64,000 nt of DNA from Chrysomallon squamiferum. Its lineage: Eukaryota; Mollusca; Gastropoda; Neomphalida; Peltospiridae. A program made the position numbers and the translations under genes. Each line of letters opens with the position of its first letter. The first letter of the stretch is position 1. Below, piece after piece: positions 1 to 64,000 of this stretch. The notes under the pieces were generated by a model. It was not told where the DNA came from, did no database searches, and worked only from the letters and a program-made list of their open reading frames with translations. The stretch lies in NCBI GenBank assembly GCA_012295275.1, contig CM022665.1:30496957-30560956 (forward strand), given 5' to 3'.

Positions 1-322
1 ATTAAATTGTAGAATTAAAATGATATATTATAATGACATGATGGCTACTGTAATTTCTAGCAAGGTATGAAGTTAGAATATCTATGCTTTATATATCAGT
101 TTTTTCATGCTATTTTCTACTTATCTTAATATAAATAAGCTGTCATGTATACATGTCAAATCATCAGGTTAACACCAAAAAAATAAAAATAAAAATGAAT
201 AAGGAATTCAAAGAAGGTAGTAGATATTCTGAAATGTAATTTTCAGTCTCTCCAGGTGCATTAAAACAATAAAATTTGTGTTTGTCACGTGATGAATATT
301 AAAACAAATAAAACTGACATAC
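1..322 (-). other. TANGO1 intron 11 (partial)
   Basis: AT-rich intron sequence downstream of the membrane exon. I see no further exon here with usable splice sites. Confidence 0.5.
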
Positions 323-451
323 CCCACAGATACAGCTACAAACAGCAAACATAATCAAGACAAATGATGTTGCTATGGTCACCAAAACACTCATATGAGG
401 TGACAACCCAAGGGGTTCCTGTTCAAGAATTGACTGAATTGATGGTGGTAG
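323..451 (-). CDS. MIA3: TANGO1 exon 11: transmembrane segment
   Basis: 129 nt, phase 0 at both ends, donor GTATGT. It encodes LPPSIQSILEQEPLGLSP and then a strongly hydrophobic stretch beginning MSVLVTIATSFVLIMFAV and running into CSCICG at the exon end. This is the membrane anchor that separates the lumenal part from the cytosolic coiled-coil part in TANGO1 proteins. It is the last exon visible in the window; the gene continues to the left. Confidence 0.85.
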
Positions 452-985
452 CTGAAAAGGAAAAAATAGATTTATTTATTTACTTTTTTTTCTCTTCAGT
501 TCTTTAATTTATAATTTGAATTAAAACTGGGGATCAAAATAAGTGCTCAAAAGTTTTCTTCGGTTATCTGAAACCACAGAAATACATTATTCATCTGAAT
601 TATATTTAAAAAGCTGGAATTACTTACTGTAATTATAATTGATAGTCATTTTGGTTTTTGGATATTGTTTTCTATTTCTGGATTGAAAACATTAAAAAAT
701 AATATTTTTTCTATAAAGAATGTTCATCTCATTATTTTGTTGCTATGATCATTTTCAAAACTGCACGAGTTGTGTATTGGTTTAATGCATTTCTTTTGAA
801 GAACATGGATATGGGTTTTTTATTCAGAAATCTCTTTCTGTGGTTTATGGGGATACATGTGACAAAAATAAAAATGTTACAGAATTGAAACTTGATGGAA
901 ATAATCCCCTTTTGTTACTATAAAAAATTAGTACTTTAATAATATTATAGTAAACCCATTTCATCAACACCTCCAACCCAAAACA

Positions 986-1016
<31 letters not shown>

Positions 1017-4000
1017 CACACACATATATATGTAATTCAAATTACTGAGGTTCATAATATGTTTCTACAAAATAACAAAAAGAAATTAGTCTGTTTACAT
1101 ACCTCAAACGAAATATATATATATATTTTTAATTAATATGTTTTTCCTTCATATTTTGAAACAATAGTTTAGTGAATTTTTCCAAGATTTTCTTTCTGTC
1201 ATTTTGTAGTGTTTGTTTCTAGTTATATATATTCTGAATCTGGAAACTCTAACACAAACAGTTTTCATGCAGCATCTTCCCCAAAATGTTAGGATAGTAT
1301 GAAAAAAGTTATGTGATAAAAAAAAAAACCCAAAACAAAACAATGAAGTTTTATAAACCATATTTCCACTTATTATGTCTATAGCTATGCATTATTATTA
1401 TGTTATCAATATATATGCATTTCCCTTTGCAGAAAAAACTTGATACATCTGAAAAAGTAAATTTTTTAAACACATTTTATAAATGAAGGTGCCAAAAAAT
1501 AATAATAAATAATTAAAAAAACCTTTATATTTATTTTAATTTGGTTATTTTTCACCTACTGTGTCCCCTTAACAGTAATTACTAACCGTGTGAATTAAGA
1601 GTCTAATTTTTTCATCCAAGACAGAGCCTGTAGGATCACTGTCCAGGTTTTCATCATTAATTTTCCTTGTCAGTAGTGAATCTGTTTTGTATGGGTCTGG
1701 TGAATCATCCTTTTTTTCAGATTTATCTTCAACAGTTTCTGATTCTTCTTTAGAATCTTTTGATTGCTGACTTAATGTTGTTGTATCAAGCACTGGAGCT
1801 GGAATTTCTGCATTACTATCAGGTATTGGTGTTACCATAGATGGTTCAGTTGATGGTACATCAGATTTTATTTTGCCTGCATCAGCTTCTTTTATTAAAT
1901 TGTCTGGAACTGATAAGATACTGATCTTAAAATCACTTGATTAATGTTTATAATTATTTCTTTAACTTTATGTAAACATTTATATGGGCACCATTTAAAA
2001 CAATGCTATCTTCAAGGAAACAGAAATCATAATTTAAAAAAAAAATTAAAAAGAAACTATTTATCTTTTACAACAGTAATTAAATAATAGCAGGTATCAT
2101 ATTCACTAAGAAAATTATATTCGGTCTTATAAAAACTTACTTATCTCTCCAGAATCAAACTCCAGACCATTTTCGTCTTCCTCGTCTAGTTCAAAGTCAT
2201 TTTCATTTTCTTGGTTTTCCTTCTTTCTCAAAAATGCCTCCTGTTTCTGCTGTTGAGTTAGTGCAGGTTGTTGTTGTTTTTGGGGGTTATCTTGATTTAT
2301 GTCTTTATTCTTCTGTAATATTTGTTGTGCAATATCCTGCTGTTGTTCCTGGGTATTTTCTTTCCTTTGTCTCAGTGTTTGCTGCGTTATGTCCTGTTGC
2401 TGCTGCTCTTGCTGAGATCTTTTCTGCTGTTCCTCTATTTTGCTGTTTTCATCAGATAACTGGTTCTGTACATTCTCCAGATTCTTCTTTTCTTTCAACT
2501 GCTGTTGAGATTCTGCTGCATTGGTTGATGCTGAACCTGGTCCAACTGAAAGGGGTTTTCTGTTCACAAAGTCATCACTTTTATACATATCAACTACAGG
2601 CTTGGATGTAGTAAGCAAAGACATTTCAGGTTGTCCAGCATTTTTTACAGATGAGTTTTCTAAATGTTCTGTGTTTGTATCTTTGATAACAGGAGGTATA
2701 TTATCTACATATTCCTTAGCTGAACTTTGTGCATCTGGAATGCTGTGCATTATAGTCTCAGTTTTAGAAGGTTTCATGTCGTCAAGATTACTTGAGGCAG
2801 GCAGGTTCTGGTATTCATCATCAAAGACTGGTATTGTGCTGCCATCAACTACAGTCGATCTAAAATGGGTTGGGTCTCCAATTTTATCTGTAGGAACAGG
2901 GGGTATTGATTCTGTTATTGTAGATTTGTCCTGTGATGACTGAATCATGTCAAGAGTTGGGGTTGCATCCACATATTTCTGAGATCCTTCAGTAAAAGCC
3001 ATACTGGTGTCCAAATGAATCTTTGAAGCTGCTAATGGAGTAAAGTTTATATCTACAGGTTTCAGTGATGGTTCTGTATTTAAAGAATGTGAAGGAGTAA
3101 TATGTTCGGAGGGAGTATCAACATGCTGTTCTTGATAGTTTACGTTCAATCCTTTATCAGGAGTTGAGCTTGTTTCTGTAACAGCCTCCTTCATTTCTAC
3201 AACATCAGCTTTATTCACCTGGTTATCCATTAATTTGTTCTGTTCTTGTTCAGGTTTTTCTTTATTATTAAACTTCAAATCAAGTATGTTTTCTTTATTT
3301 TCTTTGGGTGTATCATCTATTGGCGACATATTTTGTTCTGAAAATATGTGGGTCTTTTCTTCTGGTGCATTTTGTTGTTTGTTTGTTTCAGGACTAGCTG
3401 AAGTAACAACAGATTCATGCAGGATTTTATTTTCATCCTTTTTCTCATCAGCTTTTTGTTTCAATTCATCTATATTATCATTTTGTTGAATATGTTCATG
3501 TCCAGCTGAAGATGGTTTGCTTTCTGGCACACCGTTGAGAATATTTTGCTGATTTAAACTATCTTGCTCTTCTGACCATGGTTGTTTTATGTTCTCTGCA
3601 GGTTTAATCTCAGATTTCTGATTATCTTGCTGTTTTCTTTCGGATTCTGTTGTAACTTTATTATCTGGCCTTTTGTGAATATCTTGAACTTCAGGAATTA
3701 TATCTGGCTTATCTTGATCAGGAGAAATTTGTGGGAAGGACTTTTCTTCATATGTTCCCTTTGTCTCCTGGTCAAAATGCAAGACATCATCTTGTTTTGT
3801 TCCTTGGTCAGAAAGTGTTTCTACAGGTTGACCACCTTTCTTCTGAACTGCATGATAAACATTTTCCTGACCATTAGTAGGCTCTACCACAACTTTTCCG
3901 TGGTCTTGTACTGGCTCCGTTTGAACTTTTCCCTGGTCTAGTAATGGCTCGGTCTGAAATTTTCCATTGTCCTCTAATGACTCTGTATGAACTTTTCGCT

Positions 4001-7000
4001 GGTCTTGTGAGGTTTCAGTTTCAACTTTTATTTGATCATGTAATGGCTCTTTCTGATATTGTTTGTTTTCTTGTATTGGCTGCCTTTGATTAGTTTTGTG
4101 TTCCTCAAGTGATTCTTTTTTAACATTTTCCTGTTCTTTTGATGGTTGTTTTATAGCTTCTTCCTCAGATGTTTCTTTTGTTTGGTCAACCATTTCTTCT
4201 GTTTTATCATTTCCAAACTTACTGGTCAAAAATGTGTTTAAATCTAAAACGATAAAAAATTAAATTATTAAACATAATCATAAAATAAATATATAAAAAA
4301 ATTAAAAAGTATATATAATTTAGAAAAACTATTTTATGCACACAAACACAACTCATTGCTTTAATTATTATTTGAAAATAAACTATAGAGCTTTAATTAT
4401 TATCACACCTACAATTTCATATATTTTTTTTTTCAAATTTTTTAATTTCCTATATAATTTCTTAAGAAATCAGAATGGAGGCATATAATTAATAATGAAA
4501 AGAACCCAATAAAAATTAAAATGAATTATTAAATTAATACTTTTGGTTCAATGAAATGACTGAGGTATTATCACAGTAAAATATAATCTACATCATGCAT
4601 GTATCATAGAACTGTAAATATTATTTAGCATATGTCTAACAAATGTTATTAAAAACCTAAAGTTAAATCAGAACCAGTTACATACTGACAAGAAAAATAA
4701 TAGTTATTTTAATTGAAAACAGCAGCTTCTTGTCAAAAACATATTTATTAGTCTTATTTTAGTGACCTTACAGTTAATTCTGTAAAATATTGCAATCTAC
4801 TGTTTGCATGCTATTTAAAAACATTTTTTTTCTTAAAAAACAATTATATATTAACATGCTAAAATGTAAAGATAAGTAATAAATATATAAAATATTTAAA
4901 AAAATTAAATAAATTAAGAACATGCCAAATTTTGTTATTTTTATTACCAACATAAACAAATGACTGTTATTAAACTATATATTATTTTTCAACAGAATCT
5001 TAATGTGTACCTTTGATGGTATGTATAAATGGCCTAAATATATTTTTTATAATTTTATTTCTTTCTAATGACTGGTGTTCAACAATCAAATATGATATTA
5101 ACATGACAAGGCTGTGGATACTGATATGTTTTTGTTTTTCTTTGGTGTCATGGTACACAAAAAGAAACATAATCCTCAAAAAAAAGTAGAAAAAAGTCAC
5201 ACCTCCCATAGCATCTGAAAGGCTTTATTATTAGCTTACTGTACTGTTTTAGCCATAAATAAAAATATCAGAAATACATATCATTAATTGGTTTATACCA
5301 CAAAAGGTACACTTTAAGCAGTAACACATTGGTGTACTCCATTTACTATAATCTCATGCAGATTTATATGATTGCATAACAAAGTCATAGTAATATATGT
5401 GCATCAAATGCTCCAATGCAAATATCAACAAGCAAAGTGGAACAGATTAAAACAGGTGATTATAGTTCATCAAATAAAAAAACAATCAACTTTAATGGCT
5501 GGAGTGGAGATAAAGAAACTATAATTTATAAAAAATTTTCTATTTATTCCAGCAATAAAAACTGCTTTGTTTTGTTTTATTAATTTTAAATTATTATTAT
5601 TTATTATATATTATTATTTTTTTAAATTAATATTTTTGTATGAACATGAATAAATGAAACAAATATATAGTAAATCTAACAATTACAAATTCAAGTTTTA
5701 AAATATTTTGATACTGCTGAAATACACAAATCAATTTAATTTTATATATAATTATAGTATCATGTTTCCTAAGGAAACTATACAAGGATTATTCCATGTC
5801 ATTTCACCCCATGATTATAACCTGACTGATTCCAATTCTGGTAAAAATTAATAATCATGTTTGTTTTGTTATCAAACAGCTAAATATAAAATTTTCAATA
5901 CTTTTGGAAATATGGCCATGAAAATTTGACATTTTCAGTTAAAATGGCTATTGCCACCAATATATAGATCCCAGTGTTTAAGGAAACGTTGAGCCAATAT
6001 TCACAGTGTTGTTGTTGGTGGAAATGAAATTCCACAAGTGATAATGTTTTGTTGTTTTGTGTATTTTTACAATTTTCTTAAAAGCTTACTTTTTCTTTCA
6101 AATAATTTCAAAGTTTACCAGTTTTGAATAGTTTCCAATATTACTGTTAGTATAATATAACAGTTGAAAAGTCACTTTAAGAGAAATATTTAGTCTAGAC
6201 AATAATGTTTAAAACAAGCATTTGCTCCACAGCACTCAGTACATCTTGTATCCAGATATATGAATGTTGCAGTAATTGTTTTAAAAAGAAAACTTTGTGG
6301 AGATTATTTTGATGAAAACTACATATTGATATTTTTAACTTGTAGAATCAAAATTATTTCTTCTGACTGGTTTCACTGCAAATGACCATGCAGAAATTCA
6401 CAATAATTATCTAAGCATTAACAACAGCACCTGTTATCTAAAAAAATCAGTATAATTTGGTTCAGGTTCTATAAATAATTTTGGACACAGGCTGTTATAT
6501 TTTAAATGTAATATAACATGTATTAGTTAGTAAAACATTACTGCATGCATAAAGGTATTAGTTTAGTTAAATGTTACATCCAGATTTTGGCTCTACCTGA
6601 TATATCATCACGTTTAATATTTTCATTTGGTAAATCAGGAATACCCAGTAAATTCTGATCAATTTCTCTTAATGATAAATAACGATCATCAACTGAAATA
6701 TATAATGTTATCTATTCAACAACAACCAAAAAAAAAATAATAAAAAATAAAAACATTAAAAATTAAAACCAAAAAAATTAAAATCATTGCAAAAAACTAA
6801 CTATCTCATGAATGATTAAAATAATAATTATACATCATTTTATAAAACTCTAAGTTAACCTTTATTATTGTTTCTTTCAACATTATAGTAATTTCCTAAG
6901 TGTATCACTAAAGTTGTTAGTATTTACACTGCCAAGAGACTGAAGTTTTAACTTTTAATGAAACATTTTAATTATTAATATCATCATCATCATCAGTCTA

Positions 7001-10000
7001 TAATCTTTTTCAATCTAATTTTTAAACACCTCAGTTGGTAGGATTTTTTGTTTTCTTAATTAATAAATTATGTATTTTATGAAAAAGAAACACAAACTTT
7101 AACATAAATAAGACTGCAAATCTCAGTTCTTCAGTGACAAAATAAACAGCTCATTAAAAAACTAAAACAAAATTGTATTAATAAAAGTACAGAATATTAA
7201 ATATAAATTCGCTGCTTCAGTTAAATTATAAACAACATGCTAATTTTGGAACTTGTTTTCCTAGTAATACAGATAGATAAAAACTTTAAAAAAGGAACGA
7301 AAGTGGATAAAAGGAAAGGAATAAAATAAATTTTCAGGAAACAAACAAAATTTAATAAACTGAACTTACCATTTACCATACCCATAAATTGGTCAGTGAA
7401 AGATAATGTGTTCTTATCTGAAGTACAGTAAATAAAAATACACCTACTAAATCATACCCAGCTGTTGACAATCACTTATAGTCTCTTATTTAATCTTTAA
7501 AAATAAATAACTTCCAAGAAAAAAAAAAAAAAAAAAAATTCTGTTGTTGGCTTTTTCCATATTAGAAGGAACTTATAATAATAATATGATATGATAAAAT
7601 GTAGACTGGAATGGTCCATAACAACACTGTCACCTTACTCAGAAGCTGAAATTCTGCTGTAACTAATCAGTAGAATAACTATTTTATTTATAGAATAAAA
7701 TAATACATTTTCTACAGACTACTCTAGCAAACAAATTTAACATTTTAACCCCCCCTACTTCAATAACAGACTGTAAACTCTAAGAGATACAACTAAAATA
7801 TTTCTGAACAACTTAATATATTAATGGATTAACAGATTCAACAATATAAAAGAATATGTAAACTTTAACTATCTTTTATAATTGTTATTGTTTTTTTACC
7901 ACATAGAAAATTAGTTTGCAAATATCAGTGACTGGAGTCTATCAGTAAATATTAAAAAACAAAACAAAACAAAACAAAAAAAACGATATCCCAAATAACA
8001 CAAAGCAACAGACACTCATGTGACAAAAATCAGGAAGTGGGAGAAAAAGAAAAAAAATCAGGTGAATGTGTCATTTAATAAATTTTGTATACAACAAGAA
8101 AAAAAAAAAATTAAAAATTAAAAAATTAAGAAAATAAAACGTAATATTATACAAAGAAAAACTATTACCTGTTTGTGGTGTTTCGGTATCATCAGGAACC
8201 TCAGTATCATCACTGTTGACGTCAATGGCAACTTTATCATCACCTACATCTATTTCAGTGTCATCAACTAGTGCATTAGTAGATTGGTTATCTTGATTTT
8301 TGGATTCTCCTTGATTTTCTTCAAGTTTGTTTTTACTTTCTTGTTTTGAATCAGCTGATTCTAACACTTCAGTATCATCAGGTATTTCAGTTTCATCCTC
8401 TAGTTTCTAGCAATTATCATTATTATCATTTCATTATGCAAAAAATAATAAAAGAATATGACATAAAGAGCATAATAGTTTTATAGATAATTTTGTTAAA
8501 ATTTACAGATGAAACAATCCAGAATTAAAACAAAAACTAAAATAAAATAAGAAGAATAAAATTCCATTATTTAACCTTAAACAACTTTATTCATAATGTA
8601 TTAAACGAACACTGTTCATGAAATCTAAATCACTACTTTGAATTTTCTTCAAAGTTTTTAACAAGACATTTTAAGATTTGTAATTTATTATGACTAATAT
8701 AATATCCAAATGTCAATGTTTTCTTTTAACATTAAGCAAATAATTGTCCAACTTTTTCTTAAATGTTTTCATATGCTTACCAGTTGTTCTTTGTTCTGGA
8801 TATTTTCAGTATCTTTTTCATTTTTACTTTCTGAAAAATATTTTAAAATTTATGTCTTCATATGTTGTCATTTTAGCTAACAAATGGATTTTTGGTTTTT
8901 TTTGCTATTCAACAAAAGCTTTATATAAAAATCATTTGCAGATTATGTCCACAAAAAATTTTGAATTACTAAAATCAACAGAAATAATTATATATAAACT
9001 CAAAAAGTTTAAGAATTAAAGAATTAAAAATGAACTCCTCAAACACTGCCTATTAGTATTATAATGAAAAGTACAGGATGCATCTGCATAATACAAATGC
9101 ACATCAAGTTTTTTTTCCTACAATGAATTTGAAAAAATATGTTTGTTTTGAAATCTGCACTGAGGTAGAAAATTAGTTTTCAAAAATTTTACAAAAAAAT
9201 AAAAGATTTTAAAATATTTTTATTCTTTAAATTATCCTGATATTCAGATTATTACAAACTGTATGTTGAATGAAAAGGCAAACAGTAAGTTCATATAAAC
9301 TGTAACTGCTAATCGATATGAAATTAATTAATAAATGTACTGAAAATTCCTGTGGAATTACCAAGAGGCTTGGGAACTGAATTAGTATCAGAGATTTCAG
9401 TTTCATCAACATAAGTCTCTTCCTTCTGCTCCCTGAGATTGTCCTCCATTTTAGCAATCTTTGAGGCAATGTCATCTTTCTGAAAGAAAAAAACAACAAA
9501 AAATACAAAACGAATACCATAATTTTATAACTGCTATGTGTTCTAGTAAAGGATATATTTACATGATCAAATATATTTATAACAGACTTGTTTCTATCAG
9601 CATCATAATGTAAGTAATAATATATTTGCAACTAATTTTATAATTATTTGTAATGAAATTAGTATTAAAAATTTACATTACTCAAATACATTATAAATGA
9701 TCAATTTTAAGATTTTATGTTGATTACAAAAACAATTGTAGCTTGTGAATGGCAAATCTTATATCTTATTATTATTATTCCACATTTAAAAAAATATATA
9801 TATATAACCAATGCTATTAACATTTATATCAAAAAAGATATGATGAATAACATTTCTCTTTATATTAATTAAAAAACGCCAAATAATTGGAGCTGATGTT
9901 CAGTAAGAATGGTTCTGGCATTTAGAAAAAGCATTTTTAACTCCTGTATTTTGTTTGCTTTTATTTTAAAATTATTTAAAATTTACCTGTGTTTTAACAA

Positions 10001-11307
10001 TAAATTCTGGGTTGTCATCATCTACTTCATATTCTCGGACATAAACTTTAGGAAAATAACCTGATTTTCCATCTTCAGTCTGGTTTTGTTTTTTTCAAAA
10101 ATAAAAAATATATAATCAAATTAAGTTTAAAAAGAATTAAAATAATGCACAATCTTAAAAAAACAACATCTATCAATTTGTTTCTGTAATGAAATACTAA
10201 TTAACTTTTCAAAGCAAAATAAAAAATATCAAATCTTCACTTGTTTTTCTGGTTTATCTACAATCACTTACCTCACCTCCCCAAAGGTCAAGTCTTGTAC
10301 CAGCCTCCTTACTCTTTATTATAATTTTTTCACCAGTATTAAATGACAAAAAGATAGGATCATTTTTTGAATGTTTTGCAATAGCATAAGCATACGAAAT
10401 GGTATCTGAAAAGATAAAATACATGAAAAAATATATTTATTATAAAAACAAATATATACTGTATGATATAAAATTAATGCATGTGCAACCTAATGCAGTG
10501 TTACAACATGGCTTGAAATGTATGTACAGGTGGAGAATCCCTTACCTGAATTCCTGAAATATAAATTATTTCACAGCAGCAGAAACAGTCACTATTTAAT
10601 ATTTTATGTACAAAATTATTAAAAATACATTAAAAAATCCTGAACAATTTGTATACATTATATATGAACTGTAAATGGAATCTGTATTGAAAATTAGATC
10701 TTATTCTCCTTATGTTCCAAAATCCAAAACATTTCTGACACCAAGAATTTTAGACAAAGGATTCTTAATCTGCATTAATTAATGTGATAAAAGTAAGGTA
10801 GCTTCTTTTTTTCAACTAGTGTAATACTCATGGTGACCAGTCTCTAAGTTAACAGTGGTACAGCTGTGAGTGAAGAAATTTTCAGTTTCAGGAAAAAATT
10901 CTATTCCCTCTAGTATCCTAGTATGACAAATTATATAATATGACCCTATGATGTAATAAAATGTTTTGTTTTTGCCAATCACTGGCATGATAAAGACAGC
11001 ATGCTTGCTTATACTTGGTACCAAGCACTAAGCATGTGCACTGTAGATTATTCAAGACCAAGAGTACCTCCCCCAGAATAGATCTATGTTTTGCCTTTTG
11101 TGTAACTGAATTTATTAAGTACCTCTCTAGTGCAGTCACTGGTATAATAAGTCAGTTAAAACTCTTGTTCATAGATTTAAGCATTTTTTTTTTTTTTTTT
11201 ATTTAACAAGCATCAGGCGCACATATGCAATGATGGAAATGGGTTTTAGGAACAAACAGTCTGCTAGGGTCCATGAGTATAATCCTACAAAAATCAGGAA
11301 GTGGAAG

Positions 11308-11342
<35 letters not shown>

Positions 11343-14300
11343 ATCCTGTGAAAAGTGCCTTAGAATAAATTTATAGTTTACTCATATATGAGAATGATAA
11401 TAGTGTATATTACCACTTTGCATATTTTGTTATCTATATAAGAAGAAAATAAATTAATTAATTTTAACTCTAAAGAAACTTGACAGAGATTAGCTAACAA
11501 GTGTGCATTGACTACATACTAGAAACTGGACATAAACTGAAAATTAAAAAGAAAGGGAATGCCATCCCTCTGCATAAGCACAGGACAGAAATGTAATCAT
11601 TGCATTACAGAGTATATTTATATATATATAAAGTTCACTGACTGATGTTTGTTTTGCTTACAAATGAGTGTATTATGTCAAACATGCTATTTGCTATTTA
11701 AAATGGCTTTGTTTGGCTTGATGTTGCCAGGACATTCTGGAATAGGGAAGACAAAGTCACCCTGCTGAAGAATCAGTTAATTTCCTTTAAAATTTGCTAA
11801 GGAATCTATAATTTTCATTTAACCCACACTGCAGGAACAGCCACAACACCTCAGATGGGAAATAACTTGGTGTCAAGTAAAGCGGTAAATTTATTTTTTG
11901 ATTGTTTCTTTATAAAAGAATTCAATTCAAATAACATGTCAATGTATGCAGGTAAAATATAATGTTTTGTCTACTACAGAGATGATACAATTGTGTAACG
12001 AAGGTCAATAACATGCTGAGTAATCACTCCAGTTAGTGTAACGATTACATATATAACAATTGATGAACAGATTTTCAAAAACTAAAAATCTGGTTTTAGT
12101 TGTATTTACCAAACTGCATTATTTTGCAGTTTGTAAGGTTTTTATCAAACCTATATATATATGTGGTATTAAAAATGGTACAAATTTGTAAGTGATAATG
12201 TCTCTGACAAATTCATAGTGACAATGAGTTGTCGTTTGCTAAGTTAATGTTTTCTAAAACATTATCTCAAAATGTTCAGCAAGACAAGTCTGGGAAATAG
12301 CATTGCTTGGTCTGTAGAAATGCAAAGAGATAAGGACTATGCTAGTGGGCATCATATGCCTGTATCATGCTAGTTTATTTACTTTCAGACATTCGTAAAT
12401 ATAATAAAAATATTTAACATTTGAGAATTGCAATCTGTCTACACACTCAAACTGACTCTACATGTAAAAAGGGAATAGATCTTAGTATGATATTGCTGAA
12501 TGCATGCTGTGTGTATATAGTTATAAATCCTTGTAATGCTGCAGTCAGAACTTTGTGTCTGCTGTTTTGAACATTTAACATTTTTTCTAATGAAGCACAT
12601 AAAGTGGAAATACTTGAACAGCAAATTCCACAATCAACAGGCAAATTGTTGGAATGCACAGAAAATCAATGCCGCCTTCTTGAATTGTGTGCTAAATACA
12701 GATACCTTTGTTTGTCATAATCACATGACCCTGTCTCTAAAATATTACATGCTGATGGCAATTTACAGGTCAGAGTTTATCTTGTGCTTGGAGTGTTAAA
12801 TGTGTGTCTTTTGTGCATTTCATTGGGTTGATTATGCAATACTGTCAGAACACAAGTAACACCTGTTATTTATGAGTTGTAACAGGATGCTGATTACATG
12901 TGTACATTTGTGGATATTAATATTAATGAATTTATTATGGTATTATCATTTATAATCTCTATTTTTCAGCACAGTGCCACCTGATCCTGATCACTAAATC
13001 AACATTAGAAAAAGAAAAACTGATGCAAAAGTTAATCACTTGAGCAAATGCGAACTACCAAATGATGAATTTAAGCATATTGTCAATCTCTTGGAAATGT
13101 TAGGCATGGACTTGGTTTAAAATAGTAACTTTTAGTACATATCAAACAATAGTGAATATGATTTTCAATCTGTGATCACTAGTGTCATTCTGAAACAAAG
13201 TTCTGAAATTTACTCACTAATGATTAATAAAAGCATTGACAATGCGAACAACAATTGTTGCTAATCTATGAAAAATATTTCATGAGTGCTTATCTGGACA
13301 GCTGTCTGATTTCAAATGCAGAAATTATTGAAGGGACTGCCAATGCAGAAACAACAGTGAATAAAGTCATGTCACAAGCTGAAGAAAGGAGACTGAAAAT
13401 CAGTATGAATCATAATAGTTCTTCTTTTTTTTCATAATAAATTTTAAGTAACTGAGATATGTAGATAAAAGCAGGATAGTGTTAGGTTACTGCTGTGCCT
13501 TTGATAAAACGAATGGAATAATTAGTAATTTCTGACATTATTAAAATAAATACTGAAGAAAAGTTAACTCCACAAATGGGCAACATTTGCTGATTCACAT
13601 TCTTGTGCCATATACAAAAAACTGATAATAATTATATCTAAATAGGTCAAAACAGTTAAAGTAATATTTCATTTCTTCTAAGCCTCTAAAAACAAATATA
13701 TATATATATTAATGTTGATTTGCATCCATTTCCAGTAAGAAAACTACTCCCAAAATTACAGCTTCTTAGTTGAAACAAACCCCTGCATGCAGCACCATTC
13801 ACTGGCCATTGTTGGTGTCCACTGCTGCATAAAAACTTATCAAATGATGCTGCAAAGCTTCAGATAAGCAACGTATTTAAATATTGAAAGTTATATTTGT
13901 TGCAACAAGTTGAGATGATCACAAGGTCCTGAAGAGTCATGTAGCTATGAAGAAGGTTGTTTTGTTCTTGAAATCACCACTCCTGTTTTATAATATATGT
14001 GCTGTGTTATTATATATTACGATCATTCATGTTAGTCTTTTGACATCTTTACAGGCACGCCTTCCTGTGCAAAAATAGAAAATAAAAATATAATATTGTT
14101 CAACCATTTAACACCCACCTTGTATTTTTCTTAAGTAAAACTTGTACATTGGATATATTCTATGTTTTCATGATAGCAATGAATCAAGTTTTGGTGCCAG
14201 AAAAACTGCCAAATTAATCACCCTTTTCTCAATGACAACTATTTTGATGTATTTTTGCATTACTACAAGTACACAATATGCAGCATAATTCATTTCCTGA

Positions 14301-14963
14301 CTGAATGCAACTAACAAAACTGGAAATTTGCATTGTTGTGAAGAATTGAACACTTTTCTGTGAATTGGTGTGACTTCTCCCTATTTTGGCTGGAGGGAGA
14401 AGTGACTACTCCCTAAAATTTGGACCAGAAATGAACTATTTATTTATTGTTTATAGTTTTTGTATTTTATGCATGTAAGTATTATTATGCAGGTCTGAAT
14501 AAGTGATATTTAATAAGTAAAATGCTCTTGATTCTTGGGGGAGGGGGTCAGGAATTGCTTAAACCAGTTTATATAAAATGTATCATTTTAGTTGGTGACC
14601 TGAAAAACATTTATAACATGTATTGTGTTCAAGTTTAATTTTTATAGTCCTAAAACTGTAATATTCACACTATTTTAATATTAATAACCAATGTATGTGG
14701 GTATTAGAATGCAGATGAAGTCTGTTTATCTGGGGGTGATTGTTTTATATCTGATGCATCGACTGATGCTAGTGATCTGATGTAGGATTACTAATCATGT
14801 CAGTGACAGTTACACTCACAGTGTTCCCTCTGGTCTTACCAGCTTTTGTTCATAACCACTGTTTTGGACGTATCAAATGGTTTAAATTATTTTCACTTCA
14901 CTTTGCCTAGTAGGAAATAAAATTTACGGAAACCATAACCAAAAAACCAAAACAAACAAATAA

Positions 14964-15017
<54 letters not shown>

Positions 15018-15458
15018 GTAATTAAAAAATAAAATAAATTTCGAGTTTCAGTTTGTCTGAATCTGATACTAATGAGAACGGACTGTAACAACATATTGAT
15101 ATATTTTGTACATTTAGCATCAAAATAAATATAAAAATTCCCTTTTAACTGCATTGAAGCACAGACACTAATGCCGGTTCTAAACCGGTTGAAATAAGAT
15201 TGTAACTTATTCAGTCATTGACAAACGGCGAAACGCATATCAATTATCATCATAATCATGAATGTGATGAATGTCACATTCATTAAACTAAAGAATTATC
15301 ACTGCATACAACTGCTAAAACAATTGCTTTCAATTACCTTCACAGTCTTCGTCTGAACATCTTCTTAAATCAGATATTTGTGAACAAGAAATAATTAAAA
15401 AGACAATCAATAACAAAAATACGGTGGTAAGAAATGATTGCCCCATAAAGGCTGCCAT
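323..15458 (-). CDS. MIA3: TANGO1/MIA3-like ER cargo receptor, 5' part of gene (11 exons, 3' end off window)
   Basis: Exons in transcription order: 15338-15458, 10272-10405, 9987-10079, 9362-9479, 8781-8830, 8169-8406, 7370-7417, 6597-6692, 2141-4243, 1587-1909, 323-451. All have GT-AG borders and compatible phases, giving 1,151 codons without a stop. Seen: an N-terminal hydrophobic signal sequence, then LRRCSDEDCE, which matches the segment just before the SH3-like domain of vertebrate MIA3 (LKRCADEEC). An SH3-like domain follows at about residues 41-100 (TRLDLWGGE, then KSGYFPKVYV). After that come an acidic, Gln/Glu-rich low-complexity lumenal region and a membrane segment from about residue 1128. 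Known for the family: TANGO1 sits at ER exit sites, binds bulky cargo such as collagen through its lumenal SH3-like domain, and recruits COPII through cytosolic coiled coils and a proline-rich tail. Those cytosolic parts would lie left of position 323. TALI/CTAGE5-type paralogues are the alternative, but the signal peptide plus SH3 order favours MIA3. Confidence 0.88.
986..1031. repeat. (TA)n / (CA)n microsatellite
   Basis: A run of AT dinucleotides (986-1010) followed by a mixed CACATA tract, in the TANGO1 intron. Confidence 0.85.
1587..1909 (-). CDS. MIA3: TANGO1 exon 10: lumenal linker
   Basis: 323 nt, phase 1 to phase 0, donor GTTAGT. It continues the acidic, Ser/Thr/Pro-rich lumenal region (for example VPSTEPSMVTPIPDSNAEI) and ends in a more structured stretch, LDEKIRLLIHT, just before the membrane exon. 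No recognisable domain was seen. Confidence 0.8.
2141..4243 (-). CDS. MIA3: TANGO1 exon 9: 2.1-kb exon of repetitive, disordered lumenal region
   Basis: This 2,103-nt exon encodes 701 residues rich in Gln, Glu, Lys, Asp and Ser, with almost no hydrophobic core, so it is predicted disordered. Near its start (4070 down to about 3860) degenerate repeats of 13-16 residues occur, built around 'TEPLLDQGKVQ' (for example KFQTEPLLDQGKVQTEPVQD). Near its end (about 2400 down to 2240) are two polyglutamine-rich copies of 'QQQQDITQQTLRQ' / 'QQQDIAQQILQK'. The long lumenal linker of TANGO1 is typically variable between animals. Several apparently open frames on the plus strand here (2234-2943, 3235-3489, 3582-3941) are shadows of this low-complexity coding sequence. 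Confidence 0.85.
4244..6596. other. TANGO1 intron 8
   Basis: About 2.35 kb, AT-rich, with no convincing gene. A possible 12-nt in-frame micro-exon lies at 5202-5213 on the minus strand (see findings). The small open frames at 4774-4959 and 5000-5209 have no coding character. Confidence 0.55.
9987..10405 (-). CDS. MIA3: TANGO1 exons 2-3: SH3-like cargo-binding domain
   Basis: Exon 2 (10272-10405) encodes the first half of the domain, ending in RLDLWGGE. Exon 3 (9987-10079) starts TEDGKSGYFPKVYVREYEV. The pattern 'fxxGexIxIxxK...LWGGe...G-Y-F-P-K' matches the MIA/OTOR/TANGO1 SH3-like fold, in which the Trp and the G(Y/F)FP motif are the most conserved positions. Exon 3 is 93 nt and phase 0 at both ends. 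The intron at 10080-10271 is short. Confidence 0.85.
10527..10772. mobile_element. Pogo/Tigger-like MITE
   Basis: The left end reads CAGGTGGAGAATCCCTTACC, preceded by TA. The right end, read on the opposite strand, starts CAGATTAAGAATCCTTTGTC. The two ends are imperfect terminal inverted repeats of about 30 bp. A TA target site is kept on the left, but CA follows on the right, so that side appears mutated. The interior also has the 'TTCCAAAATCC' motif seen in Tigger-type elements. At 246 bp it has no coding capacity, so it is non-autonomous. The family assignment rests on terminal sequence similarity only. Confidence 0.6.
11308..11341. repeat. A34 tract
   Basis: 34 consecutive A residues after AATCAGGAAGTGGAAG. 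A near copy of this flank, also followed by A-rich sequence, lies at 8029-8056, so this may be the tail of a dispersed A-tailed element. Confidence 0.8.
14964..15009. repeat. (TAA)n microsatellite
   Basis: About 15 perfect TAA/ATA units in TANGO1 intron 1. Confidence 0.9.
15338..15458 (-). CDS. MIA3: TANGO1 exon 1: start codon, signal peptide, Cys-containing pre-SH3 segment
   Basis: The ATG is at 15456-15458. The first 25 or so residues (MAAFMGQSFLTTVFLLLIVF and following) form a typical hydrophobic signal peptide. The exon then reads CSQISDLRRCSDEDCE and ends with donor GTAATT in phase 1. The conserved Cys pair marks the start of the MIA/TANGO1 SH3-like domain, and the exon splices in frame to 10405. 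No earlier in-frame ATG was used because this one directly precedes the signal peptide. Confidence 0.85.
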
Positions 15459-15701
15459 GTTAGTACTCCGCGGTCAGTACACGTCATCGTTTGATTAATA
15501 AATAATTAAAAGTTATGTTGGTTTTATTTTTTATTACACTGATAGAGTGTCTGTATAATAAAAATTAAATAATAAATGAATACATTTGAATTTATTATTA
15601 AATATAAAGTCAGGCCCGCATCTTACAATTCCGGAAGAAAACGAATCCGAAACTTACCGAATATTTCCGAGAGAACTACGTACAGATTGTATGTTTACGT
15701 G

Positions 15702-15705
<4 letters not shown>

Positions 15706-15756
<51 letters not shown>
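15706..15756. repeat. (GT)n microsatellite
   Basis: About 25 GT units. It creates a spurious poly-Val/Cys open frame at 15576-15770. Confidence 0.95.
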
Positions 15757-15758
<2 letters not shown>

Positions 15759-16109
15759 ATGAATGCATGACAAAGAGAAAGAAAGGCAGAACAAAAAAAT
15801 CAATAATAATAATAGCATAGAAAGGAAGATAGATAGTCAGACAGTCAGACTGATAGATGGATAGATAGGCAGACTAATAGATAATCAAAATAAGCAAATA
15901 AAAAACAAGAAAAATCCATTGTATGACACTTGCAACTATATATTTTGTTTTGTTTTTATTTTTGTTGAATGGATATATTGGCTGTAATATAAAATTACAT
16001 GAATCCATTTCTCCCTCATTTTCTAATATATCTCATTTTTAAATATTAAAGTGGCTGGTCTTAATTTGGGAATAATTTAACTAATAAGAAAATAATGATA
16101 TTTTCTTTG

Positions 16110-16126
16110 TTCTTCTTCTTCTTCTT

Positions 16127-16157
<31 letters not shown>

Positions 16158-16190
16158 TTATTATTATTATTATTATTTTTTTTTTTTTTT
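16110..16190. repeat. Compound (TTC)n(TTA)n(T)n microsatellite
   Basis: About 15 TTC units pass into seven TTA units and then a T run. This explains the poly-Phe/Leu open frame over this stretch. Confidence 0.95.
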
Positions 16191-17039
16191 CAAGGAAGAG
16201 TTATATACATCCGTACTTTTATATATAACTACATTATCGTCTGGCATGAAATATGGTTTTATTTTACACTGTGGCTGGGTAATTTGTCATTTTGTACGAC
16301 TAGGTCGCAAAGAAGAAAAGCTGATGTTTTTATATTGTACAATAATTGTTGTATATAGCTCATTGGTAGAGTACTGTATGAAATGTGGTAGATTAGTATT
16401 TTTGTATGTGGGAAAGTGTATATAAACTACCACTGTTTTTCGGCCTGTAAGCTATATACACAAATCACTTTGTTTTGTTTGCGTGGAATTATATAAAATA
16501 GTGATGCGTACAGTAACGAACAGAAAATCATAACAATAAAATAAATAAATAAATTTATGAATGTTTGAAAGATTCGAAGCGAAACAGGTAAACCAGAAAA
16601 ATGAATAAATAACATCTGGATCAGACGGACAGATTTATAGATAGTATGTATACTTCTCTGTACATTCTCTGCATGTGTTTATTTGGTCATTTTCTTTAAC
16701 CATACGCATTTATTAATGTACATATGATATGGGCTAAACTAACTGTCTATTTTATGTTTTGCCAGAATATATTATATTCCAAATGTGTTGGGAACTCTGA
16801 CCTTGGTGATATTATACCGGTGCCATAAAACAATGACCGCCATTTTTGTCACTGAGCTGTCCTAATACGTCATTAAATGTGTCATATAAAGATATACCAG
16901 TGTATAGGTGACGACCCCTGAATATACAGTTACCTCCTTATTTATATTAAATTTTGCTTGAATAATATTAATAAGAATAAGAATTAAAAATAAAATAAAA
17001 AATAAAAAGAAGAAGTAGAAGAAGAAGAAAAGAAAGAAT

Positions 17040-17950
17040 GAAAAAGAAACAGAAAAAAAAGAAGATGTTATTTCGTAACAACTTTTGTATCAAAGAATGC
17101 TATATATAACGAAGTAAATATTTTAAATTTCCATTATTATTGGAAATTCAAACTATTTCTTTCCTTATTATTAATAATGACGAAAATAATGATGAAATCA
17201 AAATTAAAATAAAATAGCGCAGTATACTCATATAGACAAATGGATATCATGTTCAAAAAACAAAACAAAAAATAATTCGACGTATTGTGCATTTAAAATG
17301 AAATAAAAATAAACGTTACAAATAATGATGATGATATTCGAGAAAAATCTCTATGTTTAAACAAATTTTGTTTCATATTATCATTATTTCTTTCTTTATT
17401 TCATATTTAACGTATATCTGAAAACGTGCTTTATTTCTTGTTAATCTTTCTAAAATGAAAAGCTTTGATTACAGTATCGCAATATCGGAATGTTTTCTAG
17501 GCAAAAACATATTTGCATTAAGAGACGGATTCAAAATTTAAAAAAAGAAAAAGAAAAGAAAAAAAGGTTTATGTTATTTCCTACATTAGTTTTATTAATT
17601 ACGTGTCTGTGTGTGTGTATGCGTTAAAATAAAAAAAAATAAAAAAAAATAACAACCAAATGAAATGAAAATTAAAATAAAATAACACAGTATATTCATA
17701 TTGACAACTGGATATCATGTTAAAAAAACAACAACAATTCAACGTGTTGTGGATTTAAAATGAAATAAAAATGAATATTACAAATGCTGTATTTGTTCGT
17801 TTGATCCTCTTTCTCCACGCATACTCACGCATACACACACTCGCACACATGATTCAAATAATATCTTTTATCTATGGTATCTCTTGTTCAAAACTCGACA
17901 TATTATTGTGAATTTAAACCGAAATAAATATAAATAGCATCTTGGGACGG
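17040..17950. repeat. Diverged tandem duplication, ~460 bp unit
   Basis: The segment at about 17197-17325 (with GTATACTCATATAGACAAAT, then GGATATCATGTTCAAAAAAC) recurs at about 17660-17790 (GTATATTCATATTGACAACT, GGATATCATGTTAAAAAAAC). Further matching tracts upstream (about 17064 and about 17570) suggest a unit of about 460 bp. A shorter third piece is near 17887-17940. Confidence 0.6.
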
Positions 17951-18247
17951 AACTGTTTACTTGGATAAATTACTTACATATATATATATATTGTTCAAAG
18001 TTATTTCTTTAGTGTTTAATTGCTGGTTTAGATCGTAAAAGACCATTTTTAAAACTGTTTTTCTTAAAAAACATAACAGCTCAATTGTTTTTAATTTAAG
18101 AATTACTTTTGTTTTTATGTATAGTTTTTGTTGGCGAAAAACGAAATCGCTTCGCTTGAATCTATTACTCTCGAGAGTGGCGAGTTGAGAAGTAAAACAG
18201 TTAATTTTATTTAGTTTTTGTATTATTTCAGGATAAAATAAATAACT

Positions 18248-18367
18248 GGTTACTGTCTTAAGATAGCAGTTTTCTCCTGCTCAGGCCGAATGGCGAATGC
18301 AGCTCGGCAGAGCCTCGCTGCAAATCTACATTTTAACAGATGAAGTTGAAATCTTAAGACAGTAACC
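18248..18367. mobile_element. 120-bp element with perfect 17-bp terminal inverted repeats
   Basis: GGTTACTGTCTTAAGAT at 18248-18264 is the exact reverse complement of ATCTTAAGACAGTAACC at 18351-18367. The 86-bp interior is noticeably GC-richer than its surroundings. It could be a MITE or a structured hairpin. No clear target-site duplication was seen, so the mobile-element call is tentative. Confidence 0.5.
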
Positions 18368-18382
18368 TATTACTCCATATAC

Positions 18383-18390
<8 letters not shown>

Positions 18391-18430
<40 letters not shown>
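18391..18430. repeat. (TA)n microsatellite
   Basis: 20 TA units, about 320 bp upstream of the HAAO start codon. Confidence 0.95.
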
Positions 18431-18435
<5 letters not shown>

Positions 18436-18750
18436 GATTTATTTTCTATCTTTCTGTATATGGACATAATATATATTTCTATACATATCATTATCAGTGT
18501 ATGTACGTGTTTTAGCGCACGTCTCTGCCTGTCTGTACATAGACATTTGTAATTATCTGTGCTCTAATAGTATCATTGTTTATGTGGAAACGTATATGCT
18601 AATGAAAATAATAAGTCATCTTTAGCTCCTCCTCTTAACACTGTACAGTCAGAGAACAGTGACCCAAGTAATGAAGAAAATGAGGCCATGGTCAGAGTAC
18701 ATTTGCTAGCTGCAAAACAACGTGTTACTGTTCCGTGAAACATATTGATC

Positions 18751-21700
18751 ATGGCTGCGATAGTTTACAACACTGACAAATGGATCGCCGAAAACCAGCA
18801 GTTTTTCTCACCTCCAGTATGCAACAAAATGATGTAAGTTTAGTTGTTAAATGATTTTATTTAGTACATTTCATTTAATTTATAAAAAGACTGTAAACAC
18901 GTAACTACTGTCGTTCTGTATAACATGCAAACCATTGGACACGCACCCCCACCTGCGTTAATTTAATAAACAGAAACATTCGGGTTTTGATTGGTCGATA
19001 ATTTTAGTGTATCAAAGGAATTGGGAGTGCGTTCGAATAATACTATAATGTTTTGATGGAACGTCTTACCAATAATTTTTAAAGGAATAGTCTATTATTA
19101 AAATAACGACGACAACATGAACAATAATGAAACAACAAAATGATTTTATTTATTTACAAATATAATATTTCTTAATTTAAAAAAATAAATAAAATAAAAT
19201 AAAATAAAATAAAGAAAGAAAGAAAGAAAAAAGTAATAATAATAATAATTATCTGAAATATACACATCTGAACATAATTATGAACATCAGAAAAGAATGC
19301 TTCAATGCGACATTAAAATATCCATCCTATATATAGGCCTATAACCTGCAATCATTTAACGTATTGCAAGAAATGATAACTAGATACATTTCTAGGCAAT
19401 GACCAAAACATTTAGCTTTGTGGAAAAGAACTATTATTACTTAATATAATTATTTGTTATATAAGAATTATTTAACTTTGATGTCAAGTTCTTGTAAGTG
19501 ACAATAAAATCTACTACTGAGAGCTGTGAGTTGAGAAATGAAACAGTTAATTTCATGTAGTTTTTTAAATTATTTAGTATTGCAGGATAAAAGAAATATT
19601 TGATTACTGCATAGGTTTGAATGCATTCTAACCTTCACAGGATAAAGCCAGGCAAAAACTTCATACACTTCTATTTTTTAAAATCTGTTTAACATATCCC
19701 AAGATTGAACTTGGCAGACTACATAGATATGCCTCTTTTCATTATATAAATGATGGATTAATGTGCTGTAAAATTATAATGAGTTTTTAAATTATTAAAG
19801 TTAAAATAAACTTACCTGAACAATTTTTATTTAAATTTTTATTTTTTATAATTATCATTTTTTGACCAGTCTTTGCTAATAATAAAGGTTAGCAATAAAA
19901 CAGCTATATGTTTTAAACAATTTTTTAATTATTAGTATTGTTGTTTAACATAATTTTGTACATTAATATATAAAATTAAATTTTGATAGACTAAGTAAAT
20001 AATTGTATAATTGTGTTTTTCACATTTTATATGGGAAGATGTTAGCTTAAGTGCATCCTAAAAGTTTGTGTTTATTGCTCTGTTGGTTTTGTATTGGTGA
20101 AAGAATCTTGTTCAGAAACAAGTAAAACAGCCAACTGGAAACTATAAAATGTATTTGTTTAACTAATCATACACATTATAAAAATAAAAAAAACTTCATG
20201 CTGTATTTTCCAGGCACAATGAAGGTCAAATGAAGGTGTTTTATGTCGGTGGACCAAACCAGAGAAAAGACTATCATATTGAAGAAGGCGAGGAGGTGAA
20301 TATCTAAAGAATAATATTTGTTTATTAAACATTGCTCATATTTTATATAGGGGAATAACAAACACACACACTTGACCCTGCATTTAACAGACTCCTATTT
20401 GCTAGATTTTGGAAAATCTGGACAAAGTCAAGGACATATACAAATATTATCAGATCTACCAAAATCTGGACCAGTTATGGAATTAGTGAAACATCCGAAA
20501 GCACACCAGTCTATTTGTTGCACAGCCATGATTGCATTCATGCTGTGCATACTTTCAGAATTTGTTTTATCATAAAATTCTCTAGATATGTAACATTATT
20601 TTAATTTTTTGTGCAGTGACAGTGGCAGAACAAGCTCTGTCCATTAGATTAATTTAGTAAAATGTGAAATTAATGCTAGTATAAAATAATGCACCTTACA
20701 GCACTGCAAATGTGTGTATTAATTAATACAACAATCTTAATACTTTGTTTTCTTCTTCTGCTTCCCCAACTAGTGTAATACTCATATTGATCAGTCTAAA
20801 GTGTTTAGTTACAAAAATAACACTATTCTCAGTACCCTTAACAATTAAGCTGATTGGATTACAGTTATTCATAGGAATCTTGTGTTAACTGACTACTTAT
20901 TCACTGCCACTTTTAACATTGCAAAATAAATGACAGAAACTGGAAGAACAAGAAGGAAAATCTCTGACCTCAGACTCTGTTGATAGTTTATTAGAACTGG
21001 CAGGATTTTCAATAATTATCCACTGAGATAGATAAATATTAAATAAATAAATAAATTAATTAATTAATAAATTACATTAAAAACAAATTAAAAAACCCTT
21101 ACACATGTAAATAGTTTAATGAATTTAGTTTTTCTTGCTTAAAATAAATCATATTTTATATTAGATATTTTGTCAGAATATTTCATTTTCTGTTTCATAT
21201 TTTTACTAAACCTTTTTTTATTACATTTCAGTTATTCTACATGCTGAAAGGTGATATGTGTCTTAAAATTGTAGAAAAAGGAATCCACATTGATGTGCCA
21301 ATCAAGGAAGGGGAGGTAGAACAAAAAAACTTAAAAAAAACAACTTATTAATTAAATAAATATTTAGATATCATAAAATGATTTTTTTTCAAACTCATTG
21401 GTAAACAACAAATGTGTAAATTTTTTATATTCCCCTCCCCACTGTCCTGGAATATCCACTGATATTATTTTAGATGCCTTTAAAAAGCACAAAAGGATAG
21501 CTCTCGTATTTGTTTGTGCATGCGTGTGTGCTTGTGTGTGTTTTGTACATTTTTTAAATTTGAAATGTCCTTATACTTTTCTATTTAATCCATCACAGTC
21601 TTACACTTTGTACAGTTACATAAGAATATTAAAAAGAGAACAAAACAGGTCAACTTTTTTATCGATTATCAATTTCAAAATTGATGGTTCGGCCATATAC

Positions 21701-24700
21701 AGATAGAGATATAGTTATGATGTCAGTTTTATCACATACTTGTTTAGAACTAATTATAAAATATCTCTTCTCTACAGATATTTTTGTTGCCTGCCCGAAT
21801 AGCACATTCACCTCAGCGTCGGGCAGATACCATTGGACTGGTTATTGAGAGAGAACGTGCAGAAGATGAACTTGATGGTTTGAGGTTCGTTTAGACTTCT
21901 ACAAAGACAATACACTGTTTTACTGATTGTCATCTCAAGTCTTATAAATTCATGTCAGTATACAGACAGATGTAAATTAAAGATTTTTCAAATAGTTTAA
22001 ATAATAAAGGACATTTTTTTTTTTTTAATCAATTATTAAGATGTCAGTTAAGGAAAACCTTATACATAGGTGTGATTTATTGATTTATTTATTTATTTTT
22101 CTGTGATGTAATCAAATTTGGGCTTGTTTAATATAATAAATAAAAGCACTGTCATTAGATATGTTAGGTTTTTGTTAGGTTTTTTTCAGAACCATAATGT
22201 TATCAGATTAGAATATTGTTTGATATACACATTTTCATGAATTTGTTGTATTATCCTCATTACTGTATAAGTAGTAATTAAACATTTTTTTAATTATTAT
22301 TTTTGGTAATTACATTTATGAAAGGTTATTTTTTAAATATTAATAAAAATGCTCTTAATTTATTAAATAAAATGTATATTTTTTTGTAATCCTGTATTTC
22401 TACTTATTTAGTATATTAGATTTGTTTTATCTTTAAAAAGAAAAACCTTAATGAATGAAGAATATTTCAGATACTTTGTTGAAAAAGATGGTCATCCCAC
22501 ATTGGAATCCCTGTATGAAAAATGGTTTCATTGTGAAGATCTTGGAACTCAGTTAGTACCTGTCATCCAGGAGTAAGTGTTATTTGGAATTTTTAATAAA
22601 TTAACCAGGAAATATATCTTATAGTGATTTCATAGTAGCACATTTTTCAAATTTTTTTTCAATAATAATTAAAAAAGAAATAATAATAAATTCTCAAATT
22701 AAAAATATTAACAAATCTTAAAATAGTTGATACATTATGATGAATTAATCTTAAATACTAACAGTGTTACCCATGCAATTATGATATAGCCATAACCAAA
22801 ACATACCATGAAAAATCTCTAAAGCACTTTATCTAACCTATTCTATGATTACTATGTCCTCAGCTCTGCATTACATGGAATACTTTTCAATATTTTAACA
22901 TTGCTCTTAACAGCAACAATAAAAAACAAAACAAAAACAGATCAAAACAAAGGTGTATGCATAATTAAATTATATAACAACTTTTATGCAATGCTGATCA
23001 AGATACACATAATGGTCATGCCAAAAAAAAAAAAAAAAAAAAAAAATGGGGAAGCTGGATGGTATTTATTTAATACAGCCCATAGAGTGACAGTGACCCT
23101 TATCTTCTGTCTGAACAATCTTTGACACTAATAAATAATATCAGTAATTATTAATCAAAATTTAATACTTTTTGAATGAGTAATAAATTTGTGACTACAA
23201 TGTTTGGTTTTTTTAAATTTCTAAAAATTAACATTTTGTTTACAGGTTTTTTGCATCTGAACAATACAAGACAGGCAAACCAATACCTGGTAAAACTTTT
23301 TAATTTATTTATTTGTTTCCATGTACCATAACAAAAACAAACTAACAAACCCTATATTTCTTACAATCTACATATGCCTCTTTATTAGTTTATTTTTGTG
23401 TGTAGATGTGCCTTATCAATTATCTCATGATAATTAATTTTTTGGTAATGTTGTATTTTCTAACAGAATCTGGGATTATTATTTTATGTTTTATTTTAAA
23501 TTCTAGGTACAATTCCTGAAAACCCACCAATAAAACTAAACTTTGATATCACTGTACAAAGACCCTTCAATCTTCACAAATGGTTGAGAGAAAACAGACA
23601 AATAGTACATGAACAAGGCAGCATACAGCTGTGGGGAAATGAAAACCAGTTTCAGGTACTTTTTTTGAACTACATTAGAAATCTGGAAAAAAAGATATAT
23701 ATTTTTGAAAAAATAATAAAAATGCGAACTTGTTACTGGCATTTGTTTTACTAAATGAGAATGTGTATTGATAATGGTTTTACCAATGTAAAATTATTTA
23801 AAAACAATTTTGTTTTTTCTCTTTATTTTTCCTCCTACTACTTATTGATTTAAAAAAAATAAAATAAAAATAAAAAATAGAAACAAAAACAAAAAGTTAA
23901 ATATTTGTTAAAATAACCTTTTTAACATTGTATGATATAAATTAGGTTTTATTTTATTTCACAGGACTAATATGTAACACATGCATGTACCATATTTATT
24001 AGATTTTCATATTTACATTGTGACATGTATTATTTACTATTGGTTATCTTTTAAAAGCATTTTATTTCAGGTTTTCATATGTGGCAAAGGAAACCACTCT
24101 GGACAAAATGATACTGCTGAAACATTTATTTGGCAGCTAGTAAGTATTATTATTATTATTATTTATTATTTCCACCTTAATGAAAACTTTTGCATATGGA
24201 TGTAAATTTTCATTTTTATTTTATATGAATGACATATAGATTTTCCAAACAGGATACAAACTTCTCAAATAATAATAATAAAAAAAGACCAATTTACCTT
24301 TGATAATATCTAAAAATTATTTTGTTTGTTTATGGTAATTAGTTAATTTTATTATTTTGTGCTGAAATTGCTACTGAACTGTGACATCAGTAAACAAAAA
24401 TATTATTCTGTCACGGTAAGTGCATTGTTATTACAATGTTTGACACTATTAACATTTGTAAGTGTTGTGAACAAGTCACCACAATTTCTGGTTATTATTA
24501 TTATAATATTATTATATATTTTTTAATTGATACTGGCACCATGAACAGATTCAGGAATTCAGAAACAGGTGTCATCAGTAAACAGCATGTGAATTTCAGG
24601 ATGAAATGAGTTTCATTAAAAATAAAAAAAATAACAGCATATGGTGATCAGCAGATTTTTGAAAGATCGTCTTTATTCTTCTTATTATTTGTAATATGTA

Positions 24701-25851
24701 TTTTAAATTTAAATTATTTGTTATTCTTATCAAAATAAATTAATATATTTATGCAGTAATCATGGAATGTCTAAATCAGGATGCAGAGAATAGCTAGCTA
24801 TATGCTGTACATTTGGTTTCAGGAAGGCACTGCTTCTGTTGAAGTTGTAGGAGAGAGTTATACACTCAATGTAAATGATACTATGCTTGTGAAAACTGGT
24901 AAAAGGTATTCCTTTATTTATTATTTACTTGCATATATTATTATTATTATTATTATTATTATTACAAATAATATTATTGTTATTATTAATGCTATAAGGA
25001 TTTATGCAAAGGGGTGAAATGGGTGAAATAATTGCCCTTTTGTACTAAACTTCACCTTAATTTTCTTAAGTTGCTCAACTGTGAGAATAGCTGCAAAACG
25101 TGCATTGCTTTACTGTAGTGATTAGAGACTGACAATAAACACAGTTTCAAATTGTATACAAATAACTGTACATAATTACATGTACCATAAAGATTACAAT
25201 TAACAAACCAACATAAGTACAGGTCAGAGACTAAAGAAAGCAGGCTGCAAGTAACTGTAAACAAATATTAGTACAAAATTTGTGTTAAATAATTTTACAT
25301 GAGTATGTGTAAAATATTTGATTAAAGGTGCTGTTTATTAGAAAGAGAATACTGGTGTATAGATGTAGATATATTTAATTTTATGTTTGTGACAATGGCT
25401 TCATTATGTCGTATTACCTCATTTTGAGTTCACATAACTTCACTTCTGACTAAAGTTCCTCACTTCACCTTAATGTGCATGGAGGGAGTAGTCACTTCTC
25501 CCTATTTTCCTAGCCTAGCTTATACCCAGATGTTATTAATATTACTGATAGAATTATCTTTGTTGTTATTGTTGTAATTATTATTAATATTGTTGTTATT
25601 GATTAAATTATGAATTTTTATACTATTATTATCATTCTTATTATTGTTATGATTATTATTAGGTATCATTAATATTATTATTATTATATGTAGTTGTTAT
25701 TGTTATTATTGACAGAATTATCATGCTTGTTATTGCTATTATTGTTATTATTATTATTAATTTATTTTCTATTTTCAGTTACACAGTCAGTCTATCTAAC
25801 AAATCAATTGCACTGATTTGCTACCAGGATGCCTCTCGAAAGGATTCATAA
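18751..25851 (+). CDS. HAAO: 3-hydroxyanthranilate 3,4-dioxygenase (complete, 10 exons, 291 aa)
   Basis: Exons: 18751-18833, 20214-20295, 21232-21315, 21778-21884, 22471-22572, 23246-23289, 23507-23655, 24071-24139, 24823-24905, 25779-25851. All introns are GT-AG and all phases agree. The enzyme opens the ring of 3-hydroxyanthranilate with O2 to give the semialdehyde that cyclises to quinolinate, in the kynurenine/NAD branch of tryptophan catabolism in the cytosol. Seen: [43 protein letters not shown] and [15 protein letters not shown], which match human HAAO closely in order and spacing. Fe(II) ligands are His49, Glu55 and His93, equivalent to human His47, Glu53 and His91. The substrate residues Arg45, Arg97 and Glu107 are also kept. 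The length is close to human (286). The second cupin half (exons 7-10) is more divergent, as is usual for animal HAAO. No truncation or frameshift. Confidence 0.97.
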
Positions 25852-26198
25852 AAAAAAAGAAAATGGGAATCAAACATTTGTCAGTGGAAATCTATTACAT
25901 TTCTAAGTCAAATCAAAATTATTGAAATCATTAATACTCTTATATATAACTCATATTTTAGTGTTTTTTGGGTTTTTTTTAGATCAATTTCAAAACATTT
26001 CCATTTCACTGTTAAAGTATATATATTTTTAAATATATAAATGCATGAATTAATGAAAGATTTTATGCAAGTTATTTTGTTCATTTGTATCATATACAAA
26101 AAAGAACTTAATGACAACAATAATAATGAAATATTTTAAATATGTGTGTGTGTGTGTGTGTGTAAATATATAAAGTGTATAAAATATATATATAAAAA

Positions 26199-26204
26199 AA
26201 TAAA
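26199..26204 (+). terminator. Candidate HAAO polyadenylation signal
   Basis: First AATAAA after the HAAO stop codon, about 350 nt downstream, at the start of an (AATA)n tract. A short 3' UTR ending here is inference only. Confidence 0.4.
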
Positions 26205-28128
26205 TAAATAAATACAAATCTTCAAAACCAAAAAAATAAAAATAAATAAATAAAATGTAAATTTGAATCAAATCTTAATTATATTTCTGTACATTTTGAA
26301 AGTCAAATCTTATAATGAAAAAAAAGGTAAAAAGAAAAAGAAATTTGCAGTCATTATATTTGGGAAAGTCTTCAATGAAGATTCCAAAAGTGTTATTACA
26401 AACAGGCAGGTAATATTTTCAAAAGTTATTTTAAGTAAAGTTTCATGAACATAACATTTTTGTAACAACCATAAATCTATAATGAACATAGAGGTTAACA
26501 GATTTACAGTGTATTGTTTTGTTTGATATCTTATTAGAACACAATTTGTTTCATATTTATAGACTGAAGTTTAATCTCTACTCTAATTATACACATTTGT
26601 TTCTAATAAGAGATCAAGCAAAGCAATAAAATTTTACTACATAATTCTTTGTTAAAAGGTCACACTGAGTTATCTCAACTTTATAGATTATCCTGAAGCA
26701 TTTAAAAAAATATTTTTTTTTTTTTACTGAATTCATATGAGGGTGGGAAATAATTAAGGTACAAACAGCACTGAATGTTTTCAAATTAATATTTTAATAA
26801 ATAAATAAATAAATTAAGTTTAAAGTGGCAAAAATGTAATGTAAAGGCCAGTATCATAAACTGTAGTTTTTAAATAACTGACAGTTATTATACTCTTCAT
26901 TCAAGAAATACATGTTTAACATCTTCTGTAACAAAAACTTTAAATATACTGAAACTGCAGCCAAAAGTTTGTATATTTTTTAATGACAGTTATTTTTAAA
27001 CTTTATTTAGTGTTCAAGATGTATTTTATATTTAAAAACAAACTAACAATACTAAAAAAAATACCCTCCAACAAAATACAGTGTGATTTATAGTGTTTAT
27101 CTACATGTATATATTTTTAGATCCAAACATAATTTTATCACTATTTTATATTTTTAAGAGTATTTAAATGCTTTTATTTATTTAATATTTTTGTTGGTTT
27201 TTATTTTTGGTGTTTTTAAAATATATTTTATGACACATTTTTATCTATTAATGCTCAGATTTTGTTCAGTATTTTATTTACAGTTTCATGAGGCAGTATT
27301 GGAAATTTTAGGAGCTGGATCATGTAGGGATATGACTTCTTACATCCACATCTCACATTTATTTTAACTTTATATACTAATAATTATTTTTACTTTTTCT
27401 CCATAATTATACCAATTAAAAATATCTATTATTGGAAAGGTACTGGAAACATTTACAACAGTTATTAGAAGTACATATATATTTAATAATAATACTTTTA
27501 TGTTTTATTAAGGTTTCATGATATATTATTTCATAAACATTTCCATCACTGTTTTGAAGTTACATATATTATTATTAAAAATAAAGTAATGAATGCAATA
27601 TAAATGGTGTTTATGCAACATTAAAGCTTGTGTTTGTATATATATTACATATAGCAAAAATACATATAGTGTCTCAGTTTGTTTCATGTGATTAAATTTT
27701 AAACCCTCATTTCCCAAAAGAAAAAGATATTGCAGCAAATTTGTGTTTCACATCTGTACTCTATTGTTTTTAATTAAAAAAAATGTTCTTAAGTAAAATG
27801 AACCTGAAAATATTTACAGTTATTTTATAATGTGAACTTAACAGGGTTGTGTATAATTTAAAAAATAGATAACTCTAATTTACAATTTATCAATGTGTTA
27901 AAATGCCCATAAAATATATTAGTTGCTTTTTACATGCAGAAAATGCAAGCTGGTTTGGATAAATTTATCTTATTTATTTTTGTTCTCATTTTTAATTAAA
28001 ATAGTACTTTAAAAAGTAATAAATAAATAATTTTTTCTTTTTTTTTCTTCTTTTTTTTTGGAGTGTGCCAAAACCAGAAATAATTCTATGAAAATTTTTC
28101 TCTCATGCTACATGGGCTTAATACAATC

Positions 28129-28204
28129 TATTATTATTATTATTATAATACATGTTTTTCTTCTTATTATTATTATATGTATTATTATTGTTGTTATTTT
28201 TATT

Positions 28205-28235
<31 letters not shown>

Positions 28236-28262
28236 TTATTATTACATGTATTATTATGATTA
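28129..28262. repeat. Imperfect (TTA)n microsatellite
   Basis: TTA units interrupted by GTT and CATG segments, giving spurious poly-Ile/poly-Tyr open frames on the plus strand. Confidence 0.9.
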
Positions 28263-29543
28263 TTATTATATCTACTATAGTACTATGTTGTTATGCTGTT
28301 GTTATTTCATAAATATTTTAAAGAAATCACAAAACAAATACTAATTCATTATGTAACCATTTTTAAAATATTGTAAAATGTATTTTTTGTAAGTGTGCCA
28401 TACCTTGTAGGTATGATGTAGGTTCACTACTTACATTTTTGTAGTGCATCTAACAATTACCATTCTCTTAATCCATTCAAAAGTCCAGATTTAAAACAAA
28501 TGGCTTTTTTATTCATAGAGTTTGGTCAGGTTGTTTTTGAAATGTTTGCAATAGGCATAACAGGGTAAAAATATTTTATTGAATTATTCAGTATGTTTGA
28601 GAATAAATATATTACATTGTATTAATTTGTGTTTGAATGTTTATTCTGAGATGATAACATATATTTAACTCTTCATATTCTCAATATTAGCAGGACCAGT
28701 CTACTTAATCATTCATGTTTGTGATGAAATAGCTTATTAAGTTGTATTACAGATTAATTAAAAAGGCTTTCAGTTTTTTTAGGCTTTTCAGATAGACCAT
28801 TAATTATTTTATTTTCCATGTATGAAAAAGATTTAAACAATAATGGAATAGACGGTTTACAAGTCAAATATCATTCTACAATAATAAGGCTCTTCCAGAA
28901 AAAAAGAAAATCCTGTTTCAATTTGTCACCCATCATATATTGAATTATAGCATCATCAAAGAGTAATATTTTGCAATAAACAATATTGTTCTTCCAGTTA
29001 CTTTGTTGTTATCACTGGTAGTTAAAATGATGAATTCAGATTTAAAATATGCAGCAATTGAAGCTTCCAGAGACTCTGAAGCCATGTTTCCACACAATAT
29101 TTTCTTTTCATTCTAGAAAATGTATTAAAAATGATTCATTCTTCTCCTTTTAAAAAACAATTAAAACGTTTTTTATTCCTGATTAATATTACAGTCTGTA
29201 TAATCTTGTAAAATCAATGTTTTCTGGTTTGTTGTTTCTTTTTTTTTTTCTTTTCTTTTTTATGGGGGGCTGAGGATTATGGACTGGCAGATTTGTTAAA
29301 AACAAATTTATTATTCATAATGTATCCAAAGAATTATTTTAAAAATAAATTTAATGTTATATCATACTTTAACATTATTAAAAATATTTTTTAAATATTT
29401 AATGTGTATTGCATTATTACTCTTAAAGATACTAAATCCAAACTTTTGTCTAATTAACACATCTTTTCTTATTAAATTTAATAATTAATTTTCTTTTTAT
29501 ACATTAGATGTGTGTCTACAGTTCAATTATTATTTATTATTAC

Positions 29544-29544
<1 letters not shown>

Positions 29545-29588
<44 letters not shown>
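29545..29588. repeat. (TTA)n microsatellite
   Basis: About 14 near-perfect TTA units. Confidence 0.95.
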
Positions 29589-30269
29589 TTACATTATAGC
29601 TACATGAAAACAATCTTTAAAATTTGTCAGATTAAGTTTGTTCATCTCCATTATGATAAATAAATAAATGTATCCATCAGCTAATAAAATCACATTTCTA
29701 AATATCAAATTTTCATTTTAATAAATGCTGCCTTTAAATACCTTATGAGTATTTTGGGAATATCTTTGTAAATATTTACTGGACAATAAGTGTACAGAAT
29801 TTCAAAATAAATTTACACAAGTGATTATAGCTCATTTACTTTACTGACTAATTTTTCAAGATAACATAAGGCAAAGTTGTATATCATAATAATATTTTGC
29901 CACTTCCTATGTGAAAACAGTATATCTTTCAAAAGAACATTTTAGCTGTTACTAAGGGACTACAGTGGTGTTGATAAATACTTTATAGATGTCTGAACTC
30001 CCAGATTAATCCTTAATAAGCTTTATTTCTGGGAACGTAAATATCTCATTCATTCACTTGTATAAATTTGTTTTCTCTTTATAAAGGATTTTTACTGTAA
30101 ATCCTTAGATCCTGTTAGAGGTTTTGTCTAAGATTTGATAAAGGTTAGACCTTTTGAGATACAATTATACACATAACTTTTGTCCCTGTTAAGAAAGTCA
30201 AGCTCTTGCTCATGATACTGAGTTCATTGAAAATATACTATATGTATAGTGAACTAATGAAAATGTAGC

Positions 30270-31075
30270 TAACACAATAGTTAACCAGTAGGAATGTAGT
30301 ATCACAACACTTAACCTGTCAGAATGTAGATACATCAATAGTTAACCTGTCACAATGTACTATCACAATAGTTAATCTGTCAAAATGTAGATATATCAAT
30401 AGTTAACCTGTCACAATGTACTATCACAATAGTTAATCTGTCAAAATGTAGATATATCAATAGTTAACATGTCAGAATGTAGTATCACAACAGATAACCT
30501 GTCAAAATGTAGATGTATCAATAGTTAACCAATCAGAATGTAGTTTCACAACAGTTAACCTGTCAGAATGTAGTATCACAACAGATAACCTGTCAAAATG
30601 TAGATATATTAATAGTTAACCAATCAGAATGTAGTTTCACAACAGATAACCTGTCAAAATGTAGATATATCAATAGTTAACCAATCAGAATGTAGTATCA
30701 CAACAGATAACCTGTCAAAATGTAGATATATCAATAGTTAACCAATCAGAATGTAGATATATCAATAGTAGATATATCAAGTTAACCAATCAGAATGTAG
30801 TATCACAACAGATAACCTGTCAGAATGTAGATATATCAACAATTAACCTGTCAGAATGTAGATATCTCAATAGTTAACCTGTCAGAATGTACTATCACAA
30901 CAGATAACCTGTCAAAATGTAGATATATCAATAGTTAGCCTGTCAGAATGTAGTATCACAATAGATAACCTATCAAAATGTAGATATATCAATAGTTAAC
31001 CTGTCAGAATGTAGATATATCAATAGTTAACCAATCAGAATGTAGCTATCACAGTAATTAGCCAATCAGAATTCA
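30270..31075. repeat. Minisatellite, ~31-bp unit, about 26 copies
   Basis: Units such as ATAGTTAACCTGTCAGAATG + TAGATATATCA alternate with a variant ending TAGTATCACAA. The two variants are interspersed rather than block-wise, which points to higher-order expansion or gene conversion. It lies in the HAAO downstream region and has no coding capacity. Confidence 0.9.
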
Positions 31076-32062
31076 GCCAAGAAAAACCATATTGCGGTAC
31101 ACCAAATAGTGTGAAGGAGAGACAGGTTCTGCTGTCTGTCTTACATAAATAATAAATTAAGGTAATAGAAATTTTGGTCAGTGTCATAGTATCCTGTTAT
31201 ATATTGGTACAGCTTTTTTTCTCATTTGTGATGTCTTGAACTCTGATTATAAAGCTTGTAAAATAACAGTAAATGTATGAAAAACAATTGGATGTAAACT
31301 GAATTGGATGTAGGTGTCTGATGCCTAATGATTGATGAAAAAATTAAGAATTATTTCATTAACTTGTGGTTAAATTTTTGACAAACAATTAATTAATAAA
31401 CAATCAGAAGGTTTGTAACAGCATGTGCTTTATACATTTTAAAAGCTGAAGAGGTTTTCTGAATAAAACAAAATAAAACAAAATAAAACCACCAAGGTAT
31501 TAATAAATTATTTATTCACTATGTACATATTTACATACATCTAAATTTGTAAAAATTTATATAAAAACAAAAAAACAACAAACTAATGACATCATTTTAA
31601 GGCTCTTAACCTCTTTGTGCCATCTTATGGTATCTATTATAACTCAATTTTATGACCATAAAACCAGTTATTGTAGATATAGAAGTAAAAATCATGACCA
31701 AATAGTGGTTACTAAATGTTCATAAGAGGTTAAGATTTTAAAATCTATTACATTATTATTTTTAAAATAACCTAATTTGCTGTTATCACAGTTTGAATTA
31801 AAATACAAAAAAAAAACCAACAAAAGACAATGTTACTTTACACGCAATATCCTTAATTATCTATAATGTGAATCCTTTCTTTGTTAACAGATGAAAATAT
31901 ATTATAAAAGTATCTAAAAGATGTCTTTACAAAATTCTAAAATAAAAATATTAATAATTTCATTTTATTAATTTTTCCAAATGAACATTTTAAAAAATAA
32001 AGAAGAAAAAGTCTAAATTTAGTAATCCTTCATGATCAAGTAAGTGTTGTTAAAATTAATTA

Positions 32063-32072
32063 TTTATTTATT
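32063..32072 (-). terminator. Candidate polyadenylation signal of the coiled-coil gene
   Basis: Two overlapping AATAAA hexamers on the minus strand, about 75-85 nt after the TAA at 32146-32148. Confidence 0.5.
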
Positions 32073-32145
32073 CCAGTTGTATTGAGCTTTTAAAAACTAA
32101 AGAGGAATAATATTTAGAAATAAAGCTATTTACAATCTATACATG

Positions 32146-35100
32146 TTAACATTCAAGATAAGGTTGTAAAGAGAAGTTTGGATCAAATGCTTGTAAAGTA
32201 TCTTCCATCATTTCAAGCAATTTACTTTGACGGAATATTGTGAATTCCATTGACATTATCTGAATAAAAAATATTAAAAATGAATATATATTAATAGTAT
32301 CTTCATGCAAATTACAAAATGTTTTGTAAAATTATTATTTATTAATATGGTTTATTTCATTGTTTAGTTTAAAATCATAAAAGAAATTGCATTTCTACAT
32401 GATCAGTTTTTATTAGTCAAATTATCTTTTAAGAACTGAATAATTTTTTTAATGCAAAATTAAAAATTAAATAAAAAATTACCTTTGTTTCTAAAGAACA
32501 AATGTTTGGTGGCAGTCTCGAAGAGTATCTATAGACTTAAAAAAATAAAAATTAAAAAATTAGTAATTAACAGCAAATGTTAAAGAATATTATATAATAA
32601 TAACAAACAAATTAAAAACATTATTTTGAATATTAACAAGGTCTTTTTTAATAACAGTAAACATTATATCAGTATGTAAAAACAGTATAATGAAATAAAT
32701 ATGATAATAATTATTTAAAAATACCACAGGCATTCATATAATATATAAACTATTCAAATCATGATTGCTGCTTTTAACCACTAAAAGATTAGTTTAACTG
32801 AGTTAGGCTGATATAAAGAGTACAGTGTATTTTTTTCTCTTCAATATTTATATCCTCTGATTTATTATTTGGTAAAACAAAGCACTCTGAAGACATCTGA
32901 TACTATAGTTGAATTTACCTGTACTATCCTGCTCTTGGTTATCAGTTTCTTCTGTTTGTGTTTTAACATTTTTTCTTAAACAATTCTTTGCAAAAATAAA
33001 ACAAATAAATGAGAAAATAATAATTTTATTTCACTGTTTTTTTTGTTTTCCACATGATTATTTCAAGATTATTAAATTTGAAAGACTGAAGAAAAAAAAA
33101 AAAAAAAACACACAACGCCCCCCCCCATCAACAAATACACCAAATGTAAATACAGAAATAAAAATAAAAAACAAAAACAAAACAACAGAAATGTTTTCTG
33201 ATTTATCCCTTTAATATTTTAAGATTTATCTCAGTTCATTACAACACTTAATAAAATCTTGCATGGTGTTTTCAGGCAATATAATGGTAAATCTCAAAAG
33301 GTTTAATTGTACAGTTTTTACTATATATAACAAAAGAGTTCTTGCATAAGGTTTTGTAAAACAATGCTTGTCAAAGTGGTCACTGTAAATTACTTGTCTG
33401 ATGTGGTCATTTTTGCAGAGCTGTATCTTTAACACACGAGTATACTGCTTTAATTAGTTAACAAACATACTTTTTAAAATGTGTCTGATATAACATCTGC
33501 TTATAAAATTTGCTGCATGTTCCTTTAAGCATCAAACATATATTACTTACAGATACAGATCCTTCATATTGTGAGATTCTTTCTCTAAGACAACGTACAC
33601 ATTCTGAAATATAAGATTTTATAAAATGTTATTCATATACAATTTCTTTAACAAAAGTAGACAAAATGCAAATAAATAAATATCTAATTCTACTTTATGT
33701 GAGTTTCAATAACATTAAAAACTAAACTTTTTTCATTCTCTATAAATTTAAAAATAAAAACACTTTCTGAAATAGCTAAGTATAAACAAATATTAACTTA
33801 TTACAATCTTTAAGAAGAAAGCATCATGAAATGTCACAAAAATAATGATATTAAAATAATAATAATAATAAGAAGAAGAAGAACAGACTTTACTTTTTTG
33901 GACTAGAAAGAATGTTTTATTGATATTAAATAAATAAACCTTTAAGGTTTCTGTTTTCCAAGCAGTAGCACTGGATCTTCTCACTCAGTTCTATTTCTTT
34001 CTGCTTGTGAATATTTTCTATTTCTGCCATGCTCTCTGTAATTTAATAGAAAATTAATATAACACTTGTCATAAATATAAACATATGGAACCAAACTATA
34101 CATATTTTTACCAATGCTTTTCCTTGAAATGTTTTGAAACCATTATTCATTTATTGAGAGATATTAGTATATCTTTAAAAGTTCTGCTCCATTTCTATGT
34201 TGATGTTATAGGCCAACTCTTTAATCCTGCAGCATTATTTACCCAAAATTTGTCTTATTTTTAATATAATATTGGCAAAATATTTAAAAAAAAAAAAGAT
34301 ATATAATAATAAAAAAAAAAATAATAATAATGATAATGATAATAATAAGAAATAATAATAAGAAAAAAAAGGAAAATAGAAGAGTATATTAAATCAAAAG
34401 ATACTACTTTTGTTTGCTTATTCCATCAAGGTATCAGTACTATAGTAATGTTTTCAAAACAATGTCTGAGTCTAGGAAACAAAATTCCTCCACATTTACA
34501 AATGATTTATGTTATTATTCATTTGACCACAAACCTGCTAATTGTTGATTCTGAATCTCTAACACTGCCATTTTGTTTTGTAATTTTGTTAGTTTTTTTT
34601 GATAGCAATCACTCATTTGTGCCAGTTCATCTGCAATGTATTAAATCAAAAGCATAATTTTAATATATGTTTTTCAAATATAACCCCCAACCCTCCACAA
34701 AAAACCCACAAAAAACAACAACAAACAAACAAAACAAAACAAAATATAGTAATAATAATAATAATAATAATAATCTTTAAATAAAAAGTCAATTGGGAAA
34801 ATAATCTATGTCACACGTTTTCTCAAGCTTTGTACTGATACAACAGAAACAAATCAACTCTGTCAGTTGACTTGTTTCTCTTGTATCAAAATTGTCCATC
34901 TAACAAAAATGTGACATGGATTGTTTTTCCTTGACTCTTAAAATGTATTATAAAAAATGAACAGTAAAGCTATAAAATGATTTCAAACAGTAATAATATA
35001 TATAAACAATGACAACAATATTTTTCAAATTATGTGCGTAAATGATAAATATATTACAAAATACATTATAAAAAATAATAAAAAAACAATGTTAAATTAA

Positions 35101-36413
35101 TTTATACACTTGTTGGATTGTATAAATGTCTAAATATATTTTGCATGCTTCTCAGTTGTTATATTATTTACAATTAATGGTCAATTTTTGCTAAATAAAA
35201 AAATATTACAATTAAATTTTAGAATTATAACAAAATCAATAATAATCAGAGGTCCATGCTATATTATTATTATTACTGTTATCATCATAATCATCATTAT
35301 TATTATTAACCTTTCTGTATAGGACACAGTATAATGATAAATATATAAAATGTCAGCTTCAGCTTATCCTCAATACCTTATTACTATTTTATCACAAATA
35401 TTGGTCATCAGTTATAAATAAAACAAATACTTGCAAGAATACATAAAGAATTTAGGCCATTTGTTCAAAACATCAGATGTTAAACTGTATTATCACACTT
35501 TATTAGTAGTAAATATTGGCTATTAGTTACAATAAAACAAATATTTGCAAGAATAAATAATGCGTATGTTTAGATTAACTTTAAAATAACTATTGCATAC
35601 CTTTTACTTTAATCTGAGTCAGCTGTGCTGCTTCATATGCTGCTTTCATAGCAACTAACAGAGAGAAAAAGTTAAATGAAAATAATTTAAATCTACAGAT
35701 ACAAATGTATTTTAAAATTGTATATTAATATTTACTATGGGTAAATGATACAAAACTGTGAGAATAAATATGAATGCTCAGGTTAATACAAGTAATATAT
35801 TAAAATATCTTAAAGTATTTTGACAAAAATATTAGAAACAAAAGAGAAAAAAAAACACTATGTCATAAATTCAGACTTGTCTAATTTATTTTTCTTGAAA
35901 TTATGATTCTTGTATCTATTGTCAACTGATCATCCTTCCATCCATTCTTCTTTCTAAATTAAAACTCAAAGCAACATACTCTCCAAACGTTTTTGTTTCC
36001 TCTTTTCTTTTCTTGTTTGCAACCAGCTTGTAATAGAATTTGATGAATCATCATGACAAAGTGGACATTCTGGAAAACCAATTTGCAGATATATATATAT
36101 ATATATAAAATGTATTTTATTCTAATTAAAATATTTGACACAATAAACAAATAAAATAAACTGAAAATAATATTAATAATGATTATAATAACTGTCATTA
36201 ATATATGATACAAAGGTTCTATACATTCAAACAACGTTTTTTTTAAAAATTTTATTGGGTTTTTTTAAAGAAAAAAATAGAAAGAATGATAAAATAAAGA
36301 TAAATAATTTGATTAATAAGACAATTATAATTCTCTAAGGCTAATATTAAAAGATAAGTAAAATAAAGTAAAATAAAATAAAACAAACATTAACAAAAAC
36401 TGTAAGGTACATG

Positions 36414-36459
<46 letters not shown>

Positions 36460-36567
36460 AATTGGATGAGCAACAAATTATTTTAAAGATTATATGAAAA
36501 CGATATATTGCAATAATATTATACCTTTGCAATATATGGTATATAGGCAATAGAATATTTAATTTGC

Positions 36568-36619
<52 letters not shown>

Positions 36620-37273
36620 ACCATCGATTTCACGGATTTCGTTTTCCCGGGTTTTGGGAAATCCTGACCAAATTTGCAAAAATCACAACATTTGAACTTA
36701 CCGCCATTTCCCACTTGAAACCTTATCTCAAGGTACTATTAAGTCCCACTATACAATCACGACAGTCATCTCTCAATCCACTTTGCATCAAGGTAACCAT
36801 AACCATCCTAACCCAGCCTACTCTACATTTTATCAGTGTATATTTTTCTGTACGTATACTGTGTGACCTTTGTCTACATTGTTTTTATTAGATATTGTTC
36901 TTATATTATTATATTACTGTATTATATAGCCGTTATGCATACTAAAATTTAATGTTTCGGTAAATGTTAGAGATAATGTTTACATTCGCGATTTGACAGA
37001 CTTGCATTTTCCGGAGTTGTGCTCCCCACAACTAATCCGTAAAATCGAGGGTCAACAGTAAATATATACGCGTGTGTGTGTGAAAATAAGAAAGAAAGAA
37101 AGAAAGGTAATACAAAGAATTAGGTTATATCTCATAGAATATTGATTATAAATAATAAAATCGAACTTACTTTTCATTATATTTGACATAATTATTTGCA
37201 ACTGTATTTCTTTGATAGCTCGTTTTGGAATGAGTCGATGCTTGGCTAACGTATTTAGATGTCCTGACGTCAT
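32146..37273 (-). CDS. Unrecognised coiled-coil protein with CxxC pairs (complete, 9 exons, 241 aa)
   Basis: Exons: 37171-37273, 35980-36069, 35601-35654, 34535-34630, 33940-34035, 33551-33603, 32919-32985, 32483-32535, 32146-32259. All borders are GT-AG with consistent phases, 726 nt including the TAA. Seen: a basic, amphipathic N-terminus (MTSGHLNTLAKHRLIPKRAI), then KKCPLCHDD, which looks like half of a zinc knuckle. From about residue 55 to 150 is a charged helical region with coiled-coil character (KLTKLQNKMAVLEIQNQQLA). A second pair, ECVRCLRERI, follows, then an acidic linker and a helical C-terminus (LLEMMEDTLQAF). No signal peptide or membrane segment was seen. I do not recognise the family. 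Exon 8 must use the acceptor at 32536-32537; the next AG downstream would put a stop in frame. Confidence 0.72.
36415..36457. repeat. (TTA)n microsatellite
   Basis: About 14 perfect units in the first intron of the coiled-coil gene. Confidence 0.95.
36569..36616. repeat. (TG)n microsatellite
   Basis: 24 TG units that directly abut the left end of the MITE at 36617. Confidence 0.95.
36617..37058. mobile_element. Pogo-like MITE, 442 bp
   Basis: The left end is CTGACCATCGATTTCACGG. The right end read on the other strand is CTGTTGACCCTCGATTTTAC followed by GGATTAG. These are imperfect terminal inverted repeats with the 'GACCCTCGATT..ACGGATT' character of pogo/Tigger elements, and TA flanks the right end. 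The left end is fused to a (TG)n tract and lacks two bases. No transposase fragment was seen. It lies in intron 1 of the coiled-coil gene. Confidence 0.6.
37265..37272. promoter_or_regulatory. CRE-type palindrome TGACGTCA at the start codon of the coiled-coil gene
   Basis: A perfect 8-bp CREB/ATF consensus overlaps the ATG (37271-37273 on the minus strand). Full CRE palindromes cluster near transcription starts in animals, so the start site may be close. It could also be chance, because the sequence is translated. Confidence 0.35.
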
Positions 37274-39619
37274 ACAAACGATTTAATTTAAGACAAACAG
37301 TTAATAATAATAAGCCGAACAAAAAAAAAAAAAAAAACAGCGAAGGGGCAGGGAAAAAATTAAAAAATTATAATAATAATAAAAATAAAATTAATAATAA
37401 TAAAAAAAGGTTTCATTTCATATAAATTAATCCATTCTGTAGAATTATTAGTCTTCTGCAGTTAATACAGTCATTTATCCGACAAGACTGGATTAAAAAA
37501 AATAAATAAAAAAAAATAAAAAAAATAATAATAATAAATTAAACTGTATTCAACAGATACACTTTAATACACTTCTAAAGCAGGGTTTATCTGATCTTTA
37601 TTAATTGACGTAAAGTTCTCAAAATACTTCTATAGAATACGCTTTCCACTAGCTTTTTGCGTTTCTTAGTTTTTTTAGTCACGATTAAAAAACCTAACAA
37701 CAACAACCCTTCCCAAATAACAAAAACAACAACACCCCCCACACACACACACACTTATTGTGATAGGTTAACTTGAATTGGCAAATCAGAAACTAAAACA
37801 AAGCACATTTAATTCAAAAGTATCCAGTTTTAAATATAGGCAGTTTTCAGGATTTTCTGGATTTCTGGAAGCTGGATAAATGGTTCGATACCAGTGGCTG
37901 CAGAGGTGGGGGGAGGCGAAGGGGCGGTGAACTCTAACATCCAAACGGGGGGCATCCAATCAGAGAAAAGAACTTAATAAATTTGGTTGATTTATATTTA
38001 AATCGAATAAAGTGTTTATGTTATGTTCAAAATATCTTCCTTTCTCATAATATTACTCAGTACTTGGCCTTATATTTGAGTCTTTGGGGCATATAATCAG
38101 GGAGTCGGACACAGGCATCACCAGTCCACTGCACGCCATTGTTCGGTACCAGTAATGCTTTTTCAGAGATCTTTAACACATATTTCCCTCCAAAACAAAT
38201 CTAGGATCCAGAACTGTCACTGTGTGAGTTTTCATTGGTGCAAAGCTTTTGTTAAAACAAAAACAACAACAAATAAAAAAAAAAAAAAAAAAAAATGAAC
38301 AAACAACAATAACAACAGCAAGAACAAATATTCATTGCTGAACTTCAAGAAAAATATGTTATTATCCTCAAGGGTCAAGATATTATGGGTAAAGAGTATT
38401 CAGTGACATGTTAACAGTAGGGTGATGTCTGTTTCTGGAATCACTGATGCACAGGCTTACTTCAGATTGAGGCAACAAGTTTATCAAATGCTTTCCTGCC
38501 TCTAGGAAGGTGTATAGAAAATTTCCATAGCAGATAATCTGTCATCTGCATAGACAGATACCACAGATTACAACTGACTGTTTAATCTTTATTAATTCAC
38601 TTAAAATTCTTAAAACACTTCTACAGAATACACTTTTCACTAGCAAGTTGTGTTTCTATCAGGGTATCCTTAAATGAAACAGTTGTTCCTTGCTTTCAGA
38701 CCTAAACAATGCTATCAAATGCCAAGGTGAATTTTATTTGGTCTGTCTGTTTACAGTTTTTTGTTTCATATAATAAAAGATGGCATCCTAAACCTACTGC
38801 CAAATTATTTCATAAACAATTTTTAAATATGTAAATATACAACATAAGTCTGAAAACTATTTTCACAATTTATTTATCCAAGTTAATCATGAATGGATTA
38901 GAAACATGGAATCCTGTATCCATCTTTTCAGTTTAAATATTTTTTACAAAGCAGTTAATCTCATTCTGTATAAATATATTAATATTTACACACACATACA
39001 TGTTCAGATAAATATACTGCCAGTACTACACATTTATTTATTTGAAATTAAAATAAAATAACAGTAATGAACTGATCACTGTGGTCTTGAAATGAAGATA
39101 GTTAATATACATTATACATAATAATACATTTTGTTTCTTTATTTTGTCAGGAAAATAATACATTGTTTCACCATTATTTGCAATGTGAATGCATTTTATT
39201 AAACCTTTTTTTTTCTTTTTTTTCTTGTTTTAAAATAGCAAAAATGCGCTATACATACAGGAACGTGCATTTATAAACTCTCACTCAATAAGGATTATTT
39301 TTCCATACACAACATATACATAAACCACATTTGCTATATCATATGTTTAATGAGATAAGTAACACAAAAATGCAATTATCTTGTGAAAGCACTGAAATTT
39401 AAAATTTAGTTTTGTGCATTAATATCGGACAAAATACACTAAACAAAAATGTTAGTAATCATGATGTATTTTAAATTGAAATGACAATCCTCTTCATATA
39501 GATATATAAAAAGTGTTTTGTTGGTGTGGGAAATTATTATAGTCTGTTGTGAAATTGATATTTTTGTGATGCCACACACTGACTCCAGTGATCTGCACCC
39601 ATCAAAAGAATTGTTAGTA

Positions 39620-40140
39620 CAGGTTGTACCTCTTTAATTCAGCAACCTTGGGACCTGGCCATTTCCAGATTACAGAAAATGCTGCATTACAGAAACTGAC
39701 CAAAACCAATACATGTAACCTTATAAAGGTTATCAAGGTTTTACAGGTGAAAGAGATCCTATGTAACCATAGGCTTAGTCCACACACATATTACTGTATT
39801 GTCAAAGGTATAAGCAATATTAAAAAGGGAAATCATACGACCATTAATGCTTCCAGGCAAGGTTTTTATTGTTTCATGTAATATAAAACCAAAAACAGAA
39901 CCTGTAGCACCAGTAGATCAGGTTATATCAGAAGTCAGCAGGGTCTTCATGACATCATGAAGGGTTAAAATACAGCAAAATATGTTAAATTAAGAATACT
40001 GGATCGGCAAATGCTTGTCTGAGTGTAAACAAACATTGGTGGTGGTGTGCTGTTAAGATCAAAAGTACTGGCTGCAAACCAGTGGCAGCAGATTCAAACA
40101 TGCCAAAGTATGGAATGCTGAATTAAGAAAGTACAATCTG
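39620..40140. mobile_element. Pogo/Tigger-like MITE with TA target-site duplication, in the 3' UTR of the giant gene
   Basis: The left end is CAGGTTGTACCTCTTTAATT followed by CAGCAACC. The right end on the opposite strand is CAGATTGTACTTTCTTAATT followed by CAGCATTCC. TA flanks both ends (39618-39619 and 40141-40142), as expected for the Tc1/mariner-pogo superfamily. At 521 bp it is non-coding. Its right end is only about 50 bp from the stop codon of the minus-strand giant gene. Confidence 0.75.
39865..39870 (-). terminator. First AATAAA after the giant-gene stop codon, inside the MITE
   Basis: Scanning down from the TAA at 40191-40193, I found no earlier AATAAA on the minus strand. This one, about 320 nt into the 3' flank, lies within the MITE at 39620-40140. 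Use as the poly(A) signal is inference. Confidence 0.4.
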
Positions 40141-40190
40141 TAGTTATTTTCCACAATCCAAAAAGCACCACTGAAGTATATGTTACCTTA

Positions 40191-41116
40191 TTAGAGTAAA
40201 ATAATTTCTGGTGTGATCACAATATGTTCTTTGTAGGCAGATGTTCTGTCACACTTATCTCTGGCAACAACAGTAAGGTATATATTGATATCTTTATTGG
40301 GTGACAGTGGCAATTTCAAAATTTCATCTGTGTTCTTAGTGAGTTTCTTATCTAGGATATCAGCTCCTCCCAGTACAGATCCCAGTGACACTTCATACAC
40401 TAGATCAGGCCATGATGATGTCACAGCATCTGTCCATGACAACGTGATCTTTCTGTCAGACATCTTTGTCACATTTATTTTAAATGAATCTGAAATTAAA
40501 TATATAGATTTTGATAATTTTATATATATTGTTAGCAACAGTCAAACTGTGACCAAACAGTCATCTAAAGAAGCATAAAAAGTGGTCTTGTAAGATGGTA
40601 ATGCATAATACAGGTCAGATTATACTGTATTAGATAATTTAGGTGAATAAAAATTTGGTCTTTTAACACAAGTGGCTATTTAATGGATATGACCAACAGA
40701 GCAGGTTTCAGGTACTTTCATAAAATGATATATTGATAACTTATTCAGATTATATTAAAACTGACTAAAAGTGAAAGAAAATATATAGGTTAAAATCACT
40801 TAAAAGTAAAAGTTTAGTCTAATAATAACAAAATTAAATTTGTCAAATTTGAAAATGAGAAAAGAATGTATACAGAGATGCCTACAGATGATTGAAAAAA
40901 ATCTATATTATCACCTATCCATAATGGTGGTTCTCCAGGCATTTCGAATGTTCCTGATACTTTTTCACCTTCCTTATCCAACACATCTACTGGAGTCAGG
41001 CTGTATTTGTACTCACCACTCTTCTTTAGTTTGAGATTTTGCAGGCTGGTGTGGTCAAAAGTCAGATATGAAGGAATTAGGTACTGCTTTGTGTTAGATG
41101 AGTCTTCCAAGGTTAT
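40191..41116 (-). CDS. Giant FN3-repeat protein: last two exons and C-terminus
   Basis: Exon 40915-41116 encodes a linker-like segment ending EMPGEPPLWI. The last exon 40191-40489 holds a final FN3-like repeat (KITLSWTDAVTSSWPDLVYE, then SLGSVLGGADI and IYLTVVARDKC). It stops at TAA 40191-40193 after HIVITPEIILL. There is no membrane segment, GPI-type tail or cytosolic domain, so the C-terminus is predicted to be free and extracellular, unless another isoform exists. Confidence 0.75.
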
Positions 41117-44100
41117 CTGTGAAAGGTGGAAAAAAAAAAAGACGAAAAAATAAGAATCCCTAATTACTACATCAAATTTACAAATGATGATACCAACGAA
41201 CAGGTTAAATTTTTATACATTCACAAATCATTTTATTTGTTTCTAATTATTATTTTAAAAATTTCACTTTCTAAAAATCTACAATGAATATAAACTATTT
41301 TTAAAACGTATATTGTCTGCATATTATTCCTATTGTATCTATTTTACTTTTATTTGTGAAAAGAATAATTATTAAAGCAGAATATTAAGAACTCATTTCT
41401 TATTCAGTTATTGGAATTCCAATGTTATCACCTAATAATGCATAATCAGAACTGATGAAAATAAATATATCTTGTTTTAGATCAGTATATATATATATAT
41501 ATAAAATGGATTATCTCTCATACAACCTCATAATGTATTATCTTTATATTTTATGTATGTAATAACTGCTTGAATAAGAAAAATGTGTAGGGTTACCTTT
41601 AAATTCTTTATGTCCACCAAGGCAGCATCATTTTGCCACCTGATCCTGAGTGAATTGTTTTGAGTGTGACAGACTGAGCCAGCAGGCAGCACAGTGAGAC
41701 TGTTACTTGACACAGTGTTAGACAGACCTTTACCAATCAGCTTCACCCCGTCACTGGTAGCCTGGGCTGGCAGTCCTGCCTTGTTGTGACACCTCACAGT
41801 GCTGTACACCATCAGAAACACGTCCACACTGGACAAATCAAAATCATGATGATTACTGTCACCATCAACCTTGACAAATGATTTGAGGTCAGATGAGCCA
41901 GATATAGATCCTGTGTGGTATGAATAAGTAAATGCTTGTTATTCGTCATATTACAAAAAAATACTTTTAAACCAAAATGTTAAGTTAAGGCTACAATATA
42001 TAAATGACTGCTGTATTATAAAATAATTACTTTTAAGCTTATAAATAAAAAAATAAATAAAGGATAAAAAAAAAGATAAGAAATCAGTCTTAATATGTAT
42101 TAAAATACTGTCTACAGGTTTTAATAAATAAATTTAATTTATAACATATATAAAATTACATTAAGTATAAATTGAAAAAAATTAGCACAGACTAGCACAG
42201 AAAATATTTTCACTTGATACTTTAGATGTAATAAAATGTAAATATATAAATGTTAATTTTCGATATTTTTTTGAAAGATATAAACTATTATCACCAATGA
42301 TAAGGAGAAATTTGTTAAAATGTGTCACCTATTGCCCATTCACAGTAGTCCACTCCAGATTCTTCATCTATAACTTTGTAACTGACAAACAGACGTGTGG
42401 ATCTCTGGAAATCTTCATCAGTTTCTGTAGAAAAATACAATAGTAATAATCACAGTATCAGGAAACACTTAGACATCTCTATTAAAATTATTAAATTGAC
42501 CTGAAACTCTAACAAGTCTCTATGTAAACTATCACAATCTCCTGAAAATCTGAGATATTTCTATTAAAATGATCATATTACTGAAACATGCCATCATATC
42601 TTACAAATTGAGACACCTCATTAATATCTTTCTTACAAACCTTGTCCATCGATGACATCAGTAATTACAGGTGGTGTCATGTCAACTTTGATGCCACCAG
42701 ATGTTGTCACACTGCTCAGTCCTGCAGCATTGGTGGCGACCACAGTGATGTAGATGTCTGTGTTGTGTGTCAACTTCAGTCCTGACGTAAAACCATGAGT
42801 CTGCTGTCCTACTCTTTGAAATCCTTTAACCTGAGTTCCACCAGGCACAGAACCTAAACAGTTATTTAATATAAATTGTTCCATTGTAAAGAAACAATAA
42901 ATCTCCAAGAAAAACAAAACTATACAACATATAACATATTATCTTCTAATTTTGCAAATGAGCATATATGAAGAATTCATAATGAACCTTTATAATAGCT
43001 AAACACAAGTTATATAACATATAAAGCATCAGTGCACTGTATAATAGGAAACAAACAGGTATATAATGTACAAGTATGATCATAAAGTTCTGTTATCAAA
43101 ATCACAAAATTACAATTAATTACAAATATTGCAAATCACTCTAATACGTTGTGTCCGAAAGTGTTTTCCACAAATCTGATAAATCAACATTATTCTGTTA
43201 CTTGTTTAACTCACCTATTGCCCATTTGTAATCAGCGATAGGAGACTGTTCATCTTGAAAATACCAGACAACATGAAGAGAAGTCCAGTGAGGCAGAAAC
43301 AGACTTGTTACTGAGATGTTCTCATCTTGTGTTTTTGACTGTTTTATGTAATCCACTGAATTAAGTGAGACTGAATCCACAGCTAGTTCAGCTTCCTTTG
43401 AAGATGTTCCAAAAGATATTTTTGTGGAAGGATGTTTTGCAGTGAAGGTGTATGTAAACTTGTGCCAGAGAATTGTTTTTTGTTCTCCAACATCACAAAG
43501 ACCTTTACAAAGATGTGGATCCAAATCAAAATAAATTTTGTCATCTCCAAACTGGATGTAACCCTCGGTTGTTGTGTGTTTGTCTGAAATGTTGTGTGGG
43601 TATCCAAAGTGAACTGTCAGTTTGTACAGTTTGTCTTGTACAGTTGAAACTGTCTGCCAGATGTTGCCACTGACAACCACGTGACTCTTTCCATGATGAG
43701 CAACTGATGATGTTTCTGAGACAAACTGCACACAGGAATCAGTCTGCCATGATGCTGGGACATTGCTGTTACAGTTTCCAGTCTGACTGTAACTTTCAAA
43801 AGATGGATTATTAAACAGATTATCTCCCAAGTAAGCCACACTGACAGACTGGGGTGGGGTGGAGTCAACCGTTACACCATCAGACACACTGACAGATGAC
43901 TTGTGTCCAAAAACATCAAATGAAAATACTTTGTGGAATATTTTCTTTCCTTAAAATAAAAAAGATAAAACATCTTTAGGTAAAATATAAAGTAATTTAT
44001 TTATTTAAAAATTTAACTGAAAGTCTATAATGAAATATATGTCTGTAAATTTACTGTAGTTAATTCACTGTTTTGGTATTTACACCGAGATAAATGAAAC

Positions 44101-47100
44101 AGAAATATTAACACATTTAAACAATTAACATATGAAAAAGAAGTTAAATTTCAGAATTACATGATTATTAACTTTTATGTTTATTCTGGGAAAAACCAAA
44201 CAAACCATTGGACATAGCTGTCTGTAATGTCTTGGTGGTACTCGTGTGCAGTCCAACATTGACTGGTTTATGGATGGTACACTCAGTGGTTGCCATGGTA
44301 TCACCAACACACCAAGTGTAGCTGACAATACCATATCCAGTGTCAGAGAATCCATGCCACGAAGCTGACAGATCTTTAGGATCAGACTGAAAATCTGCAT
44401 CATCAAGACCTGTAATTTAAATTAAAACAAAATGTGAAGTTAAAATTTGAAAAATGTTCTTAACCAGTATATCTTCAAGTTTAGCTTTGGGTTGAAATTT
44501 TTCATTATAACATTCTATCTTTTTCACTCCAATCATCAGCAGTTTTGTGTAAAAAAGAAATGTAGATATGGAATCTCTTGTCTATTTTTTATTTGATATT
44601 TTACCTCTTCCATCATTGACAATGCCTGAAAATGGTGGTGTTTTGTCCACAAAGAAGCCATCAGAAGAGTCCCAGGTCAGGAGACCAGCCATGTTGTATG
44701 CTAAAACATTGGAGTAATAAATCTGTTCTGACTTGAGAGAAATTCCTGTCACTTTGTACCAAGCAGAGTCAGTTGTCGATGCACTGTGACGTTCGTGAAC
44801 ACTGTGACCTACAAGACATAACAAAATATTTTCTTTTTCTCAAATATTTTACTAGCTGTGTTTAAAACACCAAATATTTCTCTGGTATGACTAAAATATT
44901 TCTTTAGCTCTTTAATAAAACTTCAGAAATGTCTCCATATCTAAATCATAACCATATTTCTGTAGTTCAAACTAAAATCTCAAAATATCTCTCAAGCTGT
45001 GTATAAAAATCCAAATGTTCCTCAAGCAGTGTCTAAAATTTCACAAGATTTTTCTGTGTTAAAAATACCAAAATATCAAAATAATGGATCATCACTTTTC
45101 TGTTTCACTGCAAGAAATTTTCTACTTGGTGTTTCCTGAAATTCATTTATGTTAAAAAAATAATAAATATTAACATTAACAAAACCATTTACCTCCAGGG
45201 TATGCACTCATACAGATGTAATTATATTTAAAAAATAACAAATTTTAAATTAACAAAAACACTTACCTCCTGGGTAAGTGCTGATACAAATGTGATTATA
45301 TTCAAAAAATAATAAATTTAACATTAACAAAAACATTTACCTCCAGGGTATGCACTCATACAGATGTAATATTATTAAAAAAATAACAAATTTAACATTA
45401 ACAAAAACATTTACCTCCTGGGTAAGTGCTGATATACACTCCATACTTTGTGAGACCAAACAAACCAGGTTTAAAATTGTCTTTCCAGCTCACATAAACT
45501 TCTTGGTTGTTATTTATGAAATCTGTGTCTTTCATCTGCCCATTACTTGAATGTTCTTTAACCTAAAAAATATAATATATTATTTTATTAAAACAGATTT
45601 AATATTATTAACAATGAATGAAATTTAAATTTTATATTTCATAAAGTTATAATGCTTTTTATTTTTACATATAAGTTTTTTTAATTCTATAATTTTAATG
45701 ATTTATGGAAAAGCTTTTTAAAAATATTTCTGTTCTTATTATTTTAAAATAATAAATTTAAATAAATAAGTTTCTTTCTTTCTAAAACAGATACATTGTG
45801 TTTCTCACTTCAAACACAAAGTAGAAGACATTGTTAAAACAGTAAACTTACTGCTCTGCCAACTTGGTTTGATATTCCCACTGCTTTGACAATCACAGCT
45901 ACTCCATCTGACTTGAAAACATCAAACACTTGAGAACTGTACCATGCACGAACAAAGACGGAATATTTGATATTTTCACTCAGCTGTTTATCTAAATAAT
46001 AGAAAAACAAATAAAATGTTTAAATAACTATAAATTAATAATAATCATGTTTTACATAAGGAAAATTCAAGACCTTTCAGTTTACATCAAAAACCTTAAT
46101 ATAATTTCTCTCGAAATAAATGATATTCAACTATTTAAGAAATATAAATTATAAAAAAAATATATTTATATTATAAAATTGAAAAAAGAAAAATGCAAAG
46201 AAGTATTCTTAAATGAATAATTTTATTTCCATTATTACAATAATGGCATATAGGCCTATTTTTTATTTTTATTTTAGTAGCACTTTTTCACTGGTAAAAA
46301 GATAAAAACAACCAAACATCAGATTTTGAAGATGAGTTTTGATGCAGTAAAGATGAGAATCTTCTTTTTGTTATCAACATCACTAAATAATGAAGAAAAC
46401 TAAACTTCAGTCTGTTATCAATGTCACTAAATAATGAAGAAAACTAAACTTCTGTCTGTTATCAACGCCACTAAATAATGAAGAAAACTAAACTTTCGTC
46501 TATTATCAACATCACTAAATAATGAAGAAAACTAAACTTCAGTCTGTTATCAACGTCACTAAATAATGAAGAAAATTAAACTTCAGTCTGTTATCAACGT
46601 CACTAAATAATGAAAAGATGTGAAAGTTTTGTTTGTTATCAATATCACTAAATAATAAAGAAAATTAAACCTCTTGGTATTGTGATCACTGCTGATGTGG
46701 CCAATCCAACATGAAACCAGATCTGATCTCTCTGCTGATTGTAAACACCTTCTGGTAAATCTTTGTCACTGTAACCAACACTTACTTCATACCTGAGAAA
46801 ACAACAATTAAATATGTAACTGTTTCCGTCATCTTGTTAACTTAACAAATATGTTGTTTAAAAAAAAACTCACAGAATACAAGCAAGTAATAATATATCT
46901 ATTTTGGCAGTGATTATAAAACAAAAATGGCTGACATTCACTGAAAAACTCAATTTTTTTTTATGTGAAATTATAAATAAAAATTCTATTATTTTACCAG
47001 TTTAAAGTATTTCATCACTGATACTTTTTGCTCTGTAAAGCTAAAATCAGAAGTAAATGAATTATTTTTCTTGATTCAAATGGTTTCACAATTTTATCAC

Positions 47101-50100
47101 AGTCTACTTTACCACAAAAATAAAATAAAAAATATAATGCACCTTTTCACTGGTCCACCTTTCTGTATTTGCCATGTTGCTGCTACATGAGAACTGCTGG
47201 ATGTGAACTGTTCATCTTTATCTTCTGTTTTAAAATGGAGATCAGTTACATCCTTGACAAGTATTTCTGTGCTTCCATCACCTGAAATTTATATTATTAA
47301 TATTACATTATAAAATTCTATCTTTTATCTTTAAGTAATAAAGACAATTGTTTTGGATCAGAATGTCTGCAAATTAGACCATTTTATCAAGTTTACCAAA
47401 TCAAATCATCTGTGCTAATCAAAACACTGGTCCTGTTACCATGTATACCAAATCAAAATTCTGGTCTATATTAGTGGTGCTTAATTAAGTTAATATTTTA
47501 TTTTTCATGGCATTTCAAATAATTTTTAAGATCTGAGCCTTTTGGTTGAATTTTATAATTGTTAAATTATGTAGTGTAGTTACATGCATTAGAGTTACAG
47601 ACATACAGTTTTTACCATCACCATACATTTTTGTACTGTCACTATGAGGCACTACTATCACTGGTCTGTAAGATAAATAAGTAAGCCAGAGGCTATAGAA
47701 GGAAATAACATGAGATACGTTGTGAGGAAGACTGATTCTCCAAACAAACAAGCTCAGACTAATACTAAAATTACATACTTCTGATTATTGCAGAATGTTC
47801 TTTTATATCTGTGTTGCCAGTGAGTTCATATTAACAGAAAATATAAATGTTTGTGCTATAATTATGTAAATAAGGGTATCCTACCACTGGAACATTTCCT
47901 GGCAATGTCACAAGTTTTGTCCTGACTGCCACACACACAGTGACCCACACAACTGAATACTTTACAGCGTCTGACAAGTTCCAGTGATCCTCCATTTGCA
48001 AGTGTCACTTCACTGTGCAGAGCATTTGACTGCAAACCAACCTTAACATGAAATTGTTATTTTTGTTAAAGCCACATAAACATTTTCTCAAATATATGTA
48101 ATATATATATATATATAAATATTAAGTGATCATAATATTTAATATTAATAAAACAATATCAACAACAAAAATTAACATAAAAAAAATAAAAAACTAGATT
48201 AGGTATAGAAATATTGTATACAGATTACTGTAAGCAAAAAATAATTCTTATGACAGCAGTTAACACAAAAAGATAAAAAAATGTATAATGAAACATTTAT
48301 TAGGATGAGATAAGAAATGAAAAAAATATTATAATGAAACAGATTACAGGTAAAAATTAAAACAAGTAAGACAAAAGATACATTTTATAATTATATATAT
48401 TATTACAGATAAATATGGTAGTTATATATAGATTACAGGTAAGAGTTACGAATATATACAAATAAATAACTTTTATAATTACTTATAATTATATACAAGT
48501 TACATGTATAACAGTTATAATTATATACAGGTTACATCTATAACAGTTATATACAGACTGATGTTACAAGTGCTAATTATATACAGGTTACATGTAAAAA
48601 AGTTATAAACAGATTATTGTTAAAATTATATACAGGCTACATATATAAGAGATATAACTATATAAGAATTAATGATTACATACAGATTCTGTTATATAAT
48701 TCTATACAGGTTACATATATAAGAATTATATACAGATTAGTTGCATTATAATTCTATACATATTACATGTATAAGAGTTATATACAAATCAGTTACATGT
48801 ATAACACTTATATACATATTCTACATGTTATAATTATATACAGATTACATGTATAAGAATTATATACAGATTAGTTACATGTTATAATTCTATGCAGGTT
48901 ACATCTATAAGAGATATTTACAGATTAGTACCTTATTAACAGCCCAGACTGCAAGGAAAAGTGAGGATCTCGTACTGATGTTTTTAGTGAGGTACATGTT
49001 ATAATTCTATGCAGGTTACATGTATAACAGTTATTTACAGATTAGTACCTTATTAACAGCCCAGACTGCAAGGAAAAGTGAAGATCTTGTACTGATGTTT
49101 TTAGTGAGGTACATGTTATAATTGCATACAGGTTACATCTATAAGAGTTATCTACAGATTAGTTACATGTTATTAGTACCTTATTAACAGCCCAGACTGC
49201 AAGGAAAAGTGAGGATCTTGTACTGATGTTTTTAGTGAGGTACATGTTATAATTGCATACAGGTTACATGTATAAGAGATATTTACAGATTAGTACCTTA
49301 TTGACAGCCCAGACTGCAAGGAAAAGTGAGGATCTTGTACTGATGTTTTTAGTGAGGACAGTGTACAGCTGAACAAATCCTTCATCTTTCTTGTCAGACC
49401 CTGTTGTTGTGTGTGATACTCTCACTGGCTGGCCATTCTGTTAGTAAACAACATTAACCACATTTATTATGTGTTCTAAATTTATTATTAGCTAACAATT
49501 CTTAATTGTCAAAAATACAACATATCAAAGCAGTAAAATGTTTCTGTATCTAACATTATGGGTCAGTGGATTACTACAAATCATAAATAGAATTATAATT
49601 TTCAGTTTGGTTTTACTTTTTTTTTTTAAATTCTAGTCAAGTCACTCTGATAACAGAATCCACCATATCTGATTTTTCAGAAGAAGCATCATGAAACATT
49701 TTTTGAAATATTCAACATGGACAGAATTTTTATTTTTAATACAGTCATGAAACCTGATTGAGATCTGTTCCGAATGGAGATGTTCCCACACTGACGATGT
49801 AATGATCTATTTGTGAGTGAAGATCAGAAAAACCGAGCCAGGCCAAGTTCAGTCTGTCCACTTCCCACGTCATCCACTCAGACTGGTGTCTTGTCAGACG
49901 AGCAGCATGCTCAGTTTTCACAGCAAACATTCCTAAGTTTTACAACACATTTCTCTCAGTAATCATCACATCAGTAAGAAGAAAGATATGTCTTTAGACA
50001 GCATATTTTATCAAACCTATTATTTTCATTTTAAATATTTAACTGACAACAATACAAAAACATACACATATGTATAGTTTTAATTTCATATAAAAGCAAA

Positions 50101-53100
50101 ATAATTTAAAATAATTACTTAACTTAAAAAAAATAGGAGAATAATTGTTATCATTTAAAATTATATTTTTGCAAAAGTTATTTATATATGCAAGTCTTCA
50201 TTTTTACTTTTAAATAAAACTGTAAATAAAAACATAACGATACCAGTTGTGGGTGGTGAGCTGTCAAATAAAAACTTGGTTGTCTTGGCAACAGCACACA
50301 AACCAGCCAAGTTACAGGCAACTACCTTCACATCATACAGACTGCCGTCATGGAGATCTAGTTTAGTGAAGATAAACTCTTGTAAAATTCCAGGAACCTA
50401 AAAAAAATTATTAGCATAATGAACTTAATTTCATAATAGTTAGTAATAAAATAATCAACAATTGTAACTCTGAAGTCTATAAATTATGCTCAAAATCTCA
50501 AGGGCAAAGTCAAAGTTTTTATTTTAAAACTAAAAGATTTGTAAATTAATACAGATCTAACACAGAATGTTGTTACCTTTTTATAATACTTGAAGAAAAG
50601 AATGTGGTTTTTTTAAATTATAATTATTTTTGTAAATAAAAAATTAAAAATATTTTCATTAACTGACCAACCTGAACAGAATTTGATTGAAATTCTCCCA
50701 GATAGTGAGAAGAAAGAGAAATAAAATGTCTTTCTATGTACGACTCAGAATCTGTGAACTTCCACTTTATCTTGATGTTTGTTCTGGACACGGTTGTCCG
50801 TCGGATCATGGAGTTTATATCCTCTGACAGAAAGGGTTTGGTGGATACAGAGGGTGGGGTGAGATCAACATAAAATCCACTTGATGTTGCTTCTGTCCAC
50901 AAACCTGAAAATAAACATTTAATAATTTATTTTAACAAACATTATCTCAGATACTGTTATTTAATTTAAGATTTTAAATGTTACCACATTATCAAAGGAA
51001 TAAATAAATTTTAAAATCTAAAATTTTGTTAACATTTTGCAGTGATGACTTCTATGAGAGGAAACCTGCTTCTACCATTCAAGAGCTGCTCTTAATGATC
51101 AGGAAAGAGGTTCTGTTTTTGCAATATGCTTCACGTCAAAAGATTTACCAAGACATTTACCTCAGCAAGCATGGAACTAGAGTTGGAATGGGAAATATCA
51201 ATATGAATTAATTTTGCATGTATTTACTATTTCATAAAAGTAAAAATTGTTTTATTTTCAAAGACGTCAAACAACACAAGTAATCTGACAACCTGCTTTG
51301 TTGTAAGCTCTGACGGTGATGTACATGAGTTTATTTGTCACTAGACTGGTGCTGGTGTAAGCAGATTCTCTCAGTGGTAATCTTGTCACTGTGAGCACAT
51401 CAGCAGAACCAGGAGATGTTCCAACCCTCCACTCATAAAAAGCCAGACCAGACTGAGCATCCTGGAATCCATGCCACTTGGCTGACACAAACGTCCTGAA
51501 CAACAAAATGAAATGTAACACTGTCCTGTACATTAGTAATACTATTTTAGTTACTTGATGCTAACACACAAATATACATATATAAATATGTAGTAGTTAG
51601 TTGTGATTTGAAATATGACACTGTCCTGTACATTAGTAATACTATTTTAGTTACTTGATGCTAACACACAAATATACATATATAAATATGTAGTAGTTAG
51701 TTATGATTTGAAATATAACTTTGTCCTGTACATTAGTAATACTATTTTAGTTACTTGATGCTAACACACAAATATACATATATAAATATGTAGTAGTTAG
51801 TTGTGATTTGAAATATGACACTGTCCTGTACATTAGTAATACTATTTTAGTTACTTGATGCTAACACACAAATATACATATATAAATATGTAGTAGTTAG
51901 TTGTGATTTGAAATATGACACTGTCCTGTACATTAGTAATACTATTTTAGTTACTTGAAACTAAACACACAGATATACATATATAAATATGTAGTAGTTA
52001 GTTATGATTTGAAATATAACTTTGTCCTGTACATTAGTAATAATACTCTAAAACACTTGAAACTAAACACACAAATATATACATATAATTGTTTTTTTCA
52101 AACATGATACTGTCTTTTAAAATTAATAACCAAAAATACTTGAAAGAGATATCACACACACTTGAAATATGACAGATTTTCCATTTAGTAATCATTCAGG
52201 ATCAGACTGTATATTTCCCATTCCAACCTACCATCACAGACTAGACAATATTATGTACTCTAAAGAATCATTAAAAGTAAAAATTCTGTTTGTAAATTAT
52301 TGTTTTGAACAAAATATTTCAGCACAGAAAAAGCATGAATAATCATATTATAGATTTACAAAATTGTCGTTTGAAGAATGAAATTCAAACAGACAGAAAT
52401 GTCTAAAATGTACACTAACTTAGAAGCTTGGAACTGTGTTTCTGTGTCTCCTATTCCATCCATTACATGACCTCTGATTGGTGCTGTGTTGTCAATGACA
52501 ACGCCATCTGAAGTGGCACTGGTACACAGCAAGGCAGAGTTACATGCTGTCACAGTCACAAAGTATTTAACTCCTTGTGCAGGAGCTGTGTGACTCAGAT
52601 CAATTTCTGTTCAGTTAACAAATAAAACATTAACAGAAAAATTCTTCAATGTATCAGTTTATCTGATTTTATAATTACAGGAAATTAAATGATGTTAAAA
52701 AAAAGGTTTTCATATTAAATTGAATGACATTTTGTCTCTAATGATATGTATACATAATTTTAAGCATAATACATTTTCAAGGTAAACTTTAAAAAATTTA
52801 AATAAAAAAATTACCAGTTCTCAGATTGTATTCAAATTCTTCCACTAGATCACCACATCCTTTACATGTGCCAACCTTGACCTTGTAAACAGAGATAAAG
52901 GACTGCGGGTCAACAAATCCGTCCCAGTAGACAACAAACATGGATACATTGGTGATGTAATCTTTGTCTTCTGTCCTTGACCCTTCATAAACATGACCAG
53001 GTAAGGGTGGAGATGTGTCCATCATGATGGAACGAGAGACTGTTTGTTTGTAAAGTCCAGCTCCATTAAAGGCCTGAAAAAATTAAAAATGTCAGAAATT

Positions 53101-56100
53101 TTAAAAAGATTATCTCTTTATCAAAAAACTTTCACTAGTAATTGTTGTACATACTTTTTATAAATAATGTCTTGTTCACACCAAAAGCAACTTCAAATAC
53201 TAAGAAAGCAAATGAGTTCTAATTTGTTTTGAATGTGAAATGATATACAACTCATATTTCATGATTCAAGTTAATTCTTTAATGATATATAATTATTTAA
53301 ATAACAAATAAAATATGTAATAAAAACAAGATTAAAAGTAAATACTGTATTCCTGTTTATCTACAGACTGATAAATAAAGTAATAAACTATATAAAAAGC
53401 TGACTTTGACAGTGATGTAATATTTGTATCCAGCTTTCATTTTGTCGGTGTATTTCAGGTTGATACAGGTGTCACTGCTGTCAGTGAAAGGTATGACGTC
53501 ATCATAGCCAGGTCTTGAACCAGCAGCCACTGAGAAACTTTTTACTCCACTCTCAACATCAGAAAACACTCCATTCCAGCTGAAATGAGATACCTTTTAA
53601 ACATTGCTAATACATAATATATCTCAAATTATCATTTACCAAAATATACTTTATTTGCATGTTAGAAAAATGTTTTCATATTATACCTCTAAAATATTAA
53701 ATAGCTTTTAAAATAGTTTAAAACCTACTGAATTAAAAGAAATTCTTTTTCTTTCTTTAATTGAAACTGTAGATACAAAATTTGGTATAATCCTGATTTG
53801 ATTAAAATAGAAAATTTAAAAGACAGCCTTTAATGGGACTAATTATAAATATTTTAATGAAAATCTAACTGACAAGCATTAAAAAATAATGAAAAATAAA
53901 TAAATTTAATAAAGTTACCCAATCAAAAATCAACAAATAGTTTAAGGTTGTTATTAATATAAAAAGGTATAGACAAATGAAACTTAAAATATTTAAATTA
54001 CAGAAATCAAACATTTTTTTTTTTTTTTTGTGTACATGAAAATAAAATGAAACTAAAAACTATTTAAATTAGAGAAATTATAGTGATTGGCTCTTTGATG
54101 AATGACAAAATCTATAAATAGAAAGAAGATTACCAAACATGTATTTGTGAGGTTGTGATGAAACGAGATGAAAGTTGTATCTGAACTGAAGTAAGCTGGG
54201 GTGGGGTGTTGTCCACAATGAAAGATTTAGAAGTCACAGCTGTAGTCTTGTTAACAAAGTCTCTTGCTGAAAACAAAATAATCAATCCTATAATTAGCTA
54301 TGGTAAAAAAAAAAAAAAAAAAAAAAAAAAAGATTTCTGACTGAATAAATTATCTCCTACAAATGGGTAAAATTACTTTAAAGAATTTTATTTTTTTTGG
54401 ACTTGTGCTCATCTTTTGAACGAATTAAAAAAAAAAAAAAATAATAATAATAAATAAATAAATTAATTAATTAATTAATTAATTAATTAAAATAAAATCA
54501 TAAAAATAAATAATTAAAATTTATAATACAGAATTGCAATAATTATGATGTATGATTCTTTAAATATTTGTTATGTTTTATTATAATTATTTTTGAATAA
54601 AAAACAATGATACTGCAATTAAATAGCAGATGAGAGAGAGAAAGAGAGGTTGAATTTACAAATAGATTTAACAACCTTTAACAGTGACAAACAGTGTGTG
54701 TCCATTCTGTAGTTTGAGACTGTGCAAAGTTTGGTGATTGACGAGGCCAACGTTGTGAAAACTGACAACATCTTCACCTCCAGGAACTGAACCTGTCAAA
54801 TAAATTAAACATAACAACTTGTTATATATAATATTAAACATAACAGCTTGTTATATATATTAAACATAACAACTTATTGTATACTTTAAGCATAACAGCT
54901 TGTTATATACATTATTATATACATTGTTATATATATTAAACATAACTTGTTACATTAAATGTAACAACTTGTTATATATAATATTAAACAACAACTTATT
55001 ATATATATTAAATATAACTTGTTATATAAATTAAACATAACAACTTGTTATATATAATATTAAACAACAACTTGTTATATACATTGAACATAACTTGTTA
55101 TATACATTGAACATAACAACTTGTTATATACATTGAACATAACTTGTTATAAGCATTGAACATAACAACTTGTTATATACATTGAACATAACTTGTTATA
55201 TACATTGAACATAACAACTTGTTATATATAATAATAAACCTAACAATTTGTTATATACATTAAACCTAACAACTTGTTATATACTTTAAACCTAACAACT
55301 TGTTTTATCCATTAAACATAACAAGTTGTTATATATAAAACATTTGTCTTTTATAAATGCAATAGTATGTCATATAGAGACATGTTAAATATCATCTACA
55401 ATGAGAAAATTAGCATGAAAACAGAACTATAACCAAACTAAAAGTAAACTTTAGAAATATTCAACATGGTATTATTGAAATTATTACAAATGTAAATATT
55501 AAAACATTAGAAATCCTCTCAATGAAAAGCAGCCATAATTTCTACATTTGTTTCAAGTCTGAGTAATCTGTTTTGTTAGTTAATAATCTTAATTGAGAAA
55601 TGATATTTTAAAATATATCAAAACAAAAGTTTTAAGGAACATTTTTAAATATAGACAAAAGCAAGGGTTTTTGAAGTTTATAAAAATCTTAACGTAAGTA
55701 ATGAAAATTTAAAGTTAACAGAAGATAAACAAACTAACCAAGTGCTATTTGATAGTCTGCTATTCCAGTAGTGTGCAGTACAGAACTGATTTCATCAACA
55801 TCAGTAAACCCATCCCACAACACCTCCACCTCAGTCAGGGACGACTGAAATTATTAAATAAACATATCAACTTTGAGTCTACATAATTAATCTCTCATTT
55901 CATTTACCTGTTTTCTTAGTCTCTCTTTCTATTTTGTTAGTGTTTGACAATCATTACCCAAGATTTCAGAAATCTTTTACATAAAAAAAAATGTAGAGTA
56001 TACTGAACTAATGAGTAAGATAAAGTTTAACATAAATAATGAGCACAGCATCAAAACAAAACAAAAAAAGATAAATAAATAAATTAAAAAAATTAAAAAT

Positions 56101-59100
56101 TAAAAAAATGTAAACAGATAAATAAATAAACAAAAATAGCTATTTTATACAAATTAATTGATCAAAACAGAACTTCTCTATTTTATTGATAAACTGAAAA
56201 CTCTATGCACAATTACAATAAAACTATTAACTGAAAATCTGATATTCATTCTTTTCATCTGATAAAATAATTCATATATGTATTATTATGTGTATGTTTG
56301 ATATACTAATTATGAAATAATTTAAAATAAATATTCTAAGATTATTTACAAAAGATTACCTGATATTGCTTGTGATTGAGTTTGCTAATCCACACTCGAC
56401 CACCAGTAGGTTTAGTGAGATCAATAACAACACCATCACTGCACTGATTTACTTCTAACAGGTAATCTGTCCACTTTTCATACTGCACTTGTTTCTCACT
56501 GGCATGAATACAGATGTAGTAACGCTTTCCATGTTGTAATGACTCATCAAACTCCACATTTACATACTCCTTATCTGTAAAATAACAAGACACATACTCT
56601 TTATCTGTAAAATAACAATACACACACTCTTTATCTGTAAAATAACAATACACACACTCTTTATCTGTAAAATAACAACACACACTCTTTATCTGTAAAA
56701 TAGCAATACATATATTTTATCTGTAAAATAATAGTACACACACTCTTTATCTGTAAAATAACAACACACACTCTTTATCTGTAAAATAGCAATACACATA
56801 CCCTTTATCTGTAAAATAACAATACACACACACTTTATCTGTAAAATAGCAATACACATACTCTTTATCTGTAAAATAACAATACACACACACTTTATCT
56901 GTAAAATAACAATACACATACTCTTTATCTGTAAAATAACAATACACACACACTTTATCTGTAAAATAACAATACACATACTCTTTATCTGTAAAATAAC
57001 AATACACACACACTTTATCTGTAAAATAACAATACACATACTCTTTATCTGTAAAATAACAATACACACACTCTTTATCTGTAAAATAACAACACACACT
57101 CTTTATCTGTAAAATAGCAATACACATACCCTTTATCTGTAAAATAACAATACATATATTTTATCTGCAAAATAACAATACGCACACATTCAATGTGTAA
57201 AATAATAATACTCATACCACTGATACTGAAAAAAGACAATTTCTTATTGGTAAAGTAATATTGATATATCTCTTTTTTTTTCAGTTCTGGAAATAGGATT
57301 AATTTTACATCTGGTTACTAAATAGTACTGATGTATTTTTTATGTATATATTAAAACAGGTAAAATATTGTTAATTAACTGTATCCAATAGTGTATTAGC
57401 AGAATAATTAATTGAAATACTTTTAACAAACGTCTTCTCAAGTAAATTAATAATTTAAATTTACATTTTTTATCTATATAATATGTAAAATAATTTTTAA
57501 AAATTCTAATTTGCTCTTTCAGTCTGCTTCTGTTAAAGTGTAAATAACAATAAAACATTGATAAAACAGTTGTGATGTTTACCTGTGTGATTACATTTGA
57601 CAACTCCAGGTAAAGAACAAGGGTCAGACACAGACATCAGTGACTGTCGCTGGTAGTGAGCTGCTGGGGGTACAGAACTCCCTTCCATTACCGCCCACGA
57701 GTAGTCTCTGTGTCTGAGGCTGGGCCACACAGCAGACAACATGTCAGAGTATGGAGTGTAGTCAACATCGTCCTCAGTCCACTGAGCATTTTCATCTAAC
57801 ATCACACCAGCAGAACCTCCATCTTCTCTCCTCTTTCCTTAAATATCAAAATTAGCATTACACAACATTATGTCAAACAAAATTATTATGATAATTTACT
57901 TTATTTCATATTTTATTTCCACACCTATTTTGTAAATAAATAAATAATCTTTAAAAAAAACACACCCAATGTTTAGCTGGTTAAAAGCTTGTATAAATTT
58001 CAGTTTAATTTGTTTTCAAAACCAAATTATATATAACATATGTCGTTTATCTAAAACTATTTAAAAAGGACAGTTTTGATCTAAATACTTGCATGCATTT
58101 AAGTTTATCAGCTTTTAAAACAAAAATTCCAATAATATTCCAAACCAAAATCATCACAATCAAAGTTTAATAAAAAGAAAAATTAATACTGTTAGTTTAA
58201 CAAAATGAAAAAATGTAGAAACAAATATTTTTCATTAAAAAGCTTGAGTCATTTTGAAAGTTTTACTGCCTTTCAAATAAAAATTTAAAACATTTGAAAT
58301 AATAATTATCAGTACAAAACCGAAAACTGACAGTTGAACATGAAATGTGTTTACCTAAGACATCGATGACAACGGCAGGAACAACAAGGGCAGGATCGAA
58401 AGCAGAGCAGTTTCTGACATCGGCAGACACCATTGTGGACATCTCAACTTTGTTGAATCCTCTCACAGCCAGACGTCTGCATTCTCTGAAATTCAGTTTT
58501 CCAGCAAGTGTCACAGTGAAACTGATCTGAAAAATGAAACATAAAGAATAAATTATACTGATTCTATTTTTATCTTTTTTAATCTTAGTAAAAACCAACA
58601 ATTATTGAATTATAAACACTTTACTGGTGTTTATAAATGTGTTAACTCACATGTGTAGAATTTACGTTTTGAACATTTTTAACTTGTGTCCACTTTTCTA
58701 ACAAACGACTGTCATGCCTGTTATCTGTCAGTGCCCACTCATATCTGGACATGGTTGTCATGGCAACATCTTTATCTTTGATGTCAGGATCAAAGAATTT
58801 AGCAATCTCGACCTTTATCTGTGAAAACAAATTTTCATAATTAATTACTAATACAATATTAATCTTTCTATAATTACAAAAATAATAAAAATTACAGTTT
58901 GGTCATACACCTACATTCAAAACTGCTAGATCCTATAATTTAATCTTTTTAATTACAGCTGTAATCATTTGTTTATTTGTTTTATTATTTATTTATTTGC
59001 TGCTTTTTGTTTATGTATTTACTGATTTCTACCTGAGAAGTAGTAGAAGTTTCTGAGTACAGCAGAGTTATTGTTCCTGACTGTGGTGGTTGTGTTATAA

Positions 59101-62100
59101 TTGTCACTCCGTCACTGAAAACTGGCTGAGAACAGATTTTTGCGACACACAACTTGACGGCAGCTCGGTATGTGTGACCTGACTGTAAACTGACACCTCC
59201 AGCAATCACAGTGTCAGTGGATGATATGTGTTCATAGGATCTGACACTGTCCCACAGATTAACTGTAAAAACAGATACAATACATTAAATAAACCAGATA
59301 AATCTGCGTAATAAATATTCACTCTGTATTAAATGTTTAAACTAGGAAATGTGTGCAGTAAAATAAAAGTAGAAATTTAAGTGGAATCATTTATTGATTG
59401 CAAATTGAGTCCTCTTCATTGAACTGACTGAATGATTTCCTGTTTCACCCAGTGCTCCTATCTGTTTTACCAACTGCAGAAGTATCTAACTTTTCTGTCA
59501 ATGGAAAGATGTGTATGAAAGGTTTATTTCTGCCAATAAATAAAAGTAATCCATGAAATTGTATCAGTGGGTTTTCTCACTAACAGTTACATTAGACATA
59601 TAATATCAAAAGACATAGATTTTTAAGAATTTATAAACATTACCTGACAAAGGTTTCTTTTTCTGCAGACTCCAGACGACGTCTGGATACAAGGACTTGG
59701 ACCTGTCTGAACGAGTCCAGTGAGCAAAATAAACACTGCTTGAAGACTGGTACGAAATATCATCAACACATTTCTCTTCATCAACCTTAGTGACACAATC
59801 AACACATTTGTTAACTTTATCAACATAAATGTAACAAATACAAGTACTGAAATATCATCAACACATTTCTCTTCATCAACCTTAGTGACACAATCAACAC
59901 ATCTGTTAACTTTATCAACATAAATGTAATAAATACAAGTACTGAAATATTATCTATACATGTCACTTTAGTGATATAATCAACACATTTACTACAATGT
60001 ACAAAGTGCTCAGAGCTTGAAGACTGGTAAGAAATATCATCAACACATTTTCCCTCATCAACTTTAGTGACACAATCAACACATTTCTCCTCATCAACTT
60101 AGTGACACAATCAACATATTTATTACAATGTACAAAGTACACAGTGCTTAAAGACCAGTATGAAATATCAATATATTTCTCTTCATCAACCTTAAGTGAC
60201 ATAATCAAAACAGAGATCAATAAGAATAATGTAACAAATTATGAAATAAATAGAGATAAAGCCTACGTTTTTGTAATGTTCTGGTTTCCATTTCATGTTA
60301 TCTGAAAAAAAAAAAAAAAATTAATTACTATTACACTGAAACTATTTTGAAATCTGACCACCAAAAAGTCTTTTGTCTTTAAAACAAACATAATTTAAAT
60401 ATTCTGAAGATAAAATAGATATAATATATCCTTAAGTATAGGACTTAAGACAGTCAAAAATAGACATGGAAATTTCTAAATTAAATTGTGTGTAATCTCT
60501 TGTATTAAAACAAGGAATCAGTCTACTGATATGTTTTAAAAAATAAAAACCTGCAGACTGACAGACAGGACCATCATTGATGACAACATCAGACACAACA
60601 GTCTGGTTCTCTACTATCTGAAATCCATTTGAGGATACCAGTGTATCACCAGCTTCATTTGTAGCCACAACCAGTGAGTAATATTGCTGTAATATAGTCA
60701 TAATATTGCTGTAACATCGTCATAACATTGCTGTGATAGTCATAACATTGCTGTAATATAATAATAACATTGCGGTAACATAGCCATAATAATGCTGTCA
60801 CAGTAACATTTATAATATTCCAGTAATATATTTTTTGATATTACTGTAATACATTCATAATATGGCTGTAATGTATTATTAAAATTACTAAATATATTAT
60901 AATATGAATTAACTGATTATTCATATTCATGTTATATAATTGATCCTTCAGCAGCTATAATACATTCATAATATGACACAATTTAAACAATTCTGAATTA
61001 GTGGATAATATTACTGAAATACATGAATAATGCAGCTGTAATTATCATTTTCAACATCATCTGTTAACTGAATGTGGCCTTAAAACAAATAAATAAAAAA
61101 GGTGTAAAAAGCTACTTACCTGATGAATATTGAGATTTAAACTTGTAAACGTGTGTTGGTTTTCACTGAGAACAGAAACAAAAGGAACAATGTTAGCAGT
61201 TTTCTGTGATGTTCCTAACCCAACTTTAAACGTCAAACTTTCAACTTTGTCAGTAAAACCAAACCATCGAACACTGAGTTCTTTTCTTGTCAGCTGATGA
61301 TCACTGTCTTCCAATAACTGTAAAAACAAATTTGAAATTTAACATTTTTATATATTGATTTCCTCACTGTCTTCAATAACATTTTCAGTTATAATATTTG
61401 CTAAAATGAGATTTCATTAAAATATAGCAAATATCTTTCAGTTTTAATTAAAAAAAAGAAGTAGAAAACACAATTATAATTCAATTCATATGAAGTATTT
61501 TGTTGTTTAAAATCAGAGATAATGTTGTTGTTTTTATATCAAAACAAATTGCATCCAACTTATAAGAATAATTTTATCATCGTACAGATTAAGAACAGTT
61601 TAACTTAGAACTGTAATAAAAGAGGAAATGGAATAATTAAGTTAATTAAAACTCTGACATAAAATCATGATCACTAACAGATGATTCGAGTACATCAACT
61701 TCCTCATTAGGAATCACTTCATAGACTAATCCTGCATGTGGACGTTTGTTGCTATGGAGATACGGTTGTGACACACCCACTGTGAGTTGACCGACAATGT
61801 TCTCCACCTGGACAGACACAAAGTAGGTGTGTTTTTCATGAAGACCAAACTGTAGACGAGACAGAGACACAGCTGTGCAGACAGGCGGAGAGGAAACGAC
61901 ACATCCTGCACCTGACTGCAGCACAGACCACTTGTGTGTTTCTTCACCTTTACCTGTGTGTCCTGTTTAAATTCATACAAAGCTAAAATATTCAATAACT
62001 TTTTATACTATATTTTATCAAATTAAAATATTTAATATAACATTTTATAAACTGAAATATTTAATATACTTTAATATTGCATGTATCAAAACAAAAATAT

Positions 62101-63983
62101 ATAATCACTTTTTATACTACATTTTATAAAATTAAATAATTCAATAACTTTTTATATTACATTTTATATAATTAAAATATTTAATAGTTTAATATAACAT
62201 TTTATAAACTGAAATATTTAATATATTTTAATATTATATGTTATAATGCAAACATATTTAACACTTTAATATTTGAACCCCAATTTTTAAATAGATTTTA
62301 ATATTACATTATAAAAACAACAATATATAACACATTTCAACATTACACTTTATAAAACAAATTTTTAAAAATATTTTAAATATTACATGTATCAAAATGA
62401 GAATATTTAACTCATTTTAATAATACATGTTACAAAAAACATATATTTAATACCTTTTAATACTACACGAAACAAAAATAGTTAACTCATTTTTATATTA
62501 GGTGTATTAAAATAAAAATATTTAAATCATTTTAATAGTACATGTATTAAAACTAAAATATTTAACAGATTGTTAAATCATAAAAAGACAACATAATTAC
62601 ATTTTAAACTGTTTGACTTTAGTTTGTGACTTTCACCAAATTGGGGTAATAACAATGAACTTAACAAATCAGATCAGAATAAAACAGAACCAAGAAATCA
62701 AACACACCAACAGCAAATGAATATTTTAAATATTTGGTTTCCATGTCAGTGAATGTTGAAGTCGTCCATTCTGCAACCAGGTAATTTTCTTGTAGAGTTA
62801 CTTTGATTGGTGGTGTGAAGACAGGGTTTTCAGTTAAAACTATCACTGGACCAATCACCTTTAACATAAAGAAAATCACATGAATAAAAATGTGATCATG
62901 CACCCCACAAAAATCCATAAATTAAAAATAAATTACAGAAATTCCTTTATTTTTAAAATGATCACTAGACAGGAAATTATTTATATATACAAGAACTACA
63001 TTATTAATGGGGAAAAAACAACAACATTTTTACGGGGTATCAGGTATGAATATATTTATGTCTGAATCTGCAGTTTCAAGTTTTATGCAGAATATTTTTG
63101 TGAAATGGATGAAATTACAAGATTTTTATAAGATAATCTGTAAAAACAAATGATCAAATGTTTATTTTTGTCAGAACAGTCGTAACTACAAACAACATGT
63201 ACTTACTTTATTTGCTGAGTTTTTAGCTTTGTTGATGACTTTGATGATGATAAAGAATCGTCTTCCTGCATTGATGTTGGTGTGGAACAGTTGTTCATGT
63301 TGATGCTGATGTGTTGATGTGAAGGGTTTGACATCAGGAGATGCTGCACCATTCTTGCTGGATGCAAAACCAATTTCATAATCAAATATTCCACTCTCAG
63401 CATCTGATCCTGTCCAGTTCAAGTACAACTAAAACCAAATTTTATTTCTTTTTTATAGAAATATTTAATAATTCTACTATATTATAGTACATATCTGGTG
63501 TTATGATTATTGTGTTTTTTTAATGTAAAGTTTTAGTGAAGAAATATTTTAAAATCTGTCTAAAAAATAATGAGAGATTGTGAAATGAGAGAGAGAGAGA
63601 GAGAGAGAGATTTAATAAGACTACTACATTATAGTACATAGCTGTTATGATTACTGTACCTTTACTGTTATATTTTAATATGACTCTTTTGGTAGTTGTA
63701 TCTAATTAACAAGAAAAACTTTTCTACTGACAGCTCAATACATAGTTCAGTATCTGATATTTTTGTTTTCTACAATCAACTGACATTCAAACAATTAGTT
63801 TTAATGTCAGAAATAATTATTATTCATGCCTGAAATTCTTTAAAAATGTACATCTTGTTCAAGAAATCTTCAGACATTCCACTTTCCTCTTCACAAACTG
63901 ATGCTTTCACTGTCTTGGTTTCTCCACTTTCAGTTTTATCTATTGGCAGATTTGAAAGATCAGCAATTGGAGTTGCCTTTGTT
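40191..63983 (-). CDS. Giant extracellular protein of FN3-like repeats, C-terminal 2,407 codons (37 exons; 5' end off window)
   Basis: Exons in order: 63830-63983, 63207-63428, 62708-62858, 61679-61962, 61120-61317, 60551-60686, 60267-60301, 59644-59785, 59033-59262, 58651-58818, 58355-58526, 57583-57837, 56360-56574, 55739-55844, 54676-54792, 54134-54266, 53405-53579, 52815-53073, 52420-52606, 51293-51495, 50672-50904, 50244-50397, 49754-49932, 49297-49437, 47885-48041, 47143-47281, 46671-46792, 45852-45991, 45415-45562, 44605-44808, 44206-44409, 43215-43949, 42641-42853, 42329-42424, 41597-41910, 40915-41116, 40191-40489. Every junction keeps frame. Each repeat of about 120-150 residues follows one plan: 'W-x-GF-x-D-x2-SG-(I/L)-x2-Y-x-(W/V)-x-(I/V)-G', then 'YYITVKAFNGAGL' and 'SDGVVID-x-TPP'. 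About 17 copies are seen. This resembles fibronectin III folds in secreted or adhesion proteins. No membrane segment is seen in this part. Function and closest family are unknown. Confidence 0.8.
43215..43949 (-). CDS. Giant FN3-repeat protein: 735-nt exon with an inserted galactose-binding/DUF642-like domain
   Basis: The largest exon of this gene in the window, phase 1 to 1. It starts with the end of a repeat (VSVSDGVTVDSTPP). After that comes about 150 residues with the pattern 'NLFNNPSFESY...VPASWQTDS...GKSHVVVSGNIWQTVS' and 'YKLTVHFGYPHN...KTILWHKFTYTFTA'. It ends with 'AELAVDSVSLNSVDY' and a new repeat start (HVVWYFQDEQSPIADYKWAIG). 'N-x-SFE ... W ... V-x-G-N-x-Q-x-V ... Y-x-L-x-F ... 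DSVSL' is the usual layout of galactose-binding-like jelly-roll domains (DUF642/CBM-type). That assignment is inference from pattern, and glycan binding would follow only if correct. Confidence 0.6.
45190..45414. repeat. Tandem copies of an exon end plus splice donor
   Basis: Directly after the donor of exon 45415-45562, a ~75-80-bp unit repeats three more times (junctions near 45190, 45265 and 45340). Each carries the donor and the last ~25 nt of the exon (ACTCATACCCTGGAG-like / GTAAATG). The copies read like YISTYPGG or MSAYPGG up to the donor. Confidence 0.8.
46368..46670. repeat. 45-bp minisatellite abutting a splice donor
   Basis: About 6.5 copies of a unit containing CTGTTATCAACGTCACTAAA + TAATGAAGAAAACTAAACTT. 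The last copy ends at the donor of exon 46671-46792, whose intron start GTTTAATTTTC is the same sequence as the repeat's GTTTAGTTTTC. Confidence 0.85.
47885..48041 (-). CDS. Giant FN3-repeat protein: cysteine-rich exon
   Basis: 157 nt, phase 0 to 1. It begins VGLQSNALHSEV and completes a repeat core from the previous exon (AVWAVNK|VGL). A compact Cys cluster follows: RRCKVFSCVGHCVCGSQ and KTCDIARKC, seven cysteines in about 27 residues. This replaces the usual 'SDGV-D-TPP' end of the repeat and is presumably disulphide-bonded. I do not recognise the motif as a named domain. Confidence 0.75.
48360..49290. repeat. Intron minisatellite with three partial copies of exon 49297-49437
   Basis: Repeats of a GTTACATGTATAAGAGTTAT + ATACAGATTA type run through 48360-48900. 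From 48926 the unit also carries about 61 nt of the 3' end of the neighbouring exon plus its donor, at 48926-48993, 49043-49110 and 49174-49240. The real exon end is at 49297-49358. Confidence 0.85.
49297..56574 (-). CDS. Giant FN3-repeat protein: middle block of repeats (exons 13-24 in window)
   Basis: These exons carry the clearest repeats. Examples are RYYICIHASEK plus SDGVVIDLTKP (56360-56574), WDGFTDVDEISSV then IALGSVPGGEDVV (55739-55844 to 54676-54792) and WNGVFSDVESGVKSFSVAAG (53405-53579). Others are YYITVKAFNGAGL plus MDTSPPLPG (across 53405 and 53073) and WHGFQDAQSGLAFYEWRVG (51293-51495), whose core continues as YITVRAYNKAGLW with VDLTPP (50672-50904). Introns often split a repeat right before the 'AG' of the core, in phase 0 or 1. 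Exon 53405-53579 leaves through a weak donor, GTCAGC, but the joined protein reads perfectly through the motif, which supports it. Confidence 0.78.
51515..52090. repeat. 100-bp minisatellite next to a splice acceptor
   Basis: Units start at CTGTCCTGTACATTAGTAAT at 51521, 51621, 51721, 51821 and 51921, with a partial unit at 52022. The period is exactly 100 bp and the copies are nearly identical. The array begins about 20 bp from the acceptor of exon 51293-51495. Confidence 0.9.
54306..54332. repeat. Poly(A) tract
   Basis: About 26 consecutive A residues in an intron of the giant gene. Confidence 0.9.
54800..55335. repeat. ~25-bp minisatellite upstream of exon 54676-54792
   Basis: About 20 irregular units of the AACATAACAACTTGTTATAT + ACATTG type start a few bases from the splice acceptor. 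The unit is partly palindromic (AACAACTTGTT). Confidence 0.85.
56573..57175. repeat. 30-bp minisatellite made of a splice acceptor plus exon start, 21 copies
   Basis: The core TTATCTGTAAAATAACAATA recurs 21 times. On the minus strand each unit reads (T)ATTTTACAG then ATAAAGAGTATGTG. This is the acceptor of exon 56360-56574 followed by the exon's first bases (ATAAGGAGTATGTAAATG). Most units are exactly 30 bp, which keeps the reading frame and makes spurious open frames repeating CYFTDKEYVY. Confidence 0.95.
57583..63983 (-). CDS. Giant FN3-repeat protein: upstream block of repeats (exons 1-12 in window)
   Basis: The first exon seen (63830-63983) is entered in phase 2 from an exon beyond the right edge. 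Its best in-frame exit is a GC donor at position 63829 (see findings). Repeat cores seen include LYLNWTGSDAESGIFDYEIG (63207-63428), HTYFVSVQVENIVG (61679-61962), VRWFGFTDK (61120-61317), YYSLVVATNEAGD (60551-60686) and FSDGVTIITQPP (59033-59262). Exons 58355-58526 and 57583-57837 fit the repeat plan less well and may be divergent copies or linkers. The 35-nt exon at 60267-60301 is small, but both its splice sites and its phase fit. Confidence 0.72.
59786..60210. repeat. Tandem partial copies of exon 59644-59785 with its acceptor
   Basis: Copies of the exon start plus acceptor (plus strand ATCATCAACACATTTCTCTT, then CATCAACCTTAGTGACAC) recur at about 59853-59890, 60036-60072, 60078-60105 and 60168-60200. 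The copy near 60018 extends further into the exon (GCTTGAAGACTGGTAAGAAA). Confidence 0.85.
60687..60865. repeat. Short tandem repeat containing a duplicated splice acceptor
   Basis: Plus-strand units of the ATTGCTGTAATATAGTCATA type run upstream of exon 60551-60686. The real junction (ATTGCTGTAAT; minus strand ATTACAG then CAAT) is itself one unit of the array. Confidence 0.8.
61985..62560. repeat. AT-rich degenerate minisatellite
   Basis: Irregular repeats of AAAATATTTAATATAACATT + TTATAAACTG in the intron upstream of exon 61679-61962, beginning about 20 bp from its acceptor. Confidence 0.7.
63584..63610. repeat. (GA)n microsatellite
   Basis: About 12 GA units in an intron of the giant gene. 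Confidence 0.9.
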
Positions 63984-64000
63984 CTGAAACATGAAAATGT

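What the first reader, a model, noticed from the sequence alone, without database searches (positions are those of the whole stretch)
45190..62560. A single giant gene whose introns repeatedly grow minisatellites out of its own splice junctions
In at least five introns of the minus-strand FN3-repeat gene the tandem unit contains a copy of the adjacent splice site, with part of the exon in several cases. These are 45190-45414, 46368-46670, 48926-49290, 56573-57175 with 59786-60210, and 60687-60865. At least three more arrays start within about 20 bp of an acceptor. The TANGO1, HAAO and coiled-coil genes in the same window show no such arrays. This looks like a recurrent local process, such as replication slippage, microhomology repair or transcription-linked breaks at exon edges. 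It supplies many alternative splice sites and could seed new exons.
Basis: partly seen in the sequence, partly recalled or inferred. Interest (0 to 1): 0.78.

Follow-up and report, generated by a model that had tools for sequence, protein, structure and literature searches.

The report
Splice-junction minisatellites in one snail gene
One large snail gene carries nine fast-changing DNA repeat arrays in its introns, six of them holding copies of the neighbouring splice junction; it looks like a local repeat-instability hotspot whose extra splice sites would mostly be harmful if used, and a genome-wide check is still missing.

Summary
Nine large minisatellites lie in those introns. In six the repeats copy the splice junction (three donors, three acceptors), with exon sequence in five; two more stop 7 and 13 bp from an acceptor; the ninth is 60 bp away. 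The arrays are concentrated here: by one automatic pipeline 5 of 28 introns of this gene carry an array of 150 bp or more (9 of 29 by hand) against 0 of 50 predicted introns elsewhere. They are hypervariable: all nine array introns differ in length by at least 10 bp between near-identical gene copies, against 1 of 19 array-free introns. The junction bias is modest, because introns are short: 8 of 10 arrays lie within 13 bp of a junction (P 0.0001 to 0.03), but the founder-duplication null gives P 0.03 to 0.10. Extra splice sites rarely help coding: 4 of 57 intronic array sites keep an open frame. Junction-spanning minisatellites are known singly in human genes; this clustering in one gene is the new part.

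The parts
44150..63428 (-). Phase-consistent part of the FN3-repeat gene, exons E2-E31 (30 exons, 29 introns, 1735 aa). E31 as modelled ends in a stop, but a predicted donor at 44205 and further predicted exons at 43215-43949, 42641-42853, 42329-42424, 41597-41910, 40886-41116 and 40255-40489 continue the gene; homology upstream reaches about 67.5 kb, outside the window
45147..45434 (-). A1: 74/148-bp array, 4 copies (one is the real exon end); each holds the last about 19-25 bp of E29 plus its donor
   Evidence: junction-copy donors score 6.0-7.6
45415..45562 (-). Exon E29, donor edge at 45415
46369..46670 (-). A2: 44-bp array, 6.8 copies, starting exactly at the donor GT of E27; donor motif kept in 6 copies including the real one
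46671..46792 (-). Exon E27
48483..49357 (-). A3: 26/56-bp AT-rich array running into a 117-bp array whose units hold the last about 58 bp of E24 plus its donor; 4 junction copies including the real one, 3 in gene copies B and C
49297..49437 (-). Exon E24
51509..52088 (-). A4: 100-bp array, 5.8 copies, 13 bp from the acceptor of E20; unit does not contain the junction. Unit starts: 5 here, 4 in copy C, 1 in copy B
54800..55335 (-). A5: 26/49/76-bp array, 7 bp from the acceptor of E15; unit does not contain the junction
56562..57211 (-). A6: 30-bp array, 22 copies; unit holds the acceptor and first about 13 bp of E13; 20 intronic acceptor copies score 6.0-8.8 against 9.0 for the real one
56360..56574 (-). 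Exon E13, acceptor edge at 56574
59750..60190 (-). A7: array built on 18/36-bp and 95-bp periods; two intronic copies of the start of E8, at 60023 (acceptor AG kept) and 60154 (AG lost). By strict TRF edges the array begins 3 bp from the junction
59644..59746 (-). Exon E8, acceptor edge at 59746
60679..60906 (-). A8: 22-bp, rather diverged array (72% matches); unit holds the acceptor and first about 8 bp of E6; acceptor motif or a near variant in 6 copies including the real one
60551..60686 (-). Exon E6, acceptor edge at 60686
62023..62566 (-). A9: 40/77-bp AT-rich array, 60 bp from the acceptor of E4; no junction copy seen
41564..64000 (-). Window part of a 25.3-kb tract (41564-66909) largely matching the inverted copies B/C downstream (array-free introns 0.9-1.1% apart); outside the tract only pieces 70-87% identical were found

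Best explanation
The gene is a local hotspot of intronic minisatellite birth and turnover. Short tandem duplications arise in its introns and then expand and contract, often by whole units (shown: length differences between near-identical gene copies). Because introns outside the arrays are only a few hundred bases long and units are 22-117 bp, many founding duplications start at or across an exon edge; such duplications survive because the copy next to the exon still splices, leaving the others as unused or rarely used decoy sites (inferred). In two cases (A3, A7) an existing short-period array seems to have captured an exon piece. The driver is most likely recombinational repair or unequal exchange in this inverted, homogenised gene pair rather than anything aimed at splice sites (inferred, not shown). 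A residual, about two-fold excess at junctions is unexplained.
For: Array density 4429 bp in 20 kb here against 2282 bp in about 172 kb around it and 1519 bp in 90 kb of random genome; 5 of 28 introns against 0 of 50 elsewhere by one pipeline, P 0.005. All 9 array introns differ by 10-747 bp between copies, 1 of 19 array-free introns by 10 bp or more, while 17 array-free introns are 0.9-1.1% apart in bases. Founder null expects 2.8 of 10 arrays at junctions, seen 5-6. Exon pieces sit inside shorter-period arrays in A3 and A7. Differences between real exon and array copies are third-position biased, 13 of 16, P 1e-4, as if the working exon kept evolving as coding sequence; private array changes are not (2 of 8). 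53 of 57 intronic array sites would break the frame.
Against: The link to recombination is only spatial, and the homogenised tract covers nearly the whole gene, so arrays lying inside it mean little. Copies B/C may be the other haplotype or partly an assembly chimera: the probable source paper gives 1.38% heterozygosity. Four arrays consist mostly of junction units, which fits a junction-seeded process better. With an overhang limit of 20 bp the junction bias is strong (P 0.0001-0.007). Not all length changes are whole units, and A4 in copy B keeps only one recognisable unit start.
Confidence: 0.5

Rival explanations
1. Junction-directed mutation: something about exon edges (composition step, splicing-linked breaks, slippage at splice motifs) repeatedly seeds tandem duplications there.
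For: 8 of 10 arrays lie within 13 bp of a junction, expected 2.1 (overhang limit 20 bp, P 0.0001), 3.7 (limit 61 bp, P 0.0065) or 4.7 (limit 100 bp, P 0.03); A1, A2, A6 and, more loosely, A8 consist mostly of junction-bearing units.
Against: Under the founder-duplication null the excess is about two-fold (P 0.03-0.10), and the strict overlap count gives P 0.17 with 61 bp overhang and 0.41 with 100 bp. Predicted introns of other genes carry no large array, 0 of 50. Both donors and acceptors are hit.
Confidence: 0.25
2. Chance plus selection of the case: a repeat-prone gene with short introns will have several arrays touching exons, and the reader picked it for that reason.
For: Expected junction hits 2.8-4.2 of 10 under permissive nulls, P 0.03-0.41. 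One gene only; junction proximity could not be tested elsewhere because no large array was found in a confident intron outside it.
Against: Two more arrays stop 7 and 13 bp short of a junction. Array density itself is far above flank and random DNA.
Confidence: 0.2
3. Selected splice-site arrays: repeated acceptors or donors are kept because they diversify, or dampen by nonsense-mediated decay, the transcripts of a large FN3 protein.
For: A6 holds 20 intronic acceptors scoring 6.0-8.8 (median of the real acceptors 6.6), where array-free introns would give 0.3 per 650 bp. The three acceptors nearest the exon add 10, 20 and 30 codons in frame without stops.
Against: In A1, A2, A3 and A8 none of 29 intronic sites keeps an open frame; in A6 3 of 20, in A7 1 of 8. 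Private changes among array copies show no coding-type bias (2 of 8). No RNA evidence.
Confidence: 0.05
4. Assembly artefact: long-read errors created or inflated the arrays.
For: Copies B and C are split by a 200-N gap and overlap each other; copy B lacks one base in E24 and matches E23 poorly.
Against: The six junction arrays recur with their junction copies in the gene copies that cover them, in opposite orientation. Array-free introns agree within 4 bp except one at 12 bp.
Confidence: 0.03

Closest known systems
[quoted passage not shown] only its title seen, in the reference list of PMC2572611; paper not held; that the gene is human IFI6/6-16 is recalled)
   Same: A tandem unit that contains a splice site, giving many copies of it
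   Different: By the title one array with donors; here six arrays in one gene, three at donors and three at acceptors, plus three more nearby. Use in a transcript is in that title; untested here
Variable internal tandem repeats in human segmental-duplication genes (PMC2812944, passages read)
   Same: Minisatellites (on average 30-bp units) varying between recent paralogs, some at exon-intron boundaries (27 intron modifications in that study)
   Different: Spread over many genes, with transcript evidence; here concentrated in one gene, without transcript evidence
[quoted passage not shown]
   Same: A tandem duplication that crosses an intron-exon boundary and copies its splice signals
   Different: There one duplication made a new intron; here many-copy arrays lie inside introns and no new intron is shown

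Membership tests
Minisatellite providing multiple splice sites | Repeat unit contains a splice site that matches the gene's own consensus | tested here: met
   A1, A2, A3 (donors), A6, A7, A8 (acceptors; in A7 one intact intronic copy)
Minisatellite providing multiple splice sites | Several copies are used in transcripts | not testable with these tools
   no RNA data held
Variable-number minisatellite (VNTR) | Copy number differs between alleles or recent copies | tested here: met
   9 of 9 array introns differ in length; e.g. 1008 against 1755 bp at E12-E13, 924/729/824 at E19-E20. Alleles or paralogs cannot be told apart
Introner elements (definition recalled) | Dispersed copies carrying both splice sites of a new intron | tested here: not met
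   in each array the copied junction is of one type; a genome search with A6, the only array searched, returned only its own gene copies and weak 65-78% matches, with few candidates scored
Intron gain by tandem duplication | The duplicated segment forms a new spliced intron | not tested
   intron positions in homologous genes were not compared; only protein alignments were made
FN3-repeat protein family of molluscs and deuterostomes | Sequence homology along the repeat region | tested here: met
   (residues 800-1400): best E 5e-251, Haliotis 48-51%; one fn3 match above Pfam's cut-off

The most novel reading that the evidence does not exclude
Exon edges of this gene, or of a class of genes, are preferential birth sites of minisatellites, so that splice junctions are repeatedly amplified into arrays that turn over faster than the gene itself and act as tunable decoy splice sites; A6, with 21 acceptor motifs in one gene copy and 45 in another, would be the clearest case.
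Probability: 0.17. Interest if true: 0.72.

Novelty: new variant of a known kind. Interest (0 to 1): 0.42.

Why it matters
Single genes with a splice-site minisatellite are known; a gene with six of them, varying between near-identical copies, is a natural test of how the spliceosome picks one of many similar tandem sites and of whether exon edges are mutation hotspots. Both questions can be answered with RNA-seq and raw long reads. If junction-seeded duplication proved general, it would offer a steady supply of raw material for alternative splice sites and intron change. If not, the case shows how short introns make junction-spanning repeats look purposeful.

Tried and rejected
A coding role for the arrays was considered because A6 and A7 read open next to their exons; rejected as a general reading, since 53 of 57 intronic array sites break the frame or meet stops (a first pass had tested 37 of the 57). 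Conservation of the splice motif within A6 units was not used: units were picked by that motif and are nearly uniform. A paralog source for the exon pieces was considered because of the third-position pattern; not adopted, as the intron parts of the A1 units are alike and the arms outside the tract match only in pieces. The outermost exon E1 of the hand model does not keep phase with E2 and was dropped. The third-position count uses hand alignments: for A1 the diverged copy class was used (the other class matches the exon at those codons; without A1 9 of 11, P 0.0014), and the A3 difference is not fixed, since copy C carries the array version in its real exon. Private changes were counted for A7, A6 and A3 only. 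The junction test includes one low-complexity array (54422-54545). The outer exon pieces of the two arms do not all show third-position bias (9/9/13, 16/16/14 and 18/15/30 differences at positions 1/2/3), so they give no clean age for the pair.

Literature: six searches ran, the last for the source genome. Judged by titles and abstract starts, plus passages of PMC2812944, none showed one gene with several junction-containing minisatellites; the library lacks most subscription papers.

Full report
Gene and source. The minus-strand gene was modelled by hand. Exons E2 to E31 keep one open frame through 29 introns and give 1735 residues. The best homologs are large, mostly uncharacterised FN3 proteins of molluscs, amphioxus, hemichordates and echinoderms (144 proteins at E <= 0.001 for residues 800-1400, 120 listed; Haliotis 48-51%). 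Six of the 120 listed were aligned. The alignment runs without a gap through E24/E25 in 6 of 6, through E12/E13 in 5 of 6 (one extra residue in P0011), through E27/E28 and E29/E30 in 5 of 6 (P0005 lacks the segment), through E5/E6 in the 4 that cover it, and E7/E8 is in register from the acceptor on in the same 4. So the junctions are well supported, though not by RNA. The gene is longer than the window shows, about 40.2 to 67.5 kb. The genome has 404.6 Mb in 22 sequences. The nearest HAAO is Gigantopelta aegis, 79%. The scaly-foot snail paper reports 15 pseudo-chromosomes plus seven unanchored contigs, 1.38% heterozygosity and Nanopore data (PMC7142155, passages). The window is therefore probably Chrysomallon squamiferum; this is an inference, and the assembly size was not in the passages seen.

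The arrays. Nine large minisatellites lie in the 29 introns. In register: A1, A2 and A3 carry donors of E29, E27 and E24; A6, A7 and A8 carry acceptors of E13, E8 and E6; A4 and A5 stop 13 and 7 bp from an acceptor; A9 is 60 bp away. Junction motifs, the real one included: A1 4, A2 6, A3 4, A6 21, A8 6 (one near variant); in A7 two intronic exon-start copies, one with its AG lost. A1, A2, A6 and, more loosely, A8 consist mostly of such units (A2 of donor and intron only). A3 and A7 have a shorter-period array with an exon piece inside it.

Hypervariability. Two further copies lie inverted downstream, B and C, split by a 200-N gap. Seventeen array-free introns are 1.1% (A-B), 0.9% (A-C) and 0.6% (B-C) apart in bases. 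All nine array introns differ by at least 10 bp in at least one copy (A/B/C): 1008/1755/-, 924/729/824, 520/420/-, 433/411/-, 679/625/635, 606/-/711, 1255/1190/1233, 946/911/911, 745/735/-. Of 19 array-free introns one does, by 12 bp; the intron with the low-complexity array differs by 19 and 29 bp. Nine of the 19 could be compared in one other copy only. Several differences are close to whole units (22 at E5-E6, 100 at E7-E8 and E19-E20 in C, 44 at E27-E28 in C), others are not; A4 keeps 5, 1 and 4 unit starts in A, B and C.

Is it concentrated here? Arrays of period 15 or more and score 100 or more cover 4429 bp of 20 kb of this gene, 2282 bp of about 172 kb around it, and 1519 bp of 90 kb of random genome that includes 8773 N (9 of 60 drawn stretches, picked by me from the draw, were obtained). 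With one automatic pipeline 5 of 28 introns here and 0 of 50 confident introns elsewhere carry an array of at least 150 bp, P 0.005. The gene finder was trained on this gene and is rough; it missed four of the nine array introns here.

Is the junction bias real? With arrays placed at random in their own introns, the strict overlap count is 5 of 10 against 1.4 expected (overhang limit 20 bp, P 0.007), 3.1 (limit 61 bp, P 0.17) or 4.2 (limit 100 bp, P 0.41). Within 13 bp it is 8 of 10 against 2.1 (P 0.0001), 3.7 (P 0.0065) or 4.7 (P 0.03). Placing one founding unit at random gives 2.8 expected, 5 or 6 seen, P 0.10 or 0.03. A run with no overhang allowed gave P 0, but it cannot produce overlaps and is not used. 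The bias is suggestive, and no genome-wide control was possible.

History. Where array copies hold exon sequence, 13 of 16 differences from the real exon fall at third codon positions (P 1e-4; 9 of 11 without A1). Private differences among array copies do so in 2 of 8 (A7 0 of 4, A6 0 of 2, A3 2 of 2). The likely reading is that arrays are old and the working exon has since drifted mainly at silent sites. The counts are small and hand-aligned.

Splicing. With a matrix from the gene's own junctions, 20 intronic acceptor copies in A6 score 6.0-8.8 (real 9.0, median of real sites 6.6); array-free introns hold 3 sites of 6.0 or more in 6337 bp. At the low cut-offs used to list sites (1.4 and 1.6) array-free introns also give 13-15 sites per kb, so only A6 and A1 stand out. 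Of 57 intronic sites listed in the six arrays, 4 extend the exon in frame without a stop, three of them in A6. So the arrays are decoys or nonsense sources more than seeds of exons.

Mechanism. The near-identical tract (41564-66909) ends abruptly on both sides: beyond it blastn found only five pieces of 70-87% identity in the stretches compared, three of them on exons, and no alignment between. This is either gene conversion between inverted paralogs or an artefact of assembling two haplotypes. If real, repeated repair between arms would be a natural driver of repeat turnover; this is inference.

Noticed in passing
window 41564-66909 and 96274-134220 (window numbering continued downstream, L012-L016): Inverted head-to-head gene pair, array-free introns about 1% apart over 25.3 kb, but only pieces of 70-87% identity outside it: gene conversion tract, other haplotype, or assembly chimera
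   Followed up: partly
window-numbered 118513-118712 (L014): 200-N gap between two overlapping copies of the same gene part (B and C, 0.6% apart in array-free introns); copy B lacks one base in E24 and matches E23 poorly, as an unmerged haplotype or unpolished contig would
   Followed up: partly
30262-31072: 811-bp minisatellite of 61/122-bp units with no well-scoring predicted exon nearby, the only other large array in the window
   Followed up: no
G000:C7, among others about 31.79-32.03 Mb and 0.87-0.94 Mb: Distant FN3 relatives (24-35% identity) with open frames up to 1125 codons, apparently intron-poor, in clusters on another contig
   Followed up: no
43215-43949: Predicted exon of the same gene with a weak DUF642-like match (E 0.0012, below Pfam's cut-off)
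   Followed up: no
about 18751-24905: HAAO gene on the plus strand, 79% identical to Gigantopelta aegis HAAO
   Followed up: yes
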